Made by a program: the position numbers and the translations under genes. From assembly GCF_038561935.1 (NCBI RefSeq), contig NZ_CP102770.1:7936001-8000000 (forward strand): DNA of 64,000 nucleotides, in the 5' to 3' direction. Origin of the DNA: Myxococcus stipitatus. Lineage in GTDB: Bacteria > Myxococcota > Myxococcia > Myxococcales > Myxococcaceae. Shown in pieces: positions 1-64,000 of this stretch; the first letter of the stretch is position 1; each line of letters opens with the position of its first letter. The notes below the pieces were generated by a model. The model was not told the DNA's origin. It ran no database searches and saw nothing but the letters and a program-made list of their open reading frames with translations.

Positions 1-522
1 CAGCTTCTCGACGAAGCCGCCACCCGTCTGGACCCCGCCCCGAAGGCGGAGGACCGGGCGGCGGCAGCCTCGCCCTCCTCCGCGGACCTGGCGGAGCGTC
101 CCCTTCCCTCGGAGACACTGGGTCGGGTGCGCGTCTATTCGGACGGCGCCGCCAGGGGCAATCCCGGGCCCGCCGGCGCGGGCGCGGTGGTGACGGACAC
201 CGAGGGCCAGGTGCTCGCGCGGCTGGGCCGCTTCCTCGGAACCCAGACGAACAACACCGCCGAGTACCAGGGCCTGCTCTTGGGGCTGCGGCACGCGAAG
301 TCGCTGGGGGCTCGCGAGGTGGACGTCTACGCGGACAGCGAGCTGCTCATCCGTCAGCTCGGCGGGCAGTACCAGGTGAAGAGCGCCACGCTGAAGCCGC
401 TGTTCGACGAGGCGAGGAAGCTGCTCGCCACCTTCGCCCGGGTGCGGCTGCACCACATCCCCCGCGCGAAGAACGGCGAGGCGGATGCGATGAGCAACCG
501 CGCCATCGACGAACGCATGTAA
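1..522 (+). CDS. RNase HI-like ribonuclease, 5' end outside the window
   Basis: The reading frame is open from the first base, so the true start lies upstream; 173 residues are visible. The first ~42 form an Ala/Pro-rich linker, and the RNase H fold begins near base 127. The acidic active-site residues expected of RNase HI (D-E-D-D) are visible in VYSDGAARGNPGPAG, NNTAEYQGLL, DVYADSELL and NGEADAMSN. This family cleaves the RNA strand of RNA:DNA hybrids in the cytoplasm. A GTG at 127 could give a minimal 131-residue enzyme, but the continuous upstream frame favours a protein with an N-terminal extension, perhaps another domain outside the window. Symbol withheld because the full architecture is not visible. 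Confidence 0.85.
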   Translation, partial: QLLDEAATRLDPAPKAEDRAAAASPSSADLAERPLPSETLGRVRVYSDGAARGNPGPAGAGAVVTDTEGQVLARLGRFLGTQTNNTAEYQGLLLGLRHAKSLGAREVDVYADSELLIRQLGGQYQVKSATLKPLFDEARKLLATFARVRLHHIPRAKNGEADAMSNRAIDERM

Positions 523-568
523 CCAGACGCGTCCGGCCTCCCTCCCCTGCGTCCGGTGTCCCCTGGAG

Positions 569-595
569 TGGACCGACGTCCCGGGCCTGTTGTAA
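569..595 (+). promoter_or_regulatory. Possible sigma-70 promoter of rnpB
   Basis: TGGACC (569-574) and TTGTAA (590-595) resemble -35 and -10 hexamers but are only 15 bases apart, shorter than ideal. A start 7-10 bases downstream would coincide with the predicted 5' end of RNase P RNA at 605. Position supports the call more than sequence quality does. Confidence 0.33.
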
Positions 596-604
596 GGGGC
601 AGGA

Positions 605-1001
<397 letters not shown>

Positions 1002-1036
1002 GCTTTTCCCTCATCCCCTCCCGGGCCCGCCGCGCG

Positions 1037-1594
1037 TCACTGCGCCACGGGCACCTGGGCGAGCAGGATGCGGTTGCGGCCATCGTTGCGGACCTGGTCC
1101 GGATTGGTCAGTGCCAGACGCGAGTCCGTCCTCGGGTCCCACAGCCCCAGCCAGATGTTGAGGGCCTTGGGGCTCTCGTTCGAGGGGATGTAGATGGAGA
1201 ACTCGTCCTTCACCGTCTCCCCGGGCTTCCACTGGGACGTGGGCAGCAGGCCGCCGGCCGGCTTGTGGTCCACGTTCATCCGCTCCATGCGCCCGCCCAC
1301 GTCCTCGACGTGGACGAAGACGAGGTAGTCCTCCTCCAGGGTGTCCAGCACCTTGAAGTAGACCGTGACGGTGGCCCGCTCTCCGGGGGTCAGCCGTCCG
1401 GGTTGCACCGTGGCGGCGACCAGCTCCACCTTGCGGCCCAGGTTGGCGCCGTTGCGCACGGACAGCGGGGGAATCTGGGTGACGGTGGCGGCGCGCCGCT
1501 GCTCGGGGCTCGTGCCCCCGGGGGCCTCGACGATGCAGGCACTGCCCAGCAGGAGGACCGACGGAAGCATGACGGTGGAGAGCTTGAAGCGCAT
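1037..1594 (-). CDS. Hypothetical lipoprotein
   Basis: A 185-residue protein with an ATG start, a hydrophobic signal and a lipobox LLGSAC (Cys about residue 20), so it is probably exported and lipidated. The mature part looks like a beta-sandwich: strands such as ATVTVYFKVLDTLEEDYLVFVHVEDVGG, in pieces, recall the domains that carry gas-vesicle-like or glycosyltransferase-associated beta folds, but I do not recognise a family. It ends 36 bases from rnpB (tail to tail) and diverges from ftsY, whose start lies 69 bases away. No catalytic motif is visible, so the function is unknown. Confidence 0.75.
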   Translation of the reverse strand: MRFKLSTVMLPSVLLLGSACIVEAPGGTSPEQRRAATVTQIPPLSVRNGANLGRKVELVAATVQPGRLTPGERATVTVYFKVLDTLEEDYLVFVHVEDVGGRMERMNVDHKPAGGLLPTSQWKPGETVKDEFSIYIPSNESPKALNIWLGLWDPRTDSRLALTNPDQVRNDGRNRILLAQVPVAQ

Positions 1595-1663
1595 GGCCCG
1601 CCGGTTCTACTCGGCCACGGGCGCTGCATCCACCGGCGTGTTGGTGTATGCGGAGCCGCGCAT

Positions 1664-3229
1664 ATGAAGACGCCCAACGCCCTCGACGCCCTGGCCGCGC
1701 AGGTGCCGCCCGCCCCCTCCCCCGCCCCCAGTGGGGAAACCTCGCAGCCGGGGACGGGCACGCCCCCCTCGGACGGCTTCTCCGCGAACGACGCGGTGGG
1801 CATTGGCGGCGCCGCCCTCTTCGTCCTGCTGATGGTGCTCGCGGCCCGTAAGCTCTTCTTCCGCAAGCGCGCCCCCGAGCCGGGCAAGAAGCCGGGGGTC
1901 CCCGCCCCCGAGCAGCAGCGGCCGGAGCTCCCCGCCACGCGGCCCGAGCTGCGCGTGGAGCTGCCGCCCTCGGAGAAGGAGGCCGCCCGGCTGCGCGAGG
2001 TGGACGCGGCGCACGCCCGCGCCCAAGCGCTGGCCCGTCAGCGCGAGGAGGCCGCCCGCGCCGCCAGGGCCAGCACCGACGCCGCGGAGCGCACCCGGCT
2101 GGAGGAGCAGGCCCGCGCCCTCAAGGAGCGCGAGGAGGACGAGAAGCGCGCCGAGTACCGCGCGAAGAAGGCCGCCGACGAGGAGGCCCGGGAGCGGCGC
2201 AAGCGGGAGCAGGCCGAGGCCCAGCGGCTCATGGACGAGCAGCGCGCCCAGGAGGCCGCCGCCGTCGAGGAGGCCCGCCGCGCGGAGGAGGCCGCCGCTC
2301 GCGCCAAGGTCGACGCGGAGGCGGGACGCACGCTGTCGCAGGGCCTGGACAAGACGCGGAGCCAGGGCTTCATGGCCCGCCTCAACGGCCTGTTCGGCCA
2401 GCAGCGCCAGGTGGACGAGTCCGTGCTGGCGGAGCTGGAGGAGATTCTCTTCACGGCGGACATCGGCGTGCGCACCGCGAGCAACCTCGTCGAGGTGGCG
2501 CGCGAGAAGCTCAAGCGCAGCGAGCTGAAGGACTCCGAGCGCATCAAGGACCTCATCCGCACGGAGGTCGCGCGCATCGTCGACCTGCCCGTGCCCCGCA
2601 CGCTGGAGGGAGGAGGCCCTCCGCACGTCGTCATGGTGGTGGGCGTCAACGGCGCCGGGAAGACGACGACCATCGGCAAGCTCGCCGCGAAGCTCACCAG
2701 CGAGGGGAAGAAGGTGGTGCTGGCCGCGGGTGACACGTTCCGCGCCGCCGCCACCGAGCAGCTCGACGTCTGGGCGGAGCGCGCGAAGGCGCAGCTCGTG
2801 AAGGGCGCCGAGGGCGGAGACCCGGGCTCCGTCATCTTCGACGCGGTGAAGAAGGCCCAGGCCGAGGGCGCGGACGTGGTCATCGCCGACACGGCCGGCC
2901 GGCTCCACACCAAGGCCCCGCTCATGGAGGAGCTGAAGAAGGTCAAGCGCGTCATGGACAAGGCCATGCCGGGCACGCCCCACGAGGTGCTGCTCGTGCT
3001 GGACTCCACCAACGGACAGAACGCGATTCAGCAGGCCAAGCAGTTCCACGAGGCCGTGGGTGTCACCGCCATCGCGCTGACGAAGCTGGATGGCACCGCC
3101 AAGGGCGGCGTCATCATCGGCATCTGCGACGAGCTGAAGCTCCCCGTCCTCTGGGTCGGCGTCGGTGAGAAGGTCGCGGACCTGCGCCGCTTCGAGCCGC
3201 GCGAGTTCGTCGAGGCCCTCTTCGAGTAA
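1664..3229 (+). CDS. ftsY: Signal recognition particle receptor FtsY
   Basis: A 521-residue GTPase that docks the SRP-ribosome complex at the inner membrane for co-translational insertion. After a short Pro-rich segment there is one transmembrane helix (about residues 44-62), then a long charged coiled coil rich in Ala, Glu, Arg and Lys (about 90-225). The NG domain follows, with G1 GVNGAGKTTTIGKLA near 326, G3 DTAGR near 408 and G4 TKLDGTAKGG near 472. The ATG at 1664 was chosen because the frame continues upstream only into antisense lipoprotein sequence and rnpB. A membrane-spanning N-terminus plus a long coiled coil is more elaborate than E. coli FtsY. A hairpin follows the stop. Confidence 0.95.
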   Translation: MKTPNALDALAAQVPPAPSPAPSGETSQPGTGTPPSDGFSANDAVGIGGAALFVLLMVLAARKLFFRKRAPEPGKKPGVPAPEQQRPELPATRPELRVELPPSEKEAARLREVDAAHARAQALARQREEAARAARASTDAAERTRLEEQARALKEREEDEKRAEYRAKKAADEEARERRKREQAEAQRLMDEQRAQEAAAVEEARRAEEAAARAKVDAEAGRTLSQGLDKTRSQGFMARLNGLFGQQRQVDESVLAELEEILFTADIGVRTASNLVEVAREKLKRSELKDSERIKDLIRTEVARIVDLPVPRTLEGGGPPHVVMVVGVNGAGKTTTIGKLAAKLTSEGKKVVLAAGDTFRAAATEQLDVWAERAKAQLVKGAEGGDPGSVIFDAVKKAQAEGADVVIADTAGRLHTKAPLMEELKKVKRVMDKAMPGTPHEVLLVLDSTNGQNAIQQAKQFHEAVGVTAIALTKLDGTAKGGVIIGICDELKLPVLWVGVGEKVADLRRFEPREFVEALFE

Positions 3230-3240
3230 CGCGCGCCTTG

Positions 3241-3266
3241 GCCCTCACTGTCCCAACAGTGAGGGC
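3241..3266. terminator. Perfect hairpin between convergent genes
   Basis: GCCCTCACTGT and ACAGTGAGGGC form an 11-bp perfect stem with a four-base CCCA loop. It lies 12 bases after the ftsY stop and covers the last codons of the convergent metallopeptidase gene. No T-run follows on either strand, so it may act as a bidirectional, T-poor terminator or as an RNA 3'-end stabiliser. Confidence 0.5.
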
Positions 3267-5017
3267 AGCAGCGCCTCCAGCAGCTCCTTGGCCTGCGGGT
3301 CCAGCCCATCCACCCCCAGGCCACTGCCCGCGCCCAGCGTGCCCATCACCGAGTCCAAGTCAGGCAGGCCCAGGTCGTCATCACCATGGGCCTCCTGCCA
3401 CCAGCGCACGCGCAGGCGCGTCAGGGCCTTCACATTCGACGGGCTCGCCTTCGCCAGCTCCTGCGTGAAGCACTCCTTGCACGTCCACTTGAAGCGGTAC
3501 GTGTCGACGTAGGAGCGCAGTCCCTGGAAGAAGGCGGTGTCGCCCACCAGCTTGCGTGAGGCGTGATGCAGCAGGGGCGCCTTGGAGTAGACGAGCGCGC
3601 CGTACTCAGTCTCTCCATCGAACTCCCCCACGGGCCGGTCCGCGCGGCCGTCCTCACCGCCCGACATCCGGTACATGTGGTACGTGGAGACCAGGACGTC
3701 GCGCCGCACCGACTCGGCCACGGCCTTGCCGTGCTTCCACTCGATGTAGAGCAGCGCGGCGTACTGGGCCAGCGACTCGTCCACCACGGGCGACTGAATC
3801 GGGTCCGAGCCCACGAGGCCCGCGAAGTACTGGTGCGCCACCTCGTGCGCGACGGTGAACTCCAGTGCGCGCTCCAGCGTCTTGCTCAGCTGCGCGAAGG
3901 GCGCGTCGCCCATGGGCCCGAGCGCCTCGAGCACCTCCTTCAGCTGCGCCACGTTCACCTGGTCGCCCACCAGGCTGAAGGGGTCCTCCGCGCCGCGATA
4001 CAGCGAGCTCGCCACGGTGATGAGTCCGGGGAACTCCATGCCCCCCGCCCCCCCCGTCAGCGGCGCCTCCACCACGCGGAAGTGCGTGTACGGCAGCGGC
4101 CCCAGACGCCTCTCGAACTCCGCCAGCGCCGACGTGGCGTACTTCAACACGCGCTCGCCCACCTCGCGGTCTCTCGCCGCGAAGTGGCTCTCCACCGTGA
4201 CGCCATTCACCGTCGCCGTAGCCACCTTGTAGCCCTTCGAGACGAGGATGGGGAAGTCACGCACCGCGCCCGCGGCGAAGGAGTAGCGCACGCGGCCATC
4301 GCGCTCGGGCACCTCGCCCATCGCCGCGCCCGTGGTGTGCACCGCCCAGCCCGCGGGAACGAGGATGGAGGCCAGCACATTCGCGGGCGCATACAGCGCC
4401 AGGTCTCCAATGCCCTGCGGTCCCGCCCAGGGCCGCCCCTTGTCATCCAGCGGAGGCACCTGAGGGATGACGCCCACCAGGCTGACGAAGTCCTCCGTCG
4501 CCGAGAAGGCGCCGTGGTCACCTCCAGCGCCCTTCCCTCCTCCGCCCAGCAGCATCCCTCCCGACTTCTCGCCCTTGGGCACCACCGCGCGCACGGCGAC
4601 ATCGAGCACCGCCGCCGCGCCTGGGGGCACCGGCTCCGCGAGGCGGTGGCGATACAGCGAGGGCTCCAGTTGCTCCAGGACGATGGGCTCGCGCCCCAGC
4701 CGCGCGTCCGACAGCACCACCCGCCTGCTGTTGCGCGCATTGGGTGTGAGCCGCAGGTACAGCTCCGTGAGCGGCTTGTCCTTGGCCAGCACTTCCACCT
4801 GGACGCGCCCCGTGGCCTCGCGCGCGAGGGGGTCCACGTCCAGCTGCACCCGGTAGCGCGGCAGCTCGTCCAGAGGACCCAAGGCCTTCGCGGCCCGCTC
4901 CCGCTCCGCGGGCTTGAGATGCTGGAGGCTCAGCTGCACTTCGGGAGGGACCTCGGCTCGGGCATCCAGCCCGACGAGTACGCACCACGACACCAGGCAA
5001 GGCAGGAGCGTCCGCAT
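3245..5017 (-). CDS. Secreted M1-family (gluzincin) metallopeptidase
   Basis: A 590-residue protein with a signal peptide ending near ARAEV (residue ~22). The zinc site HEVAH (about residues 389-393) is followed 18 residues later by the third ligand in VVDESLAQYAALLYIEW, the classic HExxH-x18-E of M1 aminopeptidases. Upstream, TGGAGGMEFPG occupies the place of the GAMEN exopeptidase motif, so its N-terminus-binding residues are divergent. An N-terminal beta domain precedes the catalytic domain, as in M1 enzymes. Likely acts in the periplasm or outside the cell on peptides. Monocistronic by position: convergent with ftsY and divergent from the lipoprotein gene at 5070. Confidence 0.85.
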   Translation of the reverse strand: MRTLLPCLVSWCVLVGLDARAEVPPEVQLSLQHLKPAERERAAKALGPLDELPRYRVQLDVDPLAREATGRVQVEVLAKDKPLTELYLRLTPNARNSRRVVLSDARLGREPIVLEQLEPSLYRHRLAEPVPPGAAAVLDVAVRAVVPKGEKSGGMLLGGGGKGAGGDHGAFSATEDFVSLVGVIPQVPPLDDKGRPWAGPQGIGDLALYAPANVLASILVPAGWAVHTTGAAMGEVPERDGRVRYSFAAGAVRDFPILVSKGYKVATATVNGVTVESHFAARDREVGERVLKYATSALAEFERRLGPLPYTHFRVVEAPLTGGAGGMEFPGLITVASSLYRGAEDPFSLVGDQVNVAQLKEVLEALGPMGDAPFAQLSKTLERALEFTVAHEVAHQYFAGLVGSDPIQSPVVDESLAQYAALLYIEWKHGKAVAESVRRDVLVSTYHMYRMSGGEDGRADRPVGEFDGETEYGALVYSKAPLLHHASRKLVGDTAFFQGLRSYVDTYRFKWTCKECFTQELAKASPSNVKALTRLRVRWWQEAHGDDDLGLPDLDSVMGTLGAGSGLGVDGLDPQAKELLEALLPSLLGQ

Positions 5018-5069
5018 GCGCGCATGCTAATTGACCTGGAGCACCACGGCTCGTCTAGCCTGCGGGGAC

Positions 5070-5666
5070 ATGCACCCTCGAACGATTCTCCTGGCCGCCG
5101 CCCTGGGATTGATGGCGTGTGCGCGGAACACCCCCGCGACCACGACTGCCCCTGTCTCCTCGACACCCCGCTCCGTCCGGCTCGTGGTGGATGCGCCTCC
5201 GCAGGAGACGGCGACCTTCGACAAGGTGCGCGAAGACATCGAGGTGGACACCGAGGAGGGTGAGCGCACGCCCCGCGTCGTCACCTTCGGCGAGACGCCC
5301 GTGCTGCGCCGCGACGGACAGCGCGCCCAGCTCTACGGCGATGCGAAGGGCACGCTCGGCTTCAGCGTGGACAACTTCATGCTGCTGGAGGTGCTGGACG
5401 CCCAGAACACCGTGAAGCGCCGCGCCGTCGTGGGCTTCACCGACAGCGTCCACATGGGCAAGGAGCTGGTCGACAACGTGGGGCGCCGCGCCTTCACCTT
5501 CGAGCCGGGCGAAGTCGACATCACCGAGCTGCTTCCCGAGTCCGACCCCTTCCGCATCCGAGTCACCATCCTGGACTCGTGGGGCGTGGGCCGTGTGTCG
5601 GATGTGTACCTGGTGCTCTCCGCCGAGGCGCCGCGCGCCGCCGAAGACGACCTGCGCGGCAACTGA
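5070..5666 (+). CDS. Hypothetical lipoprotein
   Basis: Starting at MHPRTILLAAALGLMACARN (198 residues), the protein has a short signal peptide and lipobox LMAC at Cys ~17. A longer reading frame from 5031 exists, but its extra 13 residues would precede the signal peptide, so the internal ATG is preferred. The mature chain has two apparent beta-rich parts, with repeated FGETPVLRRDG- and GKELVDNVGRRAFTF-like strands and no catalytic motif I recognise. Probably a surface or periplasmic lipoprotein of unknown function. It is divergent from the M1 peptidase (52 bases apart) and convergent with the PEGA protein at 5724. Confidence 0.72.
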   Translation: MHPRTILLAAALGLMACARNTPATTTAPVSSTPRSVRLVVDAPPQETATFDKVREDIEVDTEEGERTPRVVTFGETPVLRRDGQRAQLYGDAKGTLGFSVDNFMLLEVLDAQNTVKRRAVVGFTDSVHMGKELVDNVGRRAFTFEPGEVDITELLPESDPFRIRVTILDSWGVGRVSDVYLVLSAEAPRAAEDDLRGN

Positions 5667-5679
5667 GTCACCCGGCGGA

Positions 5680-5707
5680 CCGCGCTCGCCAGTCGATGCG
5701 AGCGCGG
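5680..5707. terminator. Hairpin between convergent genes
   Basis: CCGCGCTCGC (5680-5689) pairs perfectly with GCGAGCGCGG (5698-5707) around an 8-base loop. It fills the 57-base gap between two convergent genes and could stop transcription from both sides. There is no T-run, so efficiency is uncertain. Confidence 0.45.
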
Positions 5708-5723
5708 CCTTGCTCCCCGCGGG

Positions 5724-6818
5724 TCAGAACCTCACGCCACCCATGGCGGGAGTCTGGAATGCGCCGGAGCCTCCGCCCTTACCGCCCCGAGGCGCCACGC
5801 CTGTCGGGAAGACGGCATCGCACCTCCCGTTGTTGCACAACGTATCGACGTTGGGCGACTTGAGGGTCGGGTCTTGCGTGGCCATCACCGCACCCACCGC
5901 ACCCGCCGCCAGCACCGCGCCCACGCCGGCCCAGACGTACCAACGGCCGTACCAAGGCTTGCTGGAGCCCTCCACTTCAGGGTCCTCCGGGGTGCCCTCG
6001 TCGTTGAACGCCAGCGCGGGAGACGTCTCGTCCACCGCGGTCCTGGACGGGTCCAACACCGTGCTGCGCGGCGTGTCCGTGCGCGGCGTGGCGCTGGCCA
6101 CCGTCGTCGTATCCACCGCCGGCCGCATGCGGCCCGTCACTTCGTAGGTCGTCCCCGCCAGCACGTTGATGTTGTGGACGTCCGGCTTGTAGCCCTCGGC
6201 GCGGAACTCAATCTCACGCGAGCCCGGGCGGAGCATGAGGTCGCTCAGCGGCACCGTGCCCACCTCGACGCCATCCACCAGGACCACCGTGCCCGCCACA
6301 TCGGCCAGCATCCGCGCGAAGCCCATGGTGGCGTCCAGCGAGACCTTCACCTCCGCCTGGGAGCCCTCCTTCACGTCGAGCCGCCGCGAGAACTCCGCGT
6401 AGCCCGCCTTGCGGACGACGACGGTGTGCTCGCCCGGCGTCACGGTCAGCGGCACCGGCGCCGACGTCAGCGTGCCCATCTCACGACCATCCAGCGACCA
6501 CCGCGCGCCGCGCACGTTGCCGGCGATGAACACCGCGAGCTCCGTCTTCACGGGCGCCAGCGGCGCGAGCAGGCTGTCATCCGGCGGCGGCGTGTTCTGC
6601 TTGCGCGTGCCCTTCGCCGTGGCCCCGGACTTGGTGCGCGAGGCCTTCTTCGACACCTTCTCGGCTTTCTTCTTCTTCACCACCTTCGTCTTGCCCGCCT
6701 TGGGCTTCGCGGACTTCGACGGCGTGAGGGGAGCCAGCAAGTCATCCTGCGCGAACGCGGAGGACGGAGCCGCCAGAACGACCACCAAGGAAAACATGAC
6801 GAGGCGTCGAATGCTCAT
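5724..6818 (-). CDS. PEGA-domain exported protein with C-terminal membrane helix
   Basis: From MSIRRLVMFSLVVVLAAPS the protein is 364 residues, with a signal peptide cleaved near AFAQD. A Lys/Ala/Thr-rich linker follows, then two tandem PEGA-like beta domains: one around RGARWSLDGREMGTLTSAPV and one around GTVVLVDGVEVGTVPLSD, each with the surrounding PGEHTVVVRKAGY or PGSREIEFRAEGY strand. Near the C-terminus WYVWAGVGAVLAAGAVGAVM is a likely membrane helix, followed by a Gly-rich tail with two Cys. PEGA domains are small surface beta domains common in myxobacterial envelope proteins. The frame extends 45 codons further upstream, without a signal-compatible N-terminus, so the internal ATG was chosen. 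Confidence 0.78.
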   Translation of the reverse strand: MSIRRLVMFSLVVVLAAPSSAFAQDDLLAPLTPSKSAKPKAGKTKVVKKKKAEKVSKKASRTKSGATAKGTRKQNTPPPDDSLLAPLAPVKTELAVFIAGNVRGARWSLDGREMGTLTSAPVPLTVTPGEHTVVVRKAGYAEFSRRLDVKEGSQAEVKVSLDATMGFARMLADVAGTVVLVDGVEVGTVPLSDLMLRPGSREIEFRAEGYKPDVHNINVLAGTTYEVTGRMRPAVDTTTVASATPRTDTPRSTVLDPSRTAVDETSPALAFNDEGTPEDPEVEGSSKPWYGRWYVWAGVGAVLAAGAVGAVMATQDPTLKSPNVDTLCNNGRCDAVFPTGVAPRGGKGGGSGAFQTPAMGGVRF

Positions 6819-6900
6819 GACGGGCCGAAGGTTAGAGAGTCGCTCAAGGGGAATCAAACGAAGTCCCGCTCCCAGGCCCTTTCGGCCAATATCCGCGTCC

Positions 6901-7431
6901 ATGCACCGTGCCCTGCCCTCGTTGGCCCTTGGCTTCAGTGTTGTCTGGCTCACGGCGTGTCATGCCAAGGTGCCACCCACCCTGGAGACGCGTGCCCCAC
7001 CTCCACCTCCCGTGCGGGTCCCTGCAGGCTGTGAAAGCAGCCAGGCAGGCGAGTACCACCACGCGGACAACCCCGCCTTCCGCTACCACGGCGAGGATGA
7101 CGGAGGGACGCTGTCGCTCACGGTGCTCCGTGCCCGCACGACGGAGGACGGGGGCACCGAGCCACCCGAGTCGAGCGCCTCGTCCATCGTGCTCCAGCGG
7201 ACACCCGAGGGCTTCGTGGGAGAGACCCGCGCCACGGGATTCACCGGCTCCGGAGCGCCCTGCCCCGTCACCTTCCCCACGGAGCTGGTGGCGTGCGAGG
7301 ACGCGGGCCTCACGCTGCGCGCGGTGGCCAGCACGTCCATTGACGAAGGCTGCCAGCCGTCCCGCTCCGGACCGCCACCCGTGAGGCTGAAGCAGGTGCT
7401 GCTCAGGGACCCGCCCGACGCGGGCCCCTGA
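6901..7431 (+). CDS. Hypothetical lipoprotein
   Basis: From the ATG at 6901 (MHRALPSLALGFSVVWLTAC) the product is 176 residues with lipobox LTAC (Cys ~20), followed by a Pro-rich tether. The mature domain holds four further Cys residues (GCESSQ, APCPVTF, VACEDAG, EGCQPS) that could form two disulfides, and strand-like repeats with many Thr and Ser. No family recognised. A longer in-frame extension upstream lies antisense to the PEGA gene and lacks a signal peptide, so it was rejected. The gene is divergent from the PEGA gene and convergent with the glycosyltransferase gene at 7500. Confidence 0.7.
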   Translation: MHRALPSLALGFSVVWLTACHAKVPPTLETRAPPPPPVRVPAGCESSQAGEYHHADNPAFRYHGEDDGGTLSLTVLRARTTEDGGTEPPESSASSIVLQRTPEGFVGETRATGFTGSGAPCPVTFPTELVACEDAGLTLRAVASTSIDEGCQPSRSGPPPVRLKQVLLRDPPDAGP

Positions 7432-7454
7432 AGAACGACGGCATCCTCGCGCAG

Positions 7455-7476
7455 CGCGCCCCACACGTGGGGCGCG
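7455..7476. terminator. GC hairpin between convergent genes
   Basis: CGCGCCCCAC and GTGGGGCGCG are exact reverse complements separated by two bases, giving a very stable GC hairpin in the 68-base gap between a lipoprotein gene and the convergent glycosyltransferase gene. No T-run on either side. Confidence 0.42.
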
Positions 7477-7499
7477 ACGCCTGCCGAGGAGGCACGACT

Positions 7500-9023
7500 T
7501 CAGGCCGCGCGACGGGCCTGCTCGTCGGCGGGGTTCACGGAGGTCCCCGCGTCGGAGATCTTCATGCGGCCCGCGAAGCCCTGCAGCAGGCTGGAGATGC
7601 CCACGTAGAGGAAGCCCGCCTGGAACAGGACGATGAAGGGCACCGACGTGTAGATGCGCGCGTCGATGGCGAACCACAGCGCCCCGGTGAAGTAGGCCGC
7701 GAAGAGCAGCTCCACCACGGGCATCAGCGTCTTGCTGCCGCGGTACGTCTTCTTCACCGCCTTGACCTTCTTGCCCTCGGCGCCCGTCTTCGGCGTGCGC
7801 GCGAAGCCCGACTGCTGGTTGAGCAGCGCCTCCGCCACCGCCTTGGCGTTGTTGATGGCGAGGCCGATGCCCAGGCTCATCAGGAACGGAAGGTACTTCA
7901 CCCGCTCCCAGCCCGTCACGCCCCGCTCCCGCTGCGCGGCCACGTAGAAGAAGCACACGCTGGCCGTGGCGGAGACGAAGAAGGGCAGGTCCAGGAAGAG
8001 CGTGCCGTACAGGCCATGCTGGAAGCGCACCACCATGCTGATGGGCATCAGCACCGACAGGAGCACCATCAACAGGTAGGCCATGTTGTTGGTGAGGTGG
8101 AAGAACGCCTCGCGCTTGACGGCCAGCGGCAGGTGGCTCTTGAGGATGGTGGGCAGCAGCTTCTTCGCCGTCTGGATGGAGCCCTTGGCCCAGCGGTGCT
8201 GCTGGCTCTTGAAGGCGTTCATGTCCACCGGCACCTCGGCCGGGGAGATGACCTCCGGGAGGAACACGAACTGCCAGCCCTTGAGCTGAGCGCGGTAGCT
8301 CAGGTCCAGGTCCTCGGTCAGCGTGTCGTGCTGCCAGCCCCCCGCGTCGGCGATGGTGTCGCGGCGCCAGATGCCCGCGGTGCCGTTGAAGTTGAAGAAG
8401 CAGCCGGAGCGGTTGCGCGCCGTGTGCTCGATGATGAAGTGTCCGTCCAGGAAGATGCTCTGGGCCTGCGTGAGGATGGAGAACTCACGATTGAGGTGGC
8501 CCCAGCGCACCTGCACCATGCCCACCTTCGCGTCGGAGAAGAACGGCACCGTGCGCAACAGGAAGTCCGGGCTCGGAACGAAGTCCGCGTCGAACACCGC
8601 GACGTACTCGCCGCGCGCCGTCTTCAGGCCGTTCTCCAGCGCGCCCGCCTTGAAGCCCTCGCGGTTGACGCGGTGGATGTAGACGATGTCGTGGCCCTTC
8701 TGACGGTGACGCTCCACGCACGCACGCGCGATGCCGCACGTCTCGTCCGTCGAATCGTCGAGGACCTGGATTTCCAGAAGCTCGCGCGGATAGTCGATGC
8801 GGCACACCGACTCCACCAGCCGCTCCACCACGTACATCTCATTGAAGATGGGCAGCTGGATGGTGACGCGAGGAAGCTCCTTCAGAGGGCTCTTGGGCGT
8901 CGGCAGCTTGAACTTGTGCCGGTAGTAAAGGAACGCCATCCGGTACCTGTGCGAGCCGTAGACCGCCAGCACGCACAGGACGCTGAAATAGACGCCCAGG
9001 AAGATGATCTCAACGGTGGTCAT
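7500..9023 (-). CDS. Membrane-bound family 2 glycosyltransferase (cellulose/mannan synthase-like)
   Basis: A 507-residue processive-type GT2. One N-terminal membrane helix precedes the cytoplasmic catalytic domain, which shows LPIFNE, VLDDSTDET, the DxD metal site in AVFDADFVPS, the catalytic-base motif TEDLDLSYR, and the acceptor-channel signature QQHRWAKGS. Four or so membrane helices follow. This D,D,D,Q(Q/R)xRW set is typical of cellulose synthase and CslA-like beta-mannan synthases, which polymerise a nucleotide sugar and move the chain across the inner membrane. No PilZ domain is fused, and no polysaccharide genes adjoin it, so the polymer cannot be told. The gene has its own promoter 168 bases upstream. 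Confidence 0.88.
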   Translation of the reverse strand: MTTVEIIFLGVYFSVLCVLAVYGSHRYRMAFLYYRHKFKLPTPKSPLKELPRVTIQLPIFNEMYVVERLVESVCRIDYPRELLEIQVLDDSTDETCGIARACVERHRQKGHDIVYIHRVNREGFKAGALENGLKTARGEYVAVFDADFVPSPDFLLRTVPFFSDAKVGMVQVRWGHLNREFSILTQAQSIFLDGHFIIEHTARNRSGCFFNFNGTAGIWRRDTIADAGGWQHDTLTEDLDLSYRAQLKGWQFVFLPEVISPAEVPVDMNAFKSQQHRWAKGSIQTAKKLLPTILKSHLPLAVKREAFFHLTNNMAYLLMVLLSVLMPISMVVRFQHGLYGTLFLDLPFFVSATASVCFFYVAAQRERGVTGWERVKYLPFLMSLGIGLAINNAKAVAEALLNQQSGFARTPKTGAEGKKVKAVKKTYRGSKTLMPVVELLFAAYFTGALWFAIDARIYTSVPFIVLFQAGFLYVGISSLLQGFAGRMKISDAGTSVNPADEQARRAA

Positions 9024-9352
9024 CGGTGACGCTCAGCCCCTCCCGCACGGCCCCCGTGGCCCGCGGTCCTTCCATGCGTGGCGGCTGCGGAAAATCCCGT
9101 CTCACACCGAACCGCCGCCTCATGGGTCCGCTGAGCCCCCGTCTCCTATCTACCCGAAAAGACAAGACTTTGACGTTCCGGGACAGATCGGCGCCGGACA
9201 ATAGGGAGGCGTCAAGGGTGTGTCAAATTATTCCCCGAATTTGAACGTTCCGTTCAGGGCCTCTATGACACCTTGCGTCACCCTGGCATACAGGGCCACT
9301 GCGGGGATGGCGCCGGGGCTGAAACGGCGCCGGGGAAGGACTACCTGGGAGG
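9024..9352. other. 329-base intergenic region, leader of the glycosyltransferase gene
   Basis: No credible gene is seen here; short frames overlap on both strands without family resemblance. The region is less GC-rich around 9160-9250. It holds the promoter listed at 9198-9226, leaving a leader of about 168 bases before the glycosyltransferase ATG. It also holds a GGCGCC...GGCGCC pair near 9310-9332 just behind ddl, which could fold into a weak hairpin. I recognise no riboswitch. Confidence 0.5.
9198..9226 (-). promoter_or_regulatory. Sigma-70-type promoter for the GT2 gene
   Basis: On the minus strand a perfect -35 TTGACA (complement of 9221-9226) is separated by exactly 17 bases from TATTGT (complement of 9198-9203). 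This is the best housekeeping-type promoter seen in the window. Transcription would start near 9191 and leave a long untranslated leader before the gene at 9023. Confidence 0.65.
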
Positions 9353-10333
9353 TCAGCTCACCGCGCGACGGGGCTCCAGGACGGTGGGAGCGGGGGCGAC
9401 AACAGGCGCATCCAGGACACCCGCTTCGTCGCGCGTCGCGAGGGCCAGGATGCGCTCGACGAGCTCCGGGAAGTCCATCCCGGCATGGGCGGCAATCTTC
9501 GACAGGATGCTGGTGGGGGTGAAGCCCGGCAGCGTGTTGACCTCCAGCACCACGTCGTTGTCGGTGTCCGAGCAGAGCAGGTCCACGCGGGCATACCCGC
9601 GGCACCCCAGCGCGCGGTACGCCGCGAGCGCCAGGGCCTCCACGTTGGCCGTGCGCGTGGCGGACAGGCGGGGTGGCAGGAAGTAGCGCGAGCCGCCCTT
9701 GTACTTGGCGTCGAAGTCGAAGCACTCGCGCGGCGAGGCCACCTCGCAGCTCCCCAGCACCTTCCCGCCGAGGAGGCCCACCGTCACCTCGCGCCCGGAC
9801 ACGAAGCGCTCCACCAGCGCCTCACCGCCGAAGCGGCAGGCCTGCGCCACCGCGGACACCAGCGCCTCCGGCTCACGCACGATGGACAGCCCCACCGACG
9901 AGCCTCCACACGCGGGCTTCACCACGCACGGGAAGCCCAGGTCGCCATGCAGCGTGAGCGCGTCCGCCGCCTCGTCGCGACCCACGCGGTAGCCCTGGGG
10001 CGTGGGGAGGTTGTGCAGCCGGAAGAGCTTCTTGGCGACGGGCTTGTTCATCGCCAGCGCCGACGCCAGCACGCCCGAGCCCGTGTAGGGCAGCTCCAAC
10101 AGCTCCAGGAGCCCCTGCACGCGACCGTCCTCGCCCATGCGGCCGTGCAGCGCGATGAAGGCCACGTCCAGCTCGGCGGAGCGCAGCGCCCGGTCCAGTC
10201 CGGGCCCGGCGAATATCCGGGTGACCTGGTGGCCGCGAGACTCCAGCGCCGCGACCACGGCCTCTCCCGTCTTGAGCGAAATCTCCCGCTCCTCGCCCCA
10301 GCCACCCATCAGCACTCCGACGCGCTTGCCCAT
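9353..10333 (-). CDS. ddl: D-alanine--D-alanine ligase
   Basis: A 326-residue ATP-grasp enzyme that joins two D-Ala residues for the peptidoglycan stem peptide in the cytoplasm. Motifs include VLMGGWGEEREISLKTG at the N-terminus, AFIALHGRMGEDGRVQGLLE (HGxxGEDGxxQG), TGSGVLASALAMNK, the ATP-binding loop VVKPACGGSSVGLS, and the metal-binding VLEVNTLPGFTPTS. The motif series is complete. The start is ATG at 10333. It stands apart from the main division cluster; the neighbouring GT2 gene has its own promoter, so the two are probably separate transcripts. An extra ~20-residue Ala/Pro tail is present at the C-terminus. Confidence 0.94.
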   Translation of the reverse strand: MGKRVGVLMGGWGEEREISLKTGEAVVAALESRGHQVTRIFAGPGLDRALRSAELDVAFIALHGRMGEDGRVQGLLELLELPYTGSGVLASALAMNKPVAKKLFRLHNLPTPQGYRVGRDEAADALTLHGDLGFPCVVKPACGGSSVGLSIVREPEALVSAVAQACRFGGEALVERFVSGREVTVGLLGGKVLGSCEVASPRECFDFDAKYKGGSRYFLPPRLSATRTANVEALALAAYRALGCRGYARVDLLCSDTDNDVVLEVNTLPGFTPTSILSKIAAHAGMDFPELVERILALATRDEAGVLDAPVVAPAPTVLEPRRAVS

Positions 10334-10511
10334 GTCGATGAAGCCTCCTGGGCTCGCGACAGAGCACGCCGGATGCCAACCAGGCCGTGGGCGCGGTGAC
10401 GCCCCAGGCTCGGCGGTGGACCTCGTGGAAACGAGGGTTTACGACAAGGAAGGGCGGACGGGCGGCCGTGTCCCCGAGGACACGGCGCGGCCCGACGACC
10501 ACGCGAGCCCC

Positions 10512-10550
10512 GGGGCTGTAGGAATGACCGCCCGTGGCGGCCACAGCCCC
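10512..10550 (-). terminator. Possible terminator hairpin after the short lipoprotein gene
   Basis: GGGGCTGT (10512-10519) pairs with ACAGCCCC (10543-10550), enclosing an inner CCGCC/GGCGG stem. It lies just beyond the stop of the leftward lipoprotein gene at 10565. No U-run follows. The rest of the 231-base gap to ddl shows no gene. Confidence 0.3.
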
Positions 10551-10564
10551 TGGACTCGCATCAG

Positions 10565-10861
10565 CTACGCGCCCGAGTCACTGCGCGTGGCGGGGGTCGA
10601 GCCCGCGTCACTGCCGGCGTCGGAGCCCGCGTCACCGCCAGCGTCGGAGCCCGCGTCACTCCCGGCATCCGAGCCGGAGTCCAGGGGACCCGCGGTGCCG
10701 TCGGCGACGCACTTCTCCTCCTTGCAGGCGTAGCCGGTGAGGCACTGGTTGCTGTCGTCACACGGCTGGCCCTCCTCGTCGAAGTCGACGAGCAGGCTGC
10801 ACGCGGACAGGCCCAGGGAGAGGGCCACGAAGGGAATGAGGAAACGGAAGGGACGGCGCAT
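10565..10861 (-). CDS. Short lipoprotein with Gly-Ser-Asp-Ala repeats
   Basis: A 98-residue protein with lipobox LSAC (Cys 21). A Cys-rich module follows, CDDSNQCLTGYACKEEKCV, a pattern common in myxobacterial surface lipoproteins, where paired disulfides are likely. The C-terminal third is a run of GSDA units (roughly residues 60-88), encoded by an imperfect 12/24-bp repeat. Such Asp-Ala-Gly tracts act as flexible linkers; here nothing follows the linker, so either the tract is a spacer that exposes the tail or a downstream domain has been lost. It ends 3 bases downstream of the PEGA gene start side and may be co-transcribed with 10864-12837. Confidence 0.72.
   Translation of the reverse strand: MRRPFRFLIPFVALSLGLSACSLLVDFDEEGQPCDDSNQCLTGYACKEEKCVADGTAGPLDSGSDAGSDAGSDAGGDAGSDAGSDAGSTPATRSDSGA
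10597..10682. repeat. Imperfect 24-bp tandem repeat coding for GSDA units
   Basis: About three and a half copies of a 24-bp unit (TCGGAGCCCGCGTCACCGCC and four more bases on the plus strand), itself a doubled 12-bp unit. Copies differ at a few positions. It lies wholly inside the lipoprotein gene and encodes its Gly-Ser-Asp-Ala tract. Likely to vary in copy number between strains. Confidence 0.75.
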
Positions 10862-10863
10862 GG

Positions 10864-12837
10864 CTAGTAATTCCGGAGATCGTCTTCGTCGAGGGACGGC
10901 CGCTTCTTCTCTTCATCCTTGCGCTTGGAATCGTCCTCGCGCTTGCGCTTGTCTTCTTCCTCGCGCTGGCGCTTGGCGTTCGCCTCGGCCTCTTCCTTCT
11001 TGCGGCGCTCGTCCAGCTCACGGCGCTGCCGCTCCACCTCTTCACGGCGCTTGCGCAGCTCTTCCTCGCGCTGCGCGGCGTCCTCCTCACGGGCGCGGCG
11101 CGTGTCGGCGGCCTTCGCGGGCGCCACGGCCGGCTCCGGCGCGGGGGGCACGGGCTCCGGCGCGGCCTTCGAGGCGGGCGCGGGCGTCGCCTTCGCGGCG
11201 GGCGCGGGAGAGGACCTGGTGGCGGGCGCGGGCGTCGCGGTGGCCGGCGTCGACTTGGACGCCGGCGGAGGCGGCGGCATGGGCAGCGAGTCGTTCATCG
11301 GCTTCGTCCCCTTGGGTGGGGGCGGCATGGCCAGCGGGTCCTTCTGGGACTCGGTCTTGGCCGGCGGAGGCGTGGACCGCGAGCGCCGGGGCGCGGGGGC
11401 AGGCGCCGGAGTGGACTTGGAGCTGGAGCTCCCTCCCCCACCGCCCGAGAACGCGAAGTAGCTGCCCAGGCCCGCGGAGACCAGGCCCGTGAGCAGGCCG
11501 ATGTCCGCCACCAGCGCGTACGTCTTGCCCGTGTCCTTGAAGTCCTTGGCGCGAGCGCTCGTCTGGGGCGCGCGGCGGAAGTCATCCTCCTTCGAGGACG
11601 CCTCCATGCCGAAGTAGATGCCACCCGCCAGCAGCGCCACGCCCGTGGCCATCATCACGTAGCCCATCGTCTTGCGGTTGGAGCCCCCTTCGCTCGCGAA
11701 GTGCGTCACCGGCTTGTTGCCCGCGAGGCGCGTCGCATCGGTGCCCACCAGCGAGGACAGGAACGCCTCGGAGCCCGTCGCCATGGCATCCCCCGCGGGC
11801 ACGGCCCCCACGGAATAGGCCAGGTTGTGGCCGTCGGAGACCTCGAGCCGCAGGCCCGTCACCTGGAGCGGAGCCGTGCCCGTGCCACCGCGAACCAGCA
11901 GGGCCAGCACCTGGGACACGCCCGCGAGCGCCCCCAGCTCGCGCAGCGCCACATCCCGCTCCAGCTCCTCGGACTTGCGCGTCACGCGCTCGGAGATGGA
12001 CTGCAGGTTGCGCACGGACTCGGACGGGGGAAGCGTGAGCGCGGTGTCACCCTCACGCGCCCGGCTCTGCTCCATCACGTAGCCCGGCGCCATCACCGTC
12101 ACGAAGTGGTCCGCGGCCGTCAGCCCCTTGAGCTCCACGGGCGACACGCCCTTGAAGTGGCCGTCGACGTACACCTGCGCGGGCACCGGCTCCGTGCGCA
12201 CCATCAACGTCCCCGAGGAGCCCGCGAGCGCCGCCTTGCGCTCCTTCTCCACGAAGGCCATCTCGTCCGGCGGGAAGAAGTTGGGGGAGAACTGGGCCCG
12301 AGGGTCCACCGCCAGCACCGCGCGAATCTCCAGCTGCGCCGCCGCGTTCTCGCCGTTGGCCACCTGCGAGGCCGCCTTCATCACGCGCGCGCGGGAGAGC
12401 TCACCGAAGTTGCGCGACATGTCGCTCGCCTCGAACGCGCGCGCCGCCGCCTCGAACTGCTGGAGCGCCTTCTGCGTGTCGAGCTCGTCGTACGCGCGCT
12501 GGCCTTCCTTCATGGCCTCGGCGCCCTCGGCCGCCTTGGCCTCGCGCGCCGCCTTGCCCTTCGCGTCCAGCGCCTCCGACAGGCGCACCAGCTCCAGCCG
12601 GCCGGAGCGCGCCACGGACTGCTCGGCCCAGTACGCCAGCCGCGCGGCTTCCGTGCGCGACGCCGCATCCAGCGGAATGGCCACCACCGTCACGGAAGAC
12701 GGCGCGGCGGTGGGCACCGCCCTGGGCGTCAGTCGAAGAGGGAGGCTCGTCTGCGCGGCGGCGGGCCCCACGGCCAACATGCCCACCAACCATCCGCTGA
12801 GAGCCGCGTGCATCGCGCGATTGCTCGAAGGTCGCAT
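10864..12837 (-). CDS. PEGA-domain exported protein with charged coiled-coil tail
   Basis: A 657-residue protein. A signal peptide (cleaved near AAAQT) is followed by a helical region containing KEGQRAYDELDTQKALQQF, which looks TPR-like. A PEGA domain follows (TEPVPAQVYVDGHFKGVSPV, then VTVMAPGY), and then a domain with two hydrophobic helices (GYVMMATGVALLAGGIYFGM and a later YALVADIGLLTGLVSAGLGS). A long Pro/Ala linker then leads to a highly charged Glu/Arg/Lys coiled coil ending in DEDDLRNY. A GTG at 12840 adds one residue; the ATG was preferred. Probably an inner-membrane or envelope scaffold; function unknown. Just 2 bases separate its stop from the lipoprotein start at 10861, so the two are probably one operon. 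Confidence 0.75.
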   Translation of the reverse strand: MRPSSNRAMHAALSGWLVGMLAVGPAAAQTSLPLRLTPRAVPTAAPSSVTVVAIPLDAASRTEAARLAYWAEQSVARSGRLELVRLSEALDAKGKAAREAKAAEGAEAMKEGQRAYDELDTQKALQQFEAAARAFEASDMSRNFGELSRARVMKAASQVANGENAAAQLEIRAVLAVDPRAQFSPNFFPPDEMAFVEKERKAALAGSSGTLMVRTEPVPAQVYVDGHFKGVSPVELKGLTAADHFVTVMAPGYVMEQSRAREGDTALTLPPSESVRNLQSISERVTRKSEELERDVALRELGALAGVSQVLALLVRGGTGTAPLQVTGLRLEVSDGHNLAYSVGAVPAGDAMATGSEAFLSSLVGTDATRLAGNKPVTHFASEGGSNRKTMGYVMMATGVALLAGGIYFGMEASSKEDDFRRAPQTSARAKDFKDTGKTYALVADIGLLTGLVSAGLGSYFAFSGGGGGSSSSKSTPAPAPAPRRSRSTPPPAKTESQKDPLAMPPPPKGTKPMNDSLPMPPPPPASKSTPATATPAPATRSSPAPAAKATPAPASKAAPEPVPPAPEPAVAPAKAADTRRAREEDAAQREEELRKRREEVERQRRELDERRKKEEAEANAKRQREEEDKRKREDDSKRKDEEKKRPSLDEDDLRNY

Positions 12838-12905
12838 CACTCGGTCACCTTTGTCCGTCCGCCATCAAACGGAGGTCGCGGCGAAAAGCAAGGGGGAAGC
12901 AGTCC

Positions 12906-14282
12906 CTACCGACCCTCGGCTCGCGCCGGAGGCCGCCCTGGGGCAGCCGAGAGGCCATGGAGATACTCGAGCGCGACCTTGAGCGGGTAGTCCTTCAGCG
13001 CCGCGGTGGTCTCCCACTTCGGCAGGTTCTCCGGCGGGCCCCGCGGCGCGGGCGATGCGGGCTCGTTGGTGGCGGAGGACTCGGCGCGGAAGTGACGCTG
13101 GAGGTCCTTCTCACGAGGCGCCTCGCGCCCCGGCCTGGCCCCGGGCTCGTCCGGTACGACGTAGTCCGGAGTGATGCCCCGCTCCTGGATGCTGCGGCCC
13201 TTGGGCGTGTAGTAGCGCGCGATGGTCAGCTTCAGCCCCGAGCCATCCTCCAGCTCGATGACCGTCTGGACGCTGCCCTTGCCGAAGGTGGGCGAGCCCA
13301 TCAGCGTGGCCCGGCCATGGTCCTGGAGCGCGCCCGCCACGATTTCCGACGCGGAGGCGCTGCCACCGTTCACCAACACCACCACCGGATAATTCTTCTC
13401 CGTATCGCGGTCCTTGCTGCGCTCCTCGGTGGAGTTGCGGCCGTCCCTGCCACGCGTGAAGACGATGGGCAGGTTGCCCGGGAGGAACCGGTCGCTCATC
13501 GCCACGGCTTCATCCAGCAGGCCCCCGGGGTTGTTGCGCAGGTCCAGCACCAGGCCGCGCAGCTCCTTGCCGCCGTTGAGGCCTCGCAGCCGGTCCAGCT
13601 CCTTGCGCAGGTACTGGTCCGTGCGCTCCTGGAAGTTCTTCACCTTCACGTGGCCGATGCCGCCGTAGAGCTCGCCCTCCACGGAGATGATGCGGATGTG
13701 GTCTCGGATGATGGCGATTTCGCGCGGCGCGCTGAAGCCCTGGCGCAGGATGCTCAGGAGCACGCGTCCGCCCGCGGGGCCGCGCATCTTCTGCATCGCC
13801 CGCCCCACGTCCATGCCCCGCGTGCTCTCGCCGTCGATGCCCACCAGCTCGTCGCCCGCCTTGAGCCCCGCGCGTGCCGCGGGCGTGTCGTCGATGGGCG
13901 CCACGACGATGATGCGGTCGTTCTTGCGCGCGATTTCGATGCCGAGCCCGCCCCACTCGCCCGACGTATCAATCTTCATCTCGCGGAAGACCTCCGGAGG
14001 CATGAAGACGGTGTGCGGGTCCAGCGTGTCGAGCATCCCCTGGATGGCGCCGTAGATGAGCCGCTCCTGGTTCGGCGCCTCCACGTAGTTGTTCTCCACG
14101 TAGGAGAGCACGCGAGCGAAGGTCTCCAGCTGGCGGTAGGTGGCGTCGCCCTTCTCCGCGCGCTCCGAGGACGACGCGGGCGCATGAGTCCCCGCGTCCT
14201 TCTTCTCATCGGCGGCCGAGGGTCCGGACACGAGGATGAGCGCGGCCAGCGCCGCGCGCCACGGCTGAGGGAGACCCGTCAC
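12906..14282 (-). CDS. S41-family C-terminal processing protease
   Basis: A 458-residue periplasmic serine protease of the CtpA/Prc family. A short signal peptide (to SAADE) is followed by an N-terminal helical part (SYVENNYVE, GMLDTLDPHT). Next is a PDZ domain (GGLGIEIARKNDRIIVVAPI ... GLKAGDELVGIDGEST), then the S41 catalytic core with LRNNPGGLL, the nucleophile Ser in GGSASASEIVAGAL (near residue 311) and the general-base Lys in SPTFGKGSVQT (near 334). The family trims C-termini of envelope proteins or activates cell-wall hydrolases. The start is GTG with AAGGA nine bases upstream. It lies 55 bases from the alpha/beta hydrolase gene stop, on the same strand. Confidence 0.93.
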   Translation of the reverse strand: MTGLPQPWRAALAALILVSGPSAADEKKDAGTHAPASSSERAEKGDATYRQLETFARVLSYVENNYVEAPNQERLIYGAIQGMLDTLDPHTVFMPPEVFREMKIDTSGEWGGLGIEIARKNDRIIVVAPIDDTPAARAGLKAGDELVGIDGESTRGMDVGRAMQKMRGPAGGRVLLSILRQGFSAPREIAIIRDHIRIISVEGELYGGIGHVKVKNFQERTDQYLRKELDRLRGLNGGKELRGLVLDLRNNPGGLLDEAVAMSDRFLPGNLPIVFTRGRDGRNSTEERSKDRDTEKNYPVVVLVNGGSASASEIVAGALQDHGRATLMGSPTFGKGSVQTVIELEDGSGLKLTIARYYTPKGRSIQERGITPDYVVPDEPGARPGREAPREKDLQRHFRAESSATNEPASPAPRGPPENLPKWETTAALKDYPLKVALEYLHGLSAAPGRPPARAEGR

Positions 14283-14337
14283 GTCGGTACGTCCTTTCGC
14301 GAGAAGCTCGAAGGGCGCCCCAGTCTATACCCAGCCC

Positions 14338-15198
14338 TCAGAGCTCGGACGCATCGGCGAAGCGCACCAGGTGCGACACGAGCTCGTCTGGACGCTCCAT
14401 CTGGGGCACGTGCCCGAACCCCTGCACCACGCGCACCTGCGCATGCGCGGGAAGGTTCGAACGGAACCAGTCGAGCGAGCGCGACGGCAACAGCCGCTCA
14501 CTGCCACCCCAGAGGAACAGCACCGGCATCGACAGGTTGCGCACCGCCTGCGGCTCCAGGCTGAGTCGAGTCGCCATCACCTCGGCGGTGAGCGCCTTCA
14601 CCGTCGGGGTGTCGTAGAAGCGGGTCAGCTCGGGCGCGAGCAGCAGCGCCGGCAGCGGCGCCTGATGGAACAAGCGACGGGTGAAGGCCCGGGCCTCCGC
14701 GGGGGTGCGCACCGTGAACGCGTTGAGCAGCGCCGTGTTCTCCTCGGCCGGCAGCTCCGCGCCCGCTGGAGCCACCAGCGCCAGCGCGCGCACCCACTGG
14801 GGATGCTCCGCCGCCAGATTCACGGACATGGCGCCGCCCAGCGAGTTGCCTACGACGAAGGCGGGCTGCTTCACCTCCTGCTCCACGAACGCGCGCAGCA
14901 CCTCGAACTGGTTGCGCACGCAGACCTGCCCGCCGCAGTACTCCGTGGAGAAGCCATGGCCTGGAAGGTCCGGCGCCACCACGCGGGAGAAGCGCCTGGC
15001 GAGGCCGAAGAACGTCCGACCGAAGCCATTCGCCGAGCCACCCAGCCCATGCACCAGCACCACCGGCGGCCCCTTGCCCTGCCCCTTCAGTGAGTAGAAG
15101 TGGACAGACTGGCCCCCCACGTCGACTGTCGAAGACTGGACACCTCGGGCCACCAGCACCCGCCGCACCGCCTTCTGCATTCCACCCATGAGGTCCAT
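14338..15198 (-). CDS. Alpha/beta-fold hydrolase
   Basis: A 286-residue single-domain alpha/beta hydrolase. The oxyanion-hole motif LVHGLGGSANGFG, the nucleophile elbow VVGNSLGGAMS (Ser about 118) and the catalytic His in GFGHVPQMERPDE are all visible. The acid expected after strand beta-7 reads LFLWGGSERLLPS, with Glu in the place where Asp is usual, so the acid may be Glu or may come from elsewhere. No signal peptide is seen, so it is probably cytoplasmic. Substrate unknown; the fold covers esterases, lipases and C-C hydrolases. It precedes the S41 protease gene on the same strand. Confidence 0.82.
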   Translation of the reverse strand: MDLMGGMQKAVRRVLVARGVQSSTVDVGGQSVHFYSLKGQGKGPPVVLVHGLGGSANGFGRTFFGLARRFSRVVAPDLPGHGFSTEYCGGQVCVRNQFEVLRAFVEQEVKQPAFVVGNSLGGAMSVNLAAEHPQWVRALALVAPAGAELPAEENTALLNAFTVRTPAEARAFTRRLFHQAPLPALLLAPELTRFYDTPTVKALTAEVMATRLSLEPQAVRNLSMPVLFLWGGSERLLPSRSLDWFRSNLPAHAQVRVVQGFGHVPQMERPDELVSHLVRFADASEL

Positions 15199-15273
15199 GC
15201 GCTCGTCCGCTCCTCTCGTCGTGGGAGTCCTCCGGGGAGGATAACAAGTCGTGCGCCAGATTGCCGCGACGCG

Positions 15274-16398
15274 TCAGGGGACGGGCGCCAACCACGGTGC
15301 GGGGTCCACGGCCTGCCCGGCCTTGCGGACCTCGAAGTAGAGATACGCGCCCTTGAGCGAGCCCGTGTCCCCCACTTCGCCCACGACCTCGCCCGCGGAC
15401 ACCGACTCGCCGAGCCCCGGGGTGATGGATGACAGGTGGGCCATGAGCGTGTGGTAGCCGTCGCCGTGGTCGAGGATGAGCAGGTTGCCGTAGCCCCGGA
15501 GCGAGCCCGAGTAGACGACGGTGCCATCCGCCACGGCCTGGACGGGGGCGCCCATGGCGGCGCGGATGTCCAAGCCCTTCTGCACGGTGACGGTGTTGAA
15601 GCGCGGGTTGACGACCTTGCCGAAGCCCACCTCGACGATGCCGCGCGTGGGCTGCGGCAGCTTGCCGCGAAGCGCGCCGAAGCCATGCGTGGCGGGAGCC
15701 TCCTTCAGCTCGCGAACCACTTGAGTGAGCTCCGCGTCGGCGTGCTCCAGCTCCTTCACCGCGCGACGCGCGAGTTCCGCTTCACCCGCGAGCGAGCCCA
15801 CCACCTCCTCGAGCGCCTCGCGCTGCGCCCGGGCCAGCCGCTCCTGCTCCTGAAGGAACGAGACCCGCGTGGCGAGCGACGCTTGCAGCCGCTTCAGCTC
15901 GCGGGTGGACTGCCGCTGAAGATGCGCCACGCGCTGCACACCGCGCAGCAGCTCCAGGTCGCCGGACATGCTCGCCTCCAGCGCTCGGGCGCGCCACACC
16001 AGCGCGGCGAAGTCCTCCGCCGACAGCAGCACCTCCAGCGGGCGGCGGCGCATGACGCGGTAGAGCGTGCGCAGGCGCGGAGACAGCCGCCGAAGCTGGA
16101 CGCGCAGCGCCTCGCGCAGGAGCGCCTCCTCGCGCTCGGCCAGGATGACGCGCTTGCGGAACACCGCCAGGTCCGACTCCAACGCACGGACGCGCCGACG
16201 GGAGAAGGAGACCATCTCCTCCATCAGCTCCAGGCCCTCGAGCACGCTGAGCTTCTTGGACTCCACCAGCGCCAGCGTCGCGCGCTGCGCGGCGAGCTTC
16301 TCGCGCAAGGCGGCCTGCTCCGCCTCCTCCAGCTTCTGTGCGCGCGCCGGAAGCCCCATCAGCACCAGCGCCACGGCGAGGACAAGAGCGCGGCTCAT
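15274..16398 (-). CDS. EnvC-like amidase activator (coiled coil + degenerate LytM)
   Basis: Read from the ATG at 16398, the product is 374 residues: a signal peptide to about residue 20 (ARAQ), a long coiled coil (about 21-225, KLEEAEQAALREKLAAQRAT...) and a C-terminal LytM/M23 domain. Key zinc ligands of M23 enzymes are altered: the HxGxDI motif reads VQKGLDIRA (His to Gln), and the HxH motif reads AYLYFEVRK (first His to Tyr). This matches E. coli EnvC, a non-enzymatic activator of cell-wall amidases controlled by FtsEX. Its ATG overlaps the ftsX stop (ATGA), which supports the same role here. Acts in the periplasm at the division site. Confidence 0.85.
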   Translation of the reverse strand: MSRALVLAVALVLMGLPARAQKLEEAEQAALREKLAAQRATLALVESKKLSVLEGLELMEEMVSFSRRRVRALESDLAVFRKRVILAEREEALLREALRVQLRRLSPRLRTLYRVMRRRPLEVLLSAEDFAALVWRARALEASMSGDLELLRGVQRVAHLQRQSTRELKRLQASLATRVSFLQEQERLARAQREALEEVVGSLAGEAELARRAVKELEHADAELTQVVRELKEAPATHGFGALRGKLPQPTRGIVEVGFGKVVNPRFNTVTVQKGLDIRAAMGAPVQAVADGTVVYSGSLRGYGNLLILDHGDGYHTLMAHLSSITPGLGESVSAGEVVGEVGDTGSLKGAYLYFEVRKAGQAVDPAPWLAPVP

Positions 16399-17297
16399 AC
16401 GCGAAGAAAGCGCCCCACCGCGACGAAGCTGCCGCCCAGGCCCAGGCCACAGCCCGCGCTCACCAGCTCCAACGCCAGCCGAGGCTCCACCCACGGCGCC
16501 GCCACACCCGGCCCCAGGAGGAACGCGAACAGCGAGCCCAGCGTGGGCCCCACCAGTCGGCCGAAGGCCCACAGCCCCAACAGCGCCACGCCCGCGCCCA
16601 GGAGCCCCTGCAGCAGTCCCTCGAGCAGGAAGGGCGCCTTGACGAAGCGGTCCGTGGCGCCCACCAGCTTCTGGATTTCAATCTCCTCGCGCCGCGCATA
16701 GATGGCGAGCTGGAGCGTGGCCGCGACGATGATGACGGTGGCGCCCAGCACCACGATGAAGGCCACCAGCGCCCCGAAGCGCAGCGCGCGGGCAATCGCC
16801 GTCAGTCGCTCCACGGCCTGCTCCCCGTAGTCCACGCCGGACACTCCGGGCAGCGCGCGCAGCTCCTGGGCCAGCGCCTTGAGGGCCTCGGGGTTGCGCT
16901 CCTCCGGAGGAACGCGCAGCTCCAGCGCCGCGGGCAGCGGGTTCTCCGGCAGCTCCGACAGCGCCTCGCCCAGGTCACCCAGCTCCGTGCGCAGCCGCTC
17001 CAGCGCGGCCTCGGGAGGCACCAGCGACACCTGACCTCGACTGAGGGCCTCGACGCGGGTGCGCACGCCATGCGCCTCGTCCTGGCCCAGCTCCGGCGCC
17101 AGGTACACCGTCACCTCCACCTCGCCCCCCAGGGACGCGAGCAGGTTGTCCAGCATCCGGGCGCCGCTGCGCGCGAGGCCCGCGGCGAACAAGGCAATGG
17201 CGATGGTCGTCACCGCGATGAAGTGCACGAAGGGCGAGTGCTTGAGCCCCACCGCCGCTGAGCGCCAGAAGTACCGCGTCTTCGCCAGCGCGCTCAT
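16395..17297 (-). CDS. ftsX: Cell division protein FtsX
   Basis: A 300-residue membrane protein forming the FtsEX complex. One helix follows the cytoplasmic N-terminus (FVHFIAVTTIAIALFAAGL), then a periplasmic domain of about 130 residues carries VEVTVYLAPELGQDEAHGVR. Three more helices end the protein, with the conserved cytoplasmic loop YARREEIEIQKLVGATDRFV. FtsX passes the FtsE ATPase cycle to periplasmic wall-hydrolase activators. The start is the ATG overlapping the ftsE stop (ATGA), and its own stop overlaps the next gene's ATG in the same way, giving tight translational coupling. A longer in-frame extension upstream lies inside ftsE and is spurious. Confidence 0.93.
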   Translation of the reverse strand: MSALAKTRYFWRSAAVGLKHSPFVHFIAVTTIAIALFAAGLARSGARMLDNLLASLGGEVEVTVYLAPELGQDEAHGVRTRVEALSRGQVSLVPPEAALERLRTELGDLGEALSELPENPLPAALELRVPPEERNPEALKALAQELRALPGVSGVDYGEQAVERLTAIARALRFGALVAFIVVLGATVIIVAATLQLAIYARREEIEIQKLVGATDRFVKAPFLLEGLLQGLLGAGVALLGLWAFGRLVGPTLGSLFAFLLGPGVAAPWVEPRLALELVSAGCGLGLGGSFVAVGRFLRV

Positions 17298-17986
17298 ACC
17301 ACCATCCGCCGCGCCGCCTTGACGCCGTCCTCGTCCGAGACAATCTGCCCGCGCTCCAGGCGCACCGTGCGCTTCTGGTAGCGCGACAGCAGCGTGGCGT
17401 CGTGCGTGGCCACAATCACGGTGGTGCCTCGGATGTTCACCTGGGTGAGCAGGTCCATGATTTCGACGGTGAGCGCCGGGTCCAGGTTTCCCGTGGGCTC
17501 GTCCGCGAGCAGGATGGTCGGGTCGTTGACGAGCGCGCGCGCAATCACCACGCGCTGCTGCTCTCCACCCGAGAGCCGCAGCGGGAACGAGTCCGCCTTG
17601 TGCTCCAGGCCCACCAGCTTCAGCATCCGCCGCACCTTGTCGCGAGCCTCCGCGCGAGGCACGCCCAGCACGTCCAGCGTGAAGGACACGTTGTCCTCCA
17701 CCGTCCGGTGCGGGAGCAGCTTGAAGTCCTGGAACACCACCCCGATGTTGCGCCGCAGGTACGGCACGGCGGACTCGCGGATGCGGGCGATGTTGCGGCC
17801 CCCCACCAGAATCTGCCCCTTGGTGGCCTTCTCCGCGCAGAAGATGAGCTTGAGCAGCGTCGTCTTCCCGGCGCCGGACGGGCCCGTGAGGAAGACGAAC
17901 TCGCCCTTCTCCACGCTGAGGTTGATGTCCGAGAGGACCGGCGGATCGCCGGGATACGCCTTGTAGACGTGGAAGAATTGAATCAT
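17294..17986 (-). CDS. ftsE: Cell division ATP-binding protein FtsE
   Basis: A 230-residue ABC ATPase. The start MIQFFHVYKAYPGDPPVLSD is typical of FtsE. Walker A GPSGAGKTTLLK, the Q-loop VFQDFKLLPHRTVEDNV, the signature LSGGEQQRVVIARAL, Walker B ILLADEPTGNLDP and the switch His in VIVATHDATLL are all complete. It powers FtsX at the septum to switch on wall cleavage. First gene of a three-gene overlapping unit ftsE-ftsX-envC-like. The region upstream (17987-18108) is shared with a divergent transporter gene; no clear promoter was picked out. Confidence 0.95.
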   Translation of the reverse strand: MIQFFHVYKAYPGDPPVLSDINLSVEKGEFVFLTGPSGAGKTTLLKLIFCAEKATKGQILVGGRNIARIRESAVPYLRRNIGVVFQDFKLLPHRTVEDNVSFTLDVLGVPRAEARDKVRRMLKLVGLEHKADSFPLRLSGGEQQRVVIARALVNDPTILLADEPTGNLDPALTVEIMDLLTQVNIRGTTVIVATHDATLLSRYQKRTVRLERGQIVSDEDGVKAARRMVV

Positions 17987-18108
17987 GGCGCGGCGCGGAA
18001 GGAGTCCAACCTACCACGGCCGGGCCGAAGCGCCCCACGCATCCCAGGCGGATGGCGGGGGTTTCCCCTCCCACCCTCGGCATCACCTGTGCGACGGTGC
18101 CACGCCAT

Positions 18109-19581
<1,473 letters not shown>

Positions 19582-19604
19582 CCGGGGAGGTCACACGCTC
19601 GAGG

Positions 19605-20162
19605 CTACTGCTCGCCCTCGCCCGCCAGGTAGCTGAGGATGACCTCGTCCAGGCTCTTCTCGGAGATGAGGTCCTCTCCAAACAGCGTCTCCACGCCCAC
19701 TTCGTTGATCTTGGGCTTCTCCTTGAGGGCCCGCGCGGCGGCGACCTCGGGAGGGAGCAACGGAGGCTGGGGCGCGACGACGGGCTGCACCGGACGGGGC
19801 GCCATCGACTGCCCGGGCTGCATCTTCACCTGCGAGGAGTCCGCCTCCGTGGCGAGCTGACCGGGCTGATAGTGTCGGGCGGTGGACTCGTAGTTGTCGT
19901 ACACGCCGTTGATGAGGTTTCGCAGCATCTCCTTGTGCTGCTCCTCCATCAACTCGCGGACGACCTCCGCCAGGCTCTCCGCGTTGAGGATGTCCGAGTA
20001 GGACGTCTTCTTCGACGCGAGGATGTTCCCGCCCACGAACAGGTGGGTGATGATGTGGGGATTGTTGACGCCCGAGTCCTCGGTCTGGACGTGGTAGACC
20101 TTCCCCTTGTGCTTGATGTTGTGGTTGAAGCCGGTGACGGCCTTCTCGAAGGTTTTCGTCAT
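19605..20162 (-). CDS. Conserved hypothetical protein
   Basis: Read from MTKTFEKAVTGFNHNIKHKG the product is 185 residues and has no signal peptide. The N-terminal ~95 residues look conserved and compact (KGKVYHVQTEDSGVNNPHII, THLFVGGNILASKKTSYSDI, and a helix LAEVVRELMEEQHKEMLRNL). The middle is a low-complexity Pro/Gln/Ala linker, and the end is a short acidic stretch, EKSLDEVILSYLAGEGEQ. I recall the N-terminal block as a conserved hypothetical in myxobacteria but know no function. An in-frame ATG 12 codons upstream is possible. It is divergent from carF. Confidence 0.75.
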   Translation of the reverse strand: MTKTFEKAVTGFNHNIKHKGKVYHVQTEDSGVNNPHIITHLFVGGNILASKKTSYSDILNAESLAEVVRELMEEQHKEMLRNLINGVYDNYESTARHYQPGQLATEADSSQVKMQPGQSMAPRPVQPVVAPQPPLLPPEVAAARALKEKPKINEVGVETLFGEDLISEKSLDEVILSYLAGEGEQ

Positions 20163-20328
20163 TGCCGAGTGGGCGGACCGTACCAGTCGCTTCCCCACGA
20201 CACAAGGTAAGCGTCAACCCCGCATGTCCCGCCATGGCGCCTGGCCGCCTGGGACCCACGCAATTCTTGCGGCCGCCGCCCGTCCGCCCCGTCGCCGACC
20301 TCCAGTGCGACTACGAACTTCCGGTCCG

Positions 20329-20358
20329 TTGAAAAGCCGAAAGCGACTGGGGTACGTA
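20329..20358 (+). promoter_or_regulatory. Weak promoter candidate upstream of carF
   Basis: TTGAAA (20329-20334) is followed after 18 bases by TACGTA (20353-20358). The -35 is good and the -10 poor. The remainder of the 246-base gap shows no gene, apart from the palindrome listed next. Confidence 0.25.
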
Positions 20359-20373
20359 CAGGGCTGCGGGTGC

Positions 20374-20385
20374 GTTGATCAACGG
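20374..20385. promoter_or_regulatory. 12-bp perfect palindrome just upstream of carF
   Basis: CGTTGATCAACG is its own reverse complement and lies 23 bases before the carF ATG, downstream of the promoter candidate. The position would suit an operator bound by a dimeric repressor. No regulator can be assigned. Confidence 0.35.
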
Positions 20386-20408
20386 CGCCAACGTCCAGGA
20401 CTCCACGG

Positions 20409-21269
20409 ATGAAGAAGACGAACGAGATCAAGACCCAGGTTCGCCTCCAGGACGCGCAAGCCCTGGCGGACGGCTATTCCCCCGCGATTCGCGCCATGGA
20501 GATTGGCGCCATCGTCAGCTTCATGGCGCTGGAGCTGTTCCTGGTGTACCGGCTGTACGCCAATCCACACGGCGGGCCGTGGCTCCTGCTGAGCGCGGTG
20601 CTCCTGGGCTACCTGGCCGCGGACTTCGTCTCCGGCTTCGTCCACTGGATGGGCGACACGTGGGGCTCCACGAACATGCCCATCCTGGGCAAGGCCCTCA
20701 TCCGCCCCTTCCGCGAGCACCACGTCGACGAGAAGGCCATCACCCGCCACGACTTCGTGGAGACCAACGGCAACAACTGCCTCATCTCCCTGCCCGTGGC
20801 CGTGGCCGCCGTCTCCATGCCGCTGAGCAACTCCGGCTGGGTGTTCTGCGCCAGCTTCCTGGGCGCGATGATTTTCTGGGTGATGGCGACCAACCAGTTC
20901 CACAAGTGGTCGCACATGGACACGCCGCCGGCGCTCATCGGCTTCCTGCAGCGCATCCACCTCATCCTGCCCCCGGCGCACCACCGCATCCACCACACCG
21001 CGCCGTTCAACAAGTACTACTGCATCACCGTGGGCTGGCTGAACTGGCCGCTCAACGCCGTGAGCTTCTTCCCGCAGATGGAGCGGCTGGTCACCCGCGT
21101 CACCGGCCTGGTGCCGCGCGAGGACGACATCGGGGATGAGGCAGCGCGTGCGCTGGTGGAGGTCCAGGGCGCGACCCAAGCCCCCGTCGTCCAGGCGGCC
21201 AAGGAGCTGCTCACCAAGGCCACCACCGAGGACACCGCGCCGGCGCCCGCACCCACGCGCCCGTCCTGA
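20409..21269 (+). CDS. carF: CarF-type plasmanylethanolamine desaturase
   Basis: A 286-residue membrane protein of the Kua/TMEM189/CarF family. CarF of M. xanthus makes the vinyl-ether bond of plasmalogens, and these lipids are needed to sense singlet oxygen and switch on carotenoid synthesis. The His-rich di-iron signature is intact: HWMGDTWG (H79), FREHHVDEKAITRHDFVETN (H104, H105, H114), NQFHKWSH (H165, H169) and PPAHHRIHH (H191, H192, H195, H196). Hydrophobic segments lie at about 31-50, 58-76 and 130-160. The C-terminal ~40 residues are an Ala/Pro/Thr-rich tail. It stands alone, with no carotenoid genes in this window. The ATG is at 20409, preceded by a palindrome. Confidence 0.9.
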   Translation: MKKTNEIKTQVRLQDAQALADGYSPAIRAMEIGAIVSFMALELFLVYRLYANPHGGPWLLLSAVLLGYLAADFVSGFVHWMGDTWGSTNMPILGKALIRPFREHHVDEKAITRHDFVETNGNNCLISLPVAVAAVSMPLSNSGWVFCASFLGAMIFWVMATNQFHKWSHMDTPPALIGFLQRIHLILPPAHHRIHHTAPFNKYYCITVGWLNWPLNAVSFFPQMERLVTRVTGLVPREDDIGDEAARALVEVQGATQAPVVQAAKELLTKATTEDTAPAPAPTRPS

Positions 21270-21294
21270 GCGCCGAGCGCGGGCACCCGCCGCG

Positions 21295-22107
21295 TCAGAA
21301 CTTCAGGTCCACCTGCTCCGCGCTCGCGATGGGCCGGCCCAGGAACCGGGCGCCCACCTCGGTGAAGCGCTCCGGCACGTCCGTGACGAAGTACGTGTGA
21401 GACGGCATGCTCGTCGCGGGCGCCAGCAGCTCCATGCCCTCCAGCAGCGCCACCACGGCCTGCGCGGTGGCCTCCGCCGAGTCCACCAGCGCGACCCGCG
21501 GCCCCACCACCTCCTGGATGACGCCCTTGAGCAGCGGGTAGTGCGTGCACCCGAGCACCAGGGTGTCCACGCCGTCGCGAGCGAACTCGCCCAGGTACTC
21601 GCGCGCCGTCAGCATGGGCACGTCTCCGGTGGTCCACCCCTCCTCCGCCAGCGGCACGAAGAGCGGACACGCGCGGGCCTTCACCCTCACCCGTGGGTCC
21701 TGGGCCTCGAGCGCGCGCTGGTAGGCCCCCGAGCGGATGGTGCCCTGCGTGCCGATGACGCCCACGCCGCCGCCCTGGGTGCGCGCCAGCGCCGCCTGGG
21801 CGCCCGGACCAATCACGCCCACCACCGGCACAGGCAGCGCCGCCTCCAGCGCGGGCAGCGCCACGGACGACGCCGTGTTGCACGCCACCACGAGCAGCTT
21901 GATGCCTCGCTCAAGGAGGAACTCCGCGTTCTTCAGCGAGTAGCGCGTCACCACCTCGCCGGACTTGGTGCCGTAGGGAACGCGCGCCGTGTCCCCCAGA
22001 TACACCGTGCTCTCATGGGGGAGGTGCTCCATGAGCGACTTGAGGACCGTGAGCCCTCCAACACCTGAATCGAAGACACCAATGGGACTGTGGCTGGCTT
22101 GCCGCAT
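21295..22107 (-). CDS. murI: Glutamate racemase
   Basis: A 270-residue cytoplasmic enzyme that makes D-glutamate for peptidoglycan. The signature IGVFDSGVGGLTVLKSL (Asp 13, Ser 14), the first catalytic Cys in VVACNTASS (C76) and the second in LGCTHYPLL (C187) are all present, as is GDTARVPYGTKS, which binds substrate. Start at MRQASHSPIGVFD; an upstream in-frame ATG at 22161 would add 18 residues not typical of the family and would lie inside the terminator hairpin. The gene is convergent with carF, with a 25-base gap. Confidence 0.95.
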   Translation of the reverse strand: MRQASHSPIGVFDSGVGGLTVLKSLMEHLPHESTVYLGDTARVPYGTKSGEVVTRYSLKNAEFLLERGIKLLVVACNTASSVALPALEAALPVPVVGVIGPGAQAALARTQGGGVGVIGTQGTIRSGAYQRALEAQDPRVRVKARACPLFVPLAEEGWTTGDVPMLTAREYLGEFARDGVDTLVLGCTHYPLLKGVIQEVVGPRVALVDSAEATAQAVVALLEGMELLAPATSMPSHTYFVTDVPERFTEVGARFLGRPIASAEQVDLKF

Positions 22108-22160
22108 GCCCGGTGTCCCTATCACGTTTGGTGCCAACACCACGGCCCGCCCCAAAGCCA

Positions 22161-22193
22161 AAGAGGGCCGGAGCCATGGGCTCCGACCCTCTT
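22161..22193 (-). terminator. Intrinsic terminator after the repeat lipoprotein gene
   Basis: A 15-bp stem with one non-complementary pair (AAGAGGGCCGGAGCC at 22161-22175 against GGCTCCGACCCTCTT at 22179-22193) closes on a three-base loop. On the minus strand it is preceded by A/G and followed by T-rich TTTGGCTTT, the expected layout of a rho-independent terminator for the gene ending at 22222. Confidence 0.75.
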
Positions 22194-22221
22194 GTTCACC
22201 CCACGAGCGAGTGAGCTCGGG

Positions 22222-23511
22222 CTACCGGGGGAACATCGACACGAGCAGCGCGTTCTGCGGCCCCGGGAACTGGTGCCCCACGATGTCGACGTACACGCTG
22301 TCGTCCACCGAGAAGTACTCCACGCCCGTGCTCGTCCGCGCCTTCATCTCCACCTCGTAGCGGCCCGGACGGAGGAACTCGAAGACCACCGGCGCGTCGT
22401 TGCAGCCGTGCCGGTCGCCGACGATGCCGTACACCCACTCGCCGGTGAAGACGTCGCGGAAGTTGATGGCCACCTCGGAGATGCCCGCCTGGGAGCAGCT
22501 CTGCGCCGAACCACCCGAGCGCAGCTCCCACTTGATGGACGCCCCGCCAATCACCCACATCCTGGCCACCACCGTCTTCGTCTCGCCGGACCGGACCGAG
22601 AACCGGCTGGTGTAGTGGTACCAGGGACGCCCCTGCCCATCGATGGCGACCAGCTGCAGGTCGTGGTCGCCCGGGGTCAGCGACGGCGTGGTGACACCCA
22701 CCCCCACGCGCCCCTCCGAGCAGCTGAAGCGCACCCACTGGCCCCCATCCACGCGGGCATCCACCGACGCCACTCCTGCCTGGCCACAGCCCACCGCGCT
22801 GCTCCCCGCCTCGAACTCCCACTGGATGGACGCAAAGCTGGCGGTGCTGCGCAGCGTGGCGGTGTAGGACGTCGGCTCACCGTAGCGGGTCGAGAAGCGG
22901 CCCACGTGGCTGTAGAGCGTGCGCCGCTGGGAATCGAGGCCGACGAGCTCCAGGTTGTGCTCGCCCGGCTCCAGGTACGGCGTCTTGATGCTGTTGCCAC
23001 CGAAGCCCTGCGCGCAGTCGAAGCGCGCCCACTCGCCCCCATCCACCCGAGCCTCCACGGTGACCACGCCCGCCCGGCTGCACGAATCCCCGTTGGGGAA
23101 CAGCCAGTTGAGGTACGCGAAGGACGGCGCGGCGCCGATCGGCGTGAGGTCGATGTCCACCGTCACGTCGCCACCGACGCGGAACGTGCCGCTCACCTCG
23201 TACAGCTCCCGGCCCGCATAGCTGACGGCCACCAGGTTGAAGCTGTAGGTGCCCGGCTCGAAGTCGTGCAGCACGATGCCGTCGAAGCCGTTCGCCTGGC
23301 ACGGGTAGCGGCCGTCATTGGCCAGCCGCTCGCCGGGAATCGTGATGTTCACGCCCTTGATGTCGCGGTCCTCGTCGCAGCGCAGACCAGCGAACGTCCA
23401 GCGGAACGTCACATCGCCCGGGTCGTCGTAATAGGGGTCGTTGTCGTGGACGATACAACCGGTGGAGACCGCCGCCAGGCAGAGGAATGCAACCAGCAGT
23501 CTGGAGTTCAT
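22222..23511 (-). CDS. Lipoprotein of four tandem beta-sandwich repeats
   Basis: From MNSRLLVAFLCLAAVSTGC the protein is 429 residues with lipobox STGC (Cys 19) and an acidic tether. The rest is four ~95-residue repeats. Repeats 2 and 3 are the clearest, sharing a Trp-x-Phe strand, CxxAGV, VxARVDGGxWxRFxC, TPxLxPGxHxLxLV and RFSxRxGE. Each repeat carries a probable Cys pair. Repeats 1 and 4 are diverged; 4 has an insertion around FRDVFTGEWVYG. The pattern suggests surface-exposed Ig-like or carbohydrate-binding-like beta domains. No catalytic residues seen; function unknown. The start was placed at the internal ATG because the 15 residues before it would spoil the signal peptide. A terminator follows; upstream is shared with divergent tolQ. 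Confidence 0.8.
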   Translation of the reverse strand: MNSRLLVAFLCLAAVSTGCIVHDNDPYYDDPGDVTFRWTFAGLRCDEDRDIKGVNITIPGERLANDGRYPCQANGFDGIVLHDFEPGTYSFNLVAVSYAGRELYEVSGTFRVGGDVTVDIDLTPIGAAPSFAYLNWLFPNGDSCSRAGVVTVEARVDGGEWARFDCAQGFGGNSIKTPYLEPGEHNLELVGLDSQRRTLYSHVGRFSTRYGEPTSYTATLRSTASFASIQWEFEAGSSAVGCGQAGVASVDARVDGGQWVRFSCSEGRVGVGVTTPSLTPGDHDLQLVAIDGQGRPWYHYTSRFSVRSGETKTVVARMWVIGGASIKWELRSGGSAQSCSQAGISEVAINFRDVFTGEWVYGIVGDRHGCNDAPVVFEFLRPGRYEVEMKARTSTGVEYFSVDDSVYVDIVGHQFPGPQNALLVSMFPR

Positions 23512-23673
23512 GGGGGCAACCTGTCTTGGGGTGATGAGGTGTTCGGCCCGTTTCAATCACCTCGGACGACCCCTTGCGGGAATTATTCATCCCTGCGGCC
23601 AGGTAACCACAAGCAGCCGGCCGAGCCCCGTTTGTTTGACCCAGTTGTAGCGGAGTGTTACGCGCTCCACCTC

Positions 23674-24384
23674 ATGACGCCCCACCTGCCCCTGGCGCTC
23701 GGCGCCATGAACTACGTGGAGATCATCCGCGACGCTTCCTTCATCGAGCTGGCCGTCCTGCTGCTCCTGATGGGAGTCTCCGTGGCTTCCTGGGCCCTCA
23801 TCGCGATGAAGGCCTCCCAGCTCGCCAAGGCACGCGCACAGTCTCTCACCTTCCTCGACACCTTCTGGAAGGCGTCCCGCCTGGAGGCCATCTACCAGAC
23901 GGCCCAGAAGCTCGACGCCTCGCCCCTGTCCAAGGTCTTCTGCGCCGGCTACGAGGAGCTGACCAAGCTGGCCCAGGCCAAGGAAGGCGGCGCCGAGGGC
24001 GCCATGGCCGAGCGGCTGGGCGGAATCGAGAACGTGGAGCGCGCGCTCAACCGCGCCTCGACGTCGCAAATCACGGAGCTGGAGGCGCGCGTGTCGTTCC
24101 TCGGCACGGTGGGCGCGGCGTCCCCCTTCGTGGGCCTGTTCGGCACCGTCATCGGCATCCTCAGCGCGTTCAACCAGATTGCCGAGCAGGGCAACGCCAC
24201 GCTGGCCACGGTGGCGGCGCCGGTGGGCAACGCGCTCTTCGCCACGGCGGCGGGCCTGTTCGCGGCGATTCCGGCCGTGGTCGCCTACAACTCGTTCGTC
24301 AGCCGCATCAAGGTGTTCGACACGGAGATGTCCAACTTCTCCGCGGACTTCCTCAACATCATCAAGCGTCACTTCTTCCGGTAG
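23674..24384 (+). CDS. tolQ: TolQ/ExbB-family proton channel protein
   Basis: A 236-residue inner-membrane protein. The first helix is FIELAVLLLLMGVSVASWALIAM; after a cytoplasmic loop come the two conserved pore helices, in ASPFVGLFGTVIGILSAFNQIAEQGNATL-type sequence and in ATAAGLFAAIPAVVAYNSFV. The GxxGTVxG and N..AT....G motifs of MotA/TolQ/ExbB are intact. With TolR it uses the proton gradient to energise TolA. The ATG at 23674 was chosen; an ATG at 23707 (MNYVEI) is also possible. First gene of the tolQ-tolR-tolA-tolB run, transcribed away from the repeat lipoprotein gene. Confidence 0.92.
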   Translation: MTPHLPLALGAMNYVEIIRDASFIELAVLLLLMGVSVASWALIAMKASQLAKARAQSLTFLDTFWKASRLEAIYQTAQKLDASPLSKVFCAGYEELTKLAQAKEGGAEGAMAERLGGIENVERALNRASTSQITELEARVSFLGTVGAASPFVGLFGTVIGILSAFNQIAEQGNATLATVAAPVGNALFATAAGLFAAIPAVVAYNSFVSRIKVFDTEMSNFSADFLNIIKRHFFR

Positions 24385-24396
24385 GCGGAGGCGACC

Positions 24397-24870
24397 ATGG
24401 GAATGGGCGGAGGCAATCGCGGCGGTGGCCGCACCACGATGAGCGAAATCAACGTCACGCCGATGGTCGACGTGATGCTCGTGCTGCTCATCATCTTCAT
24501 GGTCACCGCGCCCCTCATCCAGCAGGGCGTGAAGGTGAACCTGCCGGAGACGAAGGCCGCGCCCGTGGAGGCGACGGAGAAGAAGGTCGTCCTCTCCATC
24601 GACGCGGGCAAGAAGGTCTACATCGGCGACGCCGAGGTGCCGATGGAGGAGCTGGAGACGAAGCTTGCCGCCAACGCCAAGGTGCAGGCGGACAAGGAAG
24701 TCTTCCTCCACGCCGACCGCGACGTGCCCTACGGCGTCGTCGTGGAGGTCATGGCGGCGGCGCAGCGCGCGGGCATCAATAACGTGGGGATGATCACGGA
24801 CCCTTCCACGGGGTCCAAGACGTCCAATGCCGCGTCGACCTCGAAGAAGCCGAAGGAGGCGAAGCGCTAG
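24397..24870 (+). CDS. tolR: TolR/ExbD-family protein
   Basis: A 157-residue protein with a Gly-rich N-terminus, the hallmark EINVTPMVDVMLVLLIIFMV with the proton-path Asp in VTPMVDV, and a periplasmic domain containing LPETKAAP and FLHADRDVPYGVVVEVM. It partners TolQ in the membrane motor. The C-terminus is a Lys/Ser-rich tail. It starts 12 bases after tolQ and ends 3 bases before the TonB/TolA-type gene. Confidence 0.93.
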   Translation: MGMGGGNRGGGRTTMSEINVTPMVDVMLVLLIIFMVTAPLIQQGVKVNLPETKAAPVEATEKKVVLSIDAGKKVYIGDAEVPMEELETKLAANAKVQADKEVFLHADRDVPYGVVVEVMAAAQRAGINNVGMITDPSTGSKTSNAASTSKKPKEAKR

Positions 24871-24873
24871 CCC

Positions 24874-25659
24874 ATGCACTCCGCGGTGAGCCACAGCCTG
24901 CTCGTCAGCCGCTCCGCGCGCGTGTCGCCGTTCGTCATCGCGTCGGTGGTGGGGCACATCGCCCTGCTGCTCGCCGCGGTGCTGTATGCGCGCTTCAACA
25001 GCGCGCCCCAGGTGGACCTGACCGCGCAGCCCATCCGCGCCACGCTGGTGCGGCTGGGCAAGCCTCGGGACGCCAAGCTCCTGCCGCGCAAGGAGCAGCT
25101 GCCTCCCCCTCCCAAGAACGTGGAGGCCCCCAAGCCCGCGCCGGAGGCGCCCCCCGCGCCCTCCTCCAACGCCGTCGCGGTGCCCATCCCCGGCGTCAAG
25201 CCGGAGCCGTCCTCCGCGCCCAAGCCCACGCCCGTCAAGGGTGAGCGGGAGGGCGAGGACCGGCGCAAGCGCCTCTTCGGCGCATTCGACAAGACGGCCA
25301 AGGCGGCCCCGGACGAAGAGCCCGAGGGCGCCGAGGACGGAGACCCCGACGGCGACTCGGCCACGGCCGAGGGCGAGCGCTACTTCGGCCTGCTCCAGGT
25401 CCAGGTGCGCCGGAACTACAGCGTCGCGGACACGATTCCGGAGTCGGAGCGCATGCACTTGAAGGCCCTGGTGGCGCTGCGCCTGGGCCGCTCGGGTGAA
25501 GTGCTCGATGTGAAGCTCACGAAGCCCAGTGGGAATGACTTGTTCGACTCGGCGGTCCTCGCCGCCGTCCGCAAGGCCTCTCCCTTCTCGCCTCCTCCCG
25601 ACCACCTTCGAGACGCGCTGCAGAAGAACGGCGTCAACCTGAGTTTCAACGCCCTATGA
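24874..25659 (+). CDS. tolA: TolA/TonB-type energy-transducing protein
   Basis: A 261-residue protein with one N-terminal membrane helix (FVIASVVGHIALLLAAVLYA), a Pro/Lys/Ala-rich periplasm-spanning linker, and a C-terminal TonB/TolA domain (YFGLLQVQVRRNYSVADTIP ... LVALRLGRSGEVLDVKLTKP ... FDSAVLAAVRKASPFSPPP). By its place between tolR and tolB it is the TolA of this system, though the C-terminal domain reads as a TonB_C-like fold and the linker is far shorter than in E. coli TolA. It links the inner-membrane motor to outer-membrane partners during constriction. Its stop overlaps the tolB start (ATGA). Confidence 0.82.
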   Translation: MHSAVSHSLLVSRSARVSPFVIASVVGHIALLLAAVLYARFNSAPQVDLTAQPIRATLVRLGKPRDAKLLPRKEQLPPPPKNVEAPKPAPEAPPAPSSNAVAVPIPGVKPEPSSAPKPTPVKGEREGEDRRKRLFGAFDKTAKAAPDEEPEGAEDGDPDGDSATAEGERYFGLLQVQVRRNYSVADTIPESERMHLKALVALRLGRSGEVLDVKLTKPSGNDLFDSAVLAAVRKASPFSPPPDHLRDALQKNGVNLSFNAL

Positions 25660-26948
25660 AAGCCCTGCTCCTCTCCCTCGTCCTCCTCCCGCTCGCCGCG
25701 CTCGCGCAGACGCCGACGATTGAAATCTCGGGCGCCAACTTCCGCCCGCTGCCCGTGGCGGTGCCCGCGCCGCTCGCCCAGAGCGAGGGCGCGAAGGAGA
25801 AGGCCAACACCTTCGACGCGGCCTTCACCTTCGACCTCTCCGCCTCCGGCATCCTCCAGGTGCTGGACCGCAAGAGCTTCACCGCCGACCCCAAGGAGGG
25901 CATGGCGGCCGGCACCATCACCTTCAGCCGCTGGGCGGACGTGGGCGCGGAGGCGCTGGTGAAGGTGTCGCTGGCGGACGACGCCGGCACGCTGCGCGGC
26001 GAGCTGCGCCTGTTCAACGTGGGCACCGGACGCGAGGACCTGAAGGTGACCAAGGACGCGCCGGCGAGCAACCCGTCGCTGCTGGCGCACCGCCTGGCGG
26101 ACGCGCTCTACCGGCACTTCACGCGCGAGCCCAGCCCCTTCCTGTCGCGCATCACCTACGTGCGCAAGGCGGGCAACAACCGCGACATCGCGGTGGCGGA
26201 CTGGGATGGCGGCAACCCCGTCGTCCTCACCAAGGGTGGCATCAACATCCTGCCCTCGCTGAGCAACGACGGCACGCAGGTGACCTACACGTCGTACCGC
26301 AAGAACCGCCCGGACCTCTACGTGCAGCGCCCGGGTGGCGAGGCGAAGATGGTCGTGTCCGACGGACAGATGATCACCGGCGGCGCCTTCTCTCCGGACG
26401 GCAAGCGCCTGGCGTACTCGCAGGCCGAGGGTGAGAGCGCGCAGATCTACGTGGCCAACGCGGACGGCTCCGGCGCCAAGGCCATCACCGACACGCCCTA
26501 CGGGCTGAACACCAGCCCCAGCTGGTCGCCTGACGGCAAGCGCATCGCGTTCGTCTCCAACCGCGGTGGCAGCCCGCAGATCTACATCATGGGCGCGGAT
26601 GGCTCGGGCGTGCGGCGGCTCACGTTCCAGGGCAACTACAACCAGACGCCGGACTGGTCTCCGCGCGGCGACCTCATCGTCTTCACCGCGCGCGACGAGC
26701 GCAACGCGTTCGACCTCTTCACCGTCAACGTGGAGACGGGCAAGGTGACGCGCATGACGCAGGACCAGGGCAACAACGAGGAGCCCGCGTTCTCGCCCAA
26801 CGGCCGGCTCATCCTCTTCACGTCCACCCGCGCGGGGGGCACGCAGCTCTTCGTGATGACGGCGGACGGCAACAACCAGCTCCCCCTCCGGGCGGAGAAG
26901 GGCACGCTGCTGACGCCGGACTGGGCCCCCCTGGCGGACGCCCAGTAG
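25656..26948 (+). CDS. tolB: Tol-Pal system beta-propeller protein TolB
   Basis: A 430-residue periplasmic protein. A signal peptide ends near ALAQTPT. An N-terminal alpha/beta domain (to about 150) contains FTFDLSASGILQVLDRKSF. A six-bladed beta-propeller follows, with repeats such as PSLSNDGTQVTYTSYRKNRP, GGAFSPDGKRLAYSQ, SPSWSPDGKRIAFVSNRGGS, QTPDWSPRGDLIVFTARDE and PAFSPNGRLILFTSTRAGG. TolB binds Pal and TolA. No pal or cpoB gene follows in this window; a PLP enzyme gene starts 54 bases later. Confidence 0.93.
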   Translation: MKALLLSLVLLPLAALAQTPTIEISGANFRPLPVAVPAPLAQSEGAKEKANTFDAAFTFDLSASGILQVLDRKSFTADPKEGMAAGTITFSRWADVGAEALVKVSLADDAGTLRGELRLFNVGTGREDLKVTKDAPASNPSLLAHRLADALYRHFTREPSPFLSRITYVRKAGNNRDIAVADWDGGNPVVLTKGGINILPSLSNDGTQVTYTSYRKNRPDLYVQRPGGEAKMVVSDGQMITGGAFSPDGKRLAYSQAEGESAQIYVANADGSGAKAITDTPYGLNTSPSWSPDGKRIAFVSNRGGSPQIYIMGADGSGVRRLTFQGNYNQTPDWSPRGDLIVFTARDERNAFDLFTVNVETGKVTRMTQDQGNNEEPAFSPNGRLILFTSTRAGGTQLFVMTADGNNQLPLRAEKGTLLTPDWAPLADAQ

Positions 26949-27002
26949 CCAGCACCGCCGGAGCGTTGACAGGGGGCGCCTGCTCGGGTCGAGTGCCCGG
27001 GC

Positions 27003-28187
27003 ATGAGCGCCCCCTTCCGTTCCCACTGGGGATTGGACCCCGAGGTCCGATTCCTCAACCATGGCTCGTATGGCGCGTGCCCCACCGTCGTGCTCCAGAA
27101 GCAGGCGGAGCTGCGCGCACGAATGGAGGCAGAGCCCGTCCGCTTCCTCCACCGCGAAATCGAGCCGCTGCTCGACGAGGCTCGCGCGGCGGTCGCGGAC
27201 TTCGTGGGCGCGGACACGGAGGACGTGTCCTTCGTTCCCAACGCCACCGGCGGCGTCACCACCGTGCTGCGCTCACTGCGCTTCGCGCCCGGTGACGAGC
27301 TGCTCACCACCGACCACGAGTACAACGCCAGCCGCAACGCGCTGGACTTCGTCTCCGAGACCTGGGGCGCGAAGGTGGTGGTGGCGAAGCTGCCCTGGCC
27401 CGTGAGCTCGCCCGACGCGGTGGTGGACGCGGTGCTCGCGCACGTGACACCGCGCACGCGCCTGCTGCTCGTGGACCATGTCTCCAGCCAGACCGCGCTG
27501 GTGATGCCCCTGACGAAGCTCGTCTCGGAGATGCGCGCGCGAGGCATCGAGACGCTGGTGGACGGCGCGCACGGGCCCGGCATGGTGCCGCTGGCGCTGC
27601 GCTCGCTGGGCGCGGGTTACTACACGGGCAACTGCCACAAGTGGCTGTGCTCGCCCAAGGGCGCGGCCTTCCTCTACGTGCGGCGCGACCTGCAGTCTGG
27701 TGTGACGCCGCTGGCGGTGAGCCATGGCCGCAACTCCCCCCGCACGGACCGCTCGCGCCACCGGCTCCTGTTCGACTGGACGGGGACGCATGACCCCACC
27801 GCGGCGCTCTGTGTCCCGGAGGCGCTGCGAGTCATGGGCGGCATGCTCCCGGGCGGGTGGCCCGCGCTGATGGCCCACAATCGCGCCAAGGCCCTGGCGG
27901 CGCGAGCGATGCTCTGCGAGCGGCTGAAGGTGGCGCCGGCCTGCCCCGAGGAGATGGTGGGCAGCATGGCCGTGGTGACGCTGCCTCCGGGGTATCCGGA
28001 GCGCCCCGAGCCGCCCCTCTACCTGGACCCGCTCCACCTGCGCCTGTTCGACGAGCACCGCATCGAGGTGCCCGTCATCCCCTGGCCCAAGCCGCCCCAC
28101 CGTCACGTGCGCGTGTCCGCGCAGCTCTACAACACGCCCGACGAGTACGTCGCGCTGGCGGATGCTTTGGAAGTGCTCTTGCGTTGA
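27003..28187 (+). CDS. Class V aminotransferase-fold PLP enzyme (isopenicillin N epimerase-like)
   Basis: A 394-residue cytoplasmic PLP enzyme. The N-terminal FLNHGSYGACPTVVL, the cofactor-binding VPNATGGVTTVLRSL, the Asp and His in VDGAHGPGMVPL, and the Schiff-base Lys in GNCHKWLCSPKG (K213) match the class V group that includes isopenicillin N epimerase and cysteine desulfurase-like enzymes. The HGSYG start is typical of the epimerase-like subgroup, which acts on amino-acid derivatives. No beta-lactam genes are nearby, so the substrate is open. It sits 54 bases after tolB and 14 before the phosphatase gene, so it may be co-transcribed. Confidence 0.87.
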   Translation: MSAPFRSHWGLDPEVRFLNHGSYGACPTVVLQKQAELRARMEAEPVRFLHREIEPLLDEARAAVADFVGADTEDVSFVPNATGGVTTVLRSLRFAPGDELLTTDHEYNASRNALDFVSETWGAKVVVAKLPWPVSSPDAVVDAVLAHVTPRTRLLLVDHVSSQTALVMPLTKLVSEMRARGIETLVDGAHGPGMVPLALRSLGAGYYTGNCHKWLCSPKGAAFLYVRRDLQSGVTPLAVSHGRNSPRTDRSRHRLLFDWTGTHDPTAALCVPEALRVMGGMLPGGWPALMAHNRAKALAARAMLCERLKVAPACPEEMVGSMAVVTLPPGYPERPEPPLYLDPLHLRLFDEHRIEVPVIPWPKPPHRHVRVSAQLYNTPDEYVALADALEVLLR

Positions 28188-28201
28188 GTAGGCTCGCGCG
28201 C

Positions 28202-29137
28202 ATGCCGCGATTCGCCACCATCGATGTGGGTACCAACTCCGTGCTGTTGCTGGTCGCGGAGCGCACCCCGGAAGGCCGCTTCGAGCCCGTCCTGGAGCGC
28301 GCCGAAATCACCCGATTGGGACGAGGCGTGGACGCCACCCGCCGGCTGTCGGCGGAGGGGATGGAGGCGACGCTGTCCGTGCTGGAGTCCTTCGCGCGCG
28401 AGGCCCGCGAGGCTGGCGCCCAGGACATCGCGGTGTCCGCCACCAGCGCCGCGCGCGACGCGAGCAACGGCCCGGAGTTCCTCGCCGCCGCGAAGGCGCG
28501 CGCGGGCGTCACGGTGGAGATCATCTCCGGACAGATGGAGGCGGAGCTGTCGTTCGCCGCGGTGCACGCGGACTTCGCCAGTGAGTCGGCCGGGCCGCTG
28601 CTCGTGCTGGACATCGGCGGAGGCTCCACCGAGTTCATCTACGGCAACCCCGCGGGCCACGTGGGCTTCCGCCACAGCTTCGACGTGGGCGCGGTGCGGA
28701 TGACGGAGCGCTATGTGAGCTCCGACCCGCTCTCCGCCGAGAACCGCGCGCGCATCCAGGCGCACCTGCGCGACACGTTCAAGGCCCTGCCCCCTCCTCC
28801 GCCCGACGCGGCGCTGGTGGGTGTCGCCGGCACCGTGACGACGCTGTACGCCGTGCAGCACGCCATCGACCCGTATGTCGCGGAGCAGGTCCATGGCGGC
28901 TCGCTCTCGCTCGGCGAATTGACCGCGCTGGTGGACCGTCTCTGCCAGATGCCGGTGGAGGAGCGGCGCGCGCTCCCGGGCCTGCAGCCCAAGCGCGCGG
29001 ACGTCATCCCCGCTGGCGCGCTCATCCTCCTGGAGTCGGTGAAGGCCCTGGGATTGGAGGGGTGCCGCGTCAGTGACAGGGGACTCAGATGGGGGCTGCT
29101 CGCGCATCGGTTCGGCGCGGGGGCCGCCCGGTCATGA
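28202..29137 (+). CDS. Ppx/GppA-family phosphatase
   Basis: A 311-residue single-module Ppx/GppA protein of the ASKHA fold: MPRFATIDVGTNSVLLLVAE (first phosphate loop), AVSATSAARDASNG, VLDIGGGSTEFIYG (second phosphate loop), RHSFDVGAVRMTERY and GVAGTVTTLYAV. The C-terminal HD-type domain of longer Ppx proteins is absent. These enzymes hydrolyse polyphosphate or pppGpp; the short form does not decide which. A longer frame upstream lies inside the aminotransferase gene, so the ATG at 28202 was chosen. The stop overlaps the start of the MFS gene (ATGA), indicating translational coupling. Confidence 0.9.
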   Translation: MPRFATIDVGTNSVLLLVAERTPEGRFEPVLERAEITRLGRGVDATRRLSAEGMEATLSVLESFAREAREAGAQDIAVSATSAARDASNGPEFLAAAKARAGVTVEIISGQMEAELSFAAVHADFASESAGPLLVLDIGGGSTEFIYGNPAGHVGFRHSFDVGAVRMTERYVSSDPLSAENRARIQAHLRDTFKALPPPPPDAALVGVAGTVTTLYAVQHAIDPYVAEQVHGGSLSLGELTALVDRLCQMPVEERRALPGLQPKRADVIPAGALILLESVKALGLEGCRVSDRGLRWGLLAHRFGAGAARS

Positions 29138-30417
29138 GCACGTCCTCCGTGAGCCTCTCGCCCTCCCCATCCGCGGCACCCGCCACTCCCGCCGCGAACG
29201 CGGGCTACGCGCTGCTCATCCTCACCCTCATCAACCTGGTCAACTACCTCGACCGGTACATCGTCGCCGTCGCGCTGCCAGGCATCCAGCAGGAGTTCCA
29301 CATCAACGACACGCAGGCGGGCCTGCTGGGCACCATGTTCATCCTGGTGTTCATGCTGGCCTCGCCCGTGGGCGGCTACCTGGGTGACCGGTATCCGCGT
29401 CGGCTGCTGGTCGCGGGCGGCGTGCTGTTGTGGAGCCTCGCGACGGGAGCCAGCGGGCTCGCCACGTCCTTCGCCGCGCTGCTCATCGCGCGTGCGGTGA
29501 TTGGCATCGGCGAGGCGGGTTATGGCGCGGTGGCGCCCAGCATCATCTCGGACCTGTACCCGCGCGAGAAGCGCACGCGGATGCTCGCGTACTTCTACAT
29601 CGCCATCCCCGTGGGCGCGGCGGCGGGCTACGGACTGGGCGGCTGGCTGACGCAGGCGTATTCGTGGCACGTGGCCTTCTTCGCGGGAGGCGTGCCGGGC
29701 CTGATTCTGGGCGCCCTGGCGTTCTTCATGCCCGAGCCCAAGCGCGGCGCCATGGATGGCCCCAACGCGGAGACGAAGCTTCCCTTCCTCGTCGGCATCA
29801 AGGGGCTGGGACGCAACGCGGCCTTCTGGGCGGTGACGGCGGGCTACACGCTGATGACGTTCTCCATCGGCGGCCTCGGCTTCTGGATGCCCACGTATCT
29901 GGTGCGTGAGCGCGGGATGCTGGCGGATGACTCCGGGTTCCGCTTCGGTGCGATTACGGCGGTGGCGGGCCTCCTGGGGACCGTGGCCGGGGGCTGGCTG
30001 GGAGACAAGCTGGACCGCAAACGCGAGGGCGGTGGCCTCTGGATGTCCGGCGTGGGGTTGATGCTCGCGGCACCGTGCATGTACCTGGCGGTCAACCTGA
30101 AGGATGTGGGCCTCACCTTCGTGGCGATTGGCGCGGCGCAGTTCCTCATCTTCCTCAACAGCGGCCCCATCAACGCCGCCATCGTCAACTGCGTGCCCCC
30201 CGCGTTCCGCGCCTTCGCCATGGGGCTGAACGTGCTGTGCATCCACCTGCTCGGGGATGCGATTTCGCCCACGCTCATCGGCAACATCGCCGACGCGTCG
30301 AGCCTCCACACCGCCATCGCCATCAACGCCCTGCCCGTGCTGCTCGGCGGCGTGGCGCTGCTCATCGGAGCACGACTGTTCCGCTCGGCCGTGCCCCGAG
30401 TGGAAGCTACCGCCTGA
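29134..30417 (+). CDS. MFS transporter, spinster-like
   Basis: A 427-residue, 12-helix major facilitator. After a Ser/Pro-rich N-terminus comes INLVNYLDRYIVAVALPGIQ, closely like the NYxDRYxVAGVLPxIQ start of spinster (Spns) proteins. The loop 2-3 signature GGYLGDRYPRRLL, IARAVIGIGEAGYGAVAPSI and the internal GWLGDKLDRK follow. Spinster family members export sphingolipid or lysophospholipid-like molecules in animals; bacterial relatives are little studied. It is translationally coupled to the phosphatase gene. Its last 11 bases overlap the tail of the convergent PlsC-type acyltransferase gene, so antisense interference is possible. A lipid substrate is an inference. Confidence 0.87.
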   Translation: MSTSSVSLSPSPSAAPATPAANAGYALLILTLINLVNYLDRYIVAVALPGIQQEFHINDTQAGLLGTMFILVFMLASPVGGYLGDRYPRRLLVAGGVLLWSLATGASGLATSFAALLIARAVIGIGEAGYGAVAPSIISDLYPREKRTRMLAYFYIAIPVGAAAGYGLGGWLTQAYSWHVAFFAGGVPGLILGALAFFMPEPKRGAMDGPNAETKLPFLVGIKGLGRNAAFWAVTAGYTLMTFSIGGLGFWMPTYLVRERGMLADDSGFRFGAITAVAGLLGTVAGGWLGDKLDRKREGGGLWMSGVGLMLAAPCMYLAVNLKDVGLTFVAIGAAQFLIFLNSGPINAAIVNCVPPAFRAFAMGLNVLCIHLLGDAISPTLIGNIADASSLHTAIAINALPVLLGGVALLIGARLFRSAVPRVEATA

Positions 30418-31726
30418 CGGTGGCGTCCACCTGGGGCCGATACTCATCGGCCAGTCGCTCCACCTCCGAGGCCAGCCGCTCTCCATCCGAGAGCAGCAGC
30501 GACTTGAGGCGCACGCGACTGCCCAGGGTGAAGAACACGTCGATGTCCCGCCGCAGCACATCCCAGCGCTCGGCGAAGTAGAGCGTGAAGAGCGCCAGGG
30601 GCGGCACCGCGAGGAACGTCAGCCCCGCCCACGGTGCCCCGCCCCACACGCCCGCGGCGACGGTGAGCCCACCCCACCAGACGAGCGCCAGGACGAACGC
30701 GCTGAGGAACTTCACCGTCGCCTGCACGTCCAGCTCCACCTTGCGACTGGCGGCCCTGGGCACCTGGTACGGCAGCCAGAAGAGCACCAGGCCCAGCACG
30801 AACAGCGGCAGGCCCAGCACCAGCGAGAGCAGGTTCTTCACGACGAAGGGCACCACATTGCCCGGCCGGTAGACGAGCGCGAGGTCCTTGAGCCCCTCCG
30901 CGTGCACCAGGCCCAGCCGCCGACTGAAGGACGCGAGGTGCGAGCGCACCTCCTCGAATCGCTCCGGCTCCCGCGCGCGGAACAACTGCACGCCACGAGC
31001 CCACAGCCGCAGGCGCTCCGCGTCCAGCACCTGTCCTTGCTTGAAGGAATAGAGCTGCTCGGCGAGCTGCACCAGCGGCAGGTCCGCCCACTGCTCCAGG
31101 TTGAGCGTCACCGCGCGGAGTCCCTCGGCGATGCGTTCGGTGAGGGCCCGCACGGACTCGGACTCCGAGGCGGCATCCGCGGGCAGGAAGGGCGTGACGT
31201 CGATGGCGGGGCCCACGTCGATGAGGACCTCGCTGCGGAAGACGTTCTTCTCCGCATACGTGAGCCCCACGGGGACGATGCGCACCAGTGCGCCCTCCTT
31301 CGCCGCGTTCAGCGCGATGCGCGACGCGCCCGTCTTCAGCTCCGCGAGCCCGGGCTCGGAGTGGCTCTTTCCCTCGGGGAAGATGGTGATGGCGCGGCCC
31401 TGGAGCAGCGCGCCTTTCGCGGCATCGAGCGTGCCCTCGTTGCCTCCCATCTTCGAGGGGTCATCCTGCTTGCGATACACCGGCAGCGCATCCAGCCCCT
31501 TGAGCAGCCAGCCGATGACGGGCATCGAGAACAGCGGCGCCTTCGCGAGGAACGTCACGGGGCGGCGCGTGATGATGAAGACGAGCCCCGGGTCGATGAG
31601 CCCGTTGGGATGATTGCCCACGAACAGCACCGGGCCCTCCGGCTCGGGGCCCGGAGCATTCACCTTCACCCGGTAGAAGAGGCGCAGACACACCGCGACC
31701 ACGGCACGGACACACGCGTAGAACAC
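30407..31726 (-). CDS. PlsC-type phospholipid/glycerol acyltransferase
   Basis: A 439-residue acyltransferase. The catalytic HX4D box is in VGNHPNGLIDPG, and the substrate-binding block in FPEGKSHSEPGLAELKTGAS. After the ~200-residue catalytic domain there is a helical region, then two hydrophobic segments around LVLGLPLFVLGLVLFWLPY and FVLALVWWGGLTVAAGV, and a C-terminal cytoplasmic tail. The added C-terminal half makes it larger than plain PlsC (about 240 residues). It probably transfers an acyl chain to lysophosphatidate or a related glycerolipid at the inner membrane. The start is GTG with no strong ribosome site, so the start is uncertain. Last gene of the long leftward block. Confidence 0.88.
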   Translation of the reverse strand: MFYACVRAVVAVCLRLFYRVKVNAPGPEPEGPVLFVGNHPNGLIDPGLVFIITRRPVTFLAKAPLFSMPVIGWLLKGLDALPVYRKQDDPSKMGGNEGTLDAAKGALLQGRAITIFPEGKSHSEPGLAELKTGASRIALNAAKEGALVRIVPVGLTYAEKNVFRSEVLIDVGPAIDVTPFLPADAASESESVRALTERIAEGLRAVTLNLEQWADLPLVQLAEQLYSFKQGQVLDAERLRLWARGVQLFRAREPERFEEVRSHLASFSRRLGLVHAEGLKDLALVYRPGNVVPFVVKNLLSLVLGLPLFVLGLVLFWLPYQVPRAASRKVELDVQATVKFLSAFVLALVWWGGLTVAAGVWGGAPWAGLTFLAVPPLALFTLYFAERWDVLRRDIDVFFTLGSRVRLKSLLLSDGERLASEVERLADEYRPQVDATVRR

Positions 31727-31761
31727 GGTGGAGACTGTACCTCACCGACTGCCCCTGCTGC

Positions 31762-32271
31762 TTACGGGTACCGGTCCACCACCAGGATGACGCCCGTGTT
31801 GTCCTGCACGACGGAGAAGCCCTTCATCGGGCTCGGGTACGCAACCAGTCCCTCGCCATCGCGGTCCCAGCGGGAATCCAGCAGGACGCCACAGAAGGGC
31901 ACCGACATGGCGCCGCTCTCCGGAAGGAAGACGCGGTCATAGCGGCCGAACACGCGGTGCTTCGTCACGAACAACCGCCCACCGATGCGCGCCCCCGGCA
32001 GCTTCGTCTCGCCCTCGTCCCGAGGCAGCGCAATCACGAAGCTGTAGTTGTACCGGGCCGGCCCCGGGTGGTCCTGGATGGCGTCCACGATGACGGGGAC
32101 CTTGTCCCCGGGCTTCAACCCCAGCCGCTCCATCTGGACGAGCGCGCCCTTGGGACAGGCGCCCTCGGGAGGCATCCACTTGGGCCGCTCGGGCTTCGCC
32201 GTCGCATCGTCGGTGTGCGCGCAGCCAGCCCCCGCCAGCAGCAGCACCGTCAACCATGGGGACATGCGCAT
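31762..32271 (-). CDS. Hypothetical lipoprotein downstream of tamA
   Basis: A 169-residue protein with lipobox GAGC (Cys 17), followed by a beta-rich domain with PGDKVPVIVDAIQDHPG, NYSFVIALPRDEGE and IGGRLFVTKHRVFGRYDRV. Three Cys remain in the mature chain including the lipid-bearing one (EGACPKG, PFCGVLL). No family recognised. It begins 13 bases after the stop of the TamA/Omp85 gene, so it is almost surely in that operon and might be an outer-membrane accessory lipoprotein, by analogy with Bam lipoproteins; that role is inference only. An ATG two codons in (32265) is an alternative start. Confidence 0.72.
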   Translation of the reverse strand: MRMSPWLTVLLLAGAGCAHTDDATAKPERPKWMPPEGACPKGALVQMERLGLKPGDKVPVIVDAIQDHPGPARYNYSFVIALPRDEGETKLPGARIGGRLFVTKHRVFGRYDRVFLPESGAMSVPFCGVLLDSRWDRDGEGLVAYPSPMKGFSVVQDNTGVILVVDRYP

Positions 32272-32284
32272 CCGGCTCGCCTCC

Positions 32285-35200
32285 TCAGAATGTACCGATG
32301 CTGAAGTGGAACTGCGTCTGCGCCTCGTTGATTTCCTCGTCCGGGTTCAGGTTGAAGCCCACGTCGAACGCCAGCGGGCCCACGGGCGTCACGTACCGGA
32401 GCCCCACGCCCGCCGCGTACCGCAGTCGCTCCAGGTCCATCCGCGTCCGGTCCAGCCACAGGTTGCCCGCCTCCAGGAACAGCCCCAGGTCCACCGACGC
32501 GAGCGCGGGGAGCCGCAGCTCCGCCTTGCCCAACGTGAAGAGCTCACCGCCCTGGCTCGCCGGCACCTGTCCCGCGAGCACCGCCTTCAGCTCTCCCGAG
32601 CACCCCGACGGGCTGATGAGCGCGCGGCAGTCTCGCAGCTGTTGATGCAGCGCCTCGCGCACGTCCTCGGGCAGGACACCGTCCTCGCGGAAGCCACGGA
32701 GGCTGGATGAACCTCCCAGGTAGAACAGCTTCGAGCCGATGGTCTGCGCCCCTGTCTCCAGCGGGACGATGGTCCCCGCGCGCGCCGACAGCGCCAGACT
32801 CGCCCGTCGTCCCAGGGGGATGTAGCCACTCAGGTTGCTCGACAGCTTCACGCCGTTGATGGGGAAGGCCGGAACGGCATTGCCCGCCACGTCGGTGGGC
32901 GCCACGCTGATACCCCGCGTGAGCTCCGCGCTGCTGATGAGCACCAGGCCCTTGCGCGGATTCGCCGGGTCATCCCGGAAGTCGAGCGTGATGGACGGCC
33001 GCAGCGAGTGCAGCGCGAAGTCGCCGAACGGATAGCGCAGGCGCTCCTGGTCGGCGCGGTTGAGCAGCTCCAGCACCCCCGCGCGAGAGCGCAGCCGGTT
33101 GTTCTCCACTTCGTAGGACAGCGACACGTTGAACCAGGACGTCACCGCCCAGTCCAACGCCGCGGCCGCGGCGAACCGCGTGGACACATACGAGGGCCGG
33201 TGCACGCGCTCGGCAATCAGGTCCAGTCGCGCGCCCACCTCGAAGGGCAGGAGGAAGAACAGGCGCGGCTGGGACAGGGCCAGGTTGCCTCGGCCGCCCA
33301 GTCCACTCAGGCCCTGAAGCTCCACGTCGCAGCCCGCGGAGGCCGCGCCGCCCGACTGCTGACACGCGATGCGCCGGTCCGCGGACAGCGCCTCCGCGCT
33401 CCAGCCCGCGTAGTTCACCTTCCCGCGAGCAATCAGGCTGAGCCCCAGCCCATCGAGGTTGCGGTACGTCGTGTCCAACGTGATGCGGGGACCGTCCACC
33501 AGGAAGTAGCCACCCGAGACCTGGCCATCCAGACGGGGACGCTCATGCACCGTCACCACCACGTCCTTGGTCGGCTCGCGGCGCGCGGGGTCCGCGAGCG
33601 CGACGTCCACCTGTCGGAACAGCCCCAACCGGGCGAGCCGCCGCTGTCCCTCGAGCAGCGCATCGGGAGCAAGCGGCTTGCCCTCCTCCAGGTCCAGGTT
33701 GGCCATCACCAGGTCCGGGTCCGTGCGAGTCAGCCCCTGCACCAGCACCTTGCCCACCTTCACCTGGGGGCCCGCGTCCGCGCGGAACACCACCGTCGCG
33801 GACGTGCCGTCCTCTCCCACCGAGGACTCCGTGGTGACCTTCGCGAAGAGATAGCCCTGCTGCGCCAGCCCTCGCTCCAGCGACACGCGCGCGGCCTCCA
33901 CCGCCTCGAAGCTCAGTGGCAGGCCCTTGTGCACTCCGGCCCCACCCTGCTGCGTGAGCGCCACCATGCCCTCGGGCACGCCCTCGTAGCGAATCTCCGT
34001 GACCCGCGCCTGCGGCCCTTCCTCCACGTCGAAGTCGGCCACGGCGGTCCGCGTCCGCGCGTCCACCGTCAGCCCCCGGAACGTCACCGTCGAGGACAGG
34101 AAGCCCCGCTCCCGGTACGCCTCCATCATCGACTCCGTGGCCTCCAGCCACGCCTCCTCGACGTACACCGTGGACGGGTCCGGCATCGGCTCCAGCGAGA
34201 CATCCTCGCGGCCATGACGACCTTCCACGTCCAGCGGGTCGTCCTGGAGTCGGAGGTCCAGCTCGGGCTGCTGCGCGCTCGCGCGAATGCGCTCCGCCAG
34301 ATGCGCCCTCAGCGTCTTCGAGCCCAGCGAGTTGTTGCCGTGGAACCGGACGTCGGAGACGCGCAGGGACTGCCCCTCGTCCACGTCGAACGCGAGCACC
34401 GCCACTTCACCATCCGGCCGCACCACCTCGCGCGAGCGCACCTTCGCGTCGTTGAACCCTCGGTGCCGGTAGAAGGACTCCACCCGCCGCGCCAGTCGGC
34501 CCGCCACCACCTCGTCGAGCGGCTCCGCGGCGTCGTGCGCCAGGACCCGCTGCAAGAGCTCCGCGGAGAAGCGATGGTTGCCATGGAAGCGAACCTGGTA
34601 CTTCGGGCCCGCCGACAGCGGCACCGCCACCGAGGCGGAGTTCGCCTCCACCAGCACCGCCGGCGTCCCGACCTGCGCGCGCCAGTAGCCCTCCTCGCGC
34701 AGGAGCGTGCGCAGGTGGTCCAGCCCCGTATCCAGCCGCACCCGGTCGAACACCTCGCCCGGCCGCATCTCCAGCACCGCCAGCAACCGGCTCAGCGGCA
34801 GACCAGGGCTGCCCGAGAAGCTCACCTGACGGACACGCGTCGGCTGCCCCTCCGCGATGAGCAGCGACACCGCCACGCCATCCGTCACGGGCTCCTGCCG
34901 CGCGGTCACCTTCACCGAGTCGTAGCCCTTGCGCTGATACGCCTGGAGCACGGCCGACACCGCGCCCTCCAGTTCCTCCCCGTCCAGCGGACCGCCCTCG
35001 AGAAGACCGCTGGCCTCCAGGAGCTCCGCGTCCGACATCACCGCGTGGCCCTCGAAGCGCAGCCTGGCGAGCCGGGAAACGGGCGTCAGCTGGAACACGA
35101 CGCGGACACCGCCCGGGACTTCCTCCGCCCGCGCCACCACGTCCGAGAAGCGGCCCGTGGCCCAGAGCCGCTCCACCGAGCGCCTCACCGTCCCCGACGT

Positions 35201-35461
35201 CAGCACCTGCCCCTTGTGCACCGCCACCAGCGCGCTCAACCCCTGCGCGTCCACTCCACCGGGCAGGTGCAGCTCCACGGCCACCACGTTCTGTCCGGAG
35301 ACACCCCTGGCGAGGTCCTGGGCGAGCGAGGGGCTCGAGCCCAGGACACACAACCAGAATCCCAGCACCACCGCGGTGGTGCGGGCTACTCGACCTCCCA
35401 GCTCAGCTTCAGCTCGAGCCCGAGGTTTCCAAACGAGGCTTCGCTGTTCTCGTTGTCCCAC
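32285..35461 (-). CDS. TamA/BamA-like Omp85 protein with about seven POTRA domains
   Basis: A 1058-residue outer-membrane beta-barrel assembly or translocation factor. After a signal peptide (ending SPSLAQD) there are about seven consecutive POTRA modules, marked by RLARLRFEGH, RVRQVSFSG, YQVRFHGN, RVSDVRFHGN, RVTEIRYEGV and KVGKVLVQGL (the first module is diverged). A 16-strand bacterial surface antigen barrel follows, with GGSSSLRGFREDGVLPEDV (the barrel-loop RGF motif) and C-terminal FHFSIGTF. E. coli TamA has three POTRA domains and BamA five. The ATG at 35461 overlaps tamB by 76 bases; GTG at 35371 would avoid the overlap but leaves no positive charge before the signal core. Placed directly after tamB, so most likely TamA. 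Confidence 0.9.
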   Translation of the reverse strand: MGQREQRSLVWKPRARAEAELGGRVARTTAVVLGFWLCVLGSSPSLAQDLARGVSGQNVVAVELHLPGGVDAQGLSALVAVHKGQVLTSGTVRRSVERLWATGRFSDVVARAEEVPGGVRVVFQLTPVSRLARLRFEGHAVMSDAELLEASGLLEGGPLDGEELEGAVSAVLQAYQRKGYDSVKVTARQEPVTDGVAVSLLIAEGQPTRVRQVSFSGSPGLPLSRLLAVLEMRPGEVFDRVRLDTGLDHLRTLLREEGYWRAQVGTPAVLVEANSASVAVPLSAGPKYQVRFHGNHRFSAELLQRVLAHDAAEPLDEVVAGRLARRVESFYRHRGFNDAKVRSREVVRPDGEVAVLAFDVDEGQSLRVSDVRFHGNNSLGSKTLRAHLAERIRASAQQPELDLRLQDDPLDVEGRHGREDVSLEPMPDPSTVYVEEAWLEATESMMEAYRERGFLSSTVTFRGLTVDARTRTAVADFDVEEGPQARVTEIRYEGVPEGMVALTQQGGAGVHKGLPLSFEAVEAARVSLERGLAQQGYLFAKVTTESSVGEDGTSATVVFRADAGPQVKVGKVLVQGLTRTDPDLVMANLDLEEGKPLAPDALLEGQRRLARLGLFRQVDVALADPARREPTKDVVVTVHERPRLDGQVSGGYFLVDGPRITLDTTYRNLDGLGLSLIARGKVNYAGWSAEALSADRRIACQQSGGAASAGCDVELQGLSGLGGRGNLALSQPRLFFLLPFEVGARLDLIAERVHRPSYVSTRFAAAAALDWAVTSWFNVSLSYEVENNRLRSRAGVLELLNRADQERLRYPFGDFALHSLRPSITLDFRDDPANPRKGLVLISSAELTRGISVAPTDVAGNAVPAFPINGVKLSSNLSGYIPLGRRASLALSARAGTIVPLETGAQTIGSKLFYLGGSSSLRGFREDGVLPEDVREALHQQLRDCRALISPSGCSGELKAVLAGQVPASQGGELFTLGKAELRLPALASVDLGLFLEAGNLWLDRTRMDLERLRYAAGVGLRYVTPVGPLAFDVGFNLNPDEEINEAQTQFHFSIGTF

Positions 35462-38400
35462 TGGGCCTGCGCGGAAAGTCGGTCGTCGAAGCGGTACTCG
35501 GCGCGCGCCCGCGTTCCGCGCCCACTCACCGGTTGAGTCATCCCGACTTTAAGCTGCTCGGAGAGGAACTTCGACTCCAGTTGCGCGGTGGGCTCCGCTT
35601 GTCGGGTGGCGTCGTTGTAGGTAGTGGAAATCTGGAGGGACAGGTCCCTCAACACCGGATTGCTGGGAAGGAACCGCTGGACCTGCCGGTCCAGCCCCGA
35701 GACGTTGAAGAGGGCCTCGGCCGCCAGCCCGGCCCCCGCCGAGGCCGCCGTCTCCCGGTCCGACGAGGTGAACCCCAGGGTGAGCAAGGAGACGATGTCG
35801 CCTTCCACCAGCGCCGGCTCCGAGGACAGGAGGATTTGCGGGTCCGAGGGCTTGCCGAAGGCGTGGAGCTTCACCACGTACTCGCGCACCTGCGTCTGGG
35901 CCTGGACCTCGAAGACGGGCTCCAGGCTGGACGCATCCTGGAACTCCATCTGCCCCTGGCTGATGGTGAAGGGGTTGTTGCGGAAGAACGCCTGGCTGCC
36001 CTCGGCCAGCTCCACCCGGCCCAGCAGCCCTGGCCGCAGGTCCGTCCCCGTCAGCCGGATGTCTCCGAGCATCCGCGCCTTGGCCAGGTTGTTGTCCACG
36101 CGCACGTCCCCGAAGTGGACGTTCACATCCCAGATGACCCAGGGCTTCTGCTGCTCGCCTGAGACACTGCTCGCCGCGGAGGACAGCGCGGGCGAGCGCT
36201 TCTGCATGGACTTGAGCAGCGCATCCACGTCCAGCGCCTTCTGGTAGCGCATCTTGACGATGTCCAGGCCGCCCGTGACGGTGAAGCCGCGCGGCGGCCC
36301 CACCACCTGGAGCAGTCCGGAGAAGGTCGCCGGCAGGTCCTCCGTGAGGCGGTAGGGTACCTCGTCCAACTGCACCGTGAGGCCCAACCGCTGAGGCAGG
36401 AAGCGCGCGAGCCGGATGTCGCCACGCGCGGAGATGCGGCCCTCGTTGAGCTGCCCCTGCAGGTGCTCCAGCAGCATGCGTTGACCCGTCAGCTCCGCGC
36501 GGGCCGACAGGTTGCGGATGTTCACGGGCATGTCCCGCATCGCCACGCGCACCTCCGCCAGCTCCGCGCTCCCCACCACCGACGGCGCGTCCAGCGTGCC
36601 CGTCGCCTCGGCATCCACGGTGACCCGCCCCGTGGCGCGCTCCACCATCGCCGGCGCGAGCGACTCCAGCAGGCGAAGGTCTCCACCTCCGCGAAGCGTC
36701 AGTCCGATGCCACCCGCCGTGGTCATCCACCCGCCCATGTTCAGGTCGACATAGGGCCCGTTGAATCGGAAGGGCTGAACGTCCAGCTTGCCCTTCTCGT
36801 AGGAGAGGAGGATGGGCGCGGCGTTCTCCCCCCGCACGTCGTGGCGGGACAGCACCAGCTTGTTCACCTCGGCGCGCAGGTGCGCGGACCGAGGCTCCAT
36901 CAGCGGCCCCTTCGCCGTCAGCGAGCCCGACACCGAGCCGGACACGCCCGCCCACAACGGCTCCGAGGGCAGCAACGGACGGATTTCCGGAAGCGTCAGC
37001 GACAACGTGGCGTCATAGGGCCACGTGTCCTGCACCTTCATCTTCACGCGGCCGTCGGCGTCCTGGAACGGCCGGCCCCACACCTCGAGGTCCTTGCCCA
37101 CCAGCCGTCCGGTGAGGTCCATGGCGCCGAGGTTCCGCTCCGCGAAGGTGACTCGCGGCGACTTCAACGTGACATCCACCACCGGGATATCCGAGGTGCC
37201 CGACACGACGCCATCCATCTCGAGCGTCCCCTGGATGCCCATGCGGCTCGCGACGTCCGGCCCCACCGTCTCCGCCAGCGACAGCTGGTCGCCACCAAAG
37301 CGGTAGTCCAGCCCGCCCGCGAACAACAGCGTGCCTTCCGCCCAGGTGCGCCCCAGCGGCCCTCGGAGCTCCGTGCGCTCGAGCACCATGGACTTGCCAT
37401 CCACGAACCGCAGCCGCGCCGAGCCATCCCCCATCCTGCGTCCGAAGTACGCGGTGTCCTTCACATCGAAGGCGACCAGTCCCTCCAGCCGTTCGACGGG
37501 GCTGTCCACTTCCACGCGTCCGGATGCGGTGCCCGTCAGCGTGCCCTGCATCACCGCGAGCGCTGGCGTCAGCCCCGCCACCACGTCCACCAGGTCCTCG
37601 GTGCGGCCCTGCGGGACGTTCACCTCGAGGCGCAGGTTGAGCAGACGCGCGAAGCCCACGGCGGCCTTGCCGAAGTACTGCGTGCGCCCCTTCTGGCCGG
37701 TGAAGGACGGGAAGGCCAGCACGCCATCGGAGTAGGTCAGCTTCCCCTGGAGCACGCCCATCGAGAAGCCCCAGAAGACGAAGTCGCGGAACGACAGGCC
37801 GGACTCCACCTTCACCTGCGAGGCCGGGCCGGTAATCGAGTACGTCGCATTCCCGCGCCCCGCCCACTTCAGCCCCGCGATGTGGCCGAAGTCCGCCAGG
37901 TCCAGGTCCCCCTGGCCGTGGATGTCCAACCCAAGCGCGCTCCCGAGGAGCAGCGCCACGTCGCCCTGCACCTTCGAGTGTCCCGCGTCCGCGGTGATGT
38001 GGTTGAAGGACACCCGGTCCGTCTGCAACCTCACCTGTGCCTGCGCACGTGCCCGGTCGAACTCGAGGATGGTGAGCCCATCCGTCGCGGGCGCATCGAA
38101 GGGCCGCGTCGCCAGCGTGAACTTCCCGGTGCGCAGGTCCAACGGTCCCGACAGCGAGAAGCGCGGCAGCAGGTTGCCGCTGAGCTGCGCATCGAGCGTC
38201 GCGGGGAAGTCCACCCACGCGCCCTCCACTCCCGCCTTGTCCAGGATGCGCCCCAGCGACGCGTCCACCGTCTTCACGCTCACCTCGAGCGGGAAGAGCG
38301 GCGTCAGCCCCAGCTTGCCGGTGACGCTCACCCGGCCCGCGCCCACCGGCACCGTCACGTCCTCGATTCGCACTTCATCGCCCGAGTACGACAGGCGCGC

Positions 38401-39318
38401 GGAGATGTTGGCGGGACCGAACCGGTCGTAGCCCAGGCCGTTGCCCGACAGCTCGAGCGACACCGCGGGCGCCTCGGGCTTGCCCGCGATGGACACGCGG
38501 CTCCACAAGTGACCCGTGGCCTGCTTCGGCAAGAGCTTCGCTTGGGACAGCGTGCGCATCGGCAGGAAGACCTGCGCGTCCAGCGCCAGGTGCGGCTGAC
38601 AGAGCGAGTCCACGCGTCCCGACACGGAGGTGCTGATGTCATCCAGTGACACCTCCGCTCGCTCCAGCTCCAGCAGCTCCTCGTCCGGGTCCAGGGCGCC
38701 CGCGATGGCGAGTCGCTGAAGCACCAGCTCCTGGCCGTTCGGGCCCAGGCGCACGAGTCCCCGGCGCGCCTCCGCGTCCAGCTCGATGGCGCCCCAGCGC
38801 TCCGTCCACCGCACGTCCAGGTCGGCGACCTCGACACGCCGTCCCTCGGGAAGCGCCAGCCGGAGCTCCGCGCCGGTGATGTCCAGCTTCGAAATCCGCA
38901 GGTGCTCGAGCGGCGCCAGGAAGCAGCCCTGCGACTTCTTCGAGGGCTCCGTCGACGGCCGCGACACATCCAGCGTCACCCGAGGCCGCTCGGCGCGAAC
39001 CAGGGCCAGGGACAGCCGGCCGGAGAAGGGCCGCAGGAACCCCAGCTGCACCTCCGCGGTGTCCGCCGCCACCAGCGGCGTGTCCTCGCCGGGAAGGAAG
39101 AGCGAGAAGCCATGCACCACGACGCGCGAGCCCAGCGGGTCCAGCTCACAGCGCCCGATGCCGACGTCCAGCCCGAGCACGTCCGGCAGATGGCGCCGGG
39201 CCATCGTGCAGGCCACTTCCCACGTCCCGGGCATGCGCAACGCCAGCACACTCCCCGAAATGACGAGGAGCACGAGCAGCAGCGCTCGAAGCGCACCCTT
39301 GCGGCTCTGCGTGGCCAA
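35386..39318 (-). CDS. tamB: TamB/AsmA-like lipid- or protein-transport bridge protein
   Basis: A 1310-residue protein with one N-terminal membrane helix (ALRALLLVLLVISGSVLAL) and a very long run of amphipathic beta strands typical of the TamB/AsmA-like bridge family. The C-terminal DUF490/TamB domain is clear: PGLLGRVELAEGSQAFFRNN, FTISQGQMEFQDAS, QTQVREYVVKLHAFGKPSDP, and a final ELKLSWEVE. TamB spans the periplasm and, with TamA, helps insert outer-membrane proteins; relatives carry phospholipid. By elimination the start is TTG at 39318, since a stop precedes it in frame and no ATG or GTG fits before the helix. It lies 5 bases after the ATPase gene and overlaps or abuts tamA. Confidence 0.88.
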   Translation of the reverse strand: MATQSRKGALRALLLVLLVISGSVLALRMPGTWEVACTMARRHLPDVLGLDVGIGRCELDPLGSRVVVHGFSLFLPGEDTPLVAADTAEVQLGFLRPFSGRLSLALVRAERPRVTLDVSRPSTEPSKKSQGCFLAPLEHLRISKLDITGAELRLALPEGRRVEVADLDVRWTERWGAIELDAEARRGLVRLGPNGQELVLQRLAIAGALDPDEELLELERAEVSLDDISTSVSGRVDSLCQPHLALDAQVFLPMRTLSQAKLLPKQATGHLWSRVSIAGKPEAPAVSLELSGNGLGYDRFGPANISARLSYSGDEVRIEDVTVPVGAGRVSVTGKLGLTPLFPLEVSVKTVDASLGRILDKAGVEGAWVDFPATLDAQLSGNLLPRFSLSGPLDLRTGKFTLATRPFDAPATDGLTILEFDRARAQAQVRLQTDRVSFNHITADAGHSKVQGDVALLLGSALGLDIHGQGDLDLADFGHIAGLKWAGRGNATYSITGPASQVKVESGLSFRDFVFWGFSMGVLQGKLTYSDGVLAFPSFTGQKGRTQYFGKAAVGFARLLNLRLEVNVPQGRTEDLVDVVAGLTPALAVMQGTLTGTASGRVEVDSPVERLEGLVAFDVKDTAYFGRRMGDGSARLRFVDGKSMVLERTELRGPLGRTWAEGTLLFAGGLDYRFGGDQLSLAETVGPDVASRMGIQGTLEMDGVVSGTSDIPVVDVTLKSPRVTFAERNLGAMDLTGRLVGKDLEVWGRPFQDADGRVKMKVQDTWPYDATLSLTLPEIRPLLPSEPLWAGVSGSVSGSLTAKGPLMEPRSAHLRAEVNKLVLSRHDVRGENAAPILLSYEKGKLDVQPFRFNGPYVDLNMGGWMTTAGGIGLTLRGGGDLRLLESLAPAMVERATGRVTVDAEATGTLDAPSVVGSAELAEVRVAMRDMPVNIRNLSARAELTGQRMLLEHLQGQLNEGRISARGDIRLARFLPQRLGLTVQLDEVPYRLTEDLPATFSGLLQVVGPPRGFTVTGGLDIVKMRYQKALDVDALLKSMQKRSPALSSAASSVSGEQQKPWVIWDVNVHFGDVRVDNNLAKARMLGDIRLTGTDLRPGLLGRVELAEGSQAFFRNNPFTISQGQMEFQDASSLEPVFEVQAQTQVREYVVKLHAFGKPSDPQILLSSEPALVEGDIVSLLTLGFTSSDRETAASAGAGLAAEALFNVSGLDRQVQRFLPSNPVLRDLSLQISTTYNDATRQAEPTAQLESKFLSEQLKVGMTQPVSGRGTRARAEYRFDDRLSAQAQWDNENSEASFGNLGLELKLSWEVE

Positions 39319-39323
39319 AGCCC

Positions 39324-40268
39324 CTAGAGCTTACCCAGCCCTTCGAGGTAGCGGTCTATCTCCGCCAGGTCGAGCTTGTTGTTCGACGCTCGGGGCAGAC
39401 GGGTCGCGGGGGGGCTTGCTCCCTCGGCCGCTCCTGGGGCAGCCGAGTTGATGCCCTGCAGTCCCAGGTTCTTTCCGATGCGATGCACCAGCTCCGCGGA
39501 GACCGTCTCCGCGCGCGCGAGGAACGCCTCGAAGAGGGCGTTGTCGCACAGGGTGTTGATGACACGCGGAGAACCGGACGAGTGCTCATGCACCGCCAGC
39601 AGGGCCTCGGGCGAGAACGGCATGCGCGGGCAGCCCGCGAGCCGGAGGCGGTGCTTGATGTAGGCCTCGGTGGACTCGGCGGTGAAGGGCTCGAGCTTGT
39701 AGCGCATGGCCACGCGCTGGGCGAGCGGCGGGTCCAGCTTCAGGTTCTTCTCAATCTCCGGCAGGCCGAAGAAGACGAACGAGATGAGCTTGCGCTCCGG
39801 CACTTCCAGGTTCAGCAGGCCGCGGAACTCCTCCATCAGCTCGCGCGTCTCCAGCATCTGCGCTTCGTCGATGAGGACGACGGCCTTCTTGCCGGACTCG
39901 TAGATTTGCAGGAGCCGCTGGTAGAGCTGCGACAGGAGCGCCAGCTTCTCCTGTGCGGGGTTCTCCACGCCCAGCTGCAGGGCGATGCGCCGCAGCAGCC
40001 AGTTGGCGGTGATGCCCGAGTGGATGATGACCAGCAGCGCGGCCTCGTACTCGGACTCGGGCAGCGAGTCGAGCATGCGGCGGGCCAGCGTCGTCTTCCC
40101 CGCGCCGATGTCGCCGACGAGGATGGACAGGCCCTTCATGTAGCTCACCGCGTGCATCAGCCGCGTGAGCGCCTGCGAGTGCTGCGCCGAGTTGTAATAG
40201 AACCGGCTCACGGGAGCGTTGGAGAAGGGCTCCTGCGTGAGGTCGAAGAAATCGAGGTAGGTCGTCAT
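39324..40268 (-). CDS. ExeA/GspA-like AAA ATPase
   Basis: Read from MTTYLDFFDLTQEPFSNAP the product is 314 residues. This start, with LTQEPFS followed by FYYNSAQHSQALTRLMHAV, is characteristic of the ExeA (GspA) family. Walker A GDIGAGKTTLARRML, Walker B KAVVLIDEAQML, sensor FVFFGLPEIEKNL and the arginine-finger area PPLAQRVAMRYKLEPF are intact. In type II secretion ExeA works with ExeB to place the secretin; here no ExeB, peptidoglycan-binding domain or membrane helix is fused. It lies between a TPR gene (24 bases) and tamB (5 bases), so it probably serves the same process. A Ser/Pro-rich linker leads to a short conserved-looking C-terminal helix, LDLAEIDRYLEGL. Confidence 0.88.
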   Translation of the reverse strand: MTTYLDFFDLTQEPFSNAPVSRFYYNSAQHSQALTRLMHAVSYMKGLSILVGDIGAGKTTLARRMLDSLPESEYEAALLVIIHSGITANWLLRRIALQLGVENPAQEKLALLSQLYQRLLQIYESGKKAVVLIDEAQMLETRELMEEFRGLLNLEVPERKLISFVFFGLPEIEKNLKLDPPLAQRVAMRYKLEPFTAESTEAYIKHRLRLAGCPRMPFSPEALLAVHEHSSGSPRVINTLCDNALFEAFLARAETVSAELVHRIGKNLGLQGINSAAPGAAEGASPPATRLPRASNNKLDLAEIDRYLEGLGKL

Positions 40269-40292
40269 GGGCTCGCCGGACCTCGGGGGCAA

Positions 40293-43200
40293 CTACACGT
40301 AACCGACCTTGCGCGCCTTGGGCGCGCCGGCCGCTGGCACCGGGGGATTCGCCACCGCCGCCGCGGGCGCGGCCCCATGGGCCTTGGAACCATTCACCGG
40401 AGCAGGCGCTGGCGTGGGCAGGGGGTCCTCCTCCGGCTGGGTACTGGCCGCGAGCCGGGAGACCTGCGCCCCCACGTCGCGGTACTTCGCATCCATCGCC
40501 GCCACACGCTGGTAGTGGTGCAGCGCCTTGCCGGGCTCGCCATGGGCCTCCCAGGCCACCGCCAGCTCGAAGCCCAGCGCCTTCGCCGCCTCACCCGAGG
40601 CGTGGGGACTCGCCAGGCCCTCGCGGAACGTCTCCACCGCCGCGCCCGCATCGCCGCGCAGCAGGTGCAGCATCCCCATCATCGTGACGCAATCCAGCTC
40701 GCGCTTCGTGCCGGTACAGCCCTGACGGGCCACCTCGAACTCATGGAGCGCGTCGTCCAGCAGGCCCATCTCCTTGTAGGCGATGCCCAGGTCGTAGTGC
40801 GTGTCCACGTCCTCGGGCTTCACCACCTTGGCCAGGCTCTTCTTGAACTCGGAGAACACCTCCTCCACCGAGTACTGGAAGTCCTCTTCCGCGGGCGCCG
40901 CCGCCGCGGTGTCGTCGCCCAGGTTGTCGATTTCGCCGGCCAGCTCCGCCGCCAGGTCGAACGCGTCCCGCTCTCCGGCCGACTCCGTCACCGGCTGCAC
41001 GGAAGGCACCGTGACGGGCGCCTGCTGCTCCTCCTCCGGCGCCGCGCCACCACTCGCCTCGAGCGCCTCCAGGCGCTCCATCAGCTCGCCAGCGCGAACA
41101 TGGCCCGGGAAGGCGATGGACACCGTCTCGAGGATTTCGCGGGCCTCTTCCAGGAGCCCCTGGTCCAGGAAGAAGGAGGCCTCGTCGCACTCCTCGGCCG
41201 CCGGCTCGTCCTCGCTCACCTCGTCGGTGACGGAGTCAGTCGGAGTCGGCTGCTCGGGCTCTTCCTCCGTCTCGGCCGACTCGAACGACGCGGCCGCGTC
41301 GAACGCGTCGGGCGACTCGAAGGTCTCCGCCGCGTCGAAGGAGGCCGCGGCCTCGGGCTCGTCCTCCACGGCCTCGAAGCCGGATGAGAGCTCGGGCTCT
41401 TCTTCCGAGCCGGTGTCATCCAGCGACACCACGGCGTGCGAGGCGGTGGGCTCCTCGTCCTCGAACTCGTCGCCCAGCGAGGGCATCTCGGAGCCCGGAG
41501 GGGCCTCCTCGAGGTCCTCCAACATCGAGGCATCCAGCGGAGCAATCCCCACCCGCGTGGGAATCTCATCCACGTCGAGCGACGCCTCTTCCACGAGCGT
41601 CTGCTGCTTGAACGTGGAAGGCGCGGCCTCGTCGAGCAACGCCCGCGTGGGCGCGCGAACCATCGTCGGAGGCGGCTCGTCCTCGTCGCCCAGCGACATC
41701 GCCGCCATCGACGCGGAGGTGGCCACGTCGTCCGAGTCGCCCAGCGACAGGCCCTCGTCACCGTCGAGCGACGCGCCCAGGTCGGCGGACTCCACCAGCG
41801 GCTCATCGTCCGAGGACATGAGGCCGGGCTCGTCCGTCAACACCATGCCGTCGTCGTCGCCGGACACGAGCATCTCGTCCATCGAGGCCGCCGCCATGTC
41901 CTCCGGCGGGGGCATCTCGAAGACGTCATGCTCTCCAGAGGTGATGGCCTCTCCGACGAGTGCTTCCTCGCTGACGACGGAAGCCTCACCCGCATCGTCG
42001 ATGACTTCGTCCGACTCGCTCGACGGCAGCGTCGCCAGGGCCAGCTCGTCCCCCGGCGGATGCAGGAGCGCGTCCTCGGGAGGCGGGGCGACGAGCACTT
42101 CGTCGTCGCTCGAGTCGACGAGGATGGCGTCCTCGCCCACCGACTCCACCGCCACCGACGACGGCGCCACCGACACCGGCCCTTCCACGCGCAGCACTGA
42201 CAAGAAGGCCGGCACCTCGGGATGGGCGGGGTTCTGCTGGAGGATGGTCGCGAGGTAGGGCTGCGCGCGCGTCGAGTCCGCGGCGCGCGTGCACAGGCGC
42301 AGCACGTTCAGCAACTGCTCGGACGCCTGCGCGGCGTTCCCCGACGCGACGTAGATTTGGTACGCCTTCTCGTGCGCGTCCAGGTTCTCCGGGTCGACGG
42401 AGAAGATCTTCCGCAGGTGCTCCAGCGCTTTGTCGTGGAGCCCGTACTTCACGTAGACGTCGGTCTCCGTGAGCAGCTTCGCCAGCTGCTCGCGAGCCAA
42501 TCCCGCGGGCTGCGGAGGCGGCGGCGCGATGGGCTGCGGCGCGGCGACGGGAGCAGGCGCGGGCTGGGGCGCGGCGCGAGCGGCCGGCTGGGGCGCGGGC
42601 TGCGCCATGGGCTGCGGCGCGGCGGGAGCAGGCGAAGGCGCGGGAGCGCGGCGGGCGAGCAGATCCGGGTCCTGGGGATCCAACACCTCGATCTGCGTCC
42701 AGACGGCCTCGGCCTCCGTGAGACGGCCGCGCTCCTGGTGAATCTTGGCGAGCTCCTTGTAGACGGACACCGTCTTGGAGGTCTGGCCCAGCCCCTGGAA
42801 GGCCTGGGCCAGGAGCGACAGCGTCTCCACGTCGCGGCCATCCGCCTTGAAGCACACCTGCAGCTTCGCCAGCGCGCGCTTCTGGTCTCCTCGCTGCAGG
42901 TACGAAGTGGCCAGCTCCTTGGCCAGCGGCAGGTTGTCCGGCTCGAGCGTGGACAGGCGCTCCGCTACGCGGGCCCAGTCCTCGCCTCGGCTGTTGCGCT
43001 TGAGGTACTCGGCGGCGCGCTTGAACTCCTGGACCGCCTCGCGCGTCATGTTCTCGCGCGCGTACAGCTCGGCCAGCTTGATCTTCGACGCCACGTTCTC
43101 GGGGTCGAGATCCACCATCTTCTTCAAGGTATCGAGCGACGCCTTCGTGTCGCCCGCCTTGTCGTAGTGGTTGGCGACGATCTGGAAGTACGCCATCGCC

Positions 43201-43526
43201 TCCGACATCAACCCCAGCTGCTGGTGCAGCTCCGCCAGCTTGAGGTTCACCTCGAGCAGGTTCGGGTTGAGCTTGAGGACCTGCTTGTAGAGGGCAACGG
43301 CCTTGAGGAAGAAGCCGTCCGAGGAGTAGCTCTCCGCAACCTTGGTGAAGAAGTGCGCCGCCTGGGCGTTGTCGTTCTTCTTCTGGTACAGCTCCCCCAT
43401 CTTCTGGAGCACCCGGATGTCCTTCGGGTCGACCTCCAGGACCTTCTGGTACTCCTTGATGGCCTTGTCGTACGCGCCCTTCGCGACCAGCTTCGCGGCG
43501 GCTTCGATGATCTTGTTCTTGTCCAT
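40293..43526 (-). CDS. Large TPR protein with a long acidic linker
   Basis: From MDKNKIIEAAAKLVAKGAYDKAIK the protein is 1077 residues. The first ~310 residues are tandem TPR units (AYDKAIKEYQKVLEVDPKD, FLKAVALYKQVLKLNPNLL, AGDTKASLDTLKKMVDLDPE). A Pro/Ala/Gln-rich stretch (~315-360) and a further TPR block (to ~450) come next. Roughly 400 residues of acidic low-complexity sequence rich in Asp, Glu, Ser and Pro follow, then a C-terminal TPR domain (about 800-1040), which begins EASFFLDQGLLEEAREILET and recalls FimV C-terminal repeats. No signal peptide or membrane helix, so it is probably a cytoplasmic scaffold. The GC-heavy start region upstream was excluded because it lacks TPR character. 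First gene of the TPR-ATPase-tamB-tamA unit, 193 bases after accC. Confidence 0.83.
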   Translation of the reverse strand: MDKNKIIEAAAKLVAKGAYDKAIKEYQKVLEVDPKDIRVLQKMGELYQKKNDNAQAAHFFTKVAESYSSDGFFLKAVALYKQVLKLNPNLLEVNLKLAELHQQLGLMSEAMAYFQIVANHYDKAGDTKASLDTLKKMVDLDPENVASKIKLAELYARENMTREAVQEFKRAAEYLKRNSRGEDWARVAERLSTLEPDNLPLAKELATSYLQRGDQKRALAKLQVCFKADGRDVETLSLLAQAFQGLGQTSKTVSVYKELAKIHQERGRLTEAEAVWTQIEVLDPQDPDLLARRAPAPSPAPAAPQPMAQPAPQPAARAAPQPAPAPVAAPQPIAPPPPQPAGLAREQLAKLLTETDVYVKYGLHDKALEHLRKIFSVDPENLDAHEKAYQIYVASGNAAQASEQLLNVLRLCTRAADSTRAQPYLATILQQNPAHPEVPAFLSVLRVEGPVSVAPSSVAVESVGEDAILVDSSDDEVLVAPPPEDALLHPPGDELALATLPSSESDEVIDDAGEASVVSEEALVGEAITSGEHDVFEMPPPEDMAAASMDEMLVSGDDDGMVLTDEPGLMSSDDEPLVESADLGASLDGDEGLSLGDSDDVATSASMAAMSLGDEDEPPPTMVRAPTRALLDEAAPSTFKQQTLVEEASLDVDEIPTRVGIAPLDASMLEDLEEAPPGSEMPSLGDEFEDEEPTASHAVVSLDDTGSEEEPELSSGFEAVEDEPEAAASFDAAETFESPDAFDAAASFESAETEEEPEQPTPTDSVTDEVSEDEPAAEECDEASFFLDQGLLEEAREILETVSIAFPGHVRAGELMERLEALEASGGAAPEEEQQAPVTVPSVQPVTESAGERDAFDLAAELAGEIDNLGDDTAAAAPAEEDFQYSVEEVFSEFKKSLAKVVKPEDVDTHYDLGIAYKEMGLLDDALHEFEVARQGCTGTKRELDCVTMMGMLHLLRGDAGAAVETFREGLASPHASGEAAKALGFELAVAWEAHGEPGKALHHYQRVAAMDAKYRDVGAQVSRLAASTQPEEDPLPTPAPAPVNGSKAHGAAPAAAVANPPVPAAGAPKARKVGYV

Positions 43527-43602
43527 CGAGCGTGGGCTTCCGGCGAGCCGAAACCCCTTGGAACTTCGCGGGTTTCTATCTTCAAAAGGGGGGGAGAGTC
43601 GG

Positions 43603-43632
43603 AGGCTAACGGAATCCTCCAACTCGGGTCAA
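43603..43632 (-). promoter_or_regulatory. Promoter candidate for the TPR-ATPase-tamBA unit
   Basis: On the minus strand TTGACC (complement of 43627-43632) and TAGCCT (complement of 43603-43608) are 18 bases apart, lying ~77 bases before the TPR gene ATG. The rest of the 193-base gap after accC holds nothing recognisable. Confidence 0.42.
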
Positions 43633-43719
43633 GAAACAGCCCGGCGCCCCCCGGTATCAGCTCACCTGCTTGGATGCTCGCGGCGCGTGCGGGAACCGCA
43701 CGTAGGCGGCCATGTGCGA

Positions 43720-45105
43720 CTAAGGCGTCTCTTCCACGGCCTTCTTCAAGCGACGCGAGCCCGTCTCACTCGCCAGGAGCCGCTCCACGAAGCGCGTGTC
43801 GTAGTTGCCCTCCTGGAAGGACTCCTCCGCCAGCGCCGCGCGGTGGAACGGGATGTTGGTGCGGATGCCCTCCACCACGTACTCGCCCAGCGCGCGCTGC
43901 ATGCGGCGGATGGCCGTCTCGCGGTCTTCCGCGTGGACGATGAGCTTGGCCAGGAGGCTGTCGTAGTACGGCAGCACCGTGTAGTTCTCGTAGGCGCTCG
44001 AATCCACGCGTACCCCGTAACCACCGGGAACACTGTAGCCGGTGATCTTCCCGGGCCACGGCGCGAAGGTGATGGGGTCCTCGGCGTTGACGCGGCACTC
44101 GATGGCGTGCCCGCGAATCTGGATGTCCTCCTGCTTGAAGCGCAGGGGGTGGCCGTACGCCATGCGGATCTGCTCACGGACCAGGTCGATGCCCGTGATG
44201 AGCTCCGTCACCGGGTGCTCCACCTGGATGCGCGTGTTCATCTCCATGAAGTAGAACTCGCCGCGCTCATCCAGCAGGTACTCGATGGTCCCCACGTTGT
44301 TGTAGCGAAGCTTGCGCATCGCCTCGACGGAGACCTCGCCCATCTTCTTGCGCAGCTCGGGCGAGAGCGCCGCAGACGGAGCCTCCTCGATGAGCTTCTG
44401 GTGCCGGCGCTGCACCGAGCACTCACGCTCATTGAGGTGGATGATGTTGCCGTGCTCGTCGGCGACGATCTGGATTTCGATGTGGCGCGGCTTCTCGACG
44501 TAGCGCTCGATGTAGAGGTCGCCGTTGTTGAACGAGGCCACCGCCTCCGCCTGCGCCGTCGCGAAGGCCTGGGCCAACGCGCCAGGCTCGCGGACGATTT
44601 TCATCCCCTTGCCGCCACCACCCGCCGCCGCCTTGAGGATGACCGGGAAGCCAATCTCACGGGCGAACGCCTCCGCCTCGCGAGGGTCCTTCACGGTGCC
44701 CGGGCTGCCCGGAAGCAGCGGCATCCCCGCCTCGCGCGCCGCCTGCCGCGCGCGGACCTTGTTGCCCATCAGCCGCAGCATCTCCGGACGCGGGCCGATG
44801 AAGCGAATCTTGCAGTTCTCGCACACCTCGGCGAACTCGGCGTTCTCGGAGAGGAAGCCGTAGCCGGGGTGGATGGCATCCGCGCGGGTGATTTCCGCCG
44901 CGGAGAGCAGCTGCGGGACGTTGAGGTAGCTCTCCTTGGACGCCGGAGGGCCAATGCACACGGCTTCATCCGCGAAGCGCACGTGCAAGGCATTGGCGTC
45001 CGCCGTGGAGTGCACCGCCACGGTGGCGATGCCCAGCTCGCGGCAGGCGCGGATGACCCGCAGGGCAATCTCCCCGCGGTTGGCAATCAGCACCTTCTTG
45101 AACAC
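43720..45105 (-). CDS. accC: Acetyl-CoA carboxylase biotin carboxylase subunit
   Basis: A 461-residue ATP-grasp enzyme that carboxylates the biotin on AccB, the first step of fatty-acid synthesis. [34 protein letters not shown], the ATP loop [49 protein letters not shown] and [13 protein letters not shown] are all intact. The start is GTG at 45105, with AGGAG about 8 bases upstream. A longer in-frame start lacks the ribosome site. Third gene of the efp-accB-accC run. Confidence 0.97.
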
Positions 45106-45172
45106 GGGGATGTCTCCTGAAACGGCCGGGCTCGGCGGCGCGCCCACGCGAGTGCGGGGCGCGCGCACCGGG

Positions 45173-45775
45173 TCAGGCTGGCTCGATGCGGAACAGGGCC
45201 TGGCCAAACTCCACCGGCCGGCCGTTCTCCACGAGGATTTCGGCCACGCGGCCGGAGACCTCGGACTCGATTTCGTTCATCAGCTTCATCGCTTCGATGA
45301 TGCAGAGAACCTGGCCCTTCTTCACCACGGAGCCCACGTCCACGAAGGCGGGCTGGTCCGGCGCCGGCGTCCGGTAGAACGTGCCGACGAAGGGGCTGGA
45401 CACCACGTGGCCAGGCTTCTCGGCGGCCTTCTCGGCCACGGGAGCCGAAGCCGCCGAGGGCGCCGTCGGCGCGGCCACGGGAGCGGCGCGCGGCGCGACG
45501 GGCGCCGCGTACTCCACGGCGGCCGCCACCGGAACGGCCGAGGGGGCCGCATGGTGGACGATGGTGGTCTCGGGGGCGTGGCCACGGCGGATGAAGAGCT
45601 TCTCCTCACCGCGCTTCCACACCAGCCTCGTCACGTCCGAGGCCTCCAGGATGTTGACGATTTCCCGCAGGGCCTCCACGTCCAGGGAGGTGTTGCCCGC
45701 GTCCCGAGCGCTCGCCGCCGGAGCGGGCGCGCTGGCGGGCGCGGACGCCCGGGTCGACTTGCGCTTGGTTGCCAT
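45173..45775 (-). CDS. accB: Biotin carboxyl carrier protein of acetyl-CoA carboxylase
   Basis: A 200-residue carrier. A Ser/Ala-rich N-terminus leads to the conserved [20 protein letters not shown], then [14 protein letters not shown] and a long Ala/Pro linker. The C-terminal biotinyl domain contains [20 protein letters not shown] and the biotinylated Lys in [14 protein letters not shown]. It shuttles carboxybiotin between AccC and the carboxyltransferase subunits. The ATG at 45775 (MATKRKST) is preferred over an in-frame start 33 codons upstream. Sits between efp (31 bases) and accC (67 bases). Confidence 0.95.
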
Positions 45776-45806
45776 TCTCGCGTCCCCTCCGTCGGAGTCG
45801 TTGCGA

Positions 45807-46388
45807 CTAACCGCCCACGGCCACGCGGGTGAGGTACTTGCCACCGTCGCGCGTGTCGATCTTGAGGACATCACCCTCGTTGATGAAGAGGGGGACGTTG
45901 ACCACGAACCCGGTCTCCAGGGTCGCGGGCTTCAGGGCACCGGACACGGTGTCGCCACGAACGCCCGGGTCGCACTTGGTGACCTTGAGGTCCACCGAGT
46001 TGGGCAGCGACACGCCGATGGCCTTCCCGTTGAAGAACATGATGTCGACGTTGACGTTCTCCTTCAGGAAGTTCTTCGCATCGCCCAGGACCTCTCCGCT
46101 GAGGAAGGTCTGGTCGTAGGTGCGAGTATCCATGAAGTAGTAGTCGCCACCCTGCTCGTACAGGTACTGCATGCCCTTATCTTCGATGTCCGGCTTGCCC
46201 ACCTTGTCACCCGACTTCATCGTCGGCTGAAGGACGCGGCCCGAGATCAGGCTGCGAATCTTGGTGCGGGTGAACGAAGATCCCTTGCCCGGCTTCACAT
46301 GCTGGAAATACTCGATGACGAACGGCTCGCCGTCGATCTCGATCTTCATACCATTGTGAAACTCGGACGTATCGATGACACCGGCCAT
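45807..46388 (-). CDS. efp: Translation elongation factor P
   Basis: A 193-residue factor that relieves ribosome stalling at proline runs. [20 protein letters not shown] opens the protein; the loop [14 protein letters not shown] carries the Lys (K35) in the PGKG tip that is lysinylated in many bacteria; the OB domains follow ([33 protein letters not shown]-like). The ATG at 46388 has AAGGAG nine bases upstream, favouring it over a start eight codons earlier. The efp-accB-accC order is common in bacteria. Many envelope proteins in this window are Pro-rich, so the factor probably matters for their expression. Confidence 0.96.
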
Positions 46389-46522
46389 GGGGACCGACTC
46401 CTTCAGACTCAAAACTGCGGAAGCTTGAAAAGTCGGGGGTGTCTAGCCCATGCCCCCTCCCATGGGAAGGGGAAACCTGCGGAGCGCCGCGTCGTCTGGA
46501 CGACTGCCGTACAACGCGGCGT

Positions 46523-46885
46523 CTAGAGCTCCGCGCGGACCTTGGGGGCCGTCACGCGCAGCACATACCTGCCCTTGCCGTAGTTGCCATCCGCACGCAG
46601 CGCGAGCACCAGGAAGTACTCGGGGGACACCAGCCGCATGAGGGTCAGCACCTTGTCGCTGTTGACGCTGACCTCACTGACGGCGCCCGTCTTGAGCGAT
46701 TCGGCGGCATGGCGCAGCTGCGTGAGCAGGTTGGCGTACTCCACCCACGCGCCACTCAGGTCCAGCTCGCCTGCTTCCTCGCGTTGGAAGGTGTCGACGG
46801 AGATGCCGTCGAAGCCCATCACGCTGCAGGCAAGGGCCCCATCCACTTGGTTGACGACTGACTCGAGGTGCGTGCGAAAGGACAT
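46523..46885 (-). CDS. Roadblock/LC7-domain protein
   Basis: A 120-residue protein made up of one Roadblock/LC7 domain: an N-terminal helix (FRTHLESVVNQVDGALACSV), strands MGFDGISVDTF, a central helix with WVEYANLLTQLRHAAESLK and C-terminal strands KVLTLMRLVSPEYFLVLALR. MglB, a member of this fold, is the GTPase-activating partner of the polarity switch MglA in myxobacteria; this copy is shorter than MglB and no MglA-like GTPase gene adjoins it. It lies between a lipoprotein gene and efp, 3' of pilQ. Cytoplasmic; probably a dimer that binds a small GTPase, by family rule. The gap before efp holds paired CGCCGCGT/ACGCGGCG arms near 46485-46521 that might terminate the pil transcript. Confidence 0.83.
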   Translation of the reverse strand: MSFRTHLESVVNQVDGALACSVMGFDGISVDTFQREEAGELDLSGAWVEYANLLTQLRHAAESLKTGAVSEVSVNSDKVLTLMRLVSPEYFLVLALRADGNYGKGRYVLRVTAPKVRAEL

Positions 46886-46927
46886 GGTCTCTGGCTCAAG
46901 GCACCTGGGGACAGGCGCCGCTCGCGA

Positions 46928-47554
46928 CTAGTTGCACGCCGGCAGGACACCGTTCTGGCCACGCTGGTCGCAGGCTTCGGTCGGGGGTTCGACCGTCTTG
47001 TCAGGAGGACACGAGAACGGGACGTTTCCAACCTGCACCGAATACGTGATTTCGTTCGTCTCCATCTTCGTGCCGTCCAACATCTTGCCACGCACCTTCA
47101 GCGTGACCAGCGCATCAACGATGTTCGCCCCTTGGGTCGCGGTGTGCAGCGCCTGCAGTGCATCGGTCGTGAAGAGGCTCAGGAGCATGACGCCGTTCCC
47201 CTCCCCTCTGAAGGAACCATAGATGGGAACTGTTGCACTGGGGATGTTGAGTTCCGGCTGCGTGCGATAGCTGAGATCGAGCTCGGTGACGTAGATGGCG
47301 TTGCCATCGGGGTCCGTCAGAGGCTCCCCCCCCACGGCGATGGTCGCCGTGCGCACGTTCGAGGTCATGATGAGCCCCAGCCTGTAGTTGGAGGCCAAGG
47401 CCAGATTGAGCGAGCCGTTCAACAGTTGCCGGTCGTCCGGGACGGTGCAGCTTGGCTCGGGCGGACTGGACTGGAGAATCTGGAGCTTCGGATAGTCGTC
47501 GACGCAGGACACCGAACTGAGCGCCAACAACGCGATGAGATAGATGGGCTTCAT
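46928..47554 (-). CDS. Hypothetical lipoprotein downstream of pilQ
   Basis: From MKPIYLIALLALSSVSC the product is 208 residues with lipobox SVSC (Cys 17). The mature part is beta-rich (NLALASNYRLGLIMTSNV, TATIAVGGEPLTDPDG, ITYSVQVGNVPFSCPP) and ends with Cys-containing ACDQRGQNGVLPACN. The ATG was chosen since AGGAGT lies 10 bases upstream; a GTG four codons earlier falls inside that site. The start is 36 bases after the pilQ stop, so co-expression with the secretin is likely. A role near the outer-membrane pore (pilotin-like) is possible but unproven. Confidence 0.75.
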   Translation of the reverse strand: MKPIYLIALLALSSVSCVDDYPKLQILQSSPPEPSCTVPDDRQLLNGSLNLALASNYRLGLIMTSNVRTATIAVGGEPLTDPDGNAIYVTELDLSYRTQPELNIPSATVPIYGSFRGEGNGVMLLSLFTTDALQALHTATQGANIVDALVTLKVRGKMLDGTKMETNEITYSVQVGNVPFSCPPDKTVEPPTEACDQRGQNGVLPACN

Positions 47555-47590
47555 GAGCGAACGCACTCCTACGAGAAGAGGCGCGATGCC

Positions 47591-50302
47591 TTAGAGGCTC
47601 TGCGCGATGGTCTGCCGGTTGAGAATGCGGGGCGTGATGAAGATGAGCAGTTCCTGTCGGTCATCCGACTCCACGGTCTGCTTGAACAGCAGCCCCAGCA
47701 CCGGAATCTTCGACAAGAAAGGCACCGAGTTGACTCGGGAGGACCCGCGGCGAACGTAGATACCGCCGATGACCGTGGTGTCTCCATCCTTGACCAGCAC
47801 CTGGGTGTTCGCCTCCTTGCGCTGGATGGCCGGCTGACCATTCGAGCCCGTGCTGGACGCGTCAGGCTGGTTGTTGGAGGCCGTGATGGCCATCAGCACA
47901 CTGCCGTCCTGGGTGATGTGCGGCGTCACTTCCAGCGACAGGCGGGCTTCGACGAAGGTCGTGTTCACACCACCCGCGGAGACCTGACTGAACGGGATGG
48001 AGAGCCCCTGGCTGATGCGCGCGGTATTGTTGTCCAGCGTCGTCACACGCGGGGCGGAGATGGTCTTGACGCTGCCTTCCTGTTCCATCGCGGAGAGACG
48101 CAGGTTGAGCTGCAGTGCACCTCCCGCGGAACCAAAGGTGAAGCCCAACGCACCACCGAGGCCCGCCGTACCACCCGCCGAAGGCAGGTTCACCGCGAAG
48201 TTCGGCACACCCGGGAGACCCGCGGCGGTACCCGCCGCACCACCCGTGATAGCGACGTTGTTGGGGAAGATGAGGCCCGTCGGGTTGCCCGAGGCCTGGG
48301 AGAGACGCGCCTGCCCGCCCCACTGCACACCAAGGTCACGCGTGAAGTTGGTGCTCGCCTCGACGATGCGGCTCTCGATGAGCACCTGCGGCGTCTGCGT
48401 GTCCAGGCTCCGAACCAGCGCGCGCGCCTTCTCCGTGTTGGCCCGCACATCCTTGACGATGAGCACGTTGGTGCGCGTATCCACGGTCACGGAGCCACGC
48501 TCGCTCAGCACGTCCTTCACCCGCGCCGACATGTCGCCAGCAACCGCGTAGTTCACCGGGATGAGGTTGACCATCAAGTCCTCCTGCTGCTGGAGGGACT
48601 TCTTGCGCTCCTGGCGCAGACGGGCCTCTTCTTCCAGGGTCTTCAGCGGAGCGATGCGGATGATGTTGCCAAACTCCTCCTTGCCCAGCTGCTTCGTACG
48701 CAGGATGAGGTCCAGCGCCTGGTCCCAGGGGACGTTGCGCAGACGGATGGTGACTCGGCCGCTCACGTCGTCGGCGACGACCACGTTCTTCTTGGAGATC
48801 TCCGCGATGACCCGCAGGAGGTTCTGGATGTCGATGTCCTTGAACTCGAAGGAGACGCGCTTGCCACGGTAGCGAGCCTGCTGCGGCGCACCCTCGGCGG
48901 CGTAGGCGGGCGCCTCGGCGGTGAAGCCGGCGGTGCGCTGGGCCACGGCCACCTCATCCGTCTTCACACCCTTCACATCCAGCCGCCACGACAGCGTGCC
49001 GCCGTTCTGGGTGACCTTCTCGTCGATGGCGCCATCCGCGGCGACGACCACGCGAACCTTGCGGCTCTCGCCCGGGACACTGAAGGCGCTGATCATCTTC
49101 ACCGGCGTCTCGAGGGCGCTGGTGTCCAGGCTGCGCTCCAGCTTCTTGGGCAGCCGGGCGTTGTCCAGCGTCAGCACCGCGCTGCGGGGGTCGGGCCGGT
49201 CCACCTTCCACGCGGCCGTACCCGTCAGCTTCAGCACCACGCGACCACCCGCCCCACCCTCCTGGAAGGACAGGTCCTTGACCTCCACCACGGACGCGGT
49301 GACGGGAGCCTGGGCCTCGACGGGCTCAGGCGCGGCGCGCATGGGTTCGACCTCGGCCACGGACGCGACGGCCTCTTGCGGCGCGGGCGACGGCGCGGCC
49401 TTGCGAGCCACCGCGCTCCCCAACACCACTTCCAGGCCCTTGTCCGCGCGATCCACGCGGTAAGCCGGCATCTTGCCGCGCACATCCAGCACCAGCCGGA
49501 CCTTGTCTGAGTGGGCGCCCACTCGCACTTCGCGCAGCGTCGCGCCGTTCACGCGAGGCGCACGGGCCGCCAGGCCCACGCCGTAGAGGTCCACCGCAAG
49601 GCGCGGCGGGTCCGCCAGCTCCAGCACCTCGTAGCGGGCGATGTCGCCGTCCGCGCGGATGCGCAGCGTGTCGTCGGCGTAGGCCAGCTGGGTGATGCGC
49701 TGGGCAGGGTTGGCCACCTCACGCTCGTCGGCCTCGGCCGCGACCACGTTCTCCGGCATGACCGGCTTCGTGGAGGGCTCAGCGGCCTTCACCTGCGGCA
49801 CGGCCTCCGCCACCACGGCGGCGGGCTTGCCGACGGAGGGAGCCGCAAGGGCCGTGGCGACCGGCGCCGGGGAAGGCTCGGCCAGCTTGGCCTCGGCGCC
49901 ATCCACGGAGATCACCACGCGATTGCCGTCGGCCCGAACGTCGTACTGGGACGCCTTGTCGAGCGCCAGCAGGACCCGGCCCACGCTCGCGCGTTCGTCC
50001 GAGAACTGCGACGCCACGACTCCGGCGACGGGACCCGAGCCGTCGTGATGCCCCTTGATACCCGTCGCATCCGCCGACGAGAGGTCCACCACCAATCGCT
50101 CCGGGCTGCTCAGCCGGAACACGGTGAAGGTAGGAGGCCGGGTTCCGGTCACCACCACCTGGGCACCGGAGCCCGTACGGGACACCGCGACATCCCGCAA
50201 CGTATTCAGTTCAGCGCCAGACACCTCGGCGCCCGCAAGGACGGCCACGAATACGGCCGCCAACATCCACTTGCCCCTCGTCACAGCGCTCCTCTCGAGC
50301 AT
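47591..50302 (-). CDS. pilQ: Type IV pilus secretin PilQ
   Basis: A 903-residue outer-membrane secretin through which the pilus passes. A signal peptide (ending VSGAEL) is followed by three AMIN domains that bind peptidoglycan (around AELNTLRDVAVSRTGSGAQV, ITQLAYADDTLRIRADGDIA and VVEVKDLSFQEGGAGGRVVL). Next are the N0 domain (RVSFEFKDIDIQNLLRVIAE, NVPWDQALDLILRTK) and the N1 domain (NYAVAGDMSARVKDVLSERG). The secretin core has VLIESRIVEASTNFTRDLGV and the C-terminal VPFLSKIPVLGLLFKQT with LLIFITPRIL. Three AMIN domains fit the myxobacterial form. The ATG at 50302 has AGGGG upstream; a GTG at 50317 is also possible. Fifth gene of pilMNOPQ. Confidence 0.96.
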   Translation of the reverse strand: MLERSAVTRGKWMLAAVFVAVLAGAEVSGAELNTLRDVAVSRTGSGAQVVVTGTRPPTFTVFRLSSPERLVVDLSSADATGIKGHHDGSGPVAGVVASQFSDERASVGRVLLALDKASQYDVRADGNRVVISVDGAEAKLAEPSPAPVATALAAPSVGKPAAVVAEAVPQVKAAEPSTKPVMPENVVAAEADEREVANPAQRITQLAYADDTLRIRADGDIARYEVLELADPPRLAVDLYGVGLAARAPRVNGATLREVRVGAHSDKVRLVLDVRGKMPAYRVDRADKGLEVVLGSAVARKAAPSPAPQEAVASVAEVEPMRAAPEPVEAQAPVTASVVEVKDLSFQEGGAGGRVVLKLTGTAAWKVDRPDPRSAVLTLDNARLPKKLERSLDTSALETPVKMISAFSVPGESRKVRVVVAADGAIDEKVTQNGGTLSWRLDVKGVKTDEVAVAQRTAGFTAEAPAYAAEGAPQQARYRGKRVSFEFKDIDIQNLLRVIAEISKKNVVVADDVSGRVTIRLRNVPWDQALDLILRTKQLGKEEFGNIIRIAPLKTLEEEARLRQERKKSLQQQEDLMVNLIPVNYAVAGDMSARVKDVLSERGSVTVDTRTNVLIVKDVRANTEKARALVRSLDTQTPQVLIESRIVEASTNFTRDLGVQWGGQARLSQASGNPTGLIFPNNVAITGGAAGTAAGLPGVPNFAVNLPSAGGTAGLGGALGFTFGSAGGALQLNLRLSAMEQEGSVKTISAPRVTTLDNNTARISQGLSIPFSQVSAGGVNTTFVEARLSLEVTPHITQDGSVLMAITASNNQPDASSTGSNGQPAIQRKEANTQVLVKDGDTTVIGGIYVRRGSSRVNSVPFLSKIPVLGLLFKQTVESDDRQELLIFITPRILNRQTIAQSL

Positions 50303-50359
50303 GCGTCCCCTCACCACAGTTGGAAGCGGGCTGCCGCCCGCGGGCGCGCCTAAGGGGCG

Positions 50360-50920
50360 CTACTCCCCGAAGTTTTTGCCGGTCATCAGATTGTAGCTAG
50401 GGTCCAGCTTGTCATCCGGCTTGAGCTGCAAGGTCACCGGGTTCTTGATGATCTCTCCGTTGCCCGAAAACACCTCGGTCACCGTCATCGAGTCGCGGAG
50501 AATCTGCGTGACCTTGCCACCCTGGCGCCCCACGCGGGTGTTGCGGCGCACGATGTGGCCTCGACCCTGCGGGTCTTCGACCATGGCAAGTGGATTGGCG
50601 TCCCCCGTGACGACCGCAACCAGCTTGAGCTGGTCGAGGTCGAACGCGCACAGGGGCTCGGTGCAAGTCGTCACCGGATTGGGCTGACCCGACTGATTCA
50701 GCTCCTCGAGCGGGCTCCGGAACGGGTCACGCTTGCCCACCGGATTGTACGAATAGACGTAGGCCGGAGCAGCCATGGCCTCGACGGCCGCCGCGGTCTC
50801 CGCAGGCGCAGCGGGAGCAGGCGCCGGCGCCGCGCGAGCAGGCGGAGCGGGAGGCGGCTCTTTCTCGCATGCAGCGAGCGTCAGCGCGAGCGCGGCAGTC
50901 GTCATTGTGGCCTTGAACAT
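50360..50920 (-). CDS. pilP: Type IV pilus alignment lipoprotein PilP
   Basis: A 186-residue inner-membrane lipoprotein with lipobox LAAC, a Pro/Ala-rich linker and the HR domain: YNPVGKRDPFRSPLEELN, LCAFDLDQLKLVAVVTGDAN, MVEDPQGRGHIVRRNTRVGR, KVTQILRDSMTVTEVF. It links PilN/PilO in the inner membrane to PilQ. Two ATGs are six bases apart; the second (50920) has GAGG at proper spacing. Small gaps (57 and 49 bases) separate it from pilQ and pilO. Confidence 0.94.
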   Translation of the reverse strand: MFKATMTTAALALTLAACEKEPPPAPPARAAPAPAPAAPAETAAAVEAMAAPAYVYSYNPVGKRDPFRSPLEELNQSGQPNPVTTCTEPLCAFDLDQLKLVAVVTGDANPLAMVEDPQGRGHIVRRNTRVGRQGGKVTQILRDSMTVTEVFSGNGEIIKNPVTLQLKPDDKLDPSYNLMTGKNFGE

Positions 50921-50969
50921 CTTCATCCTCAATCCCCTTGTCGCCCTACTTTCCGGACGGATCAAGTTT

Positions 50970-51551
50970 CTATTTCTTGGTCTCGACGAACCGGAAAGTC
51001 GTCGCCAGGAAGCTGCTCTGCAGGACGACCTTCTCGTTCTTGAGAGTCGGCTGTCCCAGGTTGATGTTGTTGACGTTCACGATGCGGCGCATGTTCGCCA
51101 TCTCCTGCAGGAACATGGCGATCTCGTGATAGTTGCCCCTGACCGTCATGCGGATGGGGATGCGCGCGAAGAACTCGCCGCCTCCGACGTACTCACGATC
51201 CGGTTGGACGAGGGCAATCTCGAGGCCGCTCTTCTTGCCGATGTCGTTGATCTGCGCGAGCAGCTCCTCGACGTCCTTTCGCTCCGGCAGCTCCGTGAGG
51301 GCCTCGGCGAGCTTCTGCTCCAGCACGTCCATCTCGCGCCGCCGCTCGTTGAGGTTCTGCGCGATGGCGCTCTTCTCCGCGAGGTCCAGGTCCAGCTTGC
51401 GCCGCTGGCCGACCTGGATGCGAATCCGGTCCTCCGTCGGCTGAATGAAGAAGAAGAAGTTGGCGGCGGTCATCAGGGCGATGAGCACGGCCAGACCACC
51501 GAACTTGGCGCCCGGGGAGGCCTTGGCGAATTGATCCAGGTACTTGTCCAT
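50970..51551 (-). CDS. pilO: Type IV pilus alignment protein PilO
   Basis: A 193-residue bitopic protein: MDKYLDQFAKASPGAKFGGL, then a membrane helix rich in Phe (LIALMTAANFFFFIQPTE), a coiled coil (RIRIQVGQRRKLDLDLAEKS, RRREMDVLEQKLAEALTELP) and a ferredoxin-like periplasmic domain (DIGKKSGLEIALVQPDREYV ... IRMTVRGNYHEIAMFLQEMA). It pairs with PilN in the alignment ring between motor and secretin. Twelve bases separate it from pilN. Confidence 0.95.
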   Translation of the reverse strand: MDKYLDQFAKASPGAKFGGLAVLIALMTAANFFFFIQPTEDRIRIQVGQRRKLDLDLAEKSAIAQNLNERRREMDVLEQKLAEALTELPERKDVEELLAQINDIGKKSGLEIALVQPDREYVGGGEFFARIPIRMTVRGNYHEIAMFLQEMANMRRIVNVNNINLGQPTLKNEKVVLQSSFLATTFRFVETKK

Positions 51552-51563
51552 GGCGAGCCTCGG

Positions 51564-52247
51564 TCAGATGGCGTAGTTCGCTTTGAGGGTGATCTTGAAG
51601 TCGACCAGCGATGGGGCACTCGTCGGTCCGCTCGAGGACTTCGTCTGGACCGCGCTGGTCAGGTCGATGTTGGTGAAGAACGGAGTGATTTCCCCGCTCG
51701 GGAACTCCTCGACCGTGGCCTCCGCCGTCAACATCTCCACACGGGACGTCTTCGACTCACGGCGATGATCCACCAGGCGGCCCATGCCCTTGGGGGTCCA
51801 CACCACACCGTTCAAAGCGCGCATGAACTCCGCGACCTCATCGTGGCTGACCGCCGAACCATCGATGGACACCGCGTTGCTGGACTCGACGAAGGTCTTC
51901 ACCCAGACCTTCTTCGGGGTGGCGGAGGCCAGCGCGTCCATCATGCGAACCGGACCATTGCGCCCCTTGCGAAGCGCATCGAGCACGGCGAGCTTCTTCT
52001 CGACCTCGGTCTTGCGGGCGTTGATGTTCTTCACCTCGCCAATGACCTTTTCCAACTCGGCGATCTTCGCCTGCGTCTGGGCGATGGCCTGCGCGTTGCG
52101 CTGACGCTCGGATTCCCGGTCGTCGTACCAGACGTAGTTGCCCACGGCGGCGCCCAGGAACAGCACGCCGAAGAGGACGAGAGTCGTCTGACCCTTCTTC
52201 TTGGTCTGCGTCTTCCGGACAGGAAGCAGGTTGATGCGAATCATCAT
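51564..52247 (-). CDS. pilN: Type IV pilus alignment protein PilN
   Basis: A 227-residue bitopic protein beginning (M)MIRINLLPVRKTQTKKKG. INLLP is the conserved cytoplasmic tip that docks into PilM. A membrane helix (LVLFGVLFLGAAVGNYVWY), a coiled coil (QAIAQTQAKIAELEKVIGEV) and a periplasmic domain (PKKVWVKTFVESSNAVSIDG ... FMRALNGVVWTPKGMGRLVD) follow. Two adjacent ATGs exist (52247 and 52244); GGAG lies nine bases before the first. Between pilM and pilO. Confidence 0.95.
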   Translation of the reverse strand: MMIRINLLPVRKTQTKKKGQTTLVLFGVLFLGAAVGNYVWYDDRESERQRNAQAIAQTQAKIAELEKVIGEVKNINARKTEVEKKLAVLDALRKGRNGPVRMMDALASATPKKVWVKTFVESSNAVSIDGSAVSHDEVAEFMRALNGVVWTPKGMGRLVDHRRESKTSRVEMLTAEATVEEFPSGEITPFFTNIDLTSAVQTKSSSGPTSAPSLVDFKITLKANYAI

Positions 52248-52275
52248 GTGCGTCGTCTCCAAGAAGTGGACGGTC

Positions 52276-53358
52276 TCAGGCCAGCTTGTCGCCCGGACGC
52301 CTCAGCGCCAATCCCACGGCCACCGCGGCCATGGGCGCCACGTCCATGATGAACGCGGGGTCGAACTTGCGGTTGTCCACGTCGATCTTGCGGAACGGAT
52401 TGAGGATCTCGACCGGCACGCCGGTGCGCGCCTCAATGGTCTTGAACAGGGCGGGAATCTTCGCCGTGCCACCGGACAGGTAGACCTTGGTGAAGTTCGA
52501 GTCCGCCGCCGTGCCGGCGTAGAAGTCCAAGGAGCGCTGGATTTCGCCGGCCACCTGCTCGGCGACGCTGGAGAGCACGCGCTCGACCTCCTGAGGAACG
52601 ACGGCGTCCGCGTCCGCACGGTTGCCGCCGATCTTCAGCGCCTCCGCCTCCTCGTAGGAGACGTTGAGCTGCTTCTGGATCTCTTCGGTGAACTGGTTGC
52701 CACCGATGGTGACATCACGGGTGAAGACCGTCACGCCGTTGGCGATGATGTTGATGTTCACCACCGATGCGCCCGCGTTGATGAGGACGACGGTCTCCTT
52801 CTCCGGCAGGTCGTAGTTGACGGAGAACATGTTCTGGACGGCGAAGGCGTCCACGTCCACCACCACCGGCGCGAGGCCCGCCTCGGAGACCACTGTGGTG
52901 TAGTCGTTGATCATGTCCTTTTTGGCCGCGACCAGCAGCACATCCATCTGACCGGTGGCGTCGTTGCCGCCCCCGTCGAGGATCTGCGTGTCGATGTTCA
53001 CGTCCTTCACGTCGAAGGGGATGTACTGCTCGGCCTCCCACTGGATGCTCTCCTCGAGTTCCTCCTGGGACATGCGCGGCATCTGAATCTTCTTGATGAT
53101 GACCGAGTGGCCGGACACGCCGATGGCGACGTCCTTGCCCTTCACCTTCAGCTCGGACATCAGCTCCTGGACGGCCTGGACGATGGCCGTGGAGTTCATC
53201 AAGGCGCCGTCGACAATGGCCTCCGGAGGCAGCGGCTTCATGCCGAAGCTCTGCAGCGCGAAGCCCACTTCGCCACGCTTGCGCTGCTCCTTGAGCAGGA
53301 TCATCTTGATGGAGGTCGATCCGATGTCCAGACCGAGTGCCAGTTTGCCCTTCGCCAT
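52276..53358 (-). CDS. pilM: Type IV pilus actin-like ATPase PilM
   Basis: A 360-residue cytoplasmic actin-fold protein that sits beneath the inner membrane and binds the PilN tip. MAKGKLALGLDIGSTSIKMI (phosphate-1 loop), SMAGSTI-type region AIGVSGHSVIIKKIQMPRM, ESIQWEAEQYIPFDVKDVNI, VVLINAGASVVNINI (phosphate-2) and VYLSGGTAKIPALFKTIEAR (adenosine motif) are intact. The ATG at 53358 has GGAG seven bases upstream; the longer in-frame extension is antisense noise. First gene of the pilMNOPQ run, 196 bases after the response-regulator gene. A promoter was not resolved here. Confidence 0.96.
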   Translation of the reverse strand: MAKGKLALGLDIGSTSIKMILLKEQRKRGEVGFALQSFGMKPLPPEAIVDGALMNSTAIVQAVQELMSELKVKGKDVAIGVSGHSVIIKKIQMPRMSQEELEESIQWEAEQYIPFDVKDVNIDTQILDGGGNDATGQMDVLLVAAKKDMINDYTTVVSEAGLAPVVVDVDAFAVQNMFSVNYDLPEKETVVLINAGASVVNINIIANGVTVFTRDVTIGGNQFTEEIQKQLNVSYEEAEALKIGGNRADADAVVPQEVERVLSSVAEQVAGEIQRSLDFYAGTAADSNFTKVYLSGGTAKIPALFKTIEARTGVPVEILNPFRKIDVDNRKFDPAFIMDVAPMAAVAVGLALRRPGDKLA

Positions 53359-53498
53359 GCTTGACTCCGTCGAGAGGCAGCCAGCGTAGCACTGGCCGTC
53401 AACCCCTCCTAAAAAGTGCCCGAAGCCCGCCTGCTCGCCGCCCGGTCGGGACCCCTGCGATATCTGCTGCGCCAGGCCCCCCACCACGGTCGCGGAGG

Positions 53499-53536
53499 CC
53501 CGATTTTCCGGCCCCGGACGCATTCCGTCAATCGGG
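53499..53536 (-). terminator. Possible hairpin between pilR-like gene and pilM
   Basis: CCCGATT (53499-53505) and AATCGGG (53530-53536) pair, with an inner GACGG/CCGTC-type arm, right after the stop of the response-regulator gene on the minus strand. It could separate the pilD-S-R transcript from pilMNOPQ. There is no clear U-run. The rest of the 196-base gap holds no gene. Confidence 0.32.
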
Positions 53537-53554
53537 GGCCCACAATCTTCCAGG

Positions 53555-54967
53555 TCATCCCCGGTCGGCCTCCGCGTCCGGGTCGATGCCGTACTCCTTG
53601 ATCTTGTAGAGCAGCGCACGGTGGCTGATGTCCAGGACCTCGGCTGCTCGGGTGCGGTTCCCCTTCGTCCGACGGAGAGCCGCTCGGATGTAGGACTCCT
53701 CCAGGTCGCGGATGGCCCGCTTGAGCGACAGGTCACTACCGACCTGTGGCACCTCGTTGCGACCTGTCCCAGGGGACGAGGGCGCGGCCCACAGCCGCTC
53801 GGGCAGGTTGGCCGGAAGGATGTGCGGGCCATCCGCCAGGAGGACCGCACGCTCCATGGCGTTCTCCAGCTCACGCACGTTGCCTGGCCAGGCATAGGTG
53901 GCCATCACCGCCTCGGCCTCCGGGGACAGGCTCTCCACGGGAGACTCGCGGTTGAGCTCGCGGTTGAAGCGCTGGATGAAGGCGTTCGCCAGGAGCGGCA
54001 CATCCTCGCGGCGCTCCCTCAAGGGCGGCACCCGGACGTTCACCACGTTGAGGCGGTAGTACAGGTCCTCGCGGAACTCACCCTTCTCCACCAGCTTGCC
54101 CAGGTCGCGCAGCGTGGCCGCCACCACACGCACGTCCACCTTCTCCACCCGGCTCTCCCCCACCGGTCGGATCTCCCCCTCCTGCAGCACACGCAGGAGC
54201 TTCACCTGCGCGGGCAGCGGCAGCTCCCCCACTTCATCGAGGAAGAGTGTGCCTCCATCGGCCTCCGCGAAGAGTCCTCGCTTGGCGGTGCGAGCGTCGG
54301 TGAAGGCGCCCTTGGCGTGACCGAACAGCTCGCTCTCCAACAGACCGCCGGGAATCGCGCCGCAGTTGACGGCGACGAACGGGAGCGGCGCACGAGGGCT
54401 GCGGGTGTGCAACTCCCGGGCAATGAGCTCCTTGCCCGTGCCGCTCTCTCCGCTGATGAGCACCGTGGTGTCCACCGGCGCCAGTCGCGCCACCTGCCTG
54501 AGCACCGCTTGAAGCGAGGCGCTCTCTCCGAGAATATGTCCCTGGGGAACAACGGGAACGCCGCCCAGCTTGAGGCGCCGGTTCTCCCGCAGCAGCCGCT
54601 CGCGCTCTTCGGCCTTGCGCAGGGCGAAGACAATCTCCTCGGGCTTGAAGGGCTTCTGGACGTAGTCGTAGGCCCCCGCGGACACCGCCTCCAGTGCCTG
54701 CTCCTGCGAGCCGTAGGCGCTCATCACCACCACGGTGAGCTCCGGGTGGGCCTCACGCGCCTCGCGCAGCAACGTGAGGCCATCCTTGCGAGGCATGCGC
54801 ACGTCGCTCAGAAGGACGTCGTAGTCGCGCGCGGCGAGCTCCCGCAGCGCCTCGTCCCCATCGGCGACGGCGCGCACGTCGTAGCCCTTGTCGGTGAGCA
54901 CCAACGTGAGGATGTGCCGGATGGAGGGCTCGTCGTCGGCGACGAGGATGGAACGGAACAAGGACAT
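53555..54967 (-). CDS. pilR2: NtrC-type response regulator, PilR-like (second pil regulator)
   Basis: A 470-residue sigma-54 activator. The receiver domain (1-120) has the acidic pair in ILVADDEPS, the phosphorylated Asp in DVLLSDVRMPRKDGL and the Lys in YDYVQKPFKPEE. The AAA+ domain has Walker A ISGESGTGKELIAREL, the sigma-54 contact loop GHAKGAFTDAR (GAFTDA rather than the usual GAFTGA), Walker B GGTLFLDEVGELPL and the Arg-rich FREDLYYRLNVVNVRVPPLR. A Fis-type helix-turn-helix ends it (GNRTRAAEVLDISHRALLYK). Phosphorylation by the adjacent histidine kinase is likely. I recall a second pilS/pilR pair at this place in M. xanthus, hence the name. Its target could be the pilA promoter nearby or another locus. 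Confidence 0.9.
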   Translation of the reverse strand: MSLFRSILVADDEPSIRHILTLVLTDKGYDVRAVADGDEALRELAARDYDVLLSDVRMPRKDGLTLLREAREAHPELTVVVMSAYGSQEQALEAVSAGAYDYVQKPFKPEEIVFALRKAEERERLLRENRRLKLGGVPVVPQGHILGESASLQAVLRQVARLAPVDTTVLISGESGTGKELIARELHTRSPRAPLPFVAVNCGAIPGGLLESELFGHAKGAFTDARTAKRGLFAEADGGTLFLDEVGELPLPAQVKLLRVLQEGEIRPVGESRVEKVDVRVVAATLRDLGKLVEKGEFREDLYYRLNVVNVRVPPLRERREDVPLLANAFIQRFNRELNRESPVESLSPEAEAVMATYAWPGNVRELENAMERAVLLADGPHILPANLPERLWAAPSSPGTGRNEVPQVGSDLSLKRAIRDLEESYIRAALRRTKGNRTRAAEVLDISHRALLYKIKEYGIDPDAEADRG

Positions 54968-55016
54968 GGGAGGCCTTCCAGGGTCATCATCCCCCAGTCC
55001 CAGCGGGGGGCATAGC

Positions 55017-56171
55017 TTATGGCCGCGCGGTGACTCCGCCCGCATCCGCCCCCACGGCGGGCAAGGACATGGTGAAGCACGCGCCCCCTTCGGGGAGATT
55101 CTCCGCGCCCAGCCTCCCCCCCATCACCTGCACCAGCCGCAGCGACACCGCGAGCCCCAGGCCCGTACCCTGACGGCCCTTCGTGGTGAAGAAGGGCTCG
55201 AACAACCGAGGCATCACCTCGGGCGCAATCCCCGGCCCCTGGTCCCTCACGACAACCAGGGCCTCGGCGCCCTCGAGCCGCGCAAGGACCTTCACGCGCC
55301 CCTGCCCGCCCATCGCCTGCGCGGCGTTGAGCAGCAGATTGATGAGGACCTGAGACAGCGGCCCCGCCTCCGCTCGCGCCACCACACCGGGTTCGAGGGC
55401 CAGGTCCACCGTCACGCCCGTGAGCTCTGGAGCGGCCCGCACCAGCCGTACGCAGGTCTCCACCACCGCGCCCACATCCACCGGGCCTGGAGACGCAGTC
55501 TCCGGACGCCCCAGGTCCAGCAGCCCTCGGACGATGCGGTCGATGCGCTGCACTTCGTGGTCGATGCGATCCACGTAGTCCTTCAGCTCAGGCGATGGCG
55601 CCTTCATCCGCGCGAGCGACAGGTAGCCCAGGATGCCCGCGAGAGGGTTGCCGATTTCATGAGCGACTCCCGCGGCCAGCCGCCCCACCGTCGCGAGCCG
55701 CTCCGAAGTCACGAGCTCCGTCTGCGCTCTCGCAAGTCGGGTGTTGGCGTCGCGCAGGGACTCGACCTGGGAACGGGTGAGCGCCTGCTCCTCGCGCAGC
55801 GCCTCCGCCAACCGCTGCAACGCGCGCTGCATCCGGGACAGCAACGGCCCCCCCGGAGTGGGTGACAGATGCGGGTCCAGCTCCAGCCGGCCCAGCTGCT
55901 CCACCATGTTCTCCGCGGAGCGCAGCGGACGCCCCACCGTCAGGTACAAAACCGCATAGGCCAGCAGCGTGAGCGCGACCAGATCCAACCCCAGCGCGAG
56001 CGGAAGGAAGCCCCGCACCTGCGCCAGCACCTCCGCATCGGGAGAGCCAGGGGCGGCCACACGGCGCCCCAGCTCCAGCAATCGGATGAGGACGGGCTGA
56101 AGCGACAGCCAGGAGAGTCCCGTGCAGAGCGAGCCCAGCAGGAACGCCACACTGGCGATGCGCCACTTCAC
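55017..56171 (-). CDS. pilS2: Sensor histidine kinase, PilS-like (second pil kinase)
   Basis: A 384-residue membrane kinase. Two membrane helices (ASVAFLLGSLCTGLSWLSL; LPLALGLDLVALTLLAYAVL) bracket a short periplasmic loop, followed by a HAMP-like linker. The dimerisation box has the phosphorylated His in GRLAAGVAHEIGNPLAGILG, and the ATPase has NLLLNAAQAM (N box), VVVRDQGPGIAP (G1) and GRQGTGLGLAVSLRLVQVMG (G2). It has two helices, not the six of Pseudomonas PilS, so it probably senses a different signal. The start is GTG at 56171, overlapping the pilD stop (GTGA). Same transcript as the regulator gene 49 bases on. Confidence 0.9.
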   Translation of the reverse strand: MKWRIASVAFLLGSLCTGLSWLSLQPVLIRLLELGRRVAAPGSPDAEVLAQVRGFLPLALGLDLVALTLLAYAVLYLTVGRPLRSAENMVEQLGRLELDPHLSPTPGGPLLSRMQRALQRLAEALREEQALTRSQVESLRDANTRLARAQTELVTSERLATVGRLAAGVAHEIGNPLAGILGYLSLARMKAPSPELKDYVDRIDHEVQRIDRIVRGLLDLGRPETASPGPVDVGAVVETCVRLVRAAPELTGVTVDLALEPGVVARAEAGPLSQVLINLLLNAAQAMGGQGRVKVLARLEGAEALVVVRDQGPGIAPEVMPRLFEPFFTTKGRQGTGLGLAVSLRLVQVMGGRLGAENLPEGGACFTMSLPAVGADAGGVTARP

Positions 56172-57244
56172 CGCGCGCCCCCCAGCAGCATCGCGATATC
56201 CATGGGCAACACCCGCGCCAGCCAGGGCCCCAGCAGCATCACCTCGAGGCCCGCCAATGCCAGCCACGGGCCGAAGGGAATGTTGGTGGGCCCAGGCACC
56301 CACTCCTCTTCCTCACCCGTCTCTACATCGAGGGGCGCATCGGGAATGGGCTGGAACAGCAGGCACCATGGCACCAGGACGATTCGCTTCCAGAGAGGCA
56401 GCCCCGGGCGGGTGAACTCCCAGGTCATCGTGGGCTCGGGAAGCTCCGCCTCGTCCACGGGTGGCGCATCGCTTGATTCAGAGGCTGGCGAAGAGGCCCC
56501 TTCGGGTGCGGGGGCATCCGGCGGCGTCGAGGGGCCTGCGCGTCCCGTGAGCCCCAACATCGCGAGGCCGACCACCGCGCCCTGCAGCGAGGAAAGGAAG
56601 AGGATGCCGAGCAGCGCGCGCCAGGAGAGAAACGCACCGAGCAACGCGACGAGGAACTTGTCGCCTCCGCCCAGGGCCTCCTTCCGGAACACCTTCCACC
56701 CCACGTACTCCATCAAGCGGAACGTGAGGAAGCCGATGACCGCGCCCAGCGTCGCGTCCACCACCGCGTCCGCGCCGTTCGGCAAGGCGAGCACCAACCC
56801 CGCGGCGATGCCGGGGATGGTGAGCGAGAACGGCAGAATCCAGTGCGCCAGGTCGATGAATGTGAGCGGAACCAACAGTGACACGAGCACCAGTGCGGGC
56901 AGCAGCTCGTACGTCCAGCCGAACCGCTTCAGGCACACGAGGAAGAGCAGCCCGGTGAGAAGCTCCACCAGCACGTAGCGCGCGGAGATGGGCGCGCGGC
57001 ATCCGCGACACCGCCCCCGCAGCGCGAGCCACGAAAGGACGGGAATGTTCTCGTACCAGGACAGGACGTGCCCACACTTGGGGCAGCGAGAGCCGGGTCG
57101 GACGATGCTCAGTCCTTCGGGAACACGAGCGATGACGACGTTGAGGAAGCTGCCGATGCAGAGGCCGAGAACCAGGAGGAAGGCGGTGAAGAGAGGCCCG
57201 GCCCAGGTCGGCACAAGGGAGGAATCCGTCACGGAGCCCCGCAT
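56168..57244 (-). CDS. pilD: Prepilin peptidase/N-methyltransferase PilD with a long insertion
   Basis: A 358-residue inner-membrane aspartyl protease that cuts the PilA leader and methylates the new N-terminus. The zinc cluster is CPKC (C54, C57) and CRGC (C79, C82). The catalytic aspartates are in LTFIDLAHWILP (D131) and LGGGDKFLVALLGAFLSW (D195, GxGD-type motif). Between residues about 235 and 300, before the last helices, there is a Pro/Glu/Ser/Ala-rich acidic insertion absent from typical PilD. Starts at 57274, 57244 and GTG 57232 are all possible; none has an ideal ribosome site, and 57244 was taken. Divergent from pilA; translationally coupled to the kinase gene. Confidence 0.92.
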   Translation of the reverse strand: MRGSVTDSSLVPTWAGPLFTAFLLVLGLCIGSFLNVVIARVPEGLSIVRPGSRCPKCGHVLSWYENIPVLSWLALRGRCRGCRAPISARYVLVELLTGLLFLVCLKRFGWTYELLPALVLVSLLVPLTFIDLAHWILPFSLTIPGIAAGLVLALPNGADAVVDATLGAVIGFLTFRLMEYVGWKVFRKEALGGGDKFLVALLGAFLSWRALLGILFLSSLQGAVVGLAMLGLTGRAGPSTPPDAPAPEGASSPASESSDAPPVDEAELPEPTMTWEFTRPGLPLWKRIVLVPWCLLFQPIPDAPLDVETGEEEEWVPGPTNIPFGPWLALAGLEVMLLGPWLARVLPMDIAMLLGGAR

Positions 57245-57392
57245 CCTAGCGTCGAGCCCTCGAGTGGGCAGCATCGCGGATCGACGAATTCCGTCAGCCG
57301 CGGTGACAAAATTTGGCAGCCCGAGGAACAGCCGAGCAAGGAACCTGGTGCCCGCTCACGGGAATTCACCGGGTTGGGCACATTGTTGGGGA

Positions 57393-57408
57393 TGGCACCG
57401 TTCGTGCT
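57393..57408 (+). promoter_or_regulatory. Sigma-54-type promoter of pilA
   Basis: TGGCACCGTTCGTGCT matches the -24/-12 consensus TGGCAC-N5-TTGCW: GG at 57394-57395 and GC at 57406-57407 are separated by exactly ten bases. The start would be near 57419, leaving a leader of ~44 bases with GGAG ten bases before the pilA ATG. M. xanthus pilA is sigma-54 dependent, and an NtrC-type regulator is encoded nearby. Confidence 0.75.
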
Positions 57409-57462
57409 ATGACTTCGGGCTGTCGTTCAACCCCCCTCCTGCACCTGCGGAGCACTCCCGAC

Positions 57463-58050
57463 ATGCTGAATCGTCTGATGAAGAAGAAGGGTGGCTTCAC
57501 CCTCATCGAGTTGATGATCGTGGTCGCGATCATCGGCATCCTGGCGGCCATCGCCATCCCGAACTTCATTCGCTTCCAGGCCAAGTCCAAGCAGTCGGAG
57601 GCGAAGACCAACCTGAAGGCCATCTTCACGGCCCAGAAGGCGTACTTCGGTGAGAAGGACAAGTACGTCAGCGACTTCAAGGTCGTCGGCTTTGATCCGG
57701 AGCCGGGCAACCGCTACACCTACGCCATCGACGACGGCTGTACTCTCGCGGCGGAGGCCGTCAGCGGGCGTGGCTACACGAATGGCTGCATCGGCCAGGA
57801 TGCGGCGCGGTTCAGCGAGGTGCCGTCGGGCGCCTTTGCGCTGACCCCCGGCATCACCGGTGACTGCCCGAACTGCAGCTTCAACGCGGCGGCGACCGGC
57901 AACGTCGACAACGACCCCGAGGGCGACACGTGGGGCATCACGTCGATCGCGACCGTTTCCACCGACCTGGCGAGCACCTGCGGCGTCGACTCGACGTCGG
58001 TCAGCGGCGGCGAGCCGGGCAACGCCTACAACGATGTGAGCTGCCCGTAA
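57463..58050 (+). CDS. pilA: Major type IV pilin PilA
   Basis: A 195-residue prepilin, the subunit of the pilus fibre. The leader MLNRLMKKKGG is cut after G11, leaving mature FTLIELMIVVAIIGILAAIA with the invariant Glu at position 5. Then AKSKQSEAKTNLKAIFTAQK matches the myxobacterial pilin spine. The globular part contains six Cys, including DDGCTL, NGCIGQ, GDCPNCSF, STCGVD and the C-terminal SCP, so up to three disulfides are possible. The ATG at 57463 was taken for the leader; upstream in-frame sequence is leader-less. Preceded by a sigma-54 promoter and followed by a strong terminator. Confidence 0.97.
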   Translation: MLNRLMKKKGGFTLIELMIVVAIIGILAAIAIPNFIRFQAKSKQSEAKTNLKAIFTAQKAYFGEKDKYVSDFKVVGFDPEPGNRYTYAIDDGCTLAAEAVSGRGYTNGCIGQDAARFSEVPSGAFALTPGITGDCPNCSFNAAATGNVDNDPEGDTWGITSIATVSTDLASTCGVDSTSVSGGEPGNAYNDVSCP

Positions 58051-58101
58051 TCGGGTGGTCGCGACACGGTCCTCCACTTCGACATGATGTCGCGTAGTAT
58101 C

Positions 58102-58144
58102 CACGGGACACCTGAGCAACTTCAGGTGTCCCGTGCTTCTTTCT
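58102..58144 (+). terminator. Intrinsic terminator between pilA and pilG
   Basis: A perfect 14-bp stem (CACGGGACACCTGA at 58102-58115 with TCAGGTGTCCCGTG at 58122-58135) closes on a six-base loop and is followed by CTTCTTTCT. It lies 51 bases after the pilA stop and only ten bases before the pilG start, so read-through may set a low level of PilGHI relative to the abundant pilin. The ribosome site of pilG (AGGG) starts right after it. Confidence 0.85.
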
Positions 58145-58153
58145 AGGGACATG

Positions 58154-59062
58154 ATGCGCAAGCTGCCAACCGTGCTCCTGGCCGCTGGACTGGTCTTGGT
58201 GCTGTTCAACGCAAGCCGGCCACTCCCCCCGCCTCACCTGGGTGATCGCCCCATCCTGCCGCGCGCGGGCTTCCTCAAGATTCTGTTCAAGGCACAGCTT
58301 GGATTGGTCGCTGACTACTTCTGGGTGATGACCATCAATCGGGTCGGAACCGCCAGGAGTGTGTCGGAGTACCGCGACATCTACTACTACGCGGACCTCA
58401 CCACGGACCTCGACCCGCGCTTCTCCAAGGTCTACACCTTCGCGGGAATCACCATCCCCATCCACCTGGGGCGCGAGCAGTACGCGAACATCGACGAGTC
58501 CTCGCGAATCCTGCGCAAGGGCGTGGCGAACACCCCCGAGGACAAGCGCATCCACTTCCAGTTGGCCTACAACCTCATCTTCTTCGAGCGGCGCTACAAA
58601 GAGGCCGCCGCCATCATCGAAGAACTCTCGAAAGAGCCTGGTGCCCCGGAGTGGTACTCCGGACTGGCGACCCGGCTCTATGCCCAGGCCGGAGACTTCG
58701 ACACCAGCCTGGGTCTCGCACAGATGATGCGAGATGGCGCAGAGGATGAGGAGACCCGCGCCTACTACGAGCGCCGGGTGAATGAAATCCTCCAGGAGCA
58801 GCTGCTCCAGCAGCTCGACAAGGCCATCCAGAGCTTCAAGAGCCGCGTGGGAGAACTTCCAGGCAGTCTTGAGGCCGTGGTCGCCGCCGGAGACCTGAAG
58901 GAGCTTCCAGCCGACCCCTTGGGCGGAAAGCTCTTCCTCGGAACGGATGGCCGCGCCTATTCCACATCGTCGCGGTTCCGGCTCGAGCTCATCTACGAGG
59001 AGAGGACCGAGGACGGGGAACGCATCGTGCCCAAGCCCATGGACTCGAAGAACGCACCATGA
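58154..59062 (+). CDS. pilG: PilG, accessory protein of the PilGHI ABC system
   Basis: A 302-residue protein with an N-terminal membrane anchor (KLPTVLLAAGLVLVLFNAS) and a mainly helical body with TPR-like repeats (YKEAAAIIEELSKEPGAPEW, DFDTSLGLAQMMRDGAEDEE). A C-terminal part has GKLFLGTDGRAYSTSSRFRL. In M. xanthus pilG, pilH and pilI follow pilA and are needed for pilus assembly or export; PilG was described as an accessory factor (recalled, not searched). Identification rests on position and length. Two adjacent ATGs exist at 58151 and 58154; the second has better spacing from AGGG. Its stop overlaps the pilH start (ATGA). Confidence 0.82.
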   Translation: MRKLPTVLLAAGLVLVLFNASRPLPPPHLGDRPILPRAGFLKILFKAQLGLVADYFWVMTINRVGTARSVSEYRDIYYYADLTTDLDPRFSKVYTFAGITIPIHLGREQYANIDESSRILRKGVANTPEDKRIHFQLAYNLIFFERRYKEAAAIIEELSKEPGAPEWYSGLATRLYAQAGDFDTSLGLAQMMRDGAEDEETRAYYERRVNEILQEQLLQQLDKAIQSFKSRVGELPGSLEAVVAAGDLKELPADPLGGKLFLGTDGRAYSTSSRFRLELIYEERTEDGERIVPKPMDSKNAP

Positions 59063-60039
59063 CTCATCCCAGCCCTGACGCTCCGCCCATCCAGGTCCGC
59101 GGCCTGTCGAAGACCTACAAGGTCGGATTTTGGTTCAACCGCACCGTTCGCGCCCTCCAGGGTCTGGACCTCGAAGTCGGTGCCGGGCAGATCTACGGTC
59201 TGCTCGGTCCGAACGGCGCTGGCAAGTCCACCACCATCAAGATCCTGATGAACCTGGTGCGGCCCAGCAACGGCACCGCGACGCTGTTCGGGCAACCCGT
59301 GGACCGCGCGGCGACGCGTCGTCTCGTCGGCTTCTTGCCCGAGAACCCCGCACCCTACGAGTACCTCACGGGCCGCGAGTTCGTGACGCTCGCGGGGCAG
59401 CTGTGCGGCATGAGCGGCCACGAACTCGACCAGCGCGTGAAGGAAGTCCTGGGCGCCGTGGAGATGGGGGCAGCGGAGAAGCTCCAGATTCGGCGCTATT
59501 CCAAGGGCATGGTTCAGCGCGTGGCGCTGGCACAGGCACTGGTGGCCAAGCCGAAGATGCTCATTCTTGATGAGCCCACGAGCGGCCTGGACCCCGTGGG
59601 ACGCCGGCAGATGCGCGACCTCATCCTCGCGGAGCGGGAGCGCGGAACCACCGTGCTGTTCTGCAGCCACATCATCCCGGACGTAGAGGCGCTGTGTGAC
59701 AGGCTGGCCGTGCTCGTGGGAGGCCGTCGCGTACGAGAGGGCAGCGTCCGCGAGCTGGTCTCCGCGCAAGTCCCCACGGTGGAGATGGTCATCGAAGGGC
59801 TCCAGTTGGAGCAGGTGAAGTCCATGGGCCAGGACCTGATGACCACCCAATCCCTGGATGGACGCGTGCGCGTCCAAGTCTCCGATGCGCAGAGCCAGCG
59901 CATGCTGAGCCAGGTGATTGCCGCGGGGGGGCGCGTCAACAGCCTCCAGGCGGCTCAGTTCTCACTGGAACAACTCTTCATGGATGCCCTCAAGGACTCT
60001 GGACGGGCGACGAGCGTCGGAGGGGAGATCAACACATGA
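59059..60039 (+). CDS. pilH: PilH, ABC transporter ATP-binding protein
   Basis: A 326-residue ABC ATPase: Walker A GPNGAGKSTTIKILMN, Q-loop region VGFLPENPAPYEYLTGREFV, signature YSKGMVQRVALAQAL (the YSKGM variant usual in ABC-2 exporters), Walker B LILDEPTSGLDPVGR and switch His in FCSHIIPDVEAL. The last ~80 residues form a C-terminal domain found in the CcmA/NatA-like group. It pairs with the PilI permease. Overlaps both pilG and pilI by four bases (ATGA), so the three are made in concert. Substrate unknown; M. xanthus mutants lack pili, as I recall. Confidence 0.9.
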   Translation: MTHPSPDAPPIQVRGLSKTYKVGFWFNRTVRALQGLDLEVGAGQIYGLLGPNGAGKSTTIKILMNLVRPSNGTATLFGQPVDRAATRRLVGFLPENPAPYEYLTGREFVTLAGQLCGMSGHELDQRVKEVLGAVEMGAAEKLQIRRYSKGMVQRVALAQALVAKPKMLILDEPTSGLDPVGRRQMRDLILAERERGTTVLFCSHIIPDVEALCDRLAVLVGGRRVREGSVRELVSAQVPTVEMVIEGLQLEQVKSMGQDLMTTQSLDGRVRVQVSDAQSQRMLSQVIAAGGRVNSLQAAQFSLEQLFMDALKDSGRATSVGGEINT

Positions 60040-60803
60040 GCGCGTTCGGAGCGATGGTCTGGAACGGCTTCCGGGAAGCACGTCGCAACCGCGTGACGGT
60101 GGTGGTGGGTGCCTTCGCGGCGGTGGTGCTGTTGTCGTCAACGCTCGTCACGGAAGTCACCGTCGCGACGTTCGACCGGGTCCTCACCGACTTTGGTCTG
60201 GGGATGATGAGCCTCATCCTCGTCTTCCTCACCATCTTCTTGTCGAGCGGGCTGCTGAGCCGGGAGATCGAACGGCGCACCATCTTCCTCGTCGTGAGCA
60301 AGCCCGTCTCTCGCACCCAGTTCCTGTTGGCGCGGCTTGCGGGCAACATGCTGACGCTCGCGGTGCTGATGGCCGCGATGATGCTCATCTTCATCAGCCA
60401 GCTGATGCTCTTCCAGATGAGCTTCAACTCCGTGCAGCTCATCGCGGCGGTGGGGTTGTGGTTCGAGCTGCTGGTCCTGACGAGCGCGGGCATCCTCTTC
60501 TCCAGCTTCGCGGGCCCCGCGGTGTCGGCCATCGCCACGACTGGCATCTACTTCGCCGGCCACCTGGCCAATGACCTCTACGACATCGCCAATCGGCTGA
60601 ACGAGGGGGCCGTCAAGACGTTCGCCAAGGGGCTCTACTACCTGCTGCCCAACCTCGAGCGGGTGAACTTCCGCCCGCATGCGACGTACTCGTTGCCCGT
60701 GGATACGGCCACCTTCTTCTCCGGTGCTGGATATGCGCTGGGCTGGGCCGCGCTTTTCACCGCGATGGCCATCGTCATCTTCGAGCGGCGCGACTTCCGC
60801 TGA
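60036..60803 (+). CDS. pilI: PilI, ABC-2-type permease
   Basis: A 255-residue membrane protein with six predicted helices, among them VTVVVGAFAAVVLLSSTLVT, FGLGMMSLILVFLTIFLSSG, LAGNMLTLAVLMAAMMLIFI and GYALGWAALFTAMAIVIFE. LLSREIERRTIFLVVSKPVS is the conserved cytoplasmic coupling segment of ABC-2 permeases. The start ATG overlaps the pilH stop. It ends 39 bases from the convergent TPR glycosyltransferase gene. Confidence 0.88.
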   Translation: MSAFGAMVWNGFREARRNRVTVVVGAFAAVVLLSSTLVTEVTVATFDRVLTDFGLGMMSLILVFLTIFLSSGLLSREIERRTIFLVVSKPVSRTQFLLARLAGNMLTLAVLMAAMMLIFISQLMLFQMSFNSVQLIAAVGLWFELLVLTSAGILFSSFAGPAVSAIATTGIYFAGHLANDLYDIANRLNEGAVKTFAKGLYYLLPNLERVNFRPHATYSLPVDTATFFSGAGYALGWAALFTAMAIVIFERRDFR

Positions 60804-60842
60804 TGCCAAGTCCCCTCTGGAGTCGGCCGATGACGGACGGCG

Positions 60843-62606
60843 TCAGCGCACTGGAGACGAAGTCCCCAACGCCATACGCGCCTGCTGCATGCCGCGCCGC
60901 GCGGGCTCCAGTTCCGGCCGCAGACGCAGGGCCTCTTCGAACGAGGCCATCGCCTCGGACGGCCGCCCCAACTGCAGCAGTGTCCGGCCCAGTTCCAGGT
61001 GGGAATCCACCCGCTGGGGGGCAAGCCTCAGCGCTTCCTGGAAGCGCACCAGTGCCTCGTCCAACCGCTTCGCCCGCCGGAGTGCGAGCCCCAGATTGTG
61101 GACAACCACGACCGCCGACGGTCGGAGCTGGAGGGTCCGTTCGAGCTGGAGGATGGACTCATCGATGCGCCCGAGAAGCGCCAAGGCCACCGCCAGGTCA
61201 CTCTGAATCTTGTAGTTGTGGGGAAACGCCCGGGCGGAGATTTCCAGTTGGGGCAGTGCATCCTCCGCGCGCCGCGCCTTGAGATACGAAGCGCCCAGAT
61301 AGGCACGAAGCAGGGGCTGCTCCGGCACCGAGGCCACGCTGTCCTCCCACAGCGAGATGTCATCGTGCCAGACGGGCACACGCCAGAGCGTCATCACCGC
61401 GAAGAGGGCGACAATCCCCCCCGCGAAGAGTCGCAGCGCCCGCGCATTCTCGCGCCGGCGCTCCAGGACCCAGCGCAGGGCGACCGCCACCAGCAGGCTG
61501 AAACCAACCGAGGGCAGATAGAGAAACCGCTCCGCATAGGACTCCACGCCTCGGAACTGGAGCAGGAAGATGGGCAGGAGAGGTGCCAGCAGCCAAATCC
61601 CTCCCGCGAAGGCGGGGCTCTCCCTGCGACGATGCCGCCACAAAACCACCAAGAGCCCCGCCAGCAACAGCGAGCCCAAGGCCACTTGAGCTGGCTCGGG
61701 CAGAACACGCAGTGGCACCGTCGAGATGAGCGGATGCGGCCAGAACAACTTGCCCATCAGCTTCCCCGCGAGGGCCAGCGTATGCACCGGATACATCCCC
61801 GCGCGTCCCTCCCCTCCCGGCACCGGTAGACTCGCACCCACCGCGTTCAGCCGGAACGCCGCATATCCCAGCAGCCCCAATCCCAGCGCCGCATACCGGA
61901 GTGCCCAGCCGCGAAGTCCGGGGCTCGCCGGGCGAACTCCAGCGGCACGGTCCGTGGCCCACAGCACCGCGGGGAACACGATGGCGACTTCCTTGAACAT
62001 GAGTGCCGAGAACCACAGCAGCGTCGCGCCCACCCCTCGGCGCCACGACGCCGGCCCCGACACCATGAGCCGCACCCCCAGCAGAACCAGCACTGTGGCT
62101 GACACATCCATGCAGCCACTGACCCAGGCCACCGCTTCCGTGTGCACGGGATGAACGGCGAAGAGCAAGGCGCCCGCCAACGCCGCCCATTCCGATTCCT
62201 CGGTGAGGCTCCCATCGGGACGTCGTAGACACGTCCGCAACAACCATCCCACCAACACCGAGGCCACCGCATGCATCAGCATCAGCATCAGGTGATATGG
62301 CCAGGGTGTGAGGCCAAACAAGGTCCGGCCCACGAACAGGAACACGTGAGCGAAGGGCCGGAAGTACGCCTCCGCGTGGCTGCGCTCCGCTTGTTCTAGA
62401 GGCGAGTCCTCGAAGGCGAATAGCGGCTTCACGAAGGCGTCGCCCAGCTCATCGAGTGAGCGCAGCCACGGATTGTCCACGACGAGCTGGTTGTCGTCGT
62501 AGACGAACCCGTTGCGAAGCGTCCCCGCGTACACCACCAACGCCGTGATGAAGGTGATCAGAGCTCGAGGCGCAGCGAAAGGGACTTCAGATCGAGAACC
62601 GCGCAT
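60843..62606 (-). CDS. TMTC-like membrane glycosyltransferase with C-terminal TPR repeats
   Basis: A 587-residue protein. The membrane half resembles GT-C enzymes of the TMTC/DUF1736 group: the first loop has GFVYDDNQLVVDNPWL with the acidic pair, then LFAVHPVHTEAVAWVSG and YAERFLYLPSVGFSLLVA. About ten helices precede a C-terminal TPR tail of four or five units (LRAYLGASYLKARRAEDALP, RIDESILQLERTLQLRPSAV, RLDEALVRFQEALRLAPQRV, RPSEAMASFEEALRLRPELE). Animal TMTC proteins are O-mannosyltransferases; here the activity is inferred. The ATG at 62606 overlaps the stop of the upstream gene (ATGA); a TTG one codon earlier is not needed. Convergent with pilI. Confidence 0.83.
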   Translation of the reverse strand: MRGSRSEVPFAAPRALITFITALVVYAGTLRNGFVYDDNQLVVDNPWLRSLDELGDAFVKPLFAFEDSPLEQAERSHAEAYFRPFAHVFLFVGRTLFGLTPWPYHLMLMLMHAVASVLVGWLLRTCLRRPDGSLTEESEWAALAGALLFAVHPVHTEAVAWVSGCMDVSATVLVLLGVRLMVSGPASWRRGVGATLLWFSALMFKEVAIVFPAVLWATDRAAGVRPASPGLRGWALRYAALGLGLLGYAAFRLNAVGASLPVPGGEGRAGMYPVHTLALAGKLMGKLFWPHPLISTVPLRVLPEPAQVALGSLLLAGLLVVLWRHRRRESPAFAGGIWLLAPLLPIFLLQFRGVESYAERFLYLPSVGFSLLVAVALRWVLERRRENARALRLFAGGIVALFAVMTLWRVPVWHDDISLWEDSVASVPEQPLLRAYLGASYLKARRAEDALPQLEISARAFPHNYKIQSDLAVALALLGRIDESILQLERTLQLRPSAVVVVHNLGLALRRAKRLDEALVRFQEALRLAPQRVDSHLELGRTLLQLGRPSEAMASFEEALRLRPELEPARRGMQQARMALGTSSPVR

Positions 62607-64000
62607 CAACGCGCCCCCTCATCCGTCGCGGTGGCGGGCGCGGGCCCCGAATCCAAGGGCACCAGTCGGAAGGGGTCTGGAGACTTGCCCGGCACCATCC
62701 GGAAGAAGCGTCGGTCGGGGAACTGGGGACGCAGCTTCTCGGCGAAGCCCGGTCCGTCATGCAACACGATGACATCCTGGTCCTGGTCCGGACGTGGCGG
62801 TGCCCACTCGAACACGAAGCTGCCTACCTTGCGGAACGCCGGCACCTGATTCCAGGCCACGCCGTACTGCGGCGCCAACACCACCGCGCGGCCCAGCCCC
62901 GCATCGTTCACGAACGCATCCATCGACTCATGGATGCGAGCCTGCTCCCGCAGGGACAGCGCATTGCGCGCGCCCAGGATGCCCAGTCCCACCACCAGCG
63001 CGCCCAGCACGCCCGCCATCACCGTCGCGCGAGGCAACTCGGCCTTCCGAGCCACGTCGACCAGCCGCTTCAGCCCATGCACTGCCACCAACGCCAGCGC
63101 CGGAACACATTCCGAGTAGTGGATGGGCCCCACCGAGTGGATACCGTGGTTGTCATGGAACAGGCCCAACCCCAGCAGTGACAACACGGACAGGAGCAAC
63201 AGCTTCGTCAGCCGGTCCCACGATGCGCCCGCGCCCACCAACAACATGCCCACGGGCCCCAGGAACCACACCCCCAGCATCAACGCGTTGTAGCTGGTGT
63301 TCCCGCCAAAGCGCTCCCACAGCGACCCATCATGCGCGGAGAGCTTCGCCGGGAACGTGTACATGGACACGCGCGCGGGCAGCAACGCATCGCCCGTCAC
63401 CGCGTGGTTGAAGGCAAGGAAGGCCACCAGCGCCGGCGCCCAGCCGAGCACGAGCCCGCCCAGGCACGCACCCACGGGCAGCTCCCGACGCACCAGCCTC
63501 CACAGTACCCAGAGATAGAACGGTGCCAGGAAGAAGAGCGACTCGAAGGGGCGGCACAGGAAGGCCACGCCCCCCATCGCCCCGAACCACGTCCACCAAC
63601 GCCCGCCCTTCTCTTCCGCCTGGAGATAGAACACCACCGCCACGGACAGGGCCGCACGCGACAGCAGGTGCGCGTGCGAGGTCATGGACAACAGCGCGGA
63701 CATCGGAGACAGCAGCACCAACAACGCGGCCACCGCGCCCCAAGCGGCGCCCAGCCGACGCGTCACCACCCACGCCACCGCCACCGCGGGTACCGCCGCC
63801 GCGAGCGAGAAGACGAGCGACCCCGTCCCCGTCAGCTCGCCGAACGCCCACGCCAACTGCAAGCCCAGCCACTCGAAGCTGGAGCCCATCCCATCGCGTA
63901 CGTAGAAGAAGAGTGTGGGGAAGGCCTCGATGGGGTCCGTCAACTTCACCAGGACCCGGCCACTGGCGAGCACCTGCCCCCCGAAGCGGGCGGCCTGCTC
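62606..64000 (-). CDS. Multi-span membrane protein, GT-C-like, 5' end outside the window
   Basis: The frame is open to the window edge (EQAARFGGQVLASGRVLV at the visible start), so the start codon lies beyond it; a GTG at 63973 is not convincing. About 464 residues are visible, with ten or so hydrophobic helices (VFSLAAAVPAVAVAWVVTRR, AFLCRPFESLFFLAPFYLWV, ALMLGVWFLGPVGMLLVGAG) and a C-terminal soluble part (GRAVVLAPQYGVAWNQVPAF). The helical layout and length suit a GT-C glycosyltransferase or a polymer ligase, but the diagnostic first loop is outside the window. Its stop overlaps the next gene's ATG, so the two are translated together. Confidence 0.75.
   Translation of the reverse strand, partial: EQAARFGGQVLASGRVLVKLTDPIEAFPTLFFYVRDGMGSSFEWLGLQLAWAFGELTGTGSLVFSLAAAVPAVAVAWVVTRRLGAAWGAVAALLVLLSPMSALLSMTSHAHLLSRAALSVAVVFYLQAEEKGGRWWTWFGAMGGVAFLCRPFESLFFLAPFYLWVLWRLVRRELPVGACLGGLVLGWAPALVAFLAFNHAVTGDALLPARVSMYTFPAKLSAHDGSLWERFGGNTSYNALMLGVWFLGPVGMLLVGAGASWDRLTKLLLLSVLSLLGLGLFHDNHGIHSVGPIHYSECVPALALVAVHGLKRLVDVARKAELPRATVMAGVLGALVVGLGILGARNALSLREQARIHESMDAFVNDAGLGRAVVLAPQYGVAWNQVPAFRKVGSFVFEWAPPRPDQDQDVIVLHDGPGFAEKLRPQFPDRRFFRMVPGKSPDPFRLVPLDSGPAPATATDEGAR

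What the first reader, a model, noticed from the sequence alone, without database searches (positions are those of the whole stretch)
39324..43526. Cytoplasmic TPR scaffold and ExeA-like ATPase in one operon with TamB and TamA
Four leftward genes lie 24, 5 and -76 bases apart: a 1077-residue TPR protein with a ~400-residue acidic linker, a GspA/ExeA-type AAA ATPase, TamB and a 7-POTRA Omp85 protein. A lipoprotein follows 13 bases later. TAM is usually described as needing no dedicated cytoplasmic ATPase. A soluble AAA ATPase and a TPR scaffold tied to TamBA suggest an energised or spatially controlled outer-membrane assembly or lipid-transport system. It is the best candidate here for an undescribed system. 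The layout is seen; the joint function is inferred.
Basis: partly seen in the sequence, partly recalled or inferred. Interest (0 to 1): 0.8.

Follow-up and report, generated by a model that had tools for sequence, protein, structure and literature searches.

The report
SgmX tail-docking ATPase beside TamB operon
The four-gene operon is real and already published, but its ATPase appears to be a partner of the cell-pole and pilus regulator SgmX, recognising a short conserved tail on SgmX, rather than a motor for the TamBA outer-membrane system.

Summary
The layout is confirmed: SgmX-like TPR protein, ExeA/TnsC-type AAA+ ATPase, TamB and a BamA/TamA-type Omp85 protein, leftward, spaced 24, 5 and -76 bases. 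The TPR gene is not unknown: it is SgmX, the MglA effector that activates type IV pili. The operon (MXAN_5766-5763) and its Bdellovibrio counterpart are published, and deleting the three downstream genes has no motility effect. The reading of an ATPase that energises TAM is not supported. Across Myxococcota the ATPase is never next to TamB without SgmX. In Desulfuromonadales, Nitrospirota and other phyla the same ATPase sits directly after an SgmX-like gene in most loci, and in none of 63 beside TamB. New here: these TPR proteins end in a conserved hook ([KR]x[VI][GS][YF][VLIM]-COOH) that is present where the ATPase is and absent where it is not. All 13 inferred changes of the tail fall on branches where the ATPase also changes. 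The ATPase model resembles MuB and TnsC, AAA+ regulators known to bind a partner's flexible C-terminal hook. Best explanation: a dedicated AAA+ partner of SgmX that docks on its tail; TamBA is a lineage-specific neighbour. Binding is inferred, not shown.

The parts
40293..43526 (-). sgmX: TPR / acidic linker / C-terminal TPR protein, 1077 aa
   Evidence: NCBIfam NF052243 T4PFormProtSgmX 1976 bits (cut-off 1800), full length
40452..40889 (-). SgmX C-terminal TPR domain (the MglA-GTP-binding region in M. xanthus SgmX)
   Evidence: Query used; function from PMC7668184
40296..40313 (-). SgmX C-terminal hook R-K-V-G-Y-V-COOH
   Evidence: Conserved only where the ATPase is present; background 4 of 8840 ORFs, all four of them partner fragments beside the ATPase
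39324..40268 (-). ExeA/TnsC-type AAA+ ATPase (MXAN_5765 orthologue), soluble, 314 aa
   Evidence: PF13401 83 bits; TIGR03015 194 bits, under its cut-off of 324.5; AF2 model pLDDT 89.8
40092..40115 (-). Walker A GDIGAGKT
   Evidence: G60, G63, G65 and K66 invariant in 48 homologues
39864..39878 (-). Walker B VLIDE
   Evidence: D142 and E143 invariant
39810..39836 (-). Signature helix MEEFRGLLN after Walker B; candidate part of the tail-docking surface
   Evidence: E154, R157, G158 and N161 invariant; all changed in the three divergent ATPases whose SgmX lacks the tail
39327..39368 (-). ATPase C-terminal helix (DLAEIDRYLEGLGK) after a variable linker
   Evidence: Alignment; model helix 309-321
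35386..39318 (-). tamB
   Evidence: PF04357 173 bits
32285..35461 (-). Omp85 (TamA/BamA-type) with POTRA domains
   Evidence: PF01103 and PF07244; over the BamA cut-off, under the TamA cut-off
31762..32271 (-). small predicted lipoprotein, possibly the last gene of the operon
   Evidence: 13 bp after the Omp85 gene; no family
47591..53895 (-). pilQ-pilP-pilO-pilN-pilM cluster upstream
   Evidence: Pfam Secretin/AMIN, PilP, PilO, PilN, PilM_2

Best explanation
The first two genes form the working module: SgmX, the MglA effector that switches on polar type IV pili, and a dedicated soluble AAA+ ATPase of the ExeA/TnsC/MuB type. The ATPase most likely docks on the C-terminal hook of SgmX ([KR]x[VI][GS][YF][VLIM]-COOH), which hangs on a flexible linker just behind the MglA-binding TPR domain, and uses ATP-dependent assembly or remodelling to tune how SgmX binds MglA, clusters or leaves the pole. 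tamB and the Omp85 gene joined this pair in Myxococcota and do separate envelope work. Shown here: gene identities, synteny, and strict co-distribution of hook and ATPase in three phyla. Inferred: physical docking (about 0.75) and the direction of regulation (open).
For: SgmX identity. The TPR gene lies immediately upstream of the ATPase in most non-Myxococcota loci, with no TamB in any of 63. Myxococcota genus representatives: the four-gene order is the commonest, SgmX-ATPase without TamBA in 7 loci, SgmX-TamB-Omp85 without ATPase in 6 loci, ATPase-TamB without SgmX in none. Hook versus ATPase orthologue: Myxococcota 55 with both, 7 with neither, 3 with a divergent ATPase and no hook, 1 exception; Desulfuromonadia 15 with both, 45 with neither, no exception, and those 45 genomes hold only paralogues at about 32-40% identity, against 60-78% in the five ATPase-positive controls; Nitrospirota 30 with both, 27 with neither, 1 exception (one of the 30, L272, has a single ambiguous base in the hook). 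On a tree of 233 C-domains made without the hook, all 13 tail changes fall on branches where the ATPase also changes. Background of the motif is effectively nil. The hook persists where the ATPase is unlinked (G013, G165, G189, G192, G194). One natural TPR-ATPase fusion lacks the hook (L175). The ATPase model matches MuB and TnsC best, and its profile finds TnsC among solved proteins; in that family a flexible C-terminal hook of TnsB docks on TnsC and the MuA C-terminus acts on MuB (PMC9371665).
Against: No physical interaction was tested. Inactivating MXAN_5765 has no S-motility phenotype (PMC7668184), so the ATPase is not needed for SgmX's main job in the laboratory. Two genomes keep the hook without a neighbouring ATPase (G110; L274, where the ATPase was not sought elsewhere). 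The supported-branch sign test has few pairs: 5 same, 0 opposite, 1 unchanged, p 0.0625; 4 same, 0 opposite, 2 unchanged in the larger set. G166 and G167 have the ATPase but only a weak SgmX-like protein without hook, and G187 has the ATPase with a degenerate tail; these weak matches were left out of the tree.
Confidence: 0.72

Rival explanations
1. The ATPase and SgmX energise or position TamBA: cytosolic ATPase activity is coupled through SgmX to the TamB N-terminus to drive polar outer-membrane assembly or lipid transfer (the first reader's idea; a polar TPR-TamAB complex was proposed for Bdellovibrio by Milner 2014).
For: The four-gene order is conserved through most Myxococcota families examined. 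TPR-TamB-TamA are co-transcribed in Bdellovibrio and TamA there is reported essential (PMC3983030).
Against: ATPase and SgmX-like gene travel without TamBA in other phyla; SgmX-TamB-Omp85 survives at least four ATPase losses; ATPase and tamB inactivation leave S-motility intact.
Confidence: 0.1
2. The conserved tail is not a docking peptide but a by-product of the ATPase gene's translation start: the last sgmX codons carry its ribosome-binding site or coupling signal, so the tail is conserved only when the ATPase gene follows.
For: In many loci the sgmX stop and the ATPase start nearly touch, and Lys/Arg/Asp codons can encode a Shine-Dalgarno-like sequence.
Against: The tail is kept where the ATPase gene is elsewhere in the genome (G013, G165, G189, G192, G194) and where the gap between the open frames is 60-240 bp. 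Conservation peaks at the final residues [GS][YF][VLIM], which do not encode purine-rich DNA.
Confidence: 0.08
3. Tail and ATPase share a third partner (for example a pilus base, polarity or proteolysis factor) and are lost together without touching each other.
For: Co-loss shows functional, not physical, coupling. SgmX is a hub that binds MglA, FrzS and SopA (PMC11580455).
Against: Operon adjacency over several phyla, a natural fusion, and the MuB/TnsC precedent favour direct contact.
Confidence: 0.15

Closest known systems
SgmX (MXAN_5766) / MglA type IV pilus activation in M. xanthus
   Same: Window TPR protein is an SgmX equivalog (1976 bits); same four-gene operon MXAN_5766-5763.
   Different: The papers read report no motility role for the ATPase and do not mention the C-terminal hook or its link to the ATPase.
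Bdellovibrio Bd2492-Bd2494-Bd2495 (TPR-TamB-TamA) operon
   Same: TPR gene followed by tamB and an Omp85 gene; the TPR protein is polar and binds MglA (PMC3983030).
   Different: No ATPase gene between them, and a much shorter TPR protein (353 aa).
MuB / TnsC AAA+ transposition regulators
   Same: Closest folds (Foldseek E 8.6e-10 and 2.0e-9) and closest solved sequence relatives (VchTnsC, E 2.6e-6); a partner's flexible C-terminal hook docks on the AAA+ protein (TnsB-TnsC).
   Different: The partner here is a TPR polarity protein, not a transposase; no transposon genes were seen beside the operon; DNA binding unknown.
ExeA/GspA and XrtA/PEP-CTERM ATPase (TIGR03015)
   Same: Same AAA+ family by profile (194 bits).
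   Different: Under the TIGR03015 cut-off (324.5); no transmembrane or peptidoglycan-binding part; not in a secretion or exosortase locus.
TAM (TamA-TamB)
   Same: tamB and an adjacent Omp85 gene.
   Different: The Omp85 protein scores as BamA, not TamA, in NCBIfam; the ATPase is not a TAM part in other genomes.

Membership tests
SgmX | Full-length match over the NCBIfam equivalog cut-off | tested here: met
   NF052243 1976 vs 1800 bits, profile positions 1-1065 of 1065
SgmX | Gene context with the pil cluster and tamB | tested here: met
   pilQPONM upstream, tamB downstream
SgmX | Binds MglA-GTP and activates type IV pili | not testable with these tools
   Shown for the M. xanthus orthologue (PMC7668184, PMC7519303)
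XrtA/PEP-CTERM ATPase (TIGR03015) | Score over the curated cut-off | tested here: not met
   194.1 vs 324.5 bits
ExeA/GspA | C-terminal transmembrane and peptidoglycan-binding region | tested here: not met
   314 aa; after residue 275 only a disordered linker and one short helix
MuB/TnsC-type AAA+ regulators | AAA+ fold of the MuB/TnsC type | tested here: met
   Foldseek hits 8xvb (MuB, rank 1) and 7rzy (TnsC, rank 3), TM about 0.6; ORC/Cdc6 and RuvB-like folds score nearly as well
MuB/TnsC-type AAA+ regulators | Located in a transposon and acts on DNA | not tested
   Neighbours seen are polarity, pilus or housekeeping genes; DNA binding not testable
MuB/TnsC-type AAA+ regulators | Partner docks by a C-terminal hook | tested here: inconclusive
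   Strict co-distribution of hook and ATPase; no binding assay
TAM | TamB C-terminal domain (PF04357) | tested here: met
   173 bits, cut-off 22.4
TAM | Omp85 partner is TamA | tested here: not met
   TamA model 81 of 625 bits; BamA model 305.6 over 297

The most novel reading that the evidence does not exclude
A MuB/TnsC-type AAA+ regulator has been adopted in several phyla as a cell-polarity or pilus regulator. It binds a C-terminal hook of the SgmX-family MglA effector and, through an ATP-dependent ring or filament, gates MglA binding and polar clustering, so pole switching has an unrecognised AAA+ layer.
Probability: 0.35. Interest if true: 0.8.

Novelty: new variant of a known kind. Interest (0 to 1): 0.62.

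Why it matters
SgmX is the central switch for polar pili in Myxococcus, yet the gene right behind it has been set aside as without motility phenotype. The co-loss pattern indicates that this ATPase and the last six residues of SgmX are one functional unit across three phyla, which makes its role directly testable with a six-residue deletion. It also corrects an appealing but unsupported idea of a cytoplasmic motor for TAM, and would extend the hook-on-AAA+ principle from transposition to cell polarity. Re-reading published SgmX truncations matters too: the gain-of-function mimB allele, explained by loss of TPR12-14, also removes the hook (inference from its reported stop at position 859).

Tried and rejected
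Phage relatives of the ATPase: none. PDB relatives by single sequence: none; only the profile found TnsC. A common third gene beside the pair outside Myxococcota: neighbours are housekeeping genes (mutL, miaA, radA, thiD), with no TAM or pil genes among the shared ones. A first regular expression for the SgmX C-domain was too strict; reading those outputs revealed the conserved tail. One apparent exception, L159, resolved as a TPR gene split into two frames whose downstream piece carries the tail. Searches with full-length SgmX or its family model over genomes failed, so its C-domain was used. MglA presence was probed only with the Arf model, a weak proxy. The hypergeometric P treats branches as equal and the tree as exact; it is not used as a formal test.

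Full report
Observation. The four leftward genes are present with the stated spacing. They are a 1077-residue TPR protein with an acidic linker, a 314-residue AAA+ ATPase, TamB and an Omp85 protein, followed by a small lipoprotein-like ORF. The type IV pilus genes pilQ-P-O-N-M lie upstream.

Identity and prior knowledge. The TPR protein is SgmX: NCBIfam NF052243, 1976 bits against a cut-off of 1800, full length. In M. xanthus SgmX is an effector of the polarity GTPase MglA and is essential for polar type IV pili; its three C-terminal TPRs bind MglA-GTP (PMC7668184; PMC7519303). The operon MXAN_5766-5763 is named as a putative four-gene operon in PMC7668184. Milner 2014 (PMC3983030) compared it with the Bdellovibrio TPR-TamB-TamA operon and noted MXAN_5765 as a putative Sec-system ATPase inserted between. 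Inactivation of MXAN_5765 or 5764 had no effect on S-motility, and PMC11580455 states that deletion of MXAN_5763-5765 has no impact on T4aP-dependent motility. So the system is not undescribed, and the ATPase is the part without a proposed role.

Which genes belong together? In Myxococcota the ATPase is matched in 169 of 195 genomes (a few of these matches are paralogue-level), the SgmX C-domain in 163 of 193 and TamB in 180 of 193. In genus representatives the full order SgmX-ATPase-TamB-Omp85 is commonest. SgmX-ATPase occurs without TamBA in seven loci (G002, G009, G011, G018, G182, G183, G185). SgmX-TamB-Omp85 occurs without the ATPase in six loci (G110; G045, G046, G047; G161; G058), which lie in four families. 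ATPase-TamB without SgmX was not seen. SgmX and ATPase are both present but unlinked in G013, G165, G189, G192 and G194. Outside Myxococcota, a scan of named genomes gave the same ATPase, at about 50-57% identity to the window protein, in Desulfuromonadales, Nitrospirota, Methylomirabilota and others. An SgmX-like TPR gene lies directly upstream in most of these loci, and TamB lies beside none of 63. The other shared neighbours are housekeeping genes. The two-gene TPR-ATPase module is therefore the widespread unit, and the ATPase-TamBA link was found only in Myxococcota in this survey. Bdellovibrio has the TPR-TamBA link without the ATPase (PMC3983030).

A conserved tail. Reading the partners' ends showed a near-invariant C-terminus, [KR]x[VI][GS][YF][VLIM]-COOH, for example KKDRVSYL, RKIGFV and, in the window, RKVGYV. 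Among 8840 other ORFs from the fetched loci only four match, and all four lie directly before the ATPase as fragments of the TPR partner (L149, L159, L165, L169; with positions).

Natural experiments. Myxococcota: 55 loci with ATPase and tail; seven without ATPase and without tail; three (G158-G160) with a syntenic but divergent ATPase (27-30% identity) and no tail; one exception, G110, with tail but no ATPase. Desulfuromonadia: TPR C-domain in 114 of 117 genomes. Of 60 fetched, 15 have ATPase and tail and 45 have neither. Those 45 genomes contain only paralogues at about 32-40% identity, while five ATPase-positive controls give 60-78%. Nitrospirota: 30 with both, counting L272 whose tail has one ambiguous base, 27 with neither, one (L274) with tail and no adjacent ATPase (here the ATPase was sought only next to the gene). 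On a tree of 233 C-domains, from which the tail was left out, the tail changes 13 times and each time on the same branch as the ATPase; the ATPase changes 15 times, the two others being single tips. Limits: the domain is short, and only six independent pairs rest on well-supported branches. In these the tail goes the same way in five, the opposite way in none and is unchanged in one (four, none and two in the larger set), which cannot reach p 0.05. The tail is kept in genomes where the ATPase is unlinked, which argues against a pure translation-start signal.

Fold and mechanism. The AF2 model of the ATPase is confident (pLDDT 89.8). After residue 275 there is a disordered linker and a short C-terminal helix. 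Among the closest solved folds are MuB and TnsC, with ORC/Cdc6 folds close behind, and TnsC is the only sequence relative in the PDB. For this family a published structure shows a 15-residue flexible C-terminal hook of TnsB docking on TnsC, and the MuA C-terminus acts on MuB (PMC9371665). Of 72 strongly conserved ATPase positions, 18 are changed in all three divergent ATPases, and seven of these lie in the helix MEEFRGLLN after Walker B, a candidate docking surface. A natural TPR-ATPase fusion without the hook occurs in one metagenome-assembled genome (L175); an assembly artefact cannot be excluded. The most likely mechanism is docking of the ATPase on the SgmX hook, next to the MglA-binding domain, with ATP-dependent tuning of SgmX. 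Docking is inferred; the direction of regulation is unknown, and the lack of a laboratory motility phenotype suggests a modulating role.

Verdict. The layout is confirmed and already known. The proposed ATPase-TAM coupling is not supported. A new and testable SgmX-hook/AAA+ partnership is proposed.

Noticed in passing
window 46523-46885: Small protein whose relatives recur at the same place between the pilQ and accC/sgmX homologues in myxobacterial loci; from memory the position fits MglC (roadblock protein). Pfam gives no match.
   Followed up: partly
window 32285-35461: The Omp85 protein beside TamB passes the NCBIfam BamA cut-off and fails the TamA one.
   Followed up: partly
G000:C1:8833758-8834846 (L002): A second, longer TamB-domain protein (about 1815 aa frame) elsewhere in the genome.
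   Followed up: no
L088, L089, L102 (G158, G159, G160): Syntenic but fast-diverged ATPases that keep key Walker residues but changed the MEEFRGLLN helix; their SgmX lacks the tail.
   Followed up: partly
L175:1434-4535: Single open frame joining the TPR protein and the ATPase (Candidatus Desantisbacteria MAG), without the tail.
   Followed up: partly
window 39327-39368: The ATPase ends in a conserved amphipathic helix (DLxEIDRYLxxL) after a linker of very variable length; present in Myxococcota and Desulfuromonadales, absent in Nitrospirota.
   Followed up: partly
L080, L081, L072 (G189, G192, G013): Unlinked ATPases with very long linkers before the same C-terminal helix.
   Followed up: no
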